Origin: a virus
Direction: 5' to 3' (one strand)
DNA: 37,452 bases
IMG/VR virus record: IMGVR_UViG_3300044825_001317
Span: 1 to 37,452 of that record
The notes beneath the pieces are model-generated. The model saw only the letters and a list, made by a program, of their open reading frames with translations, did not search any database and was not told where the DNA came from. Shown here one piece after another: positions 1-37,452 of the stretch. Every line of letters starts with the position of its first letter. The first letter of the stretch is position 1. Both the position numbers and the translations under genes were made by a program.

Positions 1-1710
1 CTCGTAGTTCTCCAGAGCCTGCCGGAACGTCTTTTCGTCCCAAGTGTAGGCCGGGCGCTTGTTGCGCTGCCAGAAGCTCTCGGGGTTGTCCCGGAAGCAC
101 TGGGCAAGAAGCTGGAACTCCTTGGCCTGAGACGTGTGCATTCGCTTGTGAACGGAGTTCAGGACTTTGGTCGCCTGTTCAATCAGAGCAAGCGTCGTCC
201 CAACCGGCGCATCCGCCTTTCCCTCGCCAACGGCAGCCTCGGCAGTGCCGCCGACCCGCATACCCGTGTCAGCGATCTGCGTCACCAAGTTCATCAGGGC
301 ACCAGACGGCTCCTTGTACGGGAGCGGCATGATCGCCTGAGTCAGGGGTAATCCGTTCGTCTTCACCAGCGCACCGCCGCCCGGAGGGATGCGGAAGATG
401 TTTGTGTTTTGGCGTGCGCCTGTGTCTGCCATCAGGAAGCCGGGGAAATTGTTGTACATTCCCGCGTCGAGAAGTTCTCGCCATGCCGCCGTAATTGCGT
501 TGGTTGTGTTGCCGAGGATGTGAAGCAGGCCGATGTCGTAGAAGCCCATGCCGGGGACGAACGTGTACTTCACGAATGTCTCACGGGCCGTCGGCAGATC
601 CTGATCGTCCTCGTTGTAATTGCGGACAATCGACAGGATTTCCCGCGACGACGCGTCAATCGTCACGCGATACGGCACTTCCAAGCCGGAAATCTTGCCC
701 TTGTAACGGTGTTCAAAGCCAAGGATGTCCAGCTCGCAGTAGCATTCATAGATCTCCCGGTCCCGGTCGTCCGGGCGGAAGCTGTCAGATTTAATGCCTT
801 GCTGGGCCTCTTTCTCGCGCTGGAAGCTGTCGCGGTCCGGCTCCTTGGGTGTGGACAAGTCAATGTCGCGATACACCCCGAGGATCTGAAGCCGCTTGAT
901 GGCGGACGGCTTCATGTACGTGCGGTGCGTCGCGCGCTTTGCGTTGGCGAGGTCCGTAGCGTCGTTGCTGACGATCAGGTCATCCGCATCTACAGTCTCG
1001 CTGACCGGGCGATTGCGCAGCGGGCAGAAGTAAACCTTCTTGAACGCGGTGCCGCCAAACCCAAGCATGAACAGCATCCTGTCCGTGTCCGGGTAGTATT
1101 CTGTGGCGACCGCCGTCAGGTAATGGTTCATGTCGCGCTGGAGCGCGTTGGCCATCATGTCCTGCGGGAGAGTCGGCTGGTTGCTGTCGTTGCGGATCTT
1201 CACAGGCCCGTCGGTCGGCAGCATCTCAGAGCGCGCATTGGCCTGAAACCGGAGGACAGCTTCCAGCAAAAGCGGGTGCCGAACCCGGCTCATGCCTTCA
1301 ATCGGCGCGCCGTCGGGGGAACCCTGCGTATTGGGGACTTCAATCTTCAGGCCGAGCAGCTTGACGCCCTGAGCCCGGTCTTCAATCCAGTCTTTGCGGC
1401 TATCGATGTCGTCCCGGATGCCTTCTAAAAGGTCGGAAGCGATCAAGCTAAGCTGACCGCTGTCGATCTCTTCGGCAAGGTTTCTGAACCATGAGGAGGT
1501 GTCTCGCTCCTCATCTTCAATGATAGGACGACCGTCTAAAGAGATTGAAATGGACCCATCCGGGTGTTCAATCTCAAGCAGATTGGCCGCGCCAGAGAAA
1601 TCCTCGCCGTCATCCTCGCTGACTTCGACAATCACGTCGTCCGGGGACAGCTCTTCTTCGACGGGCTGGTCAAGCCTCAAGTTCGGGACAAGGCCGGGGG
1701 TCGCTGACAT
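1..1710 (-). CDS. Portal protein, C-terminus cut by the left window edge
   Basis: The - strand reads open from an ATG at 1710 to base 1, giving about 569 residues with no stop, so the C-terminus is missing. Portals form the dodecameric ring at the capsid vertex through which DNA is packaged and ejected. Supporting this are its place directly downstream of the large terminase and its composition: an acidic N-terminal stretch, a long mixed helical core, a glycine-proline turn near IFRIPPGGG and a later helical region around VGGTAEAAVGEG. The length is already in the range of the large P22-type portals rather than the shorter HK97 type. It follows the 70-residue gene at 1714-1926 almost without a gap. 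The call rests on context and general resemblance rather than one diagnostic motif. Confidence 0.82.
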   Translation of the reverse strand, partial: MSATPGLVPNLRLDQPVEEELSPDDVIVEVSEDDGEDFSGAANLLEIEHPDGSISISLDGRPIIEDEERDTSSWFRNLAEEIDSGQLSLIASDLLEGIRDDIDSRKDWIEDRAQGVKLLGLKIEVPNTQGSPDGAPIEGMSRVRHPLLLEAVLRFQANARSEMLPTDGPVKIRNDSNQPTLPQDMMANALQRDMNHYLTAVATEYYPDTDRMLFMLGFGGTAFKKVYFCPLRNRPVSETVDADDLIVSNDATDLANAKRATHRTYMKPSAIKRLQILGVYRDIDLSTPKEPDRDSFQREKEAQQGIKSDSFRPDDRDREIYECYCELDILGFEHRYKGKISGLEVPYRVTIDASSREILSIVRNYNEDDQDLPTARETFVKYTFVPGMGFYDIGLLHILGNTTNAITAAWRELLDAGMYNNFPGFLMADTGARQNTNIFRIPPGGGALVKTNGLPLTQAIMPLPYKEPSGALMNLVTQIADTGMRVGGTAEAAVGEGKADAPVGTTLALIEQATKVLNSVHKRMHTSQAKEFQLLAQCFRDNPESFWQRNKRPAYTWDEKTFRQALENYE

Positions 1711-1713
1711 AAA

Positions 1714-1926
1714 TTAGGTTCCCTGTCCGTTCAGTTCGGAGATCTCGGCCACAAAACGGCTAATCCCCTGTTGAGCCGCAATATTATCATTTCTGGCCTC
1801 TATTTCATAGTATCTGGTGTGGTCGTTCGGCGGCATCCCCCAAACCTTTACTTTAAACAAGCCCTGCTTTTTGGGCGTTGCGGGGCGCAATACATCAACT
1901 GTGGCGCTGGCGAGGATGCCTGTCAT
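1714..1926 (-). CDS. Small protein between terminase and portal, function unknown
   Basis: This encodes 70 residues and ends three bases before the portal start, so it is very probably cotranscribed and translationally linked with it. The protein has an N-terminal beta-like stretch, a segment KVWGMPPNDHTRYYEIEARND and a short helical C-terminus. No catalytic or binding motif is recognised. Its position between large terminase and portal suggests a virion-morphogenesis accessory, but that is inference. The short, well-packed arrangement and good spacing support a real gene. Confidence 0.6.
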   Translation of the reverse strand: MTGILASATVDVLRPATPKKQGLFKVKVWGMPPNDHTRYYEIEARNDNIAAQQGISRFVAEISELNGQGT

Positions 1927-1955
1927 CTGTTTTCTCCATTTACTTGTACATTTGG

Positions 1956-3680
1956 CTACACTGGATACAGCGGAGCCATCCCGGTGTTGCCTTCAAAGCG
2001 CATACTGTTCTCGACCTCAGCGGACCACTCTTCCGTTCGGAGGATCATGCCTGTATCTCGGAGGTGGCGTAAAGCCATTGACACCGTATCGACCAAATCG
2101 TCGTGCTTCCCCTTGGGAAACTGGCCGACTTGGTTGATAACCATGTCTGACCAGCTCTTAAACGGGGCAAAAACCAGCCCTTCGGCAAACAAATGCTGGA
2201 TGCTATAGAGCCTGGCCAGCTTGTCCTGCGATTTTGGGTCAAAAAGGGTCAATCCGAAGCGCGATCCGCCGAAAAGACGGCGTAATTCCTGCGCAACCGA
2301 GTGTCCGGCGGCTTTATTTTCAATTAAAAGATTGTCAACCTTGTACCTTTGGCACGTTTCGGCGACTTGGGTGACCAAATCGTGCAATTCATACCGCCCC
2401 TGCCATGCGTACATGAGCATTACGCGGGGTTGGGTCTCGGTATAAGCTCTTGATACCTCTACACGGCCCTGTCCATGGCGCGCACCGGCGTGCCCAGCGG
2501 CCTGAACGGTCACATCTGAGCTAAAAACGCCCCAAACGGTTAGCGCGGACGGGTCATTTTCCGTTTTTGTCGTGTAGGCGGTGTCCAAGGACGCAATAAT
2601 CATGTCCATATTCGGGTAAATGCTGCTTTCCCAAGGCTGCCACCACTCTCTTTTAATGATTCCGCCGCCTTTTGGCTCAGGGCGCTGCTGCAATTGCCCG
2701 GCAGAGGTCCACGGACCCATCTGTTTTTCCAGAATACCGACTTCGCGCTCGCCAAAACGCTCTGGCCAGAGCAACGCACCCTCTCTGCGCTCCAGTTCCA
2801 TCTGCGCTTCGGGGCTGACAGCCAGCCTTTCGCCGTCATTGGTCACTTCGACCAGCGGATTACCGTCGTCATCCAGTCCCCTAGGGTCGTCCCAGCCCAG
2901 AACCGTATGGGAATGACGCTGCCATTCGTAGCGCATGGGCAGGCAGAGGTGGGTCCACGACCCGGAATCCTTGGAAAGGATGTGCCCGGTCAGGTCTTCT
3001 TCGCTCAGTCTCTGCTGAATGACAATGAACGCGCCACTCTTGGGGTCATTAAGACGGGTGGAGAGGGCGTTGTCCCACCATTCTATAGTGGCTTGGATGG
3101 TCGCCTCTGAGAACGCCTCCTGAGCGGCATTTGGATCGTCCACGATAATGATGTTGCCGCCCTCGCCAGTAAGGGCCGAGCCTACCGACGTGCTCAGACG
3201 GGAGCCGTTATGATCGTTGTCAAAGCGCGTTTTGGTGTTCTGATCGCCCGTAAGCTTGAAACGGTCGCCCCAACGCTTCTGATACCAAGGACTTTCAATC
3301 AGGCGACGGCACTTGACGCTATCCCTGAGCGAAAGCTGCTGGGCGTAGGAGGCCGTTAAGAACTGGACACCCGGCCCGGAGGTCGGCGTCTTCCATGGCT
3401 GAGCCCACGTCCATGCCGGAAAAGCCACCGACACCAAGCTGGACTTGGCGCAGCGGGGCGGAATGTTGACAATCAGGCGCCTGATCTCGCCGTCAGCCAC
3501 CGCCTGCAAGTGCTCTGCGACGGCTTCAATCGGCCAGCCATGAACAAACGGGGACGAGTCTATGTGCTGCCACCCACCTTGCAGGAAGGTGTAGAGACTG
3601 TCTTCGCAATCTACACGGTCCAGCTCCAAGAGCTGTTCATCAATGTTAATGTTCTGTCCGTCTAGTTGCAGAATTGCCAC
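1956..3680 (-). CDS. Terminase large subunit (packaging ATPase/nuclease)
   Basis: This is a 574-residue large terminase, the motor that pumps DNA through the portal and cuts the concatemer. The N-terminal ATPase carries a Walker A-like segment PPRCAKS at residues 74-80 and a Walker B segment IIIVDDP at 177-183. The C-terminal RNase H-like nuclease shows acidic positions in SLDTAYT (D366), LLIENKA (E454) and KHDDLVD (D527/D528). Length and domain order match typical TerL proteins. The Walker A is the degenerate kind seen in many terminases, with Cys-Ala where Gly-x-Gly might be expected. The matching small subunit lies 7.3 kb upstream at 10939-11610, an unusually long separation. Confidence 0.95.
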   Translation of the reverse strand: MAILQLDGQNINIDEQLLELDRVDCEDSLYTFLQGGWQHIDSSPFVHGWPIEAVAEHLQAVADGEIRRLIVNIPPRCAKSSLVSVAFPAWTWAQPWKTPTSGPGVQFLTASYAQQLSLRDSVKCRRLIESPWYQKRWGDRFKLTGDQNTKTRFDNDHNGSRLSTSVGSALTGEGGNIIIVDDPNAAQEAFSEATIQATIEWWDNALSTRLNDPKSGAFIVIQQRLSEEDLTGHILSKDSGSWTHLCLPMRYEWQRHSHTVLGWDDPRGLDDDGNPLVEVTNDGERLAVSPEAQMELERREGALLWPERFGEREVGILEKQMGPWTSAGQLQQRPEPKGGGIIKREWWQPWESSIYPNMDMIIASLDTAYTTKTENDPSALTVWGVFSSDVTVQAAGHAGARHGQGRVEVSRAYTETQPRVMLMYAWQGRYELHDLVTQVAETCQRYKVDNLLIENKAAGHSVAQELRRLFGGSRFGLTLFDPKSQDKLARLYSIQHLFAEGLVFAPFKSWSDMVINQVGQFPKGKHDDLVDTVSMALRHLRDTGMILRTEEWSAEVENSMRFEGNTGMAPLYPV

Positions 3681-3711
3681 AGCTATGTCCCCGTTTGTTT
3701 ATTAGTTTACA

Positions 3712-3942
3712 TCAGAGCCGTCTGTTTTCAAACCTGACTGTTACCTTCTCGCGGAGAACAGAGATGAGGACGTAAAGGAGCGCAGCCAGCGGAGAGAAAA
3801 TCAGCACAGGCCAGAATACCGCGCCAAGGATGACCTCTGTGTTTCCCTTGTCAATCTCCTTGCCGAAGATGGCGTAGGTCGCTGCATACACAAGGGTGCC
3901 GATGGCCAGCCAGCAGATGGCGAAGATTGCGATATCGAACAT
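3712..3942 (-). CDS. Small membrane protein with two predicted transmembrane helices
   Basis: This 76-residue protein consists mostly of two hydrophobic segments, roughly residues 3-25 and 38-64, joined by a short charged loop containing GKEIDKGN. The C-terminus is basic. Small two-helix proteins are common as holins or spanin partners in phages, and this one sits just upstream of the large terminase on the same strand. No endolysin is adjacent, so a holin role is only a possibility. The start ATG at 3942 follows a purine-rich stretch. Confidence 0.6.
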   Translation of the reverse strand: MFDIAIFAICWLAIGTLVYAATYAIFGKEIDKGNTEVILGAVFWPVLIFSPLAALLYVLISVLREKVTVRFENRRL

Positions 3943-3970
3943 TTGTTTTCCTTTCGTTACGTTTGCAAGT

Positions 3971-4180
3971 TTAGTTTTTGTCTTTCTTGAAGATGCTGTA
4001 GTACGGGATCTCTACCGCGCACTCTTTTGTGCTGAACAGAGACTTGCACGATACGCACTTGCGTTGCCTATAGCGCCCTCCCTCATGCGCTCTACTGTCA
4101 TTCACTCTGCTTCTTCTTGACCCGCACGCGGGACAGGCGATGTCTAACTCATCCGGCTTTGGGAAGTTAACCTTTGTCAT
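3971..4180 (-). CDS. NrdR-like zinc-ribbon protein without an ATP-cone
   Basis: The 69-residue product contains CPACGSRRSRVNDSRAHEGG followed by a basic stretch and CVSCKSLFSTKE. This is the pattern of the N-terminal zinc ribbon of NrdR, the repressor of ribonucleotide reductase genes (CPxC, V-x-DSR, a basic stretch, CxxC, then an F-T-T/S-x-E end). The ATP-cone that follows in NrdR is absent, because the protein stops soon after. Phage Ogr/Delta zinc fingers are a related alternative. The start at 4180 is preferred over an upstream start because it overlaps the end of the 4167-4367 gene by 14 bases, the usual spacing here. Zinc and DNA binding are inferred from the cysteines. Confidence 0.65.
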   Translation of the reverse strand: MTKVNFPKPDELDIACPACGSRRSRVNDSRAHEGGRYRQRKCVSCKSLFSTKECAVEIPYYSIFKKDKN

Positions 4181-4367
4181 CTTGTTCTTGGTACTCTGTG
4201 TGAATGACATCCAGTGTTCCGATGTACAGGCTCTCTGCCCCTGCCCCGCAAGAGCATTTCGACTTCTCCACCAGGTTGGCCAGTTCATTGACCTCTATGG
4301 GGTAGTCGCACACCTTCCACTGCGATCCACAGGCTTCGCAGAATACGGTCAGGGAGTTCGGACTCAT
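4167..4367 (-). CDS. Small zinc-ribbon protein
   Basis: A 66-residue protein with a CxxC pair in FCEACGSQW near the N-terminus and a second cysteine group in KCSCGAG, consistent with a single zinc knuckle or ribbon separated by a helix of about 20 residues. Its ATG overlaps the stop codon of the 4364-4543 gene as ATGA, which supports translational coupling. It directly precedes another zinc ribbon at 3971-4180. Function is not recognised beyond likely metal binding. Confidence 0.6.
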   Translation of the reverse strand: MSPNSLTVFCEACGSQWKVCDYPIEVNELANLVEKSKCSCGAGAESLYIGTLDVIHTEYQEQDDKG

Positions 4368-4543
4368 TTGTCTTCTCTCTTGGCTGCGGCGATGCGGGCG
4401 TTCTCTTTGGTCTCTCTTTTCTGGGTTTTCTTTATCCGCTCCATGACGCGATAGGCTTCGTCGGCGGTTAGGTACCCATGTATGTACATGAAGCGGCAGT
4501 ATGTGCGGGCTTCTTCTGCCTTAGCTAAGGGGGAGCTATTCAT
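4364..4543 (-). CDS. 59-residue hypothetical protein
   Basis: The reverse strand from the ATG at 4543 reads MNSSPLAKAEEARTYCRF and continues to a TGA at 4364, 59 residues in all. It is helical and strongly charged, with a basic C-terminal half rich in Lys, Arg and Ala. Its start overlaps the stop of the cassette gene at 4540-4761 as ATGA, and its stop overlaps the start of the next gene the same way. It therefore fills a gap in a continuous coupled operon and is very probably translated. Function is unknown. Confidence 0.6.
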   Translation of the reverse strand: MNSSPLAKAEEARTYCRFMYIHGYLTADEAYRVMERIKKTQKRETKENARIAAAKREDK

Positions 4544-4761
4544 GACTTTTTCTCCTCGCCAAGGGCAGTGCGGGCAATGTTCGCAGGGACATCGTACCAG
4601 TGCAGTGTTGTAATTTTGCCCAGAGCTTGCCGCAGTAAGGCAATCTCTTGGTGAGCATCATACAGGACATCCGAAAGATCGTCGGTCTTCAGTGTCCTCA
4701 CGGGTCCGATACCGCATTCGCCTATCATGTTCTCTAGCCGCCGAAGAATGTCCTTTTCCAT
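4540..4761 (-). CDS. Cassette-array protein, coiled coil with ALGEEKK tail
   Basis: The product has about 73 residues. Its N-terminal part contains IGPVRTLKTDD and LYDAHQEIALLRQAL, and it ends in ARTALGEEKKS. The N-terminal two thirds match the gene at 5505-5771 closely, showing recent duplication. The C-terminal tail is shared by most genes up to 8043. The ATG at 4761 overlaps the TGA of the upstream gene by one base, which makes it more likely than the GTG one codon earlier. A heptad-like pattern in the middle suggests a short coiled coil. No enzymatic motif is visible. Confidence 0.65.
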   Translation of the reverse strand: MEKDILRRLENMIGECGIGPVRTLKTDDLSDVLYDAHQEIALLRQALGKITTLHWYDVPANIARTALGEEKKS

Positions 4762-5048
4762 CACCCTCCCTCCTGTTCAGACCGGGCATAATCTTCGACA
4801 CATTGCGGGCATTCCATCCACATAGGCTTACGGTGGGCGCATGTGTCGTGCTTGGATGGGGCTCCGTCTTTGCGCCAACGCTCCCCCATGGGTCGTGGGA
4901 CATCCCCGTTGGCAATCCGCTCTAGGGCTTTCTGAAGATGCTCTACCTTGGCGCGGAGGCGGTCAATCTCATCGGCTGCTTCGGCACGCTGATCGCAGCA
5001 GTCGTAGGCGTCATATTTCCGAAGCCGCGCCAGAAGATCATCGCTCAT
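4761..5048 (-). CDS. Cassette-array protein with coiled coil and C-terminal Cys/His motif
   Basis: A 95-residue protein. It starts with MSDDLLARLRKYDAYDCC, continues into EAADEIDRLRAKVEHLQKAL and LERIANGD, and ends in a region with HDTCAH and ECPQC instead of the ALGEEKK tail. The N-terminal half is the same family as 5260-5505 and 6890-7132. The C-terminal cysteines and histidines could hold a metal. The start at 5048 was chosen because its ATG overlaps the preceding stop as ATGA. No enzymatic function is suggested. Confidence 0.65.
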   Translation of the reverse strand: MSDDLLARLRKYDAYDCCDQRAEAADEIDRLRAKVEHLQKALERIANGDVPRPMGERWRKDGAPSKHDTCAHRKPMWMECPQCVEDYARSEQEGG

Positions 5049-5263
5049 GTTCTCTCCTCCCGCGATGCTTTCAGCGTCAGGCGACCGAAGCTGGGATTGG
5101 ACTCGGCCCGGATGTCTGGATTGCGCCATGACCAGCACTCCCCGTTGGTATGGAAGCACACCCACAGCAGGTGATGCTCAACTCCGTAGTCTATTAGGAA
5201 GTGCGCGAGCGCCTTCCCCTGCGGCGTTTCAACCGGGAGCGGAGGGTTTAGCTGAAGGATCAC
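5045..5263 (-). CDS. Conserved phage protein of unknown function (ALAHFLIDYG type)
   Basis: This 72-residue protein contains GKALAHFLIDYGVEHHLLW and a tryptophan-rich CWSWRNPDIR segment, a combination I recognise as recurring in small hypothetical proteins of proteobacterial phages. It is not a coiled coil and breaks the otherwise repetitive cassette series. Its ATG lies just upstream of the end of the 5260-5505 gene and its stop overlaps the next start. It is probably a small folded domain with mixed alpha and beta structure. Its function is unknown. Confidence 0.65.
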   Translation of the reverse strand: MILQLNPPLPVETPQGKALAHFLIDYGVEHHLLWVCFHTNGECWSWRNPDIRAESNPSFGRLTLKASREERT

Positions 5264-5505
5264 TTCCTCTCCTCTCCAAGCGCGGCGCGGGCTTTGTTGC
5301 GTATTATCGCCCCTACATAGCTGGTCTTATTGCTCGTCATTTCAGCGGTCCATTTTTCAATCTTCGTGAGCGCTTCCCGCAGCCTTGCTTCTCTTGCGCG
5401 CAGGCGTTCAATTTCGTCGGCGGCTTCGTCTGGCAAGCCTGATATGTGATCTTCGTCATCGCGCAGAACAGAATCTCGCAATCGCGCCACAATGTCGTCG
5501 CTCAT
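5260..5505 (-). CDS. Cassette-array protein, coiled coil with ALGEERK tail
   Basis: It has 81 residues: MSDDIVARLRDSVLRDD at the N-terminus, a leucine/arginine heptad region DEAADEIERLRAREARLREAL in the middle, and ARAALGEERK at the end. The heptad block is nearly identical to blocks in 5505-5771 and 7132-7374. The ATG at 5505 is preferred because it overlaps the upstream TGA by one base and has the conserved GGAGAAGAAG in front. A longer reading from 5559 would duplicate the neighbour's coding DNA in another frame. Confidence 0.7.
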   Translation of the reverse strand: MSDDIVARLRDSVLRDDEDHISGLPDEAADEIERLRAREARLREALTKIEKWTAEMTSNKTSYVGAIIRNKARAALGEERK

Positions 5506-5771
5506 CACTTCTTCTCCTCGCCAAGGGCGGCACGGGCGCGGTCTCGACCTTCGATCCAAAAGGCATTTTCTGGATCAGCTTCATTGGTGTCGTCGTTGTC
5601 CACGTACCACTGCAACGCCTCCCGCAGCCGCGCTTCCCTTGCGAGCAGGCGTTCGATCTCTTCGTGCGCATCGTACAGGACGCGGGTCAGATCGTCTGTC
5701 TTGAGTGTCCTCATGGGCCCGATGGCGCAGTCGCCCAGCATGTTCACAACACGTTGAAGAATGTCGGTCAT
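5505..5771 (-). CDS. Cassette-array protein, apparent chimera of two neighbours
   Basis: This 88-residue protein joins an N-terminal part like the 4540-4761 gene (IGPMRTLKTDDL, VLYDAHEEIERL) to a C-terminal part like the 7132-7374 gene (REARLREALQWYVDNDDTNE and WIEGRDRARAALGEEKK). The match is visible at DNA level as well as in the protein. It therefore looks like a recombinant cassette. The ATG at 5771 overlaps the stop of the 5768-6319 gene as ATGA. Biochemically it is probably a short dimeric coiled coil. Confidence 0.7.
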   Translation of the reverse strand: MTDILQRVVNMLGDCAIGPMRTLKTDDLTRVLYDAHEEIERLLAREARLREALQWYVDNDDTNEADPENAFWIEGRDRARAALGEEKK

Positions 5772-6319
5772 GCCGCGTCCTCCTTCTTCAAACCAAGAAC
5801 CTCGTTCAACGCAGCAAACGGCGTCGAGAGAGCGGTGCCGGGCGATTTCGTGACGAGGTACGACTCATAATACGGACGGCCTTCTGGCCACATCTCCGCG
5901 AGACGCTTGAACGTGCCGGCGGAGATAATCGTATTTTCCAGATCCCTACGAGCCCTCGCCCGTTTCTCCCTGTACCCATCCCGCTTCAGAACAAAGTCGC
6001 GGACCCGGACGGCAAGCTCGCCACCCACCACGCCTAAAGACATGCACCCGTTTCTGAATTTCGCAGGAACCGGGACTGCCTTGTAGACGGACAGGCGCAC
6101 ATCCCACCCGTTGACGTTGAAACGCAGGCACTCGTCTTCCGGCAGCCACCCCTCTGTGGCAGTCTTCGTCCACTCAAGTTCGGCTTTCGTAAATACGTTT
6201 TCATAACACTCCATGGCAAGCGCCACTTCCGTATCGTCATTTCTCTTCTGCTCATCAGCGAAGAGGGCGCAGCAGGCTACTTGAGCGATAAGCTCTGCGC
6301 TCATTCTTGAGATCCTCAT
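5768..6319 (-). CDS. Hypothetical protein, possibly related to the phage Nmad5 family
   Basis: The largest gene of the array encodes 183 residues. The N-terminal half is helical (AELIAQVACCALFADEQK), the middle contains a beta-rich segment ending RDFVLKRDG, and the C-terminus carries AEMWPEGRPYYESYLV and FAALNEVLGLKKED. A WPEG motif followed by an LN-x-x-LGL ending resembles proteins annotated as Nmad5 (nucleotide-modification-associated) in phages. This is a family-level impression, not a demonstrated relationship. The ATG at 6319 has the conserved cassette RBS in front and is preferred to a GTG one codon earlier. Confidence 0.6.
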   Translation of the reverse strand: MRISRMSAELIAQVACCALFADEQKRNDDTEVALAMECYENVFTKAELEWTKTATEGWLPEDECLRFNVNGWDVRLSVYKAVPVPAKFRNGCMSLGVVGGELAVRVRDFVLKRDGYREKRARARRDLENTIISAGTFKRLAEMWPEGRPYYESYLVTKSPGTALSTPFAALNEVLGLKKEDAA

Positions 6320-6567
6320 CACTTCTTCTCCTCTCCGAGGGCGTCGCGGGCGATTGAAAGGTCACGCGATGAAGGCGCGCACCCATTCATCTGGCACCAC
6401 TTGTGATAGGCAGCCAGCCACTGGGCATCAGCCTTTGCATTGCGCAGCAAGCGTTCAATCTCGTCTTGCAGTTCTTCAATAAGATCGGCTGCGTCAAACA
6501 AAACGTCCGCTTCATCATTGTCGTCAGCCGTTATTTGACGAAGCCTTTCAGCAAGTGTTTCACTCAT
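6319..6567 (-). CDS. Cassette-array protein, coiled coil with ALGEEKK tail
   Basis: An 82-residue member. It starts MSETLAERLRQITADDND, continues into a helix AADLIEELQDEIERLLRNAK and ends IARDALGEEKK. The middle part (AQWLAAYHKWCQMNGCAPSS) is unique to this gene, so cassettes share ends and differ in the centre. The ATG at 6567 overlaps the TGA of the upstream gene by one base. A dimeric coiled coil is likely; nothing points to catalysis. Confidence 0.65.
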   Translation of the reverse strand: MSETLAERLRQITADDNDEADVLFDAADLIEELQDEIERLLRNAKADAQWLAAYHKWCQMNGCAPSSRDLSIARDALGEEKK

Positions 6568-6890
6568 CACTTCTTCTCCTGTCTGGCTAAAGCGGAACGG
6601 ATTGAAGTTTCGTCTGGACCGCCCATCGCAGTCTCGTACGCAGCGAGAGCGTCGTACAACTCTTGCTCGCTTTTGGTCATCATTGGATATGCTTCTGGTG
6701 CGAACATCAACATGTTCACGCGAAAAGGCTTTTTCGGAACATCAAACATGTGCGACTGCCACTGATAGGCCAAGTGCCAGTAAGCCTCGTAAACAACCTT
6801 ACGCGCTGCCTTCAGTTCGCGTTCCTTGATGTCGAGAACAAGTTTCAGCCTATCATTCTCATCCACCAGCTCTTCGTAGAAGTCCGTCAT
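6567..6890 (-). CDS. Cassette-array protein, divergent tail
   Basis: The 107-residue product starts with a charged helix (YEELVDENDRLKLVLDIKER) and has a central hydrophobic and aromatic part (AYWHLAYQWQSHMF, then FRVNMLMFAPEAYP). It ends IRSALARQEKK, a decayed form of the shared tail. It is the cassette least like its neighbours in sequence but keeps the same start and stop arrangement. The ATG at 6890 overlaps the previous stop by one base. Function is unknown. Confidence 0.6.
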   Translation of the reverse strand: MTDFYEELVDENDRLKLVLDIKERELKAARKVVYEAYWHLAYQWQSHMFDVPKKPFRVNMLMFAPEAYPMMTKSEQELYDALAAYETAMGGPDETSIRSALARQEKK

Positions 6891-7132
6891 CACTTTTTCT
6901 CCTCTCCAAGTGCGGCGCGAGCAGCAGCTCGATCTGTCTCGTCTCCGTCATCCAACAGATCGTATATGTTGCGACGCAGCCGCTCATTCTCAGCGCGCAG
7001 GCGTTCGATCTCGTCGGCGGAGTCATCGTGGCACCGCATCAAGTATTTAATGCGCTCGCGATATTCCTTTTCACTGAGCTTTTGGTCATAGCCATTTTCA
7101 AATGGATCTGCGCCACACTGTTCGTCGCTCAT
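6890..7132 (-). CDS. Cassette-array protein, coiled coil with ALGEEKK tail
   Basis: It comprises 80 residues. The N-terminal part is MSDEQCGADPFENGYDQ, the central region contains DDSADEIERLRAENERLRR with clear leucine heptads, and it ends in AARAALGEEKK. The start at 7132 is favoured by the TGATG overlap and the conserved purine-rich RBS. It belongs to the same subgroup as 4761-5048 and 5260-5505 (A/S-DEIERLRA core). Confidence 0.7.
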   Translation of the reverse strand: MSDEQCGADPFENGYDQKLSEKEYRERIKYLMRCHDDSADEIERLRAENERLRRNIYDLLDDGDETDRAAARAALGEEKK

Positions 7133-7374
7133 CACTTCTTCTCCTCTCCGAGGGCGGCGCGGGCGCGGTCGCGGCCTTCTAACCAAAAACGATTTATCTC
7201 ATTCCAAGTTTCACCATGCTCGTCCGGCTCATCGCCTTCGTTTGTATCGTCATTATCAACGTACCATTGCAGCGCCTCCCGCAGCTTCGCCTCTCTAGCG
7301 CGCAGGCGTTCGATCTCGTCTGACAAACTCTCTATCTTTTCGCTCATCTCCCAAAGGCGAGTTGCAGTTTCCAT
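7132..7374 (-). CDS. Cassette-array protein, coiled coil with ALGEEKK tail
   Basis: Eighty residues starting METATRLWEMSEKIESL, followed by SDEIERLRAREAKLREALQ, a linker YVDNDDTNEGDEPDEHGE and a tail FWLEGRDRARAALGEEKK. The C-terminal two thirds are shared with 5505-5771, with a seven-residue-scale insertion in the acidic linker. The start at 7374 has the duplicated RBS element in front. Upstream in-frame starts would run through the neighbouring zinc-ribbon gene and are not favoured. Confidence 0.7.
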   Translation of the reverse strand: METATRLWEMSEKIESLSDEIERLRAREAKLREALQWYVDNDDTNEGDEPDEHGETWNEINRFWLEGRDRARAALGEEKK

Positions 7375-7574
7375 CACTTCTTCTTCTCCTGTAGTGCTGT
7401 CGCGGGGATGAAAATACGCGGCCCTACAGAAACTGATCCACTGCATGTTTTGTCGTCGTTCTTTCCATCGTGGCGTCGAACGATGCCGCACCGTTTGCAG
7501 CACGTTAGATTGCGGTACATTGTCCACTCGTGGTGCAATGGACTGTCTTTCATCTTTATTTTTTCCTCGTTCAT
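7374..7574 (-). CDS. Small zinc-ribbon protein with EKKK tail
   Basis: A 66-residue protein (59 if translation begins at the ATG at 7553) with CCKRCG and a further cysteine in DDKTCSG, flanked by histidines in LHHEW and a basic RRHDGKND loop. This resembles small phage zinc-binding proteins with a CxxC-x(n)-C layout. It ends ATALQEKKK, a decayed version of the cassette tail, so it has joined the array. The start at 7574 overlaps the stop of the upstream 7571-7726 gene as ATGA. The inner ATG at 7553 has the better GAGGA-type RBS, so the start is unsettled. Confidence 0.55.
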   Translation of the reverse strand: MNEEKIKMKDSPLHHEWTMYRNLTCCKRCGIVRRHDGKNDDKTCSGSVSVGPRIFIPATALQEKKK

Positions 7575-7726
7575 TTTGGCACACACATTGATTTTTGAAG
7601 CGAAAACACACGGCTGTTTTTCTGGACAAACTCCAGCGCAGCTTCGCATCTTTGCTGCGATGAGAACTCTTGTGTTGTTATGCTTTGGCCGTTGTAAACA
7701 GATGATATGACAATCAGAACATACAT
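7571..7726 (-). CDS. 51-residue hypothetical protein with hydrophobic N-terminus
   Basis: The reverse strand from the ATG at 7726 (or 7729, one codon earlier) encodes a hydrophobic start MYVLIVISSVYNGQ, then TTQEFSSQQRCEAALEFVQ, and ends at CVPK before a TGA at 7571. Two cysteines and a short hydrophobic leader suggest export or membrane association. Similar short phage proteins with an EF-x-S...C-x-x-A pattern exist, to my recollection. It fills an otherwise empty gap, and both ends overlap the neighbouring genes, which supports translation. Confidence 0.55.
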   Translation of the reverse strand: MYVLIVISSVYNGQSITTQEFSSQQRCEAALEFVQKNSRVFSLQKSMCVPK

Positions 7727-8043
7727 CATTCCCTCTTCTCCTCTCCAAGGGCGGCGCGGGCGTAGTCATGCGCGTGCTGAAATAGCTCTCCGTTTGCGAT
7801 TTTCTCCAACGCTTCCCGCATTCGCCCGGCTTCCTGCCTAAGTACCACAATGTCAAGTTGCTGCTTGCTGATGTGCTTGCGCAGGTTCTCTGCTTCCAAG
7901 TCAGCCTCGCGGAGGTCGTCCTCCAGCCGATCCGTGTAGTAGCGCAGTTGCCGGATCAGCTTGGCGGCCTCGCGACGCATGGCAAACGCGCCGTCGTAGT
8001 TGGTGTCCTCCAGCCGCTCACAGATGTCTCTGTCGTCAGTCAT
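7726..8043 (-). CDS. Cassette-array protein, long coiled coil, first of the array
   Basis: A 105-residue protein. It starts MTDDRDICERLEDTNYDG and has a long helical region (YYTDRLEDDLREADLEAENL, QQLDIVVLRQEAGRMREAL). A LEKIANGE segment shared with 4761-5048 comes next, and the end is YARAALGEEKRE. It is the promoter-proximal member of the cassette set. The start at 8043 was chosen by the RBS position and because the upstream gene ends just inside it. An extended reading from 8220 would overlap that gene entirely and is rejected. Confidence 0.7.
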   Translation of the reverse strand: MTDDRDICERLEDTNYDGAFAMRREAAKLIRQLRYYTDRLEDDLREADLEAENLRKHISKQQLDIVVLRQEAGRMREALEKIANGELFQHAHDYARAALGEEKRE

Positions 8044-8293
8044 TCTTGTGATCCTTGTAGTGCTTGACGAGGTACTGGATCGTGTCGCCGTAGGAGAGGC
8101 CAAACCCAAAAACGAACGCGAGATCCAAGCGAACGTCATCCAAGGTATCCCGGCAGCCCTCTGGCACACAGATGGATGTGTACTTGTTGATGCTGATGGG
8201 ATGCTTGCGCGGGCGGCCAACCTTCCGTTTCTCTGGCGCGGCAGTCTTGGTGGTCTTGGCGGCCTTGGTAGTCGTGGTGATCTTCTTAGCCAT
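8036..8293 (-). CDS. Small basic protein with AT-hook-like motif
   Basis: The 85-residue product begins with a Lys/Thr/Ala-rich tail (MAKKITTTTKAAKTTKTA) and then KRKVGRPRKHP, which matches the AT-hook core (GRP flanked by basic residues). The C-terminal half is a predicted helical domain, DTLDDVRLDLAFVFGFGLSY followed by IQYLVKHYKDHKND. AT hooks bind the minor groove of AT-rich DNA, so a DNA-binding or regulatory role is plausible but unproven. It overlaps the first cassette gene by eight bases. Confidence 0.6.
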   Translation of the reverse strand: MAKKITTTTKAAKTTKTAAPEKRKVGRPRKHPISINKYTSICVPEGCRDTLDDVRLDLAFVFGFGLSYGDTIQYLVKHYKDHKND

Positions 8294-8329
8294 ATGTTTT
8301 CCCCTTCGTTAACTTGTGTAGACTGATGT

Positions 8330-8674
8330 TTACCTGCCGGAGTTAATCTTGCAAACTGCGTTGTATTCGACGTTTCGCCCTCGGTCGGTTGTCATGACGG
8401 CGAATGATCTTCCGTTGGTTACGTCCATCGACAGGATGAAGTTAGCTGTGCTGCCGATATGGATGACGGTCAGGATACTTCCGTCAATCTTTGGGAATGC
8501 GACCTGTGGCTTTGCGGTTCCGTAAGCTATTCGGGCTTCTCCTTGGGTTACGAAGACTGCGATCTTTTCTCCGTTCTGGATGGTGCAGTCTCCAGAGATC
8601 CATGCCTGGGCATTAGCGGGTAGTGGGGTAAGTGCGGCTGCGATCAGAAGGCCGCGCCAGAGGTATGGGTTCAT
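8330..8674 (-). CDS. Exported small protein
   Basis: The 114-residue protein has a clear Sec signal peptide: basic start, hydrophobic LLIAAALTPLP and an ANAQA cleavage site near residue 23. The mature part is beta-rich with two cysteines (GDCTIQNG and AVCKINSGR), which could form a disulfide in the periplasm. Its role is unknown; superinfection exclusion or envelope modification would be typical for such phage proteins. Its start overlaps the stop of the 8671-9054 gene as ATGA. Confidence 0.65.
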   Translation of the reverse strand: MNPYLWRGLLIAAALTPLPANAQAWISGDCTIQNGEKIAVFVTQGEARIAYGTAKPQVAFPKIDGSILTVIHIGSTANFILSMDVTNGRSFAVMTTDRGRNVEYNAVCKINSGR

Positions 8675-9054
8675 TTGGGCAGTTCCGGCAGTGGCATCCA
8701 GTGAGTTGGGTTTTTGTTCAGCAGTTCATTACCTTTTTGGTCTTGTGCCCAGCCTTTGCCGGGGATGTTCCACGCCACATGGACCCACCTGTTCTTTTTC
8801 CCGGAGCACCATGTATGGCCTGCGATGACGACCATGGCTCCGGTCGGCGCTGAGCAAATGTTTAGCCACTGGCTGTTTGTCGGAGCAGGCACCCTGTGAC
8901 CATCAAGAGTCATCACCCTTGCCAGCGAAGCGCCTTTCTTTTTATTACCAAACAGCCTGACGCCTATTTGACCCCAAGACAGCCCTTCTTTTCGAAGGAA
9001 CTTGGCCTGTTCAATTTTTTCATCCGTGTAGACTGATCGTGACACATTGGTCAT
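8671..9054 (-). CDS. HTH-like N-terminus with DUF551-like C-terminus
   Basis: A 127-residue protein. The N-terminal 40 residues (DEKIEQAKFLRKEGLSWGQI) look like a recombinase- or transposase-type helix-turn-helix. The remainder has NICSAPTGAMVVIAGH, a WVHVAWN strand and ends THWMPLPELPK. That ending is the hallmark of the phage DUF551 family. The adjacent gene at 9051-9317 is a shorter DUF551 paralogue without the HTH, so this is a duplicated domain fused to a putative DNA-binding unit. Biochemical function is unknown. Confidence 0.65.
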   Translation of the reverse strand: MTNVSRSVYTDEKIEQAKFLRKEGLSWGQIGVRLFGNKKKGASLARVMTLDGHRVPAPTNSQWLNICSAPTGAMVVIAGHTWCSGKKNRWVHVAWNIPGKGWAQDQKGNELLNKNPTHWMPLPELPK

Positions 9055-9317
9055 TTGGGCGGCTCCGGCAGATGCATCCAGTGGGTTGGCTTAGCGTCCA
9101 AGATTTCGTTCCCGTCGGGGTCAAACGCCCAGCAGAAGAACGCCTTGTTGACTTGGGTCCATTCAACCATTTCGCCGTCAACCTCCAGAGAGGTTAATGT
9201 CAGCCAAGCCTCGCCAACGACAGGCGTCCCGTGAAAGTTAAGCCACGTCACCAGAACGGGCATACCGAAGGGCGCTGATCCAATGTCTCGCCATTCCTGA
9301 GTATGTGTACTTGTCAT
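9051..9317 (-). CDS. DUF551-like protein
   Basis: An 88-residue protein starting with WRDIGSAPFGMPVLVTWL and ending THWMHLPEPPK, matching the layout of phage DUF551 proteins (N-terminal W..I..AP..., C-terminal THWM-x-LPEPP). It is adjacent to and related to the larger gene at 8671-9054. DUF551 proteins are common near Ea22-like genes in phage accessory regions, and their function is not established. Its ATG at 9317 overlaps the end of the preceding gene as ATGA. Confidence 0.75.
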   Translation of the reverse strand: MTSTHTQEWRDIGSAPFGMPVLVTWLNFHGTPVVGEAWLTLTSLEVDGEMVEWTQVNKAFFCWAFDPDGNEILDAKPTHWMHLPEPPK

Positions 9318-9526
9318 TTCTCTGTATCTCCTGTGACTTCCTTGATCTCGGCCATTAGTGCTTTGATGCGCTTATCCAGATCCGCTTCGGCCTGTTTGGC
9401 TTTGAAGAGGTAGTCTCTATTTCGCTGGGTGAAGTAGGCCCGCTGGTAGCTTCGCATCTGCGCAGCGCAGATTAACAAGTCCTCCAGATCTCTTAGCCGG
9501 CTGTACCGGTCTACCAGTCTCATCAT
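9314..9526 (-). CDS. Small coiled-coil protein
   Basis: Seventy residues, mostly helical and charged, with DRYSRLRDLEDLLICAAQ and KAKQAEADLDKRIKALMAE. The start at 9526 has a strong AAGGAG Shine-Dalgarno sequence. It overlaps the zinc-ribbon gene at 9417-9650 by 110 bases in a different frame. One of the two may therefore be truncated or mis-started, but both have reasonable features. Its stop overlaps the start of the DUF551 gene. Confidence 0.55.
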   Translation of the reverse strand: MMRLVDRYSRLRDLEDLLICAAQMRSYQRAYFTQRNRDYLFKAKQAEADLDKRIKALMAEIKEVTGDTEK

Positions 9527-9650
9527 ATCTCTCCTTAGTCATGGCTGATCCGACAAAGCCGCAGCCGTTGCAGTAGAACCTACCGGAAACGACCCGGAGC
9601 CTACGGTCGCATTGGCGGCAAGACCGGGCGGCGTTCAGCAAGAAAGTCAC
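9417..9650 (-). CDS. Small zinc-ribbon protein, GTG start, overlapping the next gene
   Basis: A 77-residue product with CRQCDRRLRVVSG and FYCNGCGFVG, a four-cysteine CxxC...CxxC zinc ribbon in residues 11-32. The start is a GTG at 9650 preceded by a GGGAGAGG Shine-Dalgarno sequence just after the stop of the upstream gene. The zinc ribbon is complete before the 110-base overlap with 9314-9526. The C-terminal 40 residues are therefore possibly just tail, and the ribbon is the functional part. Confidence 0.55.
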   Translation of the reverse strand: MTFLLNAARSCRQCDRRLRVVSGRFYCNGCGFVGSAMTKERYDETGRPVQPAKRSGGLVNLRCADAKLPAGLLHPAK

Positions 9651-9662
9651 CCAAACCTCTCC

Positions 9663-9920
9663 CTACTTCTGTTCTGCCAAAGTTAAGGCTAGGGCGTTTA
9701 GGTAAACCTCGGTCTCTCGTCTTTTATCTGGCGGCAGCACCGGGAGGATGTCTTCCAAGATAGACGCGCACTGCTTAAGCGCCTCTACCACGTCTTGGTG
9801 CTGCCTCTTGGGGACGGTGTTCTTATACCGGTCGTCCAAAAGCTTATTGGCAAGCCGCGCCAAGGCATTCCCGAAGTCTTCTTCTGCCGTCTTGATGATC
9901 GCCCGTGTCATCATATCCAT
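9663..9920 (-). CDS. Hypothetical helical protein
   Basis: The 85-residue product is helical, with NALARLANKLLDDRYKNTVP, a VVEALKQCASILEDILPVLP segment and a C-terminal LALTLAEQK. It starts at an ATG one base before the stop of the upstream exported protein. It has no transmembrane segment and no recognisable motif. Placement in the continuous operon and sensible amino-acid composition support a real gene of unknown function. Confidence 0.6.
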   Translation of the reverse strand: MDMMTRAIIKTAEEDFGNALARLANKLLDDRYKNTVPKRQHQDVVEALKQCASILEDILPVLPPDKRRETEVYLNALALTLAEQK

Positions 9921-10244
9921 TTATAGGCCCTCGGCGTGCTGAATGATCTGCTGGCGGTTCCTGATTACCCAGTCGTTGACATGGTAGTGGTAGTCAACAA
10001 TCCAGTTGGGCTGTGGCGCGGTAGTGCGGGCAACAGGTGGCCTAGCCTTTGGGGCCCTGACCTTTGACCGACGACCCGCGCCAGAGGAACGCCGGTAGAC
10101 ACCTTCCCGGATAGCAGCCTGCTTGGACTGGCAGATGCCCATGCTGGGGCGATAGACCTGCCCCTTCTTGCACCGGGCAGCTTCTGCGGATGAGACCCAC
10201 GCAAGGGACCCGATTACTATTCCTAAACCTATAACCAGTTTCAT
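9921..10244 (-). CDS. Exported basic protein, first gene of the accessory operon
   Basis: A 107-residue protein with a signal peptide (MKLVIGLGIVIGSLAWVSSA, cleavage near AEAA). The mature part has CKKGQVYRPSMGIC, a small disulfide-like loop, followed by a very basic proline-rich linker and a terminal region with DYHYHVNDWVIRNRQ. The start at 10244 is preferred because of the AGGGGAGGG sequence before it and the promoter near 10298-10270. As the first gene after the promoter it should be well expressed. Its envelope role is not known. Confidence 0.65.
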   Translation of the reverse strand: MKLVIGLGIVIGSLAWVSSAEAARCKKGQVYRPSMGICQSKQAAIREGVYRRSSGAGRRSKVRAPKARPPVARTTAPQPNWIVDYHYHVNDWVIRNRQQIIQHAEGL

Positions 10245-10269
10245 GTGGCCCTCCCCTAAGAGCAAGAGA

Positions 10270-10298
10270 ACCGTACACCTACCTGTAGGGCTCGTCAA
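10270..10298 (-). promoter_or_regulatory. Candidate promoter of the leftward accessory operon
   Basis: On the - strand a TTGACG hexamer (10298-10293) is followed by a 17-base spacer and TACGGT (10275-10270), about 26 bases before the first start codon at 10244. The -35 matches five of six consensus positions, while the -10 is weaker. It is the best-placed promoter for the small-gene operon running down to the terminase region. Inferred from sequence only. Confidence 0.45.
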
Positions 10299-10330
10299 CA
10301 CATATTATTGGTTTTTTATAAGACGTGGTA

Positions 10331-10362
10331 GGTTCCCATCGTCGTGTCGGGGGATGGGAACC
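10331..10362. repeat. Perfect 10-bp inverted repeat (hairpin)
   Basis: GGTTCCCATC (10331-10340) and GATGGGAACC (10353-10362) are exact reverse complements around a 12-base loop. It is not followed by a T-run on either strand, so a classical terminator is unlikely. It lies about 30 bases upstream of the -35 element of the leftward promoter and could be a protein-binding site. Confidence 0.6.
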
Positions 10363-10507
10363 CGGCGACCGCTCTTCGAATTGTTGGCTGGACGTTCGGG
10401 GAGACATAGGTGCAGGCTCCTGAAGTCATGCATTCCAGCCCGTCTTTCCCAATCAACCTGCCACGCGAAAAGGTGGCGCCGGATGGCAGTAACCGGCACT
10501 TACTCCT

Positions 10508-10631
10508 AGGGGAGGTAACAAGGGTACCTACAGTTCAGCACTGGAAGTCCGCGCCAGGGGGTACCGGCATACGCCGAGCGGAGGGACCCATACAGACTAC
10601 GAGCAGACAGGGGAGGTAACAGGGGAGGTAA
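10508..10631 (+). repeat. Three AGGGGAGGTAAC direct repeats
   Basis: AGGGGAGGTAAC occurs at 10508-10519 and 10609-10620, and AGGGGAGGTAA immediately after at 10621-10631. The last two are directly adjacent with a 12-base period. The sequence resembles a Shine-Dalgarno motif but no gene follows. It may be a binding site or part of a packaging region. Confidence 0.55.
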
Positions 10632-10774
10632 GGGGACCCGGACGCGGATTTTGTGGAGATTTACGCGGAGGGGTGGAGCCTCAGTCTGACGGGGCGGCCT
10701 TCTATTGGACGGGGGCACCCCTGGCTTTTCCGAGGTACCTTAAACTTAGCATTGATCTTGATCTGCGCTGTCAA

Positions 10775-10872
10775 TCGCCCGGCAACGCATTAACAAATGA
10801 TAGTTTGGTCAAGTCTAGATCAATCGCCCCGCCCACCTATCGCCCGGCAACGCCCGGAACGCCCGGCAATGC
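10775..10872. repeat. Repeats of CGCCCGGCAACGC
   Basis: TCGCCCGGCAACGC at 10775-10788 recurs at 10840-10853, followed directly by two shorter variants (CGCCCGGAACGC and GCCCGGCAATGC). Three near-copies follow each other with a spacing of about ten bases, roughly one helical turn. Such phased GC-rich repeats suit a multi-subunit DNA-binding protein. Confidence 0.5.
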
Positions 10873-10938
10873 GCCACGCAAGGCCAACAATAGGCGACAA
10901 GGGAAGGCGACTGTTTACAAAGGAAACTTTCGGGGGGG

Positions 10939-11610
10939 CTAAGTATCGCCTACCGGCTTTGCGCCTATCGCACGGGCTTCCAAGAGCATTCCGCGCAGTC
11001 TGTCCCGGTCCTCTGGCGCTATGTCACGCGCAGATATGACAACGTTATTGGTTACATTGTTAATCGTTGTTGCGTCGCGGTGGGCGTCGCCTTCTGCAAT
11101 CCTGCTATTGTAAAGCCGTGGCGCGGCCTTTTCAGCGTACCATTTGAACGCGTCTACCAGAATGCGAACGGCTGGCGCGTTGTCCTCTGTCGCCGTTTTT
11201 GCAGCAGAAACAACATGATGGGCGGCGTGCTCGCCGAAGCCCATGCGTGCGCGTGCGTATAGCGCAGCAAAGTCGGGGCGTGTTTCAATCCAATAATACA
11301 CCACCATGCGCGTCGGCATGTCTGGCGAGCTGTCGCAAATATCAATCAGTGTCTCGCCCATGCAAAGGCGTTCGCAGATCTCATGGGCTATCTCGTCACT
11401 ATATGGGAACGTCACAGGCCTTCCCATTTTGGCCTGACGTGCGACGCCTTGCTTAGCGCTATCCTTTACGGTCGCGACAACATGCTTAAGGGCTGCGCTA
11501 TACTCGGCATGCTTCGGCCCCTTGCGCCTATTCGGATTGATCAGGCTGCGCTCGCTTTCCGGTATATCGGCCGCCGCGCCAGTCGAGCCGCGCGCTTTTT
11601 TTCCCGCCAT
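10939..11610 (-). CDS. Terminase small subunit, Sf6/P22-like
   Basis: This 223-residue protein has a variable basic N-terminus and then YSDEIAHEICERLCMGETL and DICDSSPDMPTRMVVYYW, an HTH typical of Sf6-like small terminases (ICERL-x-x-GE-T/S-L...). Next comes an oligomerisation-type helical region (YARARMGFGEHAAHHVVSAA) and a C-terminal tail. Small terminases recognise the packaging site and load the large subunit. The start at 11610 is chosen by family length, although its Shine-Dalgarno sequence is weak and a TTG at 11643 is possible. The large subunit is 7.3 kb away at 1956-3680. Confidence 0.72.
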   Translation of the reverse strand: MAGKKARGSTGAAADIPESERSLINPNRRKGPKHAEYSAALKHVVATVKDSAKQGVARQAKMGRPVTFPYSDEIAHEICERLCMGETLIDICDSSPDMPTRMVVYYWIETRPDFAALYARARMGFGEHAAHHVVSAAKTATEDNAPAVRILVDAFKWYAEKAAPRLYNSRIAEGDAHRDATTINNVTNNVVISARDIAPEDRDRLRGMLLEARAIGAKPVGDT

Positions 11611-11667
11611 ATCAAAAGCCTGTAGAGAATTGCCCCTGCGCAATCATAGCCTGCAAACGATTCCCGA

Positions 11668-11700
11668 CAAAAGAAAAAGCCCCGACACTTGATCGGGGCT
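11668..11700 (-). terminator. Rho-independent terminator
   Basis: On the - strand AGCCCCGA (11700-11693) and TCGGGGCT (11685-11678) form an eight-base-pair stem around a seven-base loop, directly followed by TTTTTCTTTT. This is a textbook terminator. It ends the leftward transcript carrying the genes at 11783-12986 just before the small terminase gene, so that gene must have its own promoter or depend on readthrough. Confidence 0.85.
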
Positions 11701-11782
11701 TCTAAGTCTCACGCTATTAGCAAGGCTATCGCCCATGCAAGTAATAGCAAAGGCCAAGGTATTTTGGGCGCAGCATGGTGAC

Positions 11783-12031
11783 TCATGAGCAAGACTCCAT
11801 GAGCGCAATGCCAAGCCGCATCGGCCCGCCTTCCCATGATACCTTTTCGCCTCGGTCGCGCAGTACCATGATACGCGCCAGCGCAGCGCGCTTGCTAGTG
11901 GCCACGCTATGGCGCGTCCAGTCTTGCCCCATTGTGACTTGCCCCGAAGCGCTAATCACAAAAACACGAGTCTGGATATCCCATTGGCGCGGCTTTGCGC
12001 CCCGAACGATTCGCCATTCATGCTTAATCAT
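11783..12031 (-). CDS. Hypothetical protein
   Basis: The 82-residue product contains WDIQTRVFVISASGQVTMG and a helical segment SKRAALARIMVLRDRGEKV. A beta-then-helix layout suggests a small folded domain but no family is recognised. An AAGGAG Shine-Dalgarno sequence sits eight bases before the start at 12031. It is the last gene before the terminator at 11668-11700. The 171 bases between the small terminase start and this gene hold only that terminator and nothing else recognisable. Confidence 0.55.
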   Translation of the reverse strand: MIKHEWRIVRGAKPRQWDIQTRVFVISASGQVTMGQDWTRHSVATSKRAALARIMVLRDRGEKVSWEGGPMRLGIALMESCS

Positions 12032-12042
12032 GCTGCGACTCC

Positions 12043-12246
12043 TTATCCCTTATCGCTTAGCTTTAGTTTTGTGACGCATGAACGCGGGGCTTGCATAGAG
12101 TGAACCGGCCCATCAGTGAACCAAAGCCGGACAGTCGCGCCCCCGTTGTCCTCGACGATGCAGCGGCGCTTATCTAAATCGTGCAAGGGCTGCAACGTGC
12201 TAGGTTGATTCACGAACGCCCGATAAATTGCGCGCGCTTCGCTCAT
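12043..12246 (-). CDS. Hypothetical protein
   Basis: Sixty-seven residues, with RAIYRAFVNQPSTLQPLHDL near the N-terminus and a beta-rich part VRLWFTDGPVHSM. Its ATG overlaps the stop of the GP88-like gene as ATGA, so it is translated with that gene. No motif or family is recognised. Confidence 0.55.
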   Translation of the reverse strand: MSEARAIYRAFVNQPSTLQPLHDLDKRRCIVEDNGGATVRLWFTDGPVHSMQAPRSCVTKLKLSDKG

Positions 12247-12986
12247 GCTGCGCCCCCACCGATCACAAAACCGCTGCGGTCGCGCTTAGCCTTGCGACCC
12301 TTCGGCGATAGGCCAATGATTGCCCCCGCAGGCTGCAGGTGAATCAAGTCGTGAGTATCGCCATTCACGACAGCCGCGCCAAGGTAGTGCGCAGGCAAGC
12401 CGTCCTTAAATACCGCAGCGACCTTATGCCCCGCCTGCAAAGCGCGCTCGCATTCGGGCTCATTGGACTCCGTGCGGCTTAGCACAAGGCACAAATTCGG
12501 CGGCAAAGCGCGGTAAAGCCGCGAAGCTATTTTCGTGTAGTCTACGAATTGCAACGCGGGAAAAGCCGCATAGACCGAAGCGAATTTAGTTCCGCCGCGC
12601 TCGCAAGCGATACCTTCCCATGCGATATCAGTCGAGCCGTTCAACCGCACGCAAAGCTTAAGGCCAAGGCGTTCGGCTTGCTTTTCCGCATTTTCAATGG
12701 CGCGTACCACGTCGCGCATATATTCAGCGCGGCTTTTCATAAAGCGCTGCGCTTTTTGAATGCGACTGGCGCGAACGGAATTCAGATCTGACTCCTGCGC
12801 CACCATTGCCGCTTGGCCACTATACCATCCAAGGCAAAGCGCTTTGCAGGATTCCGTGGCCTTCGGACATAGATTCCCGACTCCCGCTAACGTAGCAGGC
12901 GCCATGTAGTGAATAGCGTTTAGCCATCCAAAGCCGCGTGCCTTTACCGCCTTAGCGCTATCCATAGAGAAGATTCTATTCTGCAT
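12243..12986 (-). CDS. GP88/DUF7227-like phage protein
   Basis: This 247-residue protein has NLCPKATESCKALCLGW near the N-terminus, a central LCVRLNGSTDIAWE, then FVDYTK and LVLSRTESNE segments, and a late GLSPKGRKAKRDRSGF ending. That combination matches a widespread phage family annotated as gene product 88 or DUF7227. Three closely spaced cysteines near residues 40-51 suggest a metal or disulfide site. A TIM-barrel-like alternation of strands and helices is plausible. The role is unknown. The start has an AGGAG Shine-Dalgarno sequence and a candidate promoter at 13073-13044. Confidence 0.75.
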   Translation of the reverse strand: MQNRIFSMDSAKAVKARGFGWLNAIHYMAPATLAGVGNLCPKATESCKALCLGWYSGQAAMVAQESDLNSVRASRIQKAQRFMKSRAEYMRDVVRAIENAEKQAERLGLKLCVRLNGSTDIAWEGIACERGGTKFASVYAAFPALQFVDYTKIASRLYRALPPNLCLVLSRTESNEPECERALQAGHKVAAVFKDGLPAHYLGAAVVNGDTHDLIHLQPAGAIIGLSPKGRKAKRDRSGFVIGGGAA

Positions 12987-13043
12987 TGTCGTAACTCCTA
13001 TCGTTTATTGTTTAGTTCAAGCGCGATTAGTGCGCGCAAGACT

Positions 13044-13073
13044 TTTATCGCATGAGACGGCTTTACTTGTCAA
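13044..13073 (-). promoter_or_regulatory. Candidate promoter of the 12986-11783 operon
   Basis: A perfect TTGACA (13073-13068 on the - strand) is followed by an 18-base spacer and GATAAA (13049-13044), which matches four of six positions of the -10 consensus. It lies about 58 bases upstream of the GP88-like start. With the rightward promoter at 13338 it forms a divergent pair around the repeats. Confidence 0.55.
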
Positions 13074-13090
13074 CAAATCTCGCCGACCTG

Positions 13091-13209
13091 GCGAATATTC
13101 GCTGCGAATTGCCGGCGAATTAAACGCGCGCAACATACTGAATCTAAACAATAAACGGCAACTTAAGCCAAGCGCTAACGTAAAATCGCCGCGAATTGCC
13201 GACAATTGC
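13091..13209. repeat. Palindrome and GCGAATT(GCC) repeats in the divergent region
   Basis: GCGAATATTCGC at 13091-13102 is a perfect 12-bp palindrome. GCGAATT follows at 13104-13110 and 13115-13121, and GCGAATTGCC recurs at 13191-13200 followed by a related ACAATTGCC. The region is locally AT-richer than its surroundings. Palindromes and direct repeats beside an iteron-like array are typical of phage origins and operators. Confidence 0.5.
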
Positions 13210-13213
13210 CGTC

Positions 13214-13384
13214 TGACCATTGACCATCTGACCACTGCCCTGGCGTATGACCATCTGACCACTGACCATCTGACCATTGGCATGACCACTAGGCGTGACC
13301 CATGACCCATGACCATCTGACCACTGAACATGACCACTTGACATGACCACTTAACTTGTTAATCTGACCACCGTCATCTGACCA
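13214..13384 (+). repeat. Array of TGACCA/TGACCC repeats
   Basis: The hexamer TGACC(A/C) occurs about 16 times in 171 bases, starting at 13214, 13221, 13229, 13248, 13256, 13263, 13271, 13283, 13296, 13303, 13310, 13318, 13331, 13344, 13365 and 13379. Typical spacing is 7-8 or 12-14 bases. Many copies lie within a longer unit TGACCATCTGACCACTG. The density is far above chance. It is upstream of a rightward operon, so iterons for a replication initiator or a cooperative operator are the main possibilities. Confidence 0.85.
13338..13365 (+). promoter_or_regulatory. Candidate promoter of the rightward 13399-14877 operon
   Basis: TTGACA (13338-13343) is followed by a 16-base spacer and TAATCT (13360-13365), about 34 bases before the first start. 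It lies inside the TGACCA array, so a protein binding these repeats would regulate it. The -35 is perfect and the -10 weak. Confidence 0.4.
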
Positions 13385-13398
13385 CTGGAGATATGCAA

Positions 13399-13686
13399 AT
13401 GGATATGCTTCCTCGTGACATCGTAGACCTGTGCGGGATCGTAATGGGCGCCCCTGCCCCTGCCTGTACCCGCAGAGGCGTAGACCCATCCCCCCTGACC
13501 ATGACCCAAGAAGACGACGGGATCTACACCCTGTCCTACCGTGGGGCCGTGCTGGGCTGGATTGGATCGCTGGGGACTGACCGGACCGAGGGGAAAGCGT
13601 ACAGGGCGATCACTGCCTCTGGCGCGGTCCATCATTGCTACTCATTGGCCACGGCCAAGAACACCATCATCGCAGCCGCAATCTAA
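13399..13686 (+). CDS. Hypothetical protein
   Basis: A 95-residue protein with DMLPRDIVDLCGIVMGAPA, a central beta-rich QEDDGIYTLSYRGAVLGWIG and an end with AITASGAVHHCYSLATAKN. The ATG at 13399 is preferred over the one at 13393 because CTGGAG then stands at the right distance. It is the first gene of a rightward operon that includes a cytosine methyltransferase. No family is recognised. Confidence 0.55.
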   Translation: MDMLPRDIVDLCGIVMGAPAPACTRRGVDPSPLTMTQEDDGIYTLSYRGAVLGWIGSLGTDRTEGKAYRAITASGAVHHCYSLATAKNTIIAAAI

Positions 13687-13697
13687 GGAGAATGACC

Positions 13698-13913
13698 ATG
13701 GACGATGATATGATCTACGAAACCTTCGCCGCCGAATATGACGCATTTCTGGAAATGAACCCGGACTTAGACAAACTAGACGGTAGCGCAGAAGAAATGC
13801 TGATGTTCTGTCTTGACCTGAACCCTCGCCAGAGGGCGTGGTTGGAAGACTTCTGCGCCCGATTTGACGCCGCGATGGAACAATCCATCGACCACGCGAA
13901 AGAACTGGAGTGA
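13698..13913 (+). CDS. Small acidic protein
   Basis: Seventy-one residues, strongly acidic and helical: MDDDMIYETFAAEYDAFLEM, then EEMLMFCLDLNPRQRAWLED. The start at 13698 has an AAGGAG at the proper distance, while the ATG at 13692 is too close. Acidic helical proteins of this size can be DNA mimics or anti-defence inhibitors. Nothing beyond composition supports that here. Confidence 0.55.
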   Translation: MDDDMIYETFAAEYDAFLEMNPDLDKLDGSAEEMLMFCLDLNPRQRAWLEDFCARFDAAMEQSIDHAKELE

Positions 13914-13918
13914 TAGCT

Positions 13919-14287
13919 ATGGTTAAGAACAAGTTCGACCCGAAAGAACCAGTCAAGTTCCGCGACGCGCCCGAGAAGGTGCGCGTTCTGGCGACAGATC
14001 TGAAGTCTGACCGTCCTATCATCATCGCCACGATGAAACCTGATGGGACAGAATGGTGGGGTCGCAGATATCCTGATGGTCGGCTTGAGCACGACCGAGA
14101 TAGTGACTACGACCTTGTGAACGTGCCGAGGGAGCACGAGGTGTGGATCAATTTGTACGACAGTAAAGACGGAATTGGTAGGTTTTATGGTTTTGCGTAC
14201 TCGTCGCGAGAAACCGCAGATGAAATCTTTGGCGCCAATCGCACTGCCTGCGTCCGCGTCAAATTCACCGAGGGAGAGGGGCTGTGA
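13919..14287 (+). CDS. Hypothetical protein
   Basis: The 122-residue product has a basic N-terminus (MVKNKFDPKEPVKFRDAP), a beta-rich core (PIIIATMKPDGTEWWGRRYP) and a C-terminal DEIFGANRTACVRVKFTEG. A GGAG sequence lies eight bases before the ATG at 13919. It overlaps the methyltransferase start (GTG) by four bases, so the two are translated together. No family recognised. Confidence 0.55.
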   Translation: MVKNKFDPKEPVKFRDAPEKVRVLATDLKSDRPIIIATMKPDGTEWWGRRYPDGRLEHDRDSDYDLVNVPREHEVWINLYDSKDGIGRFYGFAYSSRETADEIFGANRTACVRVKFTEGEGL

Positions 14288-14877
14288 AGGTTCTTATAGC
14301 CTGCGAGTTTAGCGGGACCGTGCGGGACGCCTTTCGTGCCCTTGGGCATGAGGCCGTCTCGTGCGACCTTCTGCCAACGCTTAAGCCCGGCTCCCACTAC
14401 GAAGGCGACGTTCGGGACATCCTGAACGCCAACTGGGATCTGATGATCGCTCACCCGCCCTGTACCTACCTGTCAGCCAGCGGCTTACACTGGAACAAAC
14501 GCAAACCAGAACGCGCTGCCCTGACTGAAGAGGCTATAGCCTTCGTGAAGCTTCTAGCTGAGGCGCCTATCCCCAAGATTGCCATAGAGAACCCGATAGG
14601 CTGCCTCTCCACCCGCTGGCGCAAGCCGGACCAATGGATACAACCATATCAATTCGGGGATGATGCCAGCAAGGCAACCTGCTTATGGCTCAAGGGGCTA
14701 CCCCTTCTGGAAAAGACAGGCTACTTCCCCCCTCGTGTTGTCGAAGGGAAGCTGCGCTGGGGCAACCAGACTGACAGCGGACAGAATAGGCTTGGGCCAT
14801 CCAAGGACCGATGGGCCAAACGGTCCATCACATATCCGGGCATAGCCAAAGCGATGGCTGAACAGTGGGGGGCTTGA
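14284..14877 (+). CDS. Cytosine-5 type DNA methyltransferase-like protein
   Basis: This 197-residue protein starts with a GTG that overlaps the preceding stop. It has an N-terminal SAM-binding strand and loop (VLIACEFSGTVRDAF), the catalytic PPC motif at residues 58-60 within HPPCTYLSAS and an ENP motif at 102-104 (IENPIG). PPC plus ENP in this order is the C5-cytosine methyltransferase signature. The protein is much shorter than typical DNA methyltransferases (300-400 residues), so the target-recognition domain is reduced. It probably protects phage DNA or marks it. Some phage proteins in this family are annotated only as SAM-dependent methyltransferases. Confidence 0.75.
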   Translation: MKVLIACEFSGTVRDAFRALGHEAVSCDLLPTLKPGSHYEGDVRDILNANWDLMIAHPPCTYLSASGLHWNKRKPERAALTEEAIAFVKLLAEAPIPKIAIENPIGCLSTRWRKPDQWIQPYQFGDDASKATCLWLKGLPLLEKTGYFPPRVVEGKLRWGNQTDSGQNRLGPSKDRWAKRSITYPGIAKAMAEQWGA

Positions 14878-14890
14878 TGCCCCCCTTTTT
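14867..14890 (+). terminator. Rho-independent terminator
   Basis: GGGGGGC (14867-14873) and GCCCCCC (14879-14885) form a seven-base-pair stem with a five-base loop followed by TTTTT. The stop codon of the methyltransferase is inside the hairpin. It ends the rightward 13399-14877 operon, and the convergent primase gene stops just after it. Confidence 0.85.
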
Positions 14891-15827
14891 ATTTGACCAA
14901 TCGCAGTGACGGCTTGGGCATAGTGGACCGATGAACATCGTTCCAATCCTCGCCAACCTCCGGCGGAATCAGCACTTCCACGTCCAGCTTGTGCTGGACC
15001 GAAAGCCGGTTGGCCAGATGATACGCTTTGGCCTGACCCGAGAAATTCGCATCGTTGTCCGCGAATATTAAAATTCGCCGGGCGATTTTCGGCGGCTCCC
15101 ACTTGGCGAGGATCGTCTTGTTGATGCACGCCCAGACCGGCACCCCGTATAGGATGGATGCGCTCAGGGCTGTTTCTATCCCTTCCGCAACCCCCATAAC
15201 CTCCGCAGCCGGTGACAGCCTTATGGCGCAACCGTCCGGCAACTTGCCCGGCATAACCCGGCGCTGCTTCTCCACCGACGCCTTCTGACCGTCAGGCGTT
15301 AACAAGGTGATGTGCAGATTGACTGCCCGGTCGTCATGTGTGACCACCTTGGCAACCATGGCTGGGTGGCTTCTTCCATCAGAGAAAACACCAGTATGCT
15401 CTCTGAGCGCATTAGAAGGCCATGGACGGCCAATGCGTGCTCTCAGGTACCTGACAGCCGCCCCATCGTCAGACAGGCTTCCTGAGCTTTCCCAGAGGCG
15501 GCGCATGGCATTCCGCTGCTGCACCTCCTCCGGGTCCGCGGCCCTGGGGATGATAGGCCGCTCGACGCCCAGCAACCGCTCCACCTCCGCGGCGATGTCC
15601 ACGAACGCCTTGCCGGTCACATTGCTGGCGAGGTTGAAGCCGTCTCCAGCCCCGCACGAATTGCAGATGTACCCGCCGCCGTCGTGCTGATTATCCCAGC
15701 GGAAGCGGTCTGCCCCGCCGCAGATGGGGCATGGACCATGGCTGTTCTTCAGGAACCTGCTGTCCACGCCTAAGGCAGGAAGCAGCATTCGCCAATGACC
15801 CCGCGCCAGATCAGAAAGCTTCGTCAT
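14889..15827 (-). CDS. DNA primase with zinc ribbon and Toprim domain
   Basis: A 312-residue primase. A zinc ribbon with Cys33, Cys36, Cys55 and Cys58 (CPICGG and CNSCGAG) sits near the N-terminus and recognises the template. The Toprim domain shows GVAEGIETALSA (Glu215) and the acidic FADND at 255-259, the catalytic metal sites. The start at 15827 overlaps the helicase stop as ATGA, so primase and helicase are translated together. The C-terminal DnaB-type helicase of T7 gp4 is absent; the separate SF2 helicase next door may partly take its place. Confidence 0.9.
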   Translation of the reverse strand: MTKLSDLARGHWRMLLPALGVDSRFLKNSHGPCPICGGADRFRWDNQHDGGGYICNSCGAGDGFNLASNVTGKAFVDIAAEVERLLGVERPIIPRAADPEEVQQRNAMRRLWESSGSLSDDGAAVRYLRARIGRPWPSNALREHTGVFSDGRSHPAMVAKVVTHDDRAVNLHITLLTPDGQKASVEKQRRVMPGKLPDGCAIRLSPAAEVMGVAEGIETALSASILYGVPVWACINKTILAKWEPPKIARRILIFADNDANFSGQAKAYHLANRLSVQHKLDVEVLIPPEVGEDWNDVHRSTMPKPSLRLVK

Positions 15828-17299
15828 GCCACCCTCCCCGTCTTCTCGCGGCGCTTGGCCTTCTTGATGTTGTAGTGCCTGATCCAAGCCTCAGTCTCTG
15901 GGCTAATCATGCGAGCCATGCGCTTGCCGAACGAATTAGACGGACCCGCGCCGAACCTGTCCTTGTAAGCCCAATAGGCCCAGCCGTGCTTGTAGCCCCG
16001 CATGAAAGCGTGAAGCAGCAGCTCACTGTAGAACACGCTCTTCTTGTGCGCTGGCCAGTCTTGGACCTTCAGTTTCTTGTCGCGGGTTAACTCGTGCAGG
16101 TCGCCCTCTTCGACATCCACCTGTGACTTCGCCTCTGGGACGAAACCGCACGCTGCGCATACCCGCATCTTCGGCGGCCTCAAGAAGCTGCACTTAGGGC
16201 ACTCCTTGGGAAGCGGCAGCGTCTTGGCGGACGATGCCTTCTTCTGACCATCGTCCAGCTCAGGCTTGGATATGTCGGTGACGAAGCCCAAGCGCAGCGT
16301 AGTGTCGCTATGGTCAAGGATAAGGCAGTAGTCTTTGCCCGGAGCGGTCCTGAGCCCTCGCCCAATCATCTGGACGAAAAGAATCTCTGACTTCGTAGGC
16401 CGCGCCAGAATGATGCAGCGAACATCTGCGTCGAAGCCGGTCGTCAGGACGCCCACGTTGCAGATGATCTTAGTCTGTCCAGATTGGAATCGTTCTACGA
16501 TTTCGTTCCGCTCGTGCCTGTCGGTGTAGGCGTCCATGTACTCGGCCACGACGCCCGCCTCTTGGAACAGGGTCTGAATGTGCTTTGCGTGGACCCGGTT
16601 GACGGCGAAGCAGATCGTCGGACGGTTCTCGCCCTTCTCCAGCCATGTTGACACGATGTCAGCGACCAGCGGGCGCTTGTCCATGGCGTCACCCAGTCCA
16701 CGCAGATCGTAGTCCCCGGCGAGAGTCTTGACCCCGCCAAGGTCGGGATGAGACGGAGCGAAGGTCTTAAAATCGGATAAATGCCCCCTGTTAATCAGAT
16801 CCTGAGTCGTCGTGCAGACGATCAGCTTGTCCCAGCGGCCTTCTGCCCCCATGCCCTTGGACCAAGGTGTCGCGGTCAGGCCGACGAACGGGACGCGCTC
16901 CCACGCTGCGTTCTGCATCCACTTGTCGTAGATCTTGAACATGACGTGAGCCTCATCGACGATGACCAGATCAGCCATCGGGATGGTTCGCCGCGCCAGC
17001 GTTTGGACCGAGCAGACCTGCACAGGCTGGTGACGATCCGTCATCTCGTGCGCGCCCTGCATCACCCCGATGTCGTGGATGCCGACGCCACGGAACCGCT
17101 CGACGGTCTGGTCGATTAGGCTGATGGCTGGGACGGTAAAGATTACCCGCTTACCCTTCTCACGGGCCATGCGAATGATCTCAGCGGCGAGGATGGTCTT
17201 TCCCGCGCCAGTGGGAGCCTGAATGACGGGCCTCCTGGACCCCTGCCTCAGCGCCTCTCTCAGTTGGTCGATAGCCCCGACCTGATAGTCTCTTAGCAT
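15824..17299 (-). CDS. SF2 DEAH-type helicase with C-terminal zinc ribbon
   Basis: A 491-residue superfamily 2 helicase. Motif I is APTGAGKT at residues 28-35, motif II DEAH at 115-118, motif III TATP at 142-145 and motif VI QMIGRGLR at 310-317. A four-cysteine ribbon (C367, C370, C381, C384) follows, then a unique C-terminal helical domain. This is the phage recombination/replication-remodelling type of helicase. ATP-dependent unwinding or branch migration is expected. The start has a TGGAG Shine-Dalgarno sequence. It is cotranscribed with the primase. Confidence 0.92.
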   Translation of the reverse strand: MLRDYQVGAIDQLREALRQGSRRPVIQAPTGAGKTILAAEIIRMAREKGKRVIFTVPAISLIDQTVERFRGVGIHDIGVMQGAHEMTDRHQPVQVCSVQTLARRTIPMADLVIVDEAHVMFKIYDKWMQNAAWERVPFVGLTATPWSKGMGAEGRWDKLIVCTTTQDLINRGHLSDFKTFAPSHPDLGGVKTLAGDYDLRGLGDAMDKRPLVADIVSTWLEKGENRPTICFAVNRVHAKHIQTLFQEAGVVAEYMDAYTDRHERNEIVERFQSGQTKIICNVGVLTTGFDADVRCIILARPTKSEILFVQMIGRGLRTAPGKDYCLILDHSDTTLRLGFVTDISKPELDDGQKKASSAKTLPLPKECPKCSFLRPPKMRVCAACGFVPEAKSQVDVEEGDLHELTRDKKLKVQDWPAHKKSVFYSELLLHAFMRGYKHGWAYWAYKDRFGAGPSNSFGKRMARMISPETEAWIRHYNIKKAKRREKTGRVA

Positions 17300-17367
17300 G
17301 TCATACTCCAGTTTATGTTAGACTTGGGCTTATCTGTTACTTATAGGTTGTTATAGACTCCTATTAC

Positions 17368-17736
17368 TCAACCTCTGGCGCGGAATCTTAATATGTTGGT
17401 ACTCCTGTTTAACGGTAACCGTTTATGGCACTCTATTGGAGTGGGGGGGCACTCTATTGGAGTGGGGGTGGCCCCAACTGCCAAGATAAAGATATTGGAC
17501 GATTGCCCATAGGACTTTATCTGCGCTTCCCTCCTGACAAGCCCAAGCTTCTGAAGGTTAACTACAGCCTTCCTCGCCTGTGCCTGCGACATCCCACAGT
17601 CATCTGCCAGCTTAGAGATCGACGGGAAGCATGAGTTGGTTTTAGGGTCAGCCCGGTTGGCTAACATCATCAGGGCTATCTTTTCGGGCCAACGAAGCTT
17701 TATTTCTGAGGCCCAGCTTAAGGCTTTGTAGGACAT
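17368..17736 (-). CDS. Helix-turn-helix protein, phage replication/regulatory type
   Basis: The 122-residue protein begins MSYKALSWASEIKLRW and has a winged-helix HTH core (CFPSISKLADDCGMSQAQAR, then LQKLGLVRREA). This is the HTH_36-type layout common to phage replication initiators and regulators. It stands directly upstream of the helicase and primase, which supports a replication role. A longer start at 17814 is possible but would include an operator-like dyad, so 17736 with its CGGAG sequence is preferred. The C-terminus carries a small tandem repeat (TPIEC twice). Confidence 0.7.
   Translation of the reverse strand: MSYKALSWASEIKLRWPEKIALMMLANRADPKTNSCFPSISKLADDCGMSQAQARKAVVNLQKLGLVRREAQIKSYGQSSNIFILAVGATPTPIECPPTPIECHKRLPLNRSTNILRFRARG
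17429..17464 (+). repeat. Two 21-base tandem repeats with internal dyad
   Basis: CACTCTATTGGAGTG occurs at 17429-17443 and again at 17450-17464, 21 bases apart. Each copy is itself an inverted repeat (CACTC/GAGTG). On the - strand it lies in the C-terminal coding part of the HTH gene, encoding TPIEC twice. It may be a simple in-frame duplication or a binding site for the protein itself. Confidence 0.6.
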
Positions 17737-17782
17737 TGACGAACGTCTCCGAATATTCCGGGACGCCGACGCTTGCCAATTA

Positions 17783-17812
17783 GGCTGAACAGCTATATTA
17801 ATTTGTTCAGCC
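17783..17812. promoter_or_regulatory. Operator-like dyad upstream of the HTH gene
   Basis: GGCTGAACA (17783-17791) and TGTTCAGCC (17804-17812) are a perfect nine-base inverted repeat around a 12-base AT-rich centre. It lies about 47 bases upstream of the HTH start at 17736. Its symmetry and AT-rich spacer are typical of a dimeric repressor site, possibly autoregulation by the HTH protein. Confidence 0.55.
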
Positions 17813-17843
17813 AACCGGCTTTGCGAGCGGCGGTTGGGGACCG

Positions 17844-17879
17844 GAGGCTCTGGGGTGTGGTGGTGCTCCCCAGAGCCTC
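17844..17879. terminator. Strong stem-loop, possible terminator
   Basis: GAGGCTCTGGGG (17844-17855) pairs perfectly with CCCCAGAGCCTC (17868-17879), a 12-base-pair stem. The + strand continues with ATTCTTTT, which would suit termination of a rightward transcript. The adjacent genes run leftward and the - strand shows no T-run. It sits between the end of the 17897-18142 gene and the HTH gene, so it may be a terminator acting in either direction. Confidence 0.5.
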
Positions 17880-17896
17880 ATTCTTTTCAGGCTACC

Positions 17897-18142
17897 TCAT
17901 CCCGACTTCGTGGACAAGGGTTGACTCAAGGCGGCCTTTATTCGGCTTTCATTGGCCTTCAACCATTTCAGCGTCTGCAACGCTGCATTTAAATTGATAA
18001 GCCTTGCCTCTTTAATTCTGGCCTCTATAGGCTCCCGTTTTCCCTTTGCGATCAGATCGTTAATGATCTCTATGGTGCCGCGCAGGTTTACGTACTCTGT
18101 TTCAACGGCTGTAATTTGTTCGTCCAAAGATATTTTTGTCAT
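17897..18142 (-). CDS. Small helical protein
   Basis: An 81-residue, mostly helical protein starting MTKISLDEQITAVETEYVN, with GTIEIINDLIAKGKREPIE and LNAALQTLKWLKANESRIKA. Its start overlaps the end of the methyltransferase gene by four bases. The composition suggests a coiled coil or helical bundle. Nothing identifies its function. Confidence 0.55.
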   Translation of the reverse strand: MTKISLDEQITAVETEYVNLRGTIEIINDLIAKGKREPIEARIKEARLINLNAALQTLKWLKANESRIKAALSQPLSTKSG

Positions 18143-18666
18143 CGCCTCCCCCAGAAAACTGTCGGCCCGGTCGCATTGGCGTCGAATAAATACCAGCAGC
18201 AGTTGTCCATGCCGGTATTGGCGCTGCCTTCAATCCATTTGACCCGGCCCACCGACACGATGGCCCGACAAATCCTCAGATGTGGCGCGGCCTGAGCCGT
18301 ATGCATCCAATCTGCATCAAACAGCAGCCACGTCGGGACCAAAGCTGAGCACCGCTCTATGATTTGGTGCAGCGGTGGGCGGTCCCAGGGCGGGTTGGTG
18401 ATGATGGCTTCCGCCCCATTCAGGTCGTACTTCGTGATCCACGCAGCATCGTGCTGGCGGATCTCGGGCCGCAAGGGCATGACATCGAACGCCGACACGC
18501 ACACATGGCTGTCCACATCAAGGTGCCCAATGAGGACACCTTCCCCGGCGCAGGGCTCGCAGTAGTGCGTGCCCGGCTTCAGGTGGGGGAGCAGTGGCAG
18601 GACGGCGGATCTGGGTGTCGGGTAGTAGTCTAACCTCTTGCGTTGGAAGTCTGATCTCTTACCCAT
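18139..18666 (-). CDS. DNA adenine-type methyltransferase-like protein
   Basis: A 175-residue protein with a SAM-binding motif EPCAGEG at residues 37-43 and the catalytic NPPW at 91-94 (TNPPWDRPP), the layout of N6-adenine/N4-cytosine class methyltransferases. The protein is shorter than stand-alone adenine methyltransferases such as Dam, so it is a compact phage form. Substrate specificity cannot be read from sequence. It is part of the leftward primase-helicase operon. Modification of phage DNA, possibly anti-restriction, is the most likely role. Confidence 0.75.
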   Translation of the reverse strand: MGKRSDFQRKRLDYYPTPRSAVLPLLPHLKPGTHYCEPCAGEGVLIGHLDVDSHVCVSAFDVMPLRPEIRQHDAAWITKYDLNGAEAIITNPPWDRPPLHQIIERCSALVPTWLLFDADWMHTAQAAPHLRICRAIVSVGRVKWIEGSANTGMDNCCWYLFDANATGPTVFWGRR

Positions 18667-18667
18667 C

Positions 18668-19429
18668 TCAGGCCACCAGCTTGTACTTTTTGCGGTCGTC
18701 GATCCACTCGCGATCGGCGTTCACGAACACGGGCGGGATGAAGATGGTCTTAACCTCAGACCTTCCCTCGCCAAAGCGTTGCCTGCGAACGTGACCGCGC
18801 CTCAGATGCGCACGGACTGGGCCGCGTGATCCACCCTGCGACCGATGCGTCTCTGTGATTCGCCCAATGGAGATGTAGGTTGTCGTGGAGTAGGTCTTGG
18901 AATCCTCACGAGCTTGTTTTGACTTGGCGCGGGGAGTGTTTTCAACGACCTTCCGGTCACAGTTTTTCGTGACCAGAAGCGTGATTAGGGTCTTGTAAAC
19001 AAACAAGTCCATAGTTTCACTTAGGTCTCTGGGCATTTGTGTGACCAAATTAAACGGCAGCGCATCTTTGCCGTCCCCTAAATACGTTCTTGTCCGATAG
19101 TCATATTCATCCCGCCCAAAGACTGTTTTCTTCCCCCTGAATTGATATTCCACCACCAAGGGCTTGTGCGCGAACCCCTTAATCCAATCGGGGAAATCAT
19201 CTATGTTCGGAAGTTCATCCCCCGTCTTAACGACATAATTCCGCGTGGCTTCAACGAACGAGCCAAACGGGGCACGCACGAAGAAATGCGGAAACGGCGG
19301 ATGAATCACACATGCGATCCGCATGTCTTCAAAAGTGTCTTCAACGTCTGCAAAATTAATCGTCTTCCAGACGCTCGTGGGGATGTCAAAGATTGGCGGC
19401 TTTGCCTGATTTGGAAGCTTGTTCGACAT
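18668..19429 (-). CDS. Conserved phage protein of unknown function
   Basis: The 253-residue protein has an N-terminal part rich in aromatic residues (SVWKTINFADVEDTFEDM, HPPFPHFFVRAPFGSF) and a conserved-looking C-terminal block with GPVRAHLRRGHVRRQRFG and FIPPVFVNADREW. A histidine/arginine block of this form is found in other phage hypothetical proteins. The start at 19429 has a CTGGAG Shine-Dalgarno sequence. It overlaps rusA by 44 bases. A nucleic-acid-binding role is possible because of the basic region. Confidence 0.6.
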   Translation of the reverse strand: MSNKLPNQAKPPIFDIPTSVWKTINFADVEDTFEDMRIACVIHPPFPHFFVRAPFGSFVEATRNYVVKTGDELPNIDDFPDWIKGFAHKPLVVEYQFRGKKTVFGRDEYDYRTRTYLGDGKDALPFNLVTQMPRDLSETMDLFVYKTLITLLVTKNCDRKVVENTPRAKSKQAREDSKTYSTTTYISIGRITETHRSQGGSRGPVRAHLRRGHVRRQRFGEGRSEVKTIFIPPVFVNADREWIDDRKKYKLVA

Positions 19430-19778
19430 TGACGCTCTCCAGTAAGATTTCACATTCCGGGCCTGATTTAACCCATCCAGCCTCTAGTCGTTCGCACAGG
19501 TGATCGCTCTCTACGACGCCCATATGGACCAGCGAATCACTCACGGCTTTAAACAAGTTGTCTAAGTCACGTCTACGCTTGTCAGGGCGGCGCAGGTTGA
19601 CAGTCAGCCGGTAAGGGCCGGTGATCTTCCTGCCTTTCGCCTGCTGAAGGATCGCCCATTCAGCGTGGCGCTTCCATTCCACATACTTAGCGGATCGGTG
19701 CATCCCTCCTTTTGCTGTCGTCCTCCACAGACGGTTCACACTCGGCGGGAACGGGAGGATCAGGTAAATTCTTTCCAC
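19386..19778 (-). CDS. rusA: RusA-type Holliday junction resolvase
   Basis: This 130-residue protein starts at a GTG (19778) giving ERIYLILPFPPSVNRLWR, the typical RusA N-terminus. It has RRPDKRRRDLDNLFKAVSDS with the conserved DLDN and a later HMGVVESD, the metal-binding aspartates of RusA near positions 71, 73 and 92. RusA cleaves four-way DNA junctions during recombination and packaging. The GTG is preceded by a GGGAGGA Shine-Dalgarno sequence. A longer start at 19814 would include unrelated upstream sequence. The gene overlaps the preceding gene by 92 bases. Confidence 0.88.
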   Translation of the reverse strand: MERIYLILPFPPSVNRLWRTTAKGGMHRSAKYVEWKRHAEWAILQQAKGRKITGPYRLTVNLRRPDKRRRDLDNLFKAVSDSLVHMGVVESDHLCERLEAGWVKSGPECEILLESVNVEQASKSGKAANL

Positions 19779-19905
19779 GATGCTCTTCCTCCCGCGCCAT
19801 GTGCAAGGCTGCAACCACAGCGGCCTCTTTCACGCCAAGTGCCCTAGCGATCTGCGCCGTGTCCATTCCAGACCGGAACTTACGAAGCAGTGCTTTTGGG
19901 TCCAA
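19687..19905 (-). CDS. Small HTH protein with disordered tail
   Basis: A 72-residue product (TTG start at 19905) with an HTH-type segment LLRKFRSGMDTAQIARALGV and a charged, disordered-looking C-terminus (KNLPDPPVPAECEPSVEDD). It lies between the Cro-like gene and rusA and overlaps both. An inner ATG at 19866 would remove part of the first helix. The large overlap with rusA (92 bases) is the main doubt. Confidence 0.45.
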   Translation of the reverse strand: MDPKALLRKFRSGMDTAQIARALGVKEAAVVAALHMAREEEHRGKNLPDPPVPAECEPSVEDDSKRRDAPIR

Positions 19906-20092
19906 AAACGTCTGGCCTCAGTTCGTGGGGCTGCAATCCGGTCATCTCAGAGATAGCAGAGAGATGCCTCATCGGAATCTTGGTCCAACGGCTCACCGCT
20001 TGGCGGCTGATACCCAGGTGTGCAGCCAGCTTCACGGCGTTCCCACACTTAAAGAGAACAGCCATAATGGCTGGATCGCGGTCGTACCTCAT
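19880..20092 (-). CDS. Cro-like/YdaS-type repressor
   Basis: Seventy residues with NAVKLAAHLGISRQAVSRW, a clean helix-turn-helix, and the following IPMRHLSAISEMTGLQPHEL, matching small Cro/YdaS-type regulators. It begins at 20092 after a CAGGAG Shine-Dalgarno sequence and is transcribed divergently from the recombination operon that starts at 20179. Cro-like proteins bind operators between divergent promoters, so it probably controls the early switch there. It is the first gene of the leftward replication transcript. Confidence 0.75.
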   Translation of the reverse strand: MRYDRDPAIMAVLFKCGNAVKLAAHLGISRQAVSRWTKIPMRHLSAISEMTGLQPHELRPDVFGPKSTAS

Positions 20093-20121
20093 GCTTCAGC
20101 TCCTGTTTGTCAATTTTCTGG

Positions 20122-20155
20122 TTGACTTATTAACTCAGGTCAATCATAAAGTCAA
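20122..20155. promoter_or_regulatory. Overlapping divergent promoters with GTCAA half sites
   Basis: On the + strand TTGACT (20122-20127), a 17-base spacer and CATAAA (20145-20150) form a good promoter for the genes from 20179. On the - strand TTGACT (20155-20150), a 17-base spacer and TAATAA (20132-20127) form a weaker promoter for the Cro-like gene. The two occupy the same DNA. TTGAC/GTCAA half sites recur at 20108, 20122, 20139 and 20151, so a dimeric repressor could control both. Confidence 0.5.
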
Positions 20156-20178
20156 AGCCCACTACGGCGGAGGTCAAT

Positions 20179-20469
20179 ATGTACACGGTTAAGAACTATC
20201 TTCAGGACGTTGACTACCACCTTGACGAGTACGTGTTCCAAACGGTGCCCGGCCTGATTCTGCAAGACGCCTATCTGGCCATCCGCATTGACCGTGTCGA
20301 AGGCGTCGGAGGCGAGTGGTACATCGAAGCCGTCTACATGATGGACGCAGCCAACAACATCGTCAGCTTCAATCATGACCATTGGCTTTGCAGCACGCTG
20401 GCCAAGGAAATCGACCGCGACGTGGCGCTCTGCCGCCTCATCACCCTTGAGTGCCGACTGGACGACTAA
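20179..20469 (+). CDS. Hypothetical protein, first gene of the recombination operon
   Basis: A 96-residue product starting MYTVKNYLQDVDYHLDEYVF, with beta-rich segments (LAIRIDRVEGVGGEWYIEAV) and a C-terminal CRLITLECRLDD. A GGAGG Shine-Dalgarno sequence is present five bases upstream. It opens the rightward operon with Erf and exonuclease. No known motif is visible, though a small regulatory or adaptor role is plausible from position. Confidence 0.6.
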   Translation: MYTVKNYLQDVDYHLDEYVFQTVPGLILQDAYLAIRIDRVEGVGGEWYIEAVYMMDAANNIVSFNHDHWLCSTLAKEIDRDVALCRLITLECRLDD

Positions 20470-20480
20470 GGAGAAAACCA

Positions 20481-21095
20481 ATGCGTATGTCTGACAACAT
20501 TTCCAATATCGCTACCGCCCTCGCCAAGGCGCAAGGTGAGATCGACGACGCAACCAAGGGCGGGTTCAACCCCGCCTTCAAGTCCAAGTATGCTGACTTG
20601 GCTGCCGTGCGTTCCGTCATCCGTGAGCCGCTTGCCGTGAATGACCTGAGCGTCGTTCAGTTTCCCCGCACGGTCCAAGGCGGCGTGGAGGTAGAGACCA
20701 TGCTGCTCCACAAGTCCGGCGAGTATCTGGCCGAGACCTTGTTCATGCCCGTCAATAAGTACGACGCGCATGGCATCGGCTCTGGGATCACCTATGGCCG
20801 CCGCTATGGCTTGATGGCGATGCTCGGCATTGCCACGGATGACGATGACGGCAACGCAGCCGCTCAGCCCGGCTCGGGCCAGCAGGTATCCGGTCCTCCC
20901 CCCAAGAAGGCAGCCAAGGCCGATGTTGAAGCAGCGGTCGCTGCTGGCGAGGCCCGCGCCAAGGAAGAGGGGTCTCCGGGTGCGTCTGCATGGTGGGCCG
21001 GTCTGTCCAACGACATTCGCGCTGCTATCTCGGATGAGGCCAAGGCCCGCATCAAGAGCATCGGTCGCGACAACGATGTGAAGGTGGAAGCATGA
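20481..21095 (+). CDS. erf: Erf-family single-strand annealing protein
   Basis: This 204-residue protein has the hallmarks of the phage ERF family: AKAQGEIDDATKGGFNPAFK, YADLAAVRSVIREPLAVNDL, and GSGITYGRRYGLMAMLGIAT followed by an acidic, low-complexity linker and a C-terminal WAGLSNDIRAAISDEAKARI helical domain. Erf proteins form rings on single-stranded DNA and anneal complementary strands. The start at 20481 has an AAGGAG Shine-Dalgarno sequence. It is followed at once by an exonuclease, as in many phage recombination modules. Confidence 0.9.
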   Translation: MRMSDNISNIATALAKAQGEIDDATKGGFNPAFKSKYADLAAVRSVIREPLAVNDLSVVQFPRTVQGGVEVETMLLHKSGEYLAETLFMPVNKYDAHGIGSGITYGRRYGLMAMLGIATDDDDGNAAAQPGSGQQVSGPPPKKAAKADVEAAVAAGEARAKEEGSPGASAWWAGLSNDIRAAISDEAKARIKSIGRDNDVKVEA

Positions 21096-21721
21096 ACGAC
21101 CTTCAGGGAAACCAAGAGTGGCGCGCAGCCCGCATGGGCAAGGTGACCGCCTCCCGCGTGGCCGATGTCGTCGCCACGACCAAGACCGGCTACGGCGCTG
21201 GTCGCGGCAATTACATGGCTGAGCTGATTGTGGAGCGCCTTACTGGCGCTCCCTCAGACAGCTACGTCAGTCCCGCCATGCTCTGGGGCACCAACACGGA
21301 GCCGCAGGCACGGGCCGCGTATGAAGCAGCCAAGGGCGAGTTCGTGGACCTGAGCGGGTTCGTGCCGCACCCAACCATCTCAGCGTCCGGGGCCAGCCCT
21401 GACGGCTTGGTGGGCGAGGACGGGCTTATAGAGATCAAGTGCCCGAACACGGCCACGCACATTGAAACACTTCTCAGTGGCAATATTCCCACCAAATATC
21501 TGCTTCAGATGCAGTGGCAAATGGCCTGCACAGGCCGGGCGTGGTGCGACTTCGTGAGCTTTGATCCACGTATGCCGGAAAACATGAAGATTTTCATTCG
21601 CCGTCTAAAGCGCGAGGATGTCATCATCGCGGATCTGGAAAAAAAGGTCGTCAAGTTTTTGGCCGAGCTTGACCAGAAGCTGGAAGACCTCATGGTTGTG
21701 GCTGCGCGGGATGCTCTTTGA
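21092..21721 (+). CDS. YqaJ/lambda-exonuclease-type nuclease
   Basis: A 209-residue nuclease of the PD-(D/E)XK superfamily, YqaJ/RedX type: WRAARMGKVTASRVADVV at the start, then SGASPDGLVGEDGLIEIKCP, where Asp104 and Glu114-x-Lys116 are the metal-binding residues, and LLQMQWQMACTGRAWCDFV. It degrades one strand of duplex DNA to make ends for Erf. It overlaps the Erf stop as ATGA, so both are translated together. The C-terminal helical part is typical. Confidence 0.92.
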   Translation: MNDLQGNQEWRAARMGKVTASRVADVVATTKTGYGAGRGNYMAELIVERLTGAPSDSYVSPAMLWGTNTEPQARAAYEAAKGEFVDLSGFVPHPTISASGASPDGLVGEDGLIEIKCPNTATHIETLLSGNIPTKYLLQMQWQMACTGRAWCDFVSFDPRMPENMKIFIRRLKREDVIIADLEKKVVKFLAELDQKLEDLMVVAARDAL

Positions 21722-21989
21722 ACTGAAGTGCGAGCACTGCAAGAAAGGATCTTTCTGGTACCCTTCTGAGTTGAAACACCGGAGAACAGGACCACGCAAA
21801 TACTGTTCTCTGGAGTGTCGGTCAGCGGCAACTTCAAAGTACGTTCGGACACCATGCCGCTGGTGTGGTGGTCGAACGAAAAGAGCGCACCAGATGTTCT
21901 GTTCCTACGCTTGCACAGGGAAGTACCGCGTCGCCACAGGGCACAAGCGCGGGGAGAAGATACGAAAGCCGAAGGAACCGATAAGATGA
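21711..21989 (+). CDS. Zinc-finger-rich protein
   Basis: Ninety-two residues with CEHCKK, a basic linker and KYCSLECRSAA, then CRWCGGRTK and MFCSYACTGK. These four CxxC or CxxxC pairs suggest two zinc-binding modules. The overlap of 11 bases with the exonuclease gene argues for the start at 21711. It looks like a recombination-associated zinc-finger protein of unknown role. Confidence 0.65.
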   Translation: MLFELKCEHCKKGSFWYPSELKHRRTGPRKYCSLECRSAATSKYVRTPCRWCGGRTKRAHQMFCSYACTGKYRVATGHKRGEKIRKPKEPIR

Positions 21990-22216
21990 AATTAGATAGA
22001 GCGATACTTCTTGGACTGATGGCCGTTTTCTCTGTGATAGGAATTGCGTGGAAGGATTTCGCTCCCTTCGTAATCCTTGCCTTGTTGTTTATGCTCTACA
22101 CGGAGTCACAAAAGCATGAACAGACGGAAGAGAGGCTAGAGGCTGCGGTGTCTCTTATCTCATCGTTCCTCTTGGAAGAGGCTGAGAAGAAAGATGAGCA
22201 ATCATCAGGACCGTGA
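21986..22216 (+). CDS. Small membrane protein, two helices
   Basis: A 76-residue protein with hydrophobic segments AILLGLMAVFSVIGIAW and FAPFVILALLFMLY, separated by a short lysine/aspartate turn. A charged helical C-terminus (ESQKHEQTEERLEAAVSL) follows. The layout fits a class II-like holin, although it lies among recombination genes rather than beside the lytic enzyme at 24802. Its ATG overlaps the zinc-finger stop. Confidence 0.6.
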   Translation: MKLDRAILLGLMAVFSVIGIAWKDFAPFVILALLFMLYTESQKHEQTEERLEAAVSLISSFLLEEAEKKDEQSSGP

Positions 22217-22532
22217 CAGGTACATAAGCATCTTCTACAACGACTTCAAAATGCCCATCAAAGACATCGCAAGGCACTACGATCTTGCCGTCGAAGTTGT
22301 GGAGAGTATGGTCACTTATGCGCCGAAGCGTAGGGCTGAAAGACAATTGTTGGATAAGATGCCTGAGATGTTCCAGAAGTGGGTCAACGGCAAATCGCAT
22401 AAGACGCTGGGGAAGGAGTACGGTGTAGACAAGAGACTGATAGGGCGATGTCTTAGGGGATATGGCGAGAAGCTTCACCCTGAACTTTTCGAAGCGACGA
22501 TGCTAAAGCACAAAAGCCAAACAGAGGATTGA
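22194..22532 (+). CDS. HTH-type hypothetical protein
   Basis: A 112-residue protein with a helix-turn-helix-like N-terminus (YISIFYNDFKMPIKDIARHY, then LAVEVVESMV) and a second one in the C-terminal half (KTLGKEYGVDKRLIGRCLRG). Two such units suggest sequence-specific DNA binding. It overlaps the membrane-protein gene by 23 bases. Its exact role is unknown. Confidence 0.6.
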   Translation: MSNHQDRDRYISIFYNDFKMPIKDIARHYDLAVEVVESMVTYAPKRRAERQLLDKMPEMFQKWVNGKSHKTLGKEYGVDKRLIGRCLRGYGEKLHPELFEATMLKHKSQTED

Positions 22533-22535
22533 ACG

Positions 22536-22787
22536 ATGGCTTGGGAAACACGCGACAATAGCGGCTCCATGTTTAAGAACAACCGCAAGGAGACGGATAA
22601 GCATCCCGACATGACTGGCGAGGCCCTGATTGAAGGCAAGACGTTCTGGGTCAACGCTTGGCGCAAGGTCGATAAGAACGGGAACCCTTGGTACTCCTTC
22701 GCCTTTAAGGAGAAAGAGCAACGGTCTTCCGCGCCAGCGAAATCGTCTAAGCCTGTCCCCGATGATGATGATTCCATCCCATTCTAA
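22536..22787 (+). CDS. SSB-like protein with acidic DDDDSIPF tail
   Basis: An 83-residue protein with a beta-type core (ALIEGKTFWVNAWRKVDKNG, then WYSFAFKEKE), a proline/lysine linker and an ending DDDDSIPF. Bacterial SSB proteins end in a very similar acidic tip (DDDIPF) that recruits repair and replication proteins. Its core is much too short for a full OB-fold SSB, so it may be a minimal OB-like protein or a tip mimic. It sits in the recombination operon beside Erf and exonuclease, which fits single-strand DNA work. The preceding gene ends three bases upstream. Confidence 0.65.
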   Translation: MAWETRDNSGSMFKNNRKETDKHPDMTGEALIEGKTFWVNAWRKVDKNGNPWYSFAFKEKEQRSSAPAKSSKPVPDDDDSIPF

Positions 22788-22796
22788 GAGGCGAGC

Positions 22797-23114
22797 ATGA
22801 GCAACGAACTTCCCGTCTCCGAACAGTACAGGATCGTAGCGAAAAAGTGGGTGGACGCCGATGCTGCGGCCTCCCTCTTGGAAGAGAGCAAGTCCAGCTT
22901 CCTCGCCAAGATGATGACTGAGCATGGAGACATGCCAGTCAGCCGTGCGGAGATGAACGTCAAGTCATCTGTCGAATGGCAGGAGTACATAAAGTCCATG
23001 GTGGAGGCGCGTCAGAAAGCGGCTCTCCTGAAGGTGCAGCTAGAGTACATTCGCATGAGGTTCAGCGAAGAACAGTCATACGAAGCCACTAAACGCGCAG
23101 AGATGAAGCTATAG
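22797..23114 (+). CDS. Helical protein of the recombination operon
   Basis: The 105-residue protein is helical and charged, with DAAASLLEESKSSFLAKMMT and SMVEARQKAALLKVQLEYI, ending KRAEMKL. Proteins of similar size and composition are common next to SSB/Erf genes in phages. No motif shows what it does. It starts at 22797 after GAGGCGAGC. Confidence 0.6.
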   Translation: MSNELPVSEQYRIVAKKWVDADAAASLLEESKSSFLAKMMTEHGDMPVSRAEMNVKSSVEWQEYIKSMVEARQKAALLKVQLEYIRMRFSEEQSYEATKRAEMKL

Positions 23115-23123
23115 GAGTCGGTT

Positions 23124-23372
23124 ATGGAAGGGCAGACGTTTGAAAGCTATGGCGCAGATGTTCTGATGCTGTCGAAGAAAATTGGCGAAGCGATAAAGGA
23201 TGACCCTTTGGTCGTAGCCATTCCCTCTCTTGTCCTGCTTGTCGCGATGGCGATTGAACACACGAGCAAGGATGACGCGGAAAGGAACGTGCTTTTGAAG
23301 AACACCATCAAGCTACTGACCGATGCGATAAATGCGTGCGCGAACGATCCGAGCGCTGAAAAGCTTCAATGA
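23124..23372 (+). CDS. Small protein with one hydrophobic segment
   Basis: Eighty-two residues starting MEGQTFESYGADVLMLSKKI, with a hydrophobic stretch (PLVVAIPSLVLLVAMAIE) and a helical end (NTIKLLTDAINACAND). A single transmembrane helix or a buried helix is possible. It has an AGGAG Shine-Dalgarno sequence and overlaps the HNH gene by four bases. The role is unknown. Confidence 0.55.
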   Translation: MEGQTFESYGADVLMLSKKIGEAIKDDPLVVAIPSLVLLVAMAIEHTSKDDAERNVLLKNTIKLLTDAINACANDPSAEKLQ

Positions 23373-23731
23373 AGCGTGTTCGCATCACAACGAAGATGAG
23401 AGCTGACATTTTCATGCGGCATGAGGGCGTATGCCACTTGTGCCGTATGAAGGTGCTGCCGGGAGAAGAATGGGATGTTAGCCATGATATACCGCTGGAA
23501 GCAGGCGGCGCTGACGATGCTAGTAATTGGCTGGTTGCCCATCGCAAGTGCCACCGCCGTCATACTGCTGAAGTAGACGCGCCTCTGATCGCAAAGGTGA
23601 AGAGGAAGCATCACGCGCACATAGGGGCGAAGAGATCTAAGTCGCCCTTGCCAGGCGGGAGAAATTCCAAATGGAAGCGCAAGATGGACGGAACGGTAGT
23701 CAGGAGAGATGGACATGGCGAAGACGGATGA
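23369..23731 (+). CDS. HNH endonuclease
   Basis: A 120-residue HNH nuclease with CHLCRMKV (Cys22, Cys25), WDVSHDIPLEAGGADD (His39), SNWLVAHRKCHRRHT (Asn53, Cys61, His62, His65) and a basic C-terminus. It is therefore a zinc-stabilised HNH/McrA-type protein that can cut DNA. Small HNH proteins like this often act in phage packaging or as free homing enzymes. Here it is a regular operon member between recombination and late genes. Confidence 0.85.
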   Translation: MKRVRITTKMRADIFMRHEGVCHLCRMKVLPGEEWDVSHDIPLEAGGADDASNWLVAHRKCHRRHTAEVDAPLIAKVKRKHHAHIGAKRSKSPLPGGRNSKWKRKMDGTVVRRDGHGEDG

Positions 23732-24197
23732 GGAGTTCGCAGAGTCCCTTATGGAGTCTCGGGATGCTGTCTTTGCCGTTGCCAAATGGCTGCATAAGCA
23801 GGACTACGACCTCTTCATCCCCCGGATCACTCTTCGACCAAAGTACGCGAAGGCTGACGACTATGTAGATGACGGCGACATCCATATGACCAAGAATGGG
23901 GTCACGCATAAGGTGAATGTCAAAGGTCATCCAAAACTAAAGTTTACAGACACCTATTGGCCGTTTAAGCACGTTCTCGTGTCCAGCAAACGGTTCGTTG
24001 ATCTAAAAGGTGATGACATAGGGTACTATATGTCCGTCAGCGGGGACTTCAAATATGTCGCGGTGACGACTAGAGCCAAGACGAAGGACGCTTGGTTTTT
24101 GGTCACCTACTACAACAAGCATTCACGTCAGATGGAGACGGCATACGCCTGCCCCACTGACCTCGTGAAGTTCTTTAAAATTGAAGGGGATGAGTGA
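23715..24197 (+). CDS. PD-(D/E)XK-like phage protein with altered active site
   Basis: The 160-residue product has DAVFAVAKWLHKQDYDLFI, then GDIHMTKNGVTHKVNVKGHP and FTDTYWPFKHVLVSSKRF. The order of a GDI strand, a V-x-VKG strand and an aromatic WPF strand resembles phage PD-(D/E)XK nucleases. The acid normally two residues before the lysine is replaced by asparagine (NVK). If this fold assignment is right, catalysis may be lost. The start at 23715 fits the GGAG position better than 23709. Confidence 0.5.
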   Translation: MAKTDEEFAESLMESRDAVFAVAKWLHKQDYDLFIPRITLRPKYAKADDYVDDGDIHMTKNGVTHKVNVKGHPKLKFTDTYWPFKHVLVSSKRFVDLKGDDIGYYMSVSGDFKYVAVTTRAKTKDAWFLVTYYNKHSRQMETAYACPTDLVKFFKIEGDE

Positions 24198-24535
24198 TGA
24201 GGCTTCTGATTACCATGAACATGCCCAGCGCAGCTGGGAACAATGTTCATCAGTTGACCGTCGAACACAAGGCGGCCAACCTTTCTGAATTTTGCGAACA
24301 TCTTAATCACGACATTTTTGTTGAATGCAGGATCTATTATCGCCGGATCAACCACGACGGTTCTGTTTTCTGGCAGGACAAAGGCAACATCGTTCTTAAC
24401 ACTGCGCACATAGGAAAGGTGCAAGAGTATGTTGAATATGACCGAAGCGAAGTCTCTGAGGAATCCTCTGAATATGCTGGAGGAAGCAGCGCGTCTTATC
24501 GGGGACCGAGGGGAACAATACGGCCCCCCAGATAG
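24197..24535 (+). CDS. Hypothetical protein, overlaps the DUF6378 gene
   Basis: A 112-residue protein with MRLLITMNMPSAAGNNVHQL, LSEFCEHLNHDIFVECRIYY and GNIVLNTAHIGKVQ, a mixed beta/alpha fold. The C-terminal 35 residues are read from DNA that also encodes the DUF6378 N-terminus in another frame and look low-complexity, so only the first 80 residues may be meaningful. The start overlaps the preceding stop as TGATG. Confidence 0.5.
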   Translation: MRLLITMNMPSAAGNNVHQLTVEHKAANLSEFCEHLNHDIFVECRIYYRRINHDGSVFWQDKGNIVLNTAHIGKVQEYVEYDRSEVSEESSEYAGGSSASYRGPRGTIRPPR

Positions 24536-24875
24536 GTGCTTTGACGCCATCAGCAAAATGGCGACCGTCATGTTGGACAGGCCGATCAGCGCACGAGATG
24601 TCGCCATGGTTCTCTTGGCAACCAAGCTCGCTCGGATGGTCAGCAGCCCCAAACTTGCAGACAGCTACGCTGACGCGATAAACTATCTGGCTTTCGCAGC
24701 GAGGTTTGCGGAAGTTGATTCATCAACCCAAGGTGCAAGCATAGAGGACGACATCGCCGCTGTAGCAAAGCGGTTTGCGCCAGTTAACGTGGAGAAGCTG
24801 AATGAAGAAGATACTAGCCTTGGCGACCGCCGCTCTGGTGGCCACACAGGTAAATCTTCCGGCAAGGGCAGTTGA
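24429..24875 (+). CDS. DUF6378-type phage protein
   Basis: A 148-residue protein with MLEEAARLIGDRGEQYGPPD, ISARDVAMVLLATKLARMV and DSYADAINYLAFAARFAE. This sequence of a GDR-x-x-x-YG motif, a DVA-x-x-L-x-x-K-x-AR helix and a DxxxDxxNY/YA helix matches the DUF6378 family of phage proteins, which resembles MazG/all-alpha NTP pyrophosphatase-like folds in general layout. That catalytic relationship is only a guess. The last 25 residues overlap the lytic enzyme's signal sequence in another frame. Confidence 0.75.
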   Translation: MLNMTEAKSLRNPLNMLEEAARLIGDRGEQYGPPDRCFDAISKMATVMLDRPISARDVAMVLLATKLARMVSSPKLADSYADAINYLAFAARFAEVDSSTQGASIEDDIAAVAKRFAPVNVEKLNEEDTSLGDRRSGGHTGKSSGKGS

Positions 24876-25398
24876 AGACAGCCCCGCCGACTTCTTCCGA
24901 AAGGACCGAGAGTATTGGTCCCAAGGGAGGAAGGCTCCAGCAGAGCCAGACTACTCATGGGCAGGGTCACTGAATACGAATACGACGAGTAATGTTCCTG
25001 CCAACAGGGCGCACGTAGCCAGCAAGGTGAGAGAAAGGACGCAGGCAGAACTTGGGTCGCAGTGGGTTCCTACAGCCCTATCTCTGGCGAGGCTGGAGAG
25101 TGGGTTTAACTGTGGGGCTACCGGACCCAAGACAAGGCATGGCCGCGCCAAGGGCGTGTTTCAGGTCATGCCACAGAGCGCCAGAGCGCTAGGGTACGAC
25201 TACAGCAGGCTGCACGACTGCGATCACGGCATCGCGGCTGGTGTGGCTCACATGAAGGCGTGCATCCGGTCTGGCGTTAAGACTCACAACGAAATGGCCA
25301 AGTGCCATGTTGCAGGAGTTGGTGGATGGAATACCAGACTGAACAGCAGGGCTGAGAACTACAAACGGAAATACGTTCGACTAGCTTCAAGAATGTAG
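24802..25398 (+). CDS. Exported lytic transglycosylase (SLT fold)
   Basis: A 198-residue cell-wall enzyme. A signal peptide MKKILALATAALVATQVNLP ends near ARA at residue 23. After a linker of about 60 residues comes the transglycosylase domain with ALSLARLESGFNCGATGPKT (catalytic Glu99), AKGVFQVMPQSARALGY and a GIAAGVAHM helix. It cleaves peptidoglycan between the glycan sugars. It is probably the phage endolysin, exported by the host Sec system, or an entry/host-wall factor. It overlaps the DUF6378 gene by 74 bases. Confidence 0.85.
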   Translation: MKKILALATAALVATQVNLPARAVEDSPADFFRKDREYWSQGRKAPAEPDYSWAGSLNTNTTSNVPANRAHVASKVRERTQAELGSQWVPTALSLARLESGFNCGATGPKTRHGRAKGVFQVMPQSARALGYDYSRLHDCDHGIAAGVAHMKACIRSGVKTHNEMAKCHVAGVGGWNTRLNSRAENYKRKYVRLASRM

Positions 25399-25407
25399 GA
25401 ACACGAT

Positions 25408-25899
25408 ATGGGAAAAGAACTGTCAGAGAATGATAAAAGGATCTTGGCACTTTGGAAGGACGGCGTTTCGGGTTCCGACATCGCCCAAGCCCTCGGAGTG
25501 ACTAAAGGTTCCATCATGGGCAGGCTTTTCCGGCTTAGGGAGATGGGGATCTCGACCGAAAGAGAAAGATCCCCATCTTCACCAGAGGCCAAGGAGCCGA
25601 AGGTAAAGGCCGAGAAGAAGGCAAAGGTCTATCGCACCAATAGGATTCACTTCCCGCCCACCCCGAGGAGAAGGCACGGCGCTGGAATATCAATATTGGA
25701 ACTGAAACGGAGTTCGTGCAGATACATCGTCGGATGGTGCGAACAGGATTTGCACCTGTACTGCGGCAAGGAGCAAGAGCAAGGCTCCTACTGCGGGGAC
25801 CATGCAAAGTTGTGCTACAACCCCAACGCTATCTTGAAGAGCAAGAGAAAGTTTTCGTTTTCGTATCTGACGGGGATTAAGGATGTCGGAGCTAAGTGA
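25408..25899 (+). CDS. gcrA: GcrA-like cell-cycle regulator
   Basis: The 163-residue protein begins with a GcrA-type DNA-binding part (DKRILALWKDGVSGSDIAQA, LGVTKGSIMGRLFRL), has a basic linker, and ends in a cysteine-rich block with SSCRYIVGW, DLHLYCGKEQEQGSYCGDHA. Cys104, Cys119, Cys129 and His132 align with the C-terminal block of GcrA (C-x-WPIG, FCG, YC-x-x-H). GcrA is an alphaproteobacterial factor that binds sigma70 and methylated GANTC promoters. The phage copy could redirect host cell-cycle transcription. The W-P-I-G of the host protein is changed to Y-I-V-G here. Confidence 0.82.
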   Translation: MGKELSENDKRILALWKDGVSGSDIAQALGVTKGSIMGRLFRLREMGISTERERSPSSPEAKEPKVKAEKKAKVYRTNRIHFPPTPRRRHGAGISILELKRSSCRYIVGWCEQDLHLYCGKEQEQGSYCGDHAKLCYNPNAILKSKRKFSFSYLTGIKDVGAK

Positions 25900-26152
25900 C
25901 GACGTTATTTCCAAGGGGTGGCACTGGAGCTACGGCTGGCTGAGGCGTCCCGAGATGGACGTGTCTCATGCCGGGTATGTGTATGAAGACGGCGACGGGA
26001 CGCTGATGATTTTTAAAGATCATAGCCGAAGACGGGCCGTCTATCTGGAATGTTGCCGTGATAGCAAAAGCGGCGAACTGTATCTAAAGGTAGGTAGGCC
26101 GCCAAACTCATGCGGCTTCAGGATGAAAAGACCACCGAAAACCCGCAAGTAA
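25883..26152 (+). CDS. Small protein at the end of the rightward operon
   Basis: Eighty-nine residues with DDVISKGWHWSYGWLRRPEM, AGYVYEDGDGTLMIF, a basic SRRRAVYLECCRDSKSGEL and a basic tail RMKRPPKTRK. It overlaps GcrA by 17 bases. Mixed beta structure and many arginines suggest nucleic-acid or protein binding, but no family is recognised. It is the last gene before a terminator region. Confidence 0.55.
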   Translation: MSELSDDVISKGWHWSYGWLRRPEMDVSHAGYVYEDGDGTLMIFKDHSRRRAVYLECCRDSKSGELYLKVGRPPNSCGFRMKRPPKTRK

Positions 26153-26181
26153 AAAAAGGGCCCCCGGATAATCTGGGGGCT
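26151..26181 (-). terminator. Rho-independent terminator of the structural operon
   Basis: On the - strand GCCCCC (26180-26175) and GGGGGC (26165-26160) form a stem with a nine-base loop, followed by a further CC and TTTTTTT (26157-26151). It ends the leftward late transcript after the gene at 26187-27062. The convergent rightward operon ends at 26152, and this hairpin may also serve it, though that side lacks a T-run. Confidence 0.8.
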
Positions 26182-26186
26182 CATGC

Positions 26187-27062
26187 TTAAGATATACCGC
26201 TTCCGGTGATTACAAACTCATTGGATGCGATACACAGGACAGTAACCAAGCCACGTGTAGCGAGAGTCCGGTTTCCCGTCGAAATCGTTCCAGCCAAACG
26301 AAGGGTGACGCTGCTGCCTTCCGTTATCGTTATGTTGGAAGCAGAGTTGTTGTAGATGGTCACGTTATTTCCAACGCTGAAAATGCTGCTCGGGACAGTC
26401 ACCCCCGAGTTCGTGGAGATAAACTTTCCGTTGTCCGTCGCAACAAGCACATAGCTTGTAGACTGAGAGTTGGCGGGAACATTCCTGACGTTTCCAATGC
26501 TGTCGGCAATGGAAGACAAGCCTGTGACTGCGCCGGTAACAGCAAGAGTGCTTTGCAGAGTCGCCGCGCCAGTGACCGATAAGGTGCTCTGAAGGTTTGT
26601 CGCGCCGGTAACCGTCAGCGTGCCATTGACCGTCCCGTTGTCCGTGACGTAGGCCAAAACTGAAATGTTGTTGTTGGGGGTCGCGCCATCCGAAACGATG
26701 ATGATCCGGGAAAGGCGAGGCACAGTAACGGTCGTGCCAGACCCACCCCCACCAATCGTGATCGCGTGAGGACCGCCAGACGCATCCGTCACGGAATTAT
26801 AGACGATCCACATTCCACCGACGTTGGACGGAATCGTGTAGGTCACTGGGGCGCTGATCGCACCCGAGATTGACAAGAAAAGGCTGCGGTACTGAGTAGC
26901 CGAAAGCGTAGCGCTGCCGCCTGTGGCGTTAAGCGACGTGACGCTACCAAACGCGGCATCAATAAAGTCGAAGTCGTCGTTTACGGGGCTGTCCCATATA
27001 TCGACGTAAGAGTTGTTCGCGGGCTTCTCTATGTTTTTGTTTTTCGTGTAAGTTGACGGCAT
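26187..27062 (-). CDS. Repetitive structural (fiber-like) protein
   Basis: A 291-residue beta-rich protein, with Thr, Ser, Val, Gly and Ala dominating. It has imperfect repeats (GTLTVTGATNLQSTLSVTG, AATLQSTLAVTGAVTG) in the middle and strands such as VTVPSSIFSVGNNVTIYN later. This is typical of tail-fiber, head-fiber or decoration proteins that form trimeric beta structures. It is the last gene of the structural operon, just before the terminator. The N-terminus (NNSYVDIWDSPVNDDFDF) resembles the short attachment segment of such fibers. Confidence 0.65.
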   Translation of the reverse strand: MPSTYTKNKNIEKPANNSYVDIWDSPVNDDFDFIDAAFGSVTSLNATGGSATLSATQYRSLFLSISGAISAPVTYTIPSNVGGMWIVYNSVTDASGGPHAITIGGGGSGTTVTVPRLSRIIIVSDGATPNNNISVLAYVTDNGTVNGTLTVTGATNLQSTLSVTGAATLQSTLAVTGAVTGLSSIADSIGNVRNVPANSQSTSYVLVATDNGKFISTNSGVTVPSSIFSVGNNVTIYNNSASNITITEGSSVTLRLAGTISTGNRTLATRGLVTVLCIASNEFVITGSGIS

Positions 27063-27064
27063 GG

Positions 27065-29410
27065 TCAGCCCTCTAGGTTCTGTTTGGCGATCTCAAGCGC
27101 CTTCGCCACGGTCTCGTCTGATGATTTTAGCAGGGCTTCCGTCTTCCCGCTAATTGCCTTCTTGGCGCGGTCAGCAGCGGCAACCATGTGCTGCGCAGAC
27201 ATCACCCGGCCACCAGACTTTCTGGCGATCGGAATATTGATCGGGCGACCTGTCGATGAGGACGACTCAGGGGGCTCCAGAGCGCGTTCAACAGACGGCC
27301 CCGCCTGAACAGCCAAGCGAGCCAAATCCTGCGTCATGACAGCCTTGTACTTGTTCAAGACAGAGTTGACGTTCTTGTTTCTCTCCGCCATTCGCGAGAG
27401 CCTAGCGATCTGATCCGGGTCATTGCTGGCAAGGATTCTGTTGATCCTACCAACGATAGCCCGCTCCTCAGCATTAAGAGCAAGGCGACGCGCCGCGCCG
27501 ATACCAGCCATTGATGCGCCAGCAAGGCCACCAACGGTAGGGTTCAGCAACAGGCCGGACACCGCGCCATAGCCGACGCCTGGGGCAAAGGCAGATCCGA
27601 CAAGTCCAGAGCTTAGACCGGGCAGCCCAGCCGCCTTGTTGAAATCAATCGCCTTCTTCAGGTTGATGACATCTTCAGCCGTGGCGACAGCGTACAGCCT
27701 GTCAGCCTTTGCCCGACCGAAAAGGGCAGCCATCTTTTCGTATTCAGCCTGAAGATTGGGAACGACAGTCGAACCTGTAGCCCGCTTGGCGTTCTCCCGA
27801 AGCTGATAAAGGTAAGCCTCTTCAAACTGGCGCTTCTGGTCAGGGCCATACTTGGTATATGCCCGGCGCGCTTCCTGAAGATCGGTGAGGTTGTAGCGAC
27901 CACCGGCAAAGTTAATGCCCGAGTCAATCGCGTTCCTGCCTTTAAAGAACCCGCTGGCTTCGTCCAAGGCTTTCGCATAGCTCGGGACGGTCGTCTTTAG
28001 GTCATTCCGAAGATTGTCTCTGATGCTGGAAAGCTGGCGACCCAGAAGCCCGTCGTTGTTCTTGAAGGCGCGGTCAACCATATAGTCAAGGTTGGTCTTG
28101 ACCTCATGCCAGAACGTCAGGTTGTCCGGTGCCGCACCACGAAGTGTACGGGAAGCCGCACTGATCGCTTCTGCCGCGAGAGGATCGGCGCGCAGAGAAT
28201 CAGTAACCGCGGATTGAACATTCTGTGCTTCTTTGCTGGACCGGGCAGCCTTAAACAGAGCCGGGTTATCAACGTCGATGCCGGTCTGCATACTAGTGCG
28301 ACGCCCAGCAGTCTGAATGGGGCCGCCATAGATGTTGTTGAACGCAGCATCCAGACGGGCAGCACTTTCTGCTTGGCGGGTCTTCAGGAAATCATCAATC
28401 AAGTCAGCAGCGGCGCGACCCTCTGAACTGGCGAGGCCACGCTCTGCCGCCTTAACCCCCTGCTTGCCGAGAAGGTCATAGGCCAAAAGCTGCTCGCCTG
28501 GCGTGCCAGTAGCAGTCTGTGCTCTCTGACGGATCTCAGCCAGAGCGGTCTGGATCTCTGTATCAGACGGAGCCTTGCCTGCGGCGCGAGCCGAAGCAAT
28601 CTCTCTGGCAAACTGGTTTTCAGCCTCGGCAGTCGGGGCATAGATATTCCGGCCCGTCTGAACCATGGAAGGCGCATACCGACCGATTGCCAGTGCAGAC
28701 ACGACACGGGCGGCGGCCTCTGCCTCTGGACCGAGACCAAGAAGGCCAGATGCAGCTTGGCCCGCTGTTTCAGATCCCGCGCCAGTGATCGCGCCAACAG
28801 CAGTTTGGAAAGCCTTCTGCTTGCCCAGCAACCCAGGCCCAGCAAATTCCGTTATGGTCTTGGCGTACTTGCCCGACGTTGACGAGGGTTCGTACATGGG
28901 ACCAGTGATACCAGCGGCCTCGGCATACGGCTGAACGAACCGACCGATGTCGGTACCAGTCGGCAGCCGTGGCTGACGCTCCAGAATTTCACGACCGGCC
29001 TGATGTCGTTCCCTCATCTCCCTTAGACGAGTTTCCGCTTCCGGCGACCCGGATTCTCCACGCAGATAAGAAGATCCGCGATGGAAAAGTTCTTCGACCT
29101 TCTCTACAGCCTTTCCCATGCCTGTTCTCAGAAGGTCAGACACGGTTCCGGGCAAACCAACGATCCCAATCGGGATGTTCTGCGCGCCCGAAATAATGGC
29201 GCTGCGAACGTCCTGCCCCGGTGATACCGGAGGCTTTTCCGCATATCCCAAGTCAGCCGAAGTCAGGCCCTGCAAAGCACTGGTAGCGTCCTCGCGGGAC
29301 ATCCGCTGAGGACCGGGGGCTCTGCGCTCAGGTTCTCTTCGTGGCGCGGGCTCTTGGTATCCAAGATCCGCAGAAGTGAGACCTTCTAAGGGGTTCGGCC
29401 TGTCAACCAT
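27065..29410 (-). CDS. Large internal virion/ejection protein
   Basis: A 781-residue protein. The N-terminus has two copies of GLTSADLGY (about residues 10-18 and 48-56), followed by a proline/arginine linker, long helical stretches and a glycine/alanine-rich hydrophobic region (SGLVGSAFAPGVGYGAVSGL near residue 610). The C-terminus is basic with GGRVMSAQHMVAAADRAKK. Size, helicity and a possible membrane segment suit a protein ejected through the envelope, as with P22/T7 core proteins. The start at 29410 overlaps the stop of the 1373-residue gene by one base, so the two are linked. Confidence 0.65.
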   Translation of the reverse strand: MVDRPNPLEGLTSADLGYQEPAPRREPERRAPGPQRMSREDATSALQGLTSADLGYAEKPPVSPGQDVRSAIISGAQNIPIGIVGLPGTVSDLLRTGMGKAVEKVEELFHRGSSYLRGESGSPEAETRLREMRERHQAGREILERQPRLPTGTDIGRFVQPYAEAAGITGPMYEPSSTSGKYAKTITEFAGPGLLGKQKAFQTAVGAITGAGSETAGQAASGLLGLGPEAEAAARVVSALAIGRYAPSMVQTGRNIYAPTAEAENQFAREIASARAAGKAPSDTEIQTALAEIRQRAQTATGTPGEQLLAYDLLGKQGVKAAERGLASSEGRAAADLIDDFLKTRQAESAARLDAAFNNIYGGPIQTAGRRTSMQTGIDVDNPALFKAARSSKEAQNVQSAVTDSLRADPLAAEAISAASRTLRGAAPDNLTFWHEVKTNLDYMVDRAFKNNDGLLGRQLSSIRDNLRNDLKTTVPSYAKALDEASGFFKGRNAIDSGINFAGGRYNLTDLQEARRAYTKYGPDQKRQFEEAYLYQLRENAKRATGSTVVPNLQAEYEKMAALFGRAKADRLYAVATAEDVINLKKAIDFNKAAGLPGLSSGLVGSAFAPGVGYGAVSGLLLNPTVGGLAGASMAGIGAARRLALNAEERAIVGRINRILASNDPDQIARLSRMAERNKNVNSVLNKYKAVMTQDLARLAVQAGPSVERALEPPESSSSTGRPINIPIARKSGGRVMSAQHMVAAADRAKKAISGKTEALLKSSDETVAKALEIAKQNLEG

Positions 29411-32400
29411 CAGAGGGGCCTCAGATCTGTGAATACGCCGCGCTCTTTGTTCCACCGCCCGATGAAGCCATTAGGCGTAACCCGCTGGCCGTCTCTGGTC
29501 AGGTTTCTGGCCTCTGGCGTATCGTTCACATACAGCCAGCCATCCTTGCGCCTATCGGCTTCAGGCAAATCGCCCTTGACCGGAGTATTGGCTTCCGCGC
29601 GATCTGTGTAGGACCGCAGATTGTTGTTCTTCTGCCACTCACGGCGGAAGCGGGCAAACTCATCAGCCGTCGCATAGGGATTCGCAGACTTCCAATCACG
29701 GAAGGCGTCATAGAATGCTTGGTGATACTCGGTCAGCGCCTTACCCTGAGCGATCAGAGCCCTGTTGGAAGCAGGCTGCAAAGTCGGATCGGTGACCGAC
29801 TCCTGCATCCGCTGGATTTCGGACACAAGGATACGACCGCCAACTTCCTGCAATCTGCCGAACAGCTGGTCGCGAGCAAGCTTTACGAAGCGTTCGAAAT
29901 CAGTGACATCCCGTAGCTTTTCAGGGTCAACCTTGATACCGACCGCATCCGCGAGAGCCGTGGCGTAGGTCTTGAAGTTCGCAGCCTTGTCGGTGCGATA
30001 CTGCTCAAGAATTTCGCCCATCTTGTTCCAGCGCTGAAGGATTTCAGGGGCAGCAGACTGCATCTGCTCCATGTTGTCCTGAACAACAGCGAACCGCTCT
30101 GCGTCCTTCTGGGCGGCAATCTTCTGACCTTCAATCTGATTGGCAATACGCTGCCACTCAGGCGGGACAATAATGGAGCCGTCCTTCAGGAAAAGCTGTC
30201 GGCTGCTGATGATCTTGTTAATCTCCTCGCGAAGAGAAGCTTGCTTGATGTCAAGCTCCTGCTTCTCTTTCACGTCGGTTGCCACCTCAGACGCGCGCTT
30301 TGCCTCTTCAATCTGCCTTTGAAGATCAGGAACGTTGTGACTCGGTTCAACTTTGCTCCAGTCAATGGTGGACATTAAAGACTTCATCTGTGGAGACGCC
30401 AATGCCCTTTCAGTGGCATCAGTCTGCACAGACGGGCCAGCAGGCGCAGCCGGAGCACTAGGCGCAGCCGGACCGGCAGGAGCACCTGTAGGCTCACCTG
30501 TCGCGGCAGAAGGGGCAGGCGGCTGAGCACTAGGTGCACCCTGCGGGCGAGCCCCAACCTCCTGCCTAATCTCTCCAGACTGTTCAATGATAGAGCCGTC
30601 AGCCAGCTTTTTCTTGAACTCTTCCAAGCTCCGAATGGGCGGCTGACCCCTAACGTACCTGATCTTGTTGAAGTCCAGCAGACGCTGGATCATCGCCATG
30701 TCAGTGGCCTGCTGGATTTGTGCAGTCTCGGCTTCCACCTTACCGATGTCAGCTCGGCCCTTCTCAAGGCCAGTGTAGGCAGAGACGCCACCCATCAGAC
30801 CTTCACCGATGGCCTGCCCCAAGAACGGGCTCTTGGAAGCCAGCATGGATCCAAGGAAGCCAAGGGCGGGAACCCAGAACTTTTCGCTGGTGGGAACGCC
30901 AGACGGGAGATATTCCCGTGCAACGTCGCCAAGCGTTGCTTTGCCAGCAGGAACGCCAGCGTACTCGCCGGGACGGCCACGCGAAACAGCCTCGCCAAGG
31001 GGGAACTTACGCTCACCACCTGTCTCACGCGATCCTTCAGCCGGCAGGTCTCTGGCAGCAGCAGTATATCTCCCTTCTGGGTCGATAAGACCTGCTTCTG
31101 TCGCTCTGCGGCGCGCGTTTATTCCTTGGTTGTGAACACCAAGAGCATTCACCGCGGAGGCGATGTCAGACAAATTTCCAGTCTGCGCAGCCCTGACTAC
31201 AGAGCCCGGAACGCGCCCATAGTTATAAGCGACAGACGTAAGCGCAGCCCTAGCGTTCGGCGGCAAGCGCCCCCAATTTTCTTCGCCGATTGCTTGCTGA
31301 GCGCCAGACTGGAACTCTCCGACACGCCGAGCCAAGTCACGCTCGGCATCTTCGCGGGTGACTCTTACCCCACGAGTAACGGGGATTACCTGACCCTCTG
31401 GGCTGGTAATTGTATCGGAGCCATATCCGACGCGATATGCGTTCACATCGTAATATGGCGTTTCTCTGAAGCCTTCTTTACGTCGGATTAGCGCCAAAGC
31501 AGGGTCTTCCTGAGAAGACGAAACTTCCATAGCGCCCACAGCCGGGAGGTCAGCCTCTGCGCTGTAGTCGGCAATATCGCCACCAGCCTGATAACCCTGG
31601 CGCGGCACAAGTCCACCATAGGCGAACGGAACAGCGCCCTCCGTCGCCTTATCGTAGTCCAGATGCAGGATACCGAGGCCATCCTTGTGAACAGCGTCGC
31701 TGCGCGACTCCTGAGCCATCAGGCCCAACTGAGTAGCGCCGTCGCCAAGGTTGTACCGATAGATGGTCTGGCCATCATAGGTTTCGCCAACCGGCTTTAC
31801 GTTGTCCTTCATCCGCTCATCAGAAAACGGGAGCAGGGCAGCCAATGCACTGAGGCCGCTGGCAGCAGTTGACCCGAGGGAGAAGAGGGAAGATGCGCCC
31901 TTAGCGATGTCAGCAACCTCGCCCAGACCGCTCTTCGGCGGACCCGGAGGCTGACCCGGCTTTGGAAGCTCGCGGATCTCAGACTTCCCGGCTTTCACAA
32001 CGTCACCGAGAGGATCGCTGCTCAGTTCATACGGGTCGATCTCGCCGCCCTCGGCATAGCCGATAGCGCCGCCGTAAGCCTTGCCGACAAGAGCATCACG
32101 CATTTCAGTGAAGCCTTGGCGAAGCTCTTTACCCGTCTTGTACAGGTCAGCAATGTTTCTGCCCATTGATGCAGCTTCTTGGAAGCCGGACCGGGGCTGC
32201 TGAGGCGTCCCGCCCGCAGTAATCAGTCGGGGCACGGGCAGCTTGGCTTCAGGCACAATGCTGCTAAGGCCCGGAGCGCCAGCACCAGCGCCGGGTCCGC
32301 CGTACAGACCGGACTGACCGAAGGGGCCAAAAGCCTGACGCTGAGCCGCCAGAAGAGCCTGAATGTCGTTGGGGTCTACAGCGCCGCCGGGGGCATACCC

Positions 32401-33531
32401 GCCACGGGAGAAGGCGAGACCCTGCGACTGAGGCTGAACAGCCCCGCCCATCCAGTTCTGATCCGCGCCAGCGAGATCCAGCCCGCCGCCGTACTCCTTG
32501 CGGGGACGCTCCGTCGCCTTCGCGTAATCAACCGTCTTGTAGTAGTTGCCATCCGCAGCAGCAGCCAAGCCGACCGCTTCGGGATGCACCTTTTCCACGT
32601 CCTGAGCCATAAGGCCGATCTGTTTCGGACCGCCCTGACCCTTGTAGCGATAGGAGTAGATCGGCAGACCTTCGTCGGTCTCACCGATTCGGACGGCATC
32701 CTCCTTCAGGCGCTCGTCAGAGAAGAACCCGGCAGGCTGCGTCGTGGTGGTCGTGGAGCCGGACAACGCGCCAGTACCCATCGCGATGTTCGCGAGGAAC
32801 TGGGCAACTTGGAACGGATAGCCGCGTTCTTGCAGGAACTGCTGGTAGCGCGCAGTCAGATCAGCCTGCTGAGTCTGCTGTTCAGCCGTACCCGCAGCAA
32901 GCTGAGCCTGAGCGCCCTGCAACGCCGCCTGCTGAGCCCCAGTGCCGAGAGCCGCAAGCTGCTGGCCTCCCTGCATCCGACGGGCCAGATCCTGCGCCAT
33001 AACGCCCTGCTGGCCAGCGGCCGTCTGAACGGCCTGTTGGTAGCCTTGGCTGTAGATCGGAGCCATCGCCTGAGCGGTGCCCAGCGCCTGCTGACGCATG
33101 AGATTTGCCCGCTCAAGGCCAGAGCGATCACCGAAGGCCGCGCCAGAACGAATAGCCTGAGCCTGCTGCTGGGACAATTCCTGCCCCTGCTGCTGACGCA
33201 GAGCCTGATAGGTCGGAGCGGCGACCGCCTCGGTGTAAGGGTTCATGTAGTAGCCAATCTGACTTCTGGTCAGTGGCCCCACATCTTCAGAACCCGCCAT
33301 CGCGAGATTGGTCGCAGCCTGATAGTAAGGCTGGGCTACGTTAGCGCCTTGCGATGTGGCGGCGATACCGGCCTGCTGGGTGGGCGTCAATCCAGCTACG
33401 AACTGCCCTCCATACTGCTGGAAGGGCTGCTGGGCGGCTTCCTCCGCTCGGACGTTAACAGCGCGATAGCGCTCCATAACCTCCTGCGGAATTTGCACGC
33501 TTTGCGTAGTCGAAGTGGATTTTCCGCCCAT
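29410..33531 (-). CDS. Giant virion protein with two S74-type segments and GH24 lysozyme
   Basis: This 1373-residue protein is a multidomain ejection protein. Residues 1-250 are Gln/Ala-rich and helical. FFSDERLKEDAVRIGE to about residue 343 is an S74 intramolecular-chaperone-like segment, and PFSDERMKDNVKPVGE (569-633) is a second one. Residues 675-815 form a GH24 lysozyme domain with KEGF (Glu686), YYDVNAY (Asp695) and RVGYGSDT, where the usual Thr is Arg700. A Pro/Ala-rich linker and a coiled-coil C-terminal part follow. S74 segments are normally C-terminal, so both being internal is unusual. It probably degrades the wall during entry. Confidence 0.82.
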   Translation of the reverse strand: MGGKSTSTTQSVQIPQEVMERYRAVNVRAEEAAQQPFQQYGGQFVAGLTPTQQAGIAATSQGANVAQPYYQAATNLAMAGSEDVGPLTRSQIGYYMNPYTEAVAAPTYQALRQQQGQELSQQQAQAIRSGAAFGDRSGLERANLMRQQALGTAQAMAPIYSQGYQQAVQTAAGQQGVMAQDLARRMQGGQQLAALGTGAQQAALQGAQAQLAAGTAEQQTQQADLTARYQQFLQERGYPFQVAQFLANIAMGTGALSGSTTTTTQPAGFFSDERLKEDAVRIGETDEGLPIYSYRYKGQGGPKQIGLMAQDVEKVHPEAVGLAAAADGNYYKTVDYAKATERPRKEYGGGLDLAGADQNWMGGAVQPQSQGLAFSRGGYAPGGAVDPNDIQALLAAQRQAFGPFGQSGLYGGPGAGAGAPGLSSIVPEAKLPVPRLITAGGTPQQPRSGFQEAASMGRNIADLYKTGKELRQGFTEMRDALVGKAYGGAIGYAEGGEIDPYELSSDPLGDVVKAGKSEIRELPKPGQPPGPPKSGLGEVADIAKGASSLFSLGSTAASGLSALAALLPFSDERMKDNVKPVGETYDGQTIYRYNLGDGATQLGLMAQESRSDAVHKDGLGILHLDYDKATEGAVPFAYGGLVPRQGYQAGGDIADYSAEADLPAVGAMEVSSSQEDPALALIRRKEGFRETPYYDVNAYRVGYGSDTITSPEGQVIPVTRGVRVTREDAERDLARRVGEFQSGAQQAIGEENWGRLPPNARAALTSVAYNYGRVPGSVVRAAQTGNLSDIASAVNALGVHNQGINARRRATEAGLIDPEGRYTAAARDLPAEGSRETGGERKFPLGEAVSRGRPGEYAGVPAGKATLGDVAREYLPSGVPTSEKFWVPALGFLGSMLASKSPFLGQAIGEGLMGGVSAYTGLEKGRADIGKVEAETAQIQQATDMAMIQRLLDFNKIRYVRGQPPIRSLEEFKKKLADGSIIEQSGEIRQEVGARPQGAPSAQPPAPSAATGEPTGAPAGPAAPSAPAAPAGPSVQTDATERALASPQMKSLMSTIDWSKVEPSHNVPDLQRQIEEAKRASEVATDVKEKQELDIKQASLREEINKIISSRQLFLKDGSIIVPPEWQRIANQIEGQKIAAQKDAERFAVVQDNMEQMQSAAPEILQRWNKMGEILEQYRTDKAANFKTYATALADAVGIKVDPEKLRDVTDFERFVKLARDQLFGRLQEVGGRILVSEIQRMQESVTDPTLQPASNRALIAQGKALTEYHQAFYDAFRDWKSANPYATADEFARFRREWQKNNNLRSYTDRAEANTPVKGDLPEADRRKDGWLYVNDTPEARNLTRDGQRVTPNGFIGRWNKERGVFTDLRPL

Positions 33532-33534
33532 TGC

Positions 33535-34026
33535 CTACTCCGCCGCCGCCTGCAAATGCCCTGTCTTGGCATTATAAAGGAAAAACGCCCCGCTTGGCTT
33601 GCCAAACTGTCGTTCGTACAACCTAACCTTGGCTTCGGTGCGCTGATTGGACAAAACCCCGATAATCAAAGGTATGCCCAGCTTATCCGAAACCTGCTTG
33701 GAGAACTCGCAAAGCCTCCGAGCCCTTCCACCCTTGGCGCTGCGGTATTCGGGATGGACGAAAATCGCCTTTTCTTCCAAAACCGCATCATCAGAATACC
33801 ACATCGTTCCCACTCTGAGTAGAACCGCGGCTTCGGGCTTCTGATTTTCTTCGCCAATAATGCCGATAAGACCCTTGTCCAAGTTTAGTGCTGGCCAGAT
33901 TTCAGCCAAAAGTCGTTCTGGATTTGGATTTACAAATCCATTTTCACCGCAGGCCGATAGGGCCAGTTCCATGATGTCATGAACGTCTGCGGGTGTTCCA
34001 ACTCGGATACTTGTTTCTTTCGGCAT
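33535..34026 (-). CDS. GNAT-family acetyltransferase-like protein
   Basis: A 163-residue protein with VGTPADVHDIMELALSACGE at the start and the acetyl-CoA-binding part EEKAIFVHPEYRSAKGGRAR, followed by SKQVSDKLGIPLIIGVLSNQ and a conserved-looking LYERQFGKPSGAFFLY. The V-HPEYR-x-x-x-GG-x-AR-x-L stretch fits motif A of GNAT enzymes. GNAT genes occur inside structural operons of several podoviruses, where their target is unknown. It stands directly in front of the giant virion gene. Confidence 0.78.
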   Translation of the reverse strand: MPKETSIRVGTPADVHDIMELALSACGENGFVNPNPERLLAEIWPALNLDKGLIGIIGEENQKPEAAVLLRVGTMWYSDDAVLEEKAIFVHPEYRSAKGGRARRLCEFSKQVSDKLGIPLIIGVLSNQRTEAKVRLYERQFGKPSGAFFLYNAKTGHLQAAAE

Positions 34027-34036
34027 AAGACTCCCC

Positions 34037-34612
34037 TCAGTCTCTGCGTGGGCCTGGTAGTTTTTTCAGTGTCTTGATGGTTTTCGCTCTCATAGCTTTG
34101 ACAAAGCCATCAAGTTCGCGGTGACCAGAGTCAAGGTCGCCGCCGCCGATGTGCGAAACCGTCATCGGGTCGATTACGTATTCACCACCCGCCGCAATAA
34201 TTTCGACAGGGGCGGATGTAGCGCCGCCAGATGCAAAAGCCTGCTCTCCGGGCATACCTTTGAACATCTCGCGGATGATTTTGAACCCAGCCATGGTGTT
34301 CCCCTCGCCAAGGGAAGACACGATGTCCGCTGGGATGACATACGAACCCGACGGGACCGTCATCGGCAGATGATCCGTCCGCCCGGCCACAGGGCTATGG
34401 ATCGGCCCAACGTGCATCTTGGGCGACTTCGGAGCGCCCATGGTCTGGGTTGTAGTCGTGACGGTTTGTCCGCCCAAATCCCTCTTGGCGCGGCCCTCCC
34501 TTGCAGTGCTCAGAGCAATGGCGATTGCCTGCTTCTGCGGACGGCCACTGTGGACCAACTCCGAAATGTTGGAACTGATCGTCTTCTGGGAGGAGCCTTT
34601 TTTCAGGGGCAT
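34037..34612 (-). CDS. DUF6496-like virion-associated protein
   Basis: A 191-residue protein starting MPLKKGSSQKTISSNISEL, then SGRPQKQAIAIALSTAREG, which is the DUF6496 hallmark (KKGSS..TIS.NI..L...G.PQKQA.AIAL). The remainder contains VPSGSYVIPADIVSSLGEGN and a beta/glycine-rich part with AAGGEYVIDPMTVSHIGGGD, followed by a helical basic tail. DUF6496 proteins are often small phage or plasmid products. Here one is fused to a longer virion-type part, probably as a structural accessory. Confidence 0.68.
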   Translation of the reverse strand: MPLKKGSSQKTISSNISELVHSGRPQKQAIAIALSTAREGRAKRDLGGQTVTTTTQTMGAPKSPKMHVGPIHSPVAGRTDHLPMTVPSGSYVIPADIVSSLGEGNTMAGFKIIREMFKGMPGEQAFASGGATSAPVEIIAAGGEYVIDPMTVSHIGGGDLDSGHRELDGFVKAMRAKTIKTLKKLPGPRRD

Positions 34613-34614
34613 GG

Positions 34615-35898
34615 CTACAGACTCAGGTTGTAAAAGGCGATGGAACCGATCCCGGCACCAGCAGGGCTATTGTTGATGCCGCGAGCCCCAAGGGTAAACA
34701 CGTCGCTTGTGCTGAAGCCGTTGCCGGAAAGAGACGCGCTAACACCTATCTGCAAGTCAAAATTGTAGCCGAAGGGGGCCACAATAGGAACGCTGCCCTG
34801 ATTGGTGGACACAACGTAATCCGTTTGGACGATCCCATCCGCCGTGGCCGTCATAGCGGTCGCGGCAGTGTCAACATCGACCATACCACTGGAGATTGGC
34901 CCAGCGGCCCATGTTGCTCCGGTCAGTGTCGGATTGCGGACCAGAACAACTTCATAATTACCCTGCGCTGTCGCAACGAAGTTTATAATTGACGGAATGA
35001 TAACCGCGCCGAAGTAACTGGAGTTAATCCGAATGGACACAAGCGGCGTGAAGCTCAGGCCGGTAGCATTCGCAATGGTTGCTCCGTTCCCGTCTGGGCG
35101 AGCAATTTGTGTAGCGGATACCTGTTCATATCCACCTTCAGATATAACGGTCGAACAGATCATGGTGAGCGTTGATGCGCTCGCCGTCGTGTCTGTATTG
35201 GAAATTTCGTAGCGCAAAGGCAGCGTGGAAGTCTGCATGTAGACCACGGTGCCAATATTTGCGTTCTGGAACGTGTGACAGACCACATACTGGCCGTTGA
35301 TGATGAACCCACACCGGACGTTGCCAACGCCCAACCATTCAATATCGAACCAGAGGATCTGCGTTTTGGTCAGGTCCAGAGTGATGCCGGACGGCCCTGT
35401 CCCGTTCAGCTTGTCCCCGTTCCAGTCCGCCTGAGCAACATACCGCGTATTGTTGACTGTTCCGCCCGTGTACGTCCTGATGACGAACGTAACTCCGTTC
35501 GGGCCCTGCTCAAGGTAAATGCCGTTGTAGGCGCTGAAGAACCCGACGCGCTGAACAAGATTGGTTTTCGCGGCACTCATCACGAACGTCTGCAACGTCA
35601 GCATTCCCTTACCGGGCTGGTAAGGGAAAACACGAAACGTCTGGGCCAGAGCTGACGACCCGGATGTCGTTGTCGTGCTGAGTGCCACCGAGGACTGGTT
35701 AGTGTTGTACGATGTGGTGCCGCCAGTGGCTGTAACGTAGCTGTAGTGAACGTCTGCTGCAAACCGGCTCTGGCTGTCGAACAGTGTGAAGGGATTTGAA
35801 ACCCGCAGCCGACCGAAAGCATCGACGTTTGTGCCACCTATGGTGACAGATGCCGGATTGGACGAAGAACCAACGGGAGGGTAGACCGCAATCGTCAT
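34615..35898 (-). CDS. Structural protein, beta-rich
   Basis: A 427-residue protein rich in Thr, Ser, Asn and Gly. The N-terminal portion VNAFGRLRVSNPFTLFD-like (around residue 28-42) leads into a lectin-like beta sandwich (FRVFPYQPGKGMLTLQTFVM, LWFDIEWLGVGNVRCGFIIN). The C-terminus includes PFGYNFDLQIGVSAS. Comparable proteins occur in podovirus structural operons as tail- or head-decorating proteins. It is cotranscribed with the 35895 gene (ATGA overlap). Confidence 0.6.
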   Translation of the reverse strand: MTIAVYPPVGSSSNPASVTIGGTNVDAFGRLRVSNPFTLFDSQSRFAADVHYSYVTATGGTTSYNTNQSSVALSTTTTSGSSALAQTFRVFPYQPGKGMLTLQTFVMSAAKTNLVQRVGFFSAYNGIYLEQGPNGVTFVIRTYTGGTVNNTRYVAQADWNGDKLNGTGPSGITLDLTKTQILWFDIEWLGVGNVRCGFIINGQYVVCHTFQNANIGTVVYMQTSTLPLRYEISNTDTTASASTLTMICSTVISEGGYEQVSATQIARPDGNGATIANATGLSFTPLVSIRINSSYFGAVIIPSIINFVATAQGNYEVVLVRNPTLTGATWAAGPISSGMVDVDTAATAMTATADGIVQTDYVVSTNQGSVPIVAPFGYNFDLQIGVSASLSGNGFSTSDVFTLGARGINNSPAGAGIGSIAFYNLSL

Positions 35899-36314
35899 TG
35901 TCCAGGCCCTCCACCGACCTTAATGGTTACAGAGGAAGAAGAGGCATAGGCAGCAACAAACCCGCCAGCTTCCAAGACCTGTTGTCCTGTCCACTGAACA
36001 GTCGTATTCCCCGGTATTGGCGCGGCATAGAAGATGGCATTGCTCGCCCCAGCCGTACCGCCGGCCGGAACAAGAGATACGTAGAACGTCGCTGGAGTAG
36101 CCGACGTGTTGCAGATTTCTATGTCAACAATCGCCATCTGCCGCCCGGATGGGACTGTGTACAGGGTCGAATATGAACCTGTACCCGCCGCGCCAGAGGA
36201 AAGCGTTGACCCTCTCAGGTAAGAAAACAGCCCAGTAACAGCTAAGTTGATGCCATTGATGGCAACAACGCCGTTCTTCTGGGTGGTTAAGATGTCGTCA
36301 AGCGATGCGGGCAT
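35895..36314 (-). CDS. Small beta-sandwich structural protein
   Basis: A 139-residue protein starting MPASLDDILTTQKNGVVAIN, followed by beta strands such as YSTLYTVPSGRQMAIVDIEI, ATFYVSLVPAGGTAG and a last VTIKVGGGPGQ. The compact beta-sandwich layout suits a decoration or tail-associated protein. Its stop overlaps the next start by four bases. The homing endonuclease gene lies directly upstream on the other strand. Confidence 0.62.
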   Translation of the reverse strand: MPASLDDILTTQKNGVVAINGINLAVTGLFSYLRGSTLSSGAAGTGSYSTLYTVPSGRQMAIVDIEICNTSATPATFYVSLVPAGGTAGASNAIFYAAPIPGNTTVQWTGQQVLEAGGFVAAYASSSSVTIKVGGGPGQ

Positions 36315-36362
36315 CAGAAACGATCCTTGCAGAATTCGTTGAATGTTGCCATATTACCATTC

Positions 36363-36857
36363 ATGATTCAGGCACCTGTCGCGCGACTTCTTGAGCTTTT
36401 GTCCTACGATCCTGCCACAGGACGATTGTTCTGGCGAGTAAACCGTGGGAAGTGCAAAGCAGGGCGAGAGATTACGTGTCTTAACGAATCTGGTTACATA
36501 ATAGTACGCATTGATAATGTACTCTACAGGGTTCATAGAATTGCTTGGGCTATGCATTATGGTGAGTGGCCCAGTGGCGAAATCGACCACATAAACGGCG
36601 TTAGGACGGACAACCGCGTTGAAAACCTTCGCGTTGCCACTCGTTCTGAAAACATGCAGAATACAAAAAAACCAGTTACAAATAAAAGCGGGAAAAAGGG
36701 AGTTTCTTGGGATAAGACTACAGGCAAGTGGAGAGCAGAAATTCGCGCCAATGGGAAAAAATACAACCTTGGCCGCTTCAAAACTATTGAAGAGGCCTTT
36801 AAAGCCCATGAAAGCGCTGCTGATAAACTTCATAGATGCTTTGCCCGGCATGACTAG
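36363..36857 (+). CDS. HNH homing endonuclease with AP2-like DNA-binding domain
   Basis: A 164-residue endonuclease on the strand opposite to all its neighbours. The HNH region has VHRIAWAMHYGEWP and GEIDHINGVRTDNRVENLR (His58, Asp75-His76, Asn84, Asn88), and the C-terminus carries an AP2-like domain (KGVSWDKTTGKWRAEIRANG, then LGRFKTIEEAFKAHESA). Such proteins cut DNA and spread their own gene. The codons are clearly more AT-rich than in the surrounding genes, a sign of transfer. The ATG at 36363 is taken as the start. The gene sits exactly between two structural genes and its stop overlaps the neighbour's stop. Confidence 0.87.
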   Translation: MIQAPVARLLELLSYDPATGRLFWRVNRGKCKAGREITCLNESGYIIVRIDNVLYRVHRIAWAMHYGEWPSGEIDHINGVRTDNRVENLRVATRSENMQNTKKPVTNKSGKKGVSWDKTTGKWRAEIRANGKKYNLGRFKTIEEAFKAHESAADKLHRCFARHD

Positions 36858-37452
36858 TATCTTCCGTCGGGTTGGTACCGGTACCTAAGATTCCCAATGC
36901 GCCACCAAGAGTCGATGTCATCGCTCTCCAGCTTCACGGAAACAAGCCTGCCCCTAAAGCGTGGAGTAATGAAGGTGACAGCTTGGGTCATGTTAAATGG
37001 CCCATACTGAAGCGGGGTCTGGCCGGGATAGTCAGTCACGTAGAACGTCAACCTGACGTTCGCAGACTGAACCCCGTCGTAGTATCCCCACTTCATGTCC
37101 GGCCATATCTGATCGATGAACATTTTCACATCGGCCTCAGACAGGACGAAATATCCAGTCTGAAACGAAGATGTCATCGCGTTTCCGTCAGCATTCTTCG
37201 ACACTTCATGCTGAAAGATGAAATTGTCCGAGCCGGACGCGCCAATCGGCGGTCCAAGGACACTTTCGTTGATCCATGCCGTCCGGGACAGAGACCCGAA
37301 GTCCCAGCAGTCCAGCAGGATATTGTACTTGACGTACTTTGTCGGCTGGCCGCCGTGGCCAATCGTCGGATAGAACCAGCTAACCTCGCCAAACCTGGAG
37401 TTCGGCGCGATGCGGATGTTGTCCACAAAGTCAGTGTCTATGTCTTGGAAGA
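36854..37452 (-). CDS. Probable head-tail connector/stabilisation protein, cut by the right edge
   Basis: About 199 C-terminal residues of a longer protein are visible. The reading frame stays open to base 37452, so the N-terminus is missing and the GTG at 37426 is unlikely to be the real start. The sequence FQDIDTDFVDNIRIAPNSRF followed by GEVSWFYPTIG, KYVKYNILLDCWDFGSLSRT and AWINESVLGPP resembles phage structural proteins with an E-V-x-WFYP motif that are found near the DNA-stabilisation/tail-hub genes of podoviruses. The visible part is beta-rich and ends YRYQPDGRY. Confidence 0.65.
   Translation of the reverse strand, partial: FQDIDTDFVDNIRIAPNSRFGEVSWFYPTIGHGGQPTKYVKYNILLDCWDFGSLSRTAWINESVLGPPIGASGSDNFIFQHEVSKNADGNAMTSSFQTGYFVLSEADVKMFIDQIWPDMKWGYYDGVQSANVRLTFYVTDYPGQTPLQYGPFNMTQAVTFITPRFRGRLVSVKLESDDIDSWWRIGNLRYRYQPDGRY

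Follow-up and report, generated by a model that had tools for sequence, protein, structure and literature searches.

A probable two-joint gene-shuffling array of short coiled-coil genes between the terminase genes of a phage

Introduction

How does a run of short phage genes come to end in one common peptide, whose coding DNA also serves to start the next gene? The locus described here bears on the long-standing question of whether phage mosaicism arises via homology at module boundaries or via illegitimate recombination followed by selection, which has been difficult to address, as most cases lack boundary sequences. The window is the whole stretch of DNA that was analysed (37,452 nucleotides of an environmental phage; IMG/VR record IMGVR_UViG_3300044825_001317), and all positions refer to it. 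Our reading, to which we give a probability of about 0.8, is that the locus is a natural two-joint gene-shuffling, or gene-assembly, array.

Layout of the array

The array lies between the terminase genes terS and terL, with all of its genes on the minus strand from 8043 to 4540, as follows.

10939..11610, minus strand: terS, small terminase of the Sf6 type, flanking the locus upstream
7726..8043, minus strand: g1, first tailed gene of the array, tail ARAALGEEKRE
7571..7729, minus strand: g2, cassette without the family tail, 98% amino acid identity to L107
7374..7574, minus strand: g3, decayed tail ATALQEKKK, 97% amino acid identity to L107
7132..7374, minus strand: g4, tailed (ARAALGEEKK), C-module common to g4 and g9
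6890..7132, minus strand: g5, tailed (ARAALGEEKK), N- and C-modules matching two separate places in L114
6567..6890, minus strand: g6, cassette with decayed tail SALARQEKK
6319..6567, minus strand: g7, tail ARDALGEEKK; L174 has this N-module too, followed by an unrelated C-module
5768..6322, minus strand: g8, non-family cassette with an Nmad5 domain (Pfam E 1.4e-10; phrog_1965 E 3.8e-14)
5505..5771, minus strand: g9, chimera with tail ARAALGEEKK, N-module like g13, C-module and tail like g4
5260..5505, minus strand: g10, tailed gene, tail ARAALGEERK
5045..5263, minus strand: g11, non-family gene (MILQLNPP...), kept in L006, with L007 at 65%
4761..5048, minus strand: g12, N-module, joint and Cys/His C-module, tail replaced
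4540..4761, minus strand: g13, tail ARTALGEEKKS, N-module common to g9 and L005
1956..3680, minus strand: terL, large terminase, downstream flank of the locus

The open reading frame translations confirmed the initial annotation in that seven genes (g1, g4, g5, g7, g9, g10 and g13) end in ARAALGEEKK or a near variant, and two more (g3 and g6) in a decayed form. The array genes g2, g8, g11 and g12 are without the tail.

Gene architecture

A second joint, which the initial annotation had missed, lies within the genes: the coiled coil DEIERLRAExxxLREAL, common across them. The gene plan is therefore a variable N-module, a common coiled-coil joint ending in LREAL, a variable C-module and a common ARAALGE tail; the N-module has a median of ~46 amino acids including the joint, and the C-module has ~25. 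The earlier description of the N-terminal and central parts as differing holds for the two modules, but not for the coiled-coil joint between them. The split between the N and C halves was set by the LREAL motif, and internal breakpoints were located relative to LREAL only. The following internal joints are referred to below.

7270..7317, minus strand: internal joint of g4 (coiled coil/LREAL), a 48-nt interval used for tests
6965..7012, minus strand: internal joint of g5, where blocks shared with L090 and L114 end or begin
5613..5660, minus strand: internal joint of g9, where the block shared with L005 ends
5368..5415, minus strand: internal joint of g10

The tail element

The proposal that the tail coding DNA doubles as the Shine-Dalgarno sequence of the next gene was borne out, since the motif (AGGAG/GAGGAG) sits in the tail Glu codons, which are GAG in 97 cases and GAA in 35, compared with 296 and 299 in the gene bodies. 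This codon bias reflects the role of the tail as a ribosome-binding site. The TGATG overlap of stop and start, claimed for each junction, occurs after g1, g4, g5, g6, g7 and g9, but not after g10, which has an overlapping GTG (GTGATC), or g13 (ATGA). Among 102 tail genes, the overlap is 1 or 4 nt in 67 and longer in 27, mostly 8 nt.

The common stretch spans ~36 nt, from the ARAAL codons through the Shine-Dalgarno sequence to the next start, and the nucleotide identity profile rises from ~0.25 to ~0.9 at ARAAL and falls again ~36 nt later. A 35-nt consensus of the tail and next start had six matches at no more than three mismatches, every one of them on the minus strand within the array, and none in 100 dinucleotide shuffles. 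Synonymous identity within ARAAL was 0.77 within contigs and 0.56 between contigs, and body codons gave 0.30. Convergent ribosome-binding constraint as the only source of the tail, which the initial annotation had named as fatal to its cassette proposal, is ruled out because, within a phage, the ARAAL synonymous sites agree much more closely than codon bias would explain; the start of homology at ARAAL and the reassortment of N- and C-modules, both described below, also led us to reject it. The length of the common stretch and these sites show that ribosome-binding convergence does not account for the whole tail. Its sequence varies by lineage, in what may be called dialects, and the dialect attached to one and the same C-module differs between phages. 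No Rfam family, tRNA, convincing promoter or terminator was found within the array.

Reassortment of gene halves

Pairwise comparison of the 102 genes yielded 43 strongly similar pairs in the N half, 33 in the C half and only 4 in both; similarity in the other half was undetectable in 39 of the strong N pairs and 28 of the strong C pairs. In a further set of 64 genes, which overlaps the first in part, the counts were 68, 38 and 5, respectively, and at scores above 0.9 they were 13, 21 and 2. Furthermore, 10 of the 12 multi-member N clusters occur with at least two C types, and 14 of the 16 C clusters with at least two N types. These counts demonstrate an almost free reassortment of front and back halves. 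Both halves are also under purifying selection, with dN/dS of 0.04–0.39 across diverged module pairs.

Individual genes illustrate the pattern. The g1 gene combines the C-module EKIANGELFQHAHDY with an N-module that is a long coiled coil, the family of which is kept in 12 phage genes and joined to 9 different C-modules. The N-terminal 25 residues of g4 are identical in L127, where a different C part follows, and the C-module of g5 is carried in L114 by a gene with an unrelated N-module. The N-modules of g9 and g13 share 78% nucleotide identity over 110 nt, and the C-module family of g12 is also found in L048, L234, L236 and L241.

An origin by tandem duplication, after which the middle parts diverged rapidly while ribosome-binding and protein constraint held the tail, would fit the tandem arrangement and the greater likeness of tails within a contig than between contigs. 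However, N-modules at 97% nucleotide identity (dS 0.04) stand next to unrelated C-modules, the converse is also found, and phages with helicases only ~30% identical carry near-identical cassettes. Divergence in place cannot yield such mismatched halves or such cassettes across distant phages, and we therefore rejected this explanation as extremely unlikely.

Shared blocks between phages

Two tail/start joints mark the edges of blocks shared with other phages.

7722..7761, minus strand: tail/start joint of g1; the block shared with L107 and L124 starts exactly at 7761
7128..7164, minus strand: tail/start joint of g4; the block shared with L090 starts at 7165

From the first ARAAL base of g1, identity to L107 is 99.2% over 381 nt, and the sequence upstream is unrelated. 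The L090 block (97.4%, 191 nt) runs from 7165 to the internal joint of g5 (6975), and an L086 block (87%, 283 nt, 5538–5259) extends from the g9 tail through the end of the whole g10 cassette. In recent swaps, the common C segment starts 12–30 nt before the end of LREAL and stops 0–7 nt from the gene end, and in 16 junction pairs with the same next gene and a different C-module, nucleotide homology mostly starts no more than 7 nt from ARAAL codon 1. Within the window, 22 of 39 block ends lie no more than 6 nt from a joint, compared with 26% expected (p = 5e-5); several ends do not coincide with any joint (g6 with L099, L140 and L241).

Blocks starting exactly at the tail support the cassette exchange that the initial annotation had placed there, but its self-contained cassette is only one of the units, since what moves is often half a gene, via the internal joint. 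Comparison of related phages, which it had recommended, revealed that cassette content differs; neither the set nor the order is conserved, contrary to the ordinary divergence that it had set against its own proposal.

Illegitimate recombination anywhere in the DNA, with untargeted joints and survival only of products that keep the frame and the ribosome-binding site, is a standard model of phage mosaicism when no boundary sequence is seen (PMC3029335, PMC3233612), and purifying selection on both modules would remove other products. Here, however, boundary sequences exist, their synonymous sites are conserved within a phage, and homology starts at the first ARAAL base, although frame and ribosome binding need only the Shine-Dalgarno sequence or start codon. 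The different dialects attached to one C-module also speak against this ordinary mosaicism, which we regard as unlikely. Selection for in-frame products could have sharpened the apparent breakpoints.

The sharp block edges at a defined element and the cassette-like gain and loss are also what a site-specific recombinase or integron-like system would produce, with the ~36-nt element as its recombination site. Against this, the element folds no better than shuffles (z +1.1), differs in sequence between lineages and shares its role with an internal coding joint, and no recombinase was seen adjoining the array. We consider this very unlikely, and an integron cassette array in particular was rejected, as no foldable attC-like site separates the cassettes. 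A diversity-generating retroelement was also rejected, judging from the variant pattern alone, because the variants are unrelated modules rather than copies of one variable repeat with adenine-specific substitutions against a template.

Proposed mechanism

In the two-joint shuffling that we favor, homologous recombination between phages would take place at two short boundary elements; whole cassettes would be swapped tail to tail, and half genes from tail to internal joint or from internal joint to tail. Every recombinant product would be translated because the joints preserve frame, helix and ribosome-binding site, and a coding joint carrying all three is a natural design for modular gene assembly. 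The likely enzymes are encoded by the phage itself.

20481..21095, plus strand: ERF-family single-strand annealing protein (Pfam ERF E 4.1e-21), a candidate for catalysing short-homology exchange
21092..21721, plus strand: YqaJ-like recombination exonuclease (E 8.9e-29), putative annealase partner

These two proteins could recombine such short homologies. Rad52-like annealases, including ErfD3, recombine short diverged homologies, and the minimal segment for Red-beta is 23–27 bp (PMC3945230). Exact tail-to-tail runs within the window reach 29 nt. Many joint pairs have exact runs of less than 23 nt, particularly at the internal joint, where the median within contigs is 8, so that annealing would need mismatch tolerance, or recent donors were more alike. 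ERF failed as a marker of array phages, being found in 7 of 17 array contigs and in 5 of 7 non-array terL relatives.

Because natural joints with known sequences occur here by the dozen across many phages, and recent swaps are 97–99% identical, the dependence of exchange on length and identity is directly measurable.

Comparison with known systems

Short conserved boundary sequences have been described in lambdoid phages (Clark et al. 2001, HK620; Susskind and Botstein 1978; as cited in PMC3029335). As far as that citing account goes, the likeness is that short stretches of conserved DNA mark the gene borders at which mosaic modules join, an arrangement attributed to homologous recombination there; the array likewise has conserved DNA at module borders and shared blocks that begin and end at the element. 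The element here differs in being coding, in serving also as a ribosome-binding site, in its many copies per locus and in its lineage dialects, and a second element lies inside the gene, hence half genes move. We read the array as boundary-sequence mosaicism in what seems to be a previously undescribed form.

The adjacent genes 67 and 68 of mycobacteriophage Island3 have 18 C-terminal residues and ~50 bp in common, read as the site of a recombination event (PMC3029335). That is a single event in one phage, whereas dozens of junctions in many phages, plus an internal joint, are found here.

The ninR region of phage lambda, a chain of interlinked genes (Kroger and Hobom 1982, as cited in PMC8022706), resembles the array, within the scope of that citation, in its small accessory genes, overlapping ATGA stop/start and lineage-variable content, and overlaps of this type (ATGA or TGATG) join small genes in the array. 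However, the genes are different and lie between terS and terL, not between P and Q in the early right operon, and the cited portion describes neither a common C-terminal peptide family nor N/C reassortment for ninR. No nin family matched the array proteins.

A survey of domain mosaicism in phage proteins reported that fragments common to otherwise unrelated proteins are often recent, and predicted that mosaicism would be commoner among accessory proteins with no known function (PMC10684548, Nat Commun 2023). With a minimum fragment of 50 aa, it could not detect 25-aa modules such as those described here.

Protein families and possible function

The tail genes matched no family at the cut-off in Pfam, PHROGs, NCBIfam or PADLOC, and the suggested kinship to Ea22-like proteins found no match at E up to 1 (Pfam) or 0.1 (NCBIfam). 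Searches of anti-phage defence and PADLOC HMMs gave only weak coiled-coil-type matches to the array proteins (best E 0.0023); a hairpin match of g7 to Acb2/Tad1 (E 0.009) and the matches to AbiEi and JetC were dismissed as coiled-coil noise. Neither the array DNA nor g1 or g9 had a match among annotated phages; only two environmental Manatee Spring genomes matched, to one C-module family, and terL had distant matches only, in genome collections. The locus brings to light a large family of short phage proteins that current HMM libraries and fragment surveys overlook.

Structure models consist of a helix, a coiled-coil helix, a variable loop and the ARAAL helix (pLDDT 76–77, pTM 0.51–0.54), and a fold search with them returned no match at E <= 0.001. 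The array proteins may be helical dimers displaying variable ends. Their rapid turnover suggests a role in host contact, and we would guess, tentatively, at accessory dimeric adaptors directed at the host or its defences. It is doubtful, though conceivable, that the array belongs to a dedicated and widespread diversification system, in which environmental phages would draw on a common pool of N- and C-modules to form combinatorial coiled-coil dimers against host or defence proteins, the coiled coil being both recombination site and dimer interface. The Chao1 estimate of the pool from the 102 genes is ~330 N-modules and ~240 C-modules.

Organization of the array

The record of 37,452 bases, an IMG/VR virus record, carries on its minus strand a tightly packed series of genes that starts at the small terminase gene and, after ~7 kb occupied by small genes, reaches the large terminase gene (terL):

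11610-10939, minus: small terminase, Sf6 type
8043-4540, minus: array genes, numbered g1 to g13
3680-1956, minus: large terminase

Using a simple script rather than a trained gene finder for the gene calls, we recovered the genes described in the initial annotation between 8043 and 4540, namely seven with the C-terminal tail ARAALGEEKK or a near variant and two with decayed forms. A 35-nt consensus of the tail and the next start had six matches with at most 3 mismatches, all within the array, and none in 100 shuffles. No convincing promoter or terminator was found in the array interior. The genes without the tail are g2, g8, g11 and g12. The cassette g8, lacking the family tail, is an Nmad5-domain (nucleotide modification associated) gene at 5768-6322, minus.

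Variation among related phages

Comparison with related phages, most of which are contig fragments, indicates that the flanks of the array are kept and the cassettes changed. Contig L006, whose terL is 95% identical to that of the window, retains the genes upstream of g1, the N-terminal part of g1, g11, g12 and the genes preceding terL; it has another C-terminal part in g1 and two other tail genes replacing g2-g10, and is devoid of g13 and g14. No tail genes were found in L007 and L008 (terL 86 and 85% identical). Therefore, the possibility raised in the initial annotation against cassette exchange, that related phages have the same set in the same order, does not hold.

The same locus type occurs in a separate phage clade (L086, L090, L095, L107, L108, L111, L123, L127 and others), whose helicase, where present, is ~30% identical to that of the window. 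There, the locus is flanked upstream by a conserved gene, which reads MANLGKSF or MADLGKTF in the majority of contigs, and on its other side by a zinc-ribbon gene of the NrdR type. The cassette set differs in nearly every contig; L107 and the window have g2 and g3 in common at 98 and 97%. An NrdR-type gene (3971-4180, minus) ends the variable region in the window as well as in the L086/L090/L107/L127 clade.

Exchange at the tail and at an internal joint

The initial annotation had proposed that cassettes are exchanged at their shared ends; the exchanged blocks do start at the tail, and the proposal needs amending in that a second joint inside the genes, a coiled coil ending in LREAL, lets the halves (N-module and C-module) move.

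Concerning the tail, sequence comparison supports the exchange of whole cassettes. When junctions were compared in pairs, 16 pairs agreed in the gene that follows and had unrelated C-modules, 24 agreed in the C-module and differed in the gene that follows, and 1 agreed in both; in most of the 16, homology began no more than 7 nt from the first base of the ARAAL codons. Of the clearest examples in the window, the block 7761-7381 matches L107/L124 at 99.2% identity along 381 nt, starting with the first base of the g1 ARAAL codons; 7165-6975 (97.4%, L090) extends from the g4 tail to the g5 internal joint; and 5538-5259 (87%, L086) covers exactly the g9 tail and the g10 cassette. Block ends lay within 6 nt of a joint in 22 of 39 cases, against 26% under random placement (p = 5e-5), and in 18 of 31 after removal of four short, mostly-joint blocks (binomial p = 0.00016), the g6 blocks being exceptions.

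Concerning the internal joint, the window and related viral contigs supplied 102 tail genes, which were split at the LREAL end. In the resulting 5151 pairs, N-modules were strongly similar in 43, C-modules in 33 and both in only 4; for 39 strong-N pairs the C similarity, and for 28 strong-C pairs the N similarity, did not exceed the 99.9% level of the shuffles. A second set of 64 genes, from contigs picked by the GEKKD tail form and partly common to the first set, gave 68 strong-N pairs, 38 strong-C pairs and 5 both (13, 21 and 2 at near identity). L173 and L212 have N-modules 97% identical in nucleotides beside unrelated C-modules, and L048 and L234 have C-modules 98% identical beside unrelated N-modules; since modules of 97-98% identity adjoin unrelated partners, divergence is ruled out as the cause of this reassortment. 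In recent swaps, the common C segment starts 12-30 nt before the LREAL end and stops 0-7 nt from the gene end. Within the window, the chimeric gene g9 joins an N-module like that of g13 to a C-module like that of g4.

In g12, the tail is lost; the joint is still present, as is a C-module of Cys/His type. The pattern KHDxCxH...CxxC is conserved in this C-module and in those of L048, L234, L236, L241 and L280, suggesting a metal-binding module that moves from phage to phage, accompanied by four or more different N-modules.

The tail as copied DNA and ribosome-binding site

The nucleotide data argue that the tail is copied DNA, more than the product of convergence on a ribosome-binding site (RBS). 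Where the N- and C-parts of two genes are unrelated, identity was ~0.2-0.4 upstream of the ARAAL codons, 0.7-1.0 over the 36 nt from these codons in the window (0.56-0.92 across all contigs), and again 0.2-0.4 past the next start codon. In the 82 genes with exactly ARAAL, third-position agreement of these codons was 0.77 for genes of one contig and 0.56 for genes of different contigs (permutation p = 0.0005), against 0.30 for same-residue codons elsewhere in these genes. These values contradict convergent RBS constraint as the only source of the tail, an alternative that the initial annotation had kept.

Selection for the RBS nevertheless also appears in the tails, supporting the proposed role of the tail as the RBS of the next gene: Glu codons were GAG 97 vs GAA 35 in tails (296 vs 299 in bodies), and Gly was GGA or GGG in 73/83 cases in tails and 127/267 in bodies. 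The tail forms are lineage-specific dialects (GEEKK, GEKKDx, GEGK and two GEKE forms). GEEKK occurs with TGATG in the window and its kin, and GEKKDx with an 8-nt overlap in L236, L206, L025 and others. The GEKKD pattern matched 72 stretches of contigs, and many of these hold it two or three times. Loci selected by any tail say nothing on the frequency of modules without the tail, of which g12 is one case.

Possible function and exchange mechanism

For diverged module pairs, dN/dS was 0.04-0.39; therefore, both halves encode a selected protein. Models of g9 and L236_23 (a gene on contig L236), of moderate confidence, comprise a helix, a coiled-coil helix, a variable loop and an ARAAL helix, and gave no fold match. 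The heptad pattern IxxLxAENxxLxxAL of the array proteins presumably resembles that of parallel dimeric coiled coils. These proteins might face the host.

Genes for an ERF annealase and a YqaJ exonuclease are present in the window phage, and these enzymes might have made the exchanges. Rad52-like phage recombinases, including ErfD3, are active on short diverged homologies, and the minimal segment for Red-beta is 23-27 bp (PMC3945230). Exact runs common to the window tails are up to 29 nt long; most of those at the internal joint are shorter. ERF showed no specificity for array phages.

Comparison with known mosaicism

Short conserved boundary sequences as directors of mosaicism are an old idea (PMC3029335); mycobacteriophage Island3 genes 67/68, with 18 C-terminal residues in common, are near in kind to the window array (PMC3029335). 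The lambda nin chain likewise consists of small accessory genes that overlap (PMC8022706). A survey of mosaicism in phage proteins considered fragments of 50 aa or longer and expected mosaicism to be more frequent in accessory proteins (PMC10684548). As far as the literature searched shows, the novelty lies in the pairing of coding joints, the exchange of half genes, the use of one joint also as an RBS, the tail dialects and the scale.

Other genes in the window

Two overlapping DUF551-type neighbours (8671-9054 and 9051-9317, minus), joined end to start, have a C-terminal stretch in common (83 nt at 72%), with the endings PTHWMPLPELPK and PTHWMHLPEPPK. Small genes in related contigs repeatedly carry DUF551-like ends, and this may be another shared-tail family comparable to that of the array. 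The gene at 12243-12986, minus, strongly matches the phage family phrog_1617 (E 4.6e-47), whose function is unknown. A 1373-aa protein (29410-33531, minus) matches families of virion structural and DNA-ejection proteins; mid-protein (residues ~654-816), it has a match of endolysin type.

Follow-up and report, generated by a model that had tools for sequence, protein, structure and literature searches.

The DNA analysed here carries, beside divergent genes, a real, non-random and functional-looking cluster of short sites: an array of TGACC(A/C) units whose position is conserved among related phages while the sequence of the unit is not. Each phage's own unit is also in excess on one strand through the adjacent operon and on into the primase gene, which has the opposite direction of transcription; outside this block the unit is depleted. 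We tentatively favour the reading that the array acts in cis as a DNA element of the primase/replication block, composed of oriented short recognition sites that a sequence-specific factor would read; its main rival is an operator or stoperator cluster. The window, by which we mean the whole stretch of 37,452 bases, is a tailed-phage record by its PHROG matches, and has the following organization.

1956-3680, - strand: terminase large subunit (PHROG match)
10939-11643, - strand: terminase small subunit, terS (PHROG match)
12243-12986, - strand: GP88 family gene, phrog_1617, divergent neighbour of the array (PHROG match)
13214-13384, + strand: array of 16 TGACC(A/C) units in a single orientation (sequence, TRF)
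13393-13686, + strand: orfA (ATG at 13393 or 13399), small conserved protein of an LPRxIADLxGI family
13692-13913, + strand: orfB, no family match
13910/13919-14287, + strand: orfC, no family match
14284-14877, + strand: DNA methyltransferase (MTase), phrog_757, final gene of the rightward operon (PHROG match)
14867-14885, + strand: strong intrinsic terminator that closes the rightward operon
14889-15887, - strand: primase, phrog_510, P4-alpha-like N-terminal part (PHROG match)
15824-17299, - strand: SF2-type helicase, outside the motif zone described below (PHROG match)
17368-17814, - strand: O-like initiator gene (PHROG match)

The array sits between the leftward GP88-family gene and the rightward operon orfA-orfB-orfC-MTase (13393-14877); this operon and the primase gene are convergent. 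A gene for a Cro-like protein is directed leftward and genes for Erf and an exonuclease rightward (PHROG matches). The orfA product matched neither Pfam nor PHROG, and no cultured relative emerged from searches with the phage DNA and with orfA; the nearest proteins of cultured phages reach 43% at best for the helicase and 38% for the primase.

Within 13214-13383, TGACC occurs 16 times on the + strand, 14 times as TGACCA, and never on the - strand. The copies start at 13214, 13221, 13229, 13248, 13256, 13263, 13271, 13283, 13296, 13303, 13310, 13318, 13331, 13344, 13365 and 13379, i.e. at spacings of 7, 8, 19, 8, 7, 8, 12, 13, 7, 7, 8, 13, 13, 21 and 14. The dense array described in the earlier note is thereby confirmed, as are its recurring spacings of 7-8 and 12-14 bases, to which 19-21 must be added. 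In 2,000 dinucleotide shuffles of the array's own 171 bases the mean was 2.9 and the maximum 9 copies, and the densest other stretch of 171 bp outside 13000-13400 holds 3. TRF also detects the array (period 7, 20 copies, 66% matches), and its spacings show no 10.5-bp phase (R = 0.12). The array is non-coding in the window, because orfA homologues align at their N-termini, and its end directly precedes the ribosome-binding site of orfA. The - strand is free of TGACC over 4.8 kb around the array (10808-15614; p 0.019).

Relatives were gathered from scans of viral contigs and genomes, which gave several hundred loci, and a z-score repeat scan covered the window and 56 representative loci. In 33 of the 56 representatives (counted from the table, L207 included) an array lies at or upstream of the orfA operon or the equivalent of this operon next to the primase gene, and an array so positioned is usually the strongest repeat of its locus; some of the 23 array-less representatives end early on the array side. 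Among 75 further non-redundant contigs (L303 upward), 52 had a primase hit and enough sequence to the left, and of these 6 carry an array and 46 do not; 10 were too short, and 13 without a primase hit were left uncounted. The arrays are 170-600 bp long, made of pentamer or octamer units with many 4-bp and 7/8-bp tandems, and nearly all are one-stranded. Instead of the TGACC of the window, the units of the relatives are TGGTT, TGGTC, CGGTC, TGGTG, GGACC, TGGTA, CGGTT, CGGAC and TGCCA, and a GGT or ACC core is present in 8 of 10 unit groups (pentamers) and in 6 of 6 new arrays. Conservation in relatives, to which the earlier note had looked, thus holds for the position of the array and fails for its sequence.

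The change of unit can occur between close relatives, and unrelated units are found even where helicase and primase are about 86-94% identical. The loci L175 and L176 on the one hand and L213 on the other have helicases that are 88-89% and primases that are 86-94% identical, with CGGAC, CGGTC and TGCCA as their respective units; the L213 and L176 primases are 94.5% identical despite TGCCA in one phage and CGGTC in the other. In L175 and L176 the array is found inside orfA, not before it, and L176 orfA has CGGTC where the aligned L213 codons differ, mostly synonymously (as read by eye). Arrays show no general association with GP88 in other phages. In L187, L213, L182, L191 and L194, a small leftward ORF encoding a hydrophobic peptide (e.g. 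MTDIQILILAGFMFIGLPLGI) lies amid the array region upstream of orfA; no such ORF was seen in the window. Short-site arrays are usually recognised by their conserved spelling, and one that stays in place while its word changes is easily put down to slippage.

The distribution of the unit beyond the array was analysed in 29 loci, i.e. the 33 array-bearing loci (window and 32 others) minus L240 and L205, which are near-duplicates, and L187 and L180, which have no clear unit. Pentamer units were hand-picked from the arrays and form ten unit groups. Across the 29 arrays, the own unit is enriched on the array strand for about 2.8 kb downstream and depleted upstream, and in 27 of 29 loci its count at 0-2 kb downstream exceeds expectation. 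On the array strand, 137 copies against 67.7 expected were counted in the operon, 100 against 41.4 in the primase gene and 45 against 61.9 in the helicase gene; the corresponding counts on the other strand are 62 against 60.1, 34 against 39.2 and 39 against 45.8. Permutation of the unit labels among the ten groups gave a 2.02-fold excess in the operon (p 0.002) and a 2.41-fold excess in the primase gene (p 0.002), no effect in the helicase gene, and depletion to 0.38-fold in the 2 kb upstream (p 0.01). In a second, independent control, synonymous codons were drawn from the locus's own usage. Against this null, the array strand has 100 copies versus 43.9 in the primase gene (p <= 0.003; 23 of 29 loci), with counts at or above the null in all ten unit groups (summed by hand), and 31 versus 17.0 in the MTase gene (p <= 0.003). 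The other strand shows no significant effect (34 versus 29.3 in the primase gene), nor do the helicase gene (0.95) and that of the second methyltransferase, MT2 (0.97), and the own unit is depleted in the O gene (2 versus 8.1), RusA (0 versus 5.1) and terS (8 versus 14.4). A codon test of orfA, counting both strands, gave p < 0.05 in 10 of 19 loci.

The same pattern is seen in the window itself, where copies fall within orfA at 13496, 13502 and 13578 and, on the + strand, within the primase gene at 14894, 15034, 15286, 15341 and 15796.

13385-15887, + strand: motif zone with 11 TGACC on the + strand (3.7 expected, p 0.0015) and 1 on the - strand (3.8 expected)

The loci do not contribute evenly. 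The primase excess owes much to the TGGTT group, and in the closest pair, L176 and L213, the primase genes barely differ in CGGTC (6 versus 5), the excess being common to both. In the six new loci the primase gene has 15 copies against 5.8 on the array strand and 5 against 5.8 on the other, and the helicase gene 6 against 8.1; this primase result is carried by L410 (11 against 2.2, i.e. 11 of the 15 copies), in L309 both strands of the primase gene show an excess, and in L316 a zone is absent.

One explanation for such arrays is that they are neutral satellites, in which slippage, unequal exchange and short-patch conversion, perhaps via Erf and the exonuclease, homogenise a functionless array until each lineage has fixed its own unit. 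The uniformity of the unit within a phage, its difference between phages, the many 4-bp and 7/8-bp tandems and the intrusion of arrays into the orfA coding sequence are all of this kind. The explanation is nevertheless unlikely in view of the conserved place, the frequent GGT/ACC core, and an excess that reaches synonymous sites at distances of 1-3 kb, is confined to one strand, is accompanied by depletion outside the zone, and leaves helicase and MT2 unaffected. Plain slippage is insufficient because tandem expansion neither puts copies at synonymous sites at least 1 kb away on one strand nor removes others, and the distant excess and the depletion elsewhere bear out the earlier note in expecting more than slippage-derived repeats. 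A one-strand synonymous spread that halts at a gene border provides a measurable indication that site density is under selection at the DNA level.

The excess crosses the strong terminator, and its orientation relative to transcription is reversed in the primase gene, the unit being sense in the MTase gene and antisense in the primase gene. This bears on the idea of an RNA-level element, in which an RNA-binding protein would recognise repeated sites on the transcript of one direction or the other. Strand specificity of the excess would be expected from such an element, but the array is upstream of the promoter in many phages and the terminator stops the rightward RNA before the primase gene, which makes it an improbable explanation. 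Since the zone crosses the terminator and enters a gene transcribed in the opposite direction, action on DNA rather than RNA is suggested.

The flanks contain the palindrome and the GCGAATT repeats (13104, 13115 and 13191) listed in the earlier note, together with further elements.

13002-13015 and 13144-13157: arms of a perfect 14-nt inverted repeat
13044-13073, - strand: putative leftward promoter, -35 TTGACA read leftward from 13073 (read from sequence)
13091-13102: perfect dyad GCGAATATTCGC
13338-13365, + strand: putative rightward promoter, TTGACA (13338), 16 bp, TAATCT (13360), overlapping the right part of the array (read from sequence)

The spacer of the putative rightward promoter holds a dyad, TTAACTTGTTAA (13351-13362). 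A consensus promoter scan detected neither the rightward nor the leftward promoter, and the pair of divergent promoters is therefore weaker than had been stated. The rightward one is credible, mainly because relatives read by eye have a clear, stronger promoter at the matching place, again with a dyad in the spacer.

The array might accordingly be an operator or stoperator-like cluster, in which a repressor or roadblock protein would bind at the rightward promoter and at weaker sites downstream and control the orfA-MTase operon, with a specificity that differs by immunity type. We regard this as possible, if doubtful. In the loci read by eye the array surrounds the promoter of the orfA operon, the unit orientation follows rightward transcription, and the excess begins at the array and extends downstream only. 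The stoperators of cluster A mycobacteriophages (L5, Bxb1) are likewise many, short, asymmetric and mostly in one orientation, and their consensus varies among related phages, in some cases even though the HTH is identical (PMC6550527). They are 13-bp sites dispersed over the genome, unlike the single packed array of 170-600 bp with a zone of about 3 kb entering the opposite gene, for which we found no repressor. The cooperative operator envisaged in the earlier note thus keeps some plausibility, against which stand the lack of 10.5-bp phasing, the failure of Cro and the small HTH proteins to co-vary with the unit, the array inside orfA in L175 and L176, and an excess that is equally strong in the opposite primase gene past the strong terminator. 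Inspection of 20 regions revealed no common dyad that would indicate an operator shared with the cro-erf region.

That the array represents iterons of a replication origin, bound by the HTH protein encoded at 17368-17736 as the earlier note proposed, is an idea that we all but discard. Dense direct repeats less than 4 kb from replication genes would suit it, and lambda-type O iterons are direct repeats near O, primase and helicase genes. Here their counterpart is found in the O gene itself, about 4 kb from the array.

17427-17468: pair of perfect 21-bp repeats GGCACTCTATTGGAGTGGGGG with dyad, within the O-like gene, candidate replication origin

These 21-bp repeats have a lambda-like origin layout; of 24 O genes examined (window included), 11 have repeats of 15-21 nt at a spacing of 21-27 bp in the gene or its 3' flank. 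O and the array are uncoupled, the same array being combined with swapped O in L168/L170 and L173/L174, and near-identical O with different arrays in L175/L213. The GC skew, suggested as a check in the earlier note, has no turn at 13.3 kb and a cumulative minimum near 20-21 kb, where the direction of transcription switches.

Phage P4 has, besides its origin, a second cis region that is needed for replication, and both ori and crr carry octamer iterons of the alpha protein. The window is similar in having an alpha-related primase (32.5% to the N-terminus of P4 alpha), short iterons and what may be a second cis element some kb from the origin. It differs in that the O iterons and the array units are unrelated, and its primase presumably lacks the C-terminal DNA-binding part of P4 alpha. 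The array could also serve a plasmid-like prophage as a partition site or centromere, and long arrays of 7/8-bp direct repeats do resemble parS of pSM19035, which consists of 7-bp repeats bound by an RHH protein (omega/ParB), at least four contiguous copies being needed (PMC9499535). By comparison, the array has mixed spacings (7, 8, 12-14, 19-21) and a unit that is not conserved; a ParA or RHH match was absent among the proteins searched, a set that covered the small ORFs in part, and the motif excess in the primase gene is not predicted. We consider partition very unlikely.

Candidates for a factor that reads the array were sought by co-variation with the unit (p-values uncorrected). None was seen for the primase, O (partial r -0.05, p 0.67), Cro (14 loci) or a small HTH protein (21 loci), and it was weak for MT2 (partial r 0.24, p 0.04) and orfA (r 0.20, p 0.06). 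The orfA product was rejected as a DNA-binding protein; AlphaFold2 predicts a small alpha/beta protein (mean pLDDT 76, pTM 0.55) with no PDB match at E <= 0.001. A repressor that tracks the unit may lie outside the loci compared. T7-like primase sites and Chi-like sites were also rejected: they share the GGT core of the arrays, but the window has it on the opposite strand to most phages, and close primases go with different units.

Returning to the cis-acting element that we favour, a sequence-specific factor would read the array as DNA and act from it toward the primase gene. From the array as far as the 5' end of the primase gene, same-strand copies would be retained, and flanking genes would be kept clear of them; the word would drift or be replaced fast, giving each phage lineage its own spelling. 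Our best guess is that it forms a second zone of initiation or loading, on the path of the leftward fork and 1.5-4 kb away from the origin in the O gene. That the array is read by a factor, that this happens on DNA rather than RNA, and that it serves replication are each suggested by sequence patterns. A role in replication or priming is favoured by the extension of the zone into the primase gene, an operator by the constant place at a promoter, and the two are close readings.

In parts the array resembles known site arrays, but the swapping of units and the one-strand, codon-level zone are not known from any of these, and the literature searched, a partial, open-licence coverage, yielded no description of such arrays. 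One speculative possibility is that they constitute a new class of phage cis-element, fixed in place, variable in spelling and oriented, whose word is imposed synonymously on one strand across a block of 1-3 kb, up to the primase start. The reader would be a polar DNA machine, e.g. for priming, fork loading or strand-marking, with a specificity that changes quickly between near-identical phages. The spread of the own word predicts a recognition factor, and makes specificity switching between close relatives testable.

Some further features were noted. A 4,072-base contig (L303) matches the window in helicase (99%), O, the second methyltransferase, the 18668 protein and Cro (100% identical) and stops short of the array. 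A second array site lies beside the 3' end of terS, at 10720-10940 in the window (CGCCCGGCAA-type) and with TTAGT-type units in L173, L174, L184 and L214. In L176 (8970-9840) and L187 (12100-12420), both numbered on the reverse complement of the locus, hundreds of apparently non-coding bases between the second methyltransferase and Cro consist almost entirely of G-poor pentamers NN[AG][AC]C with a period of 5.
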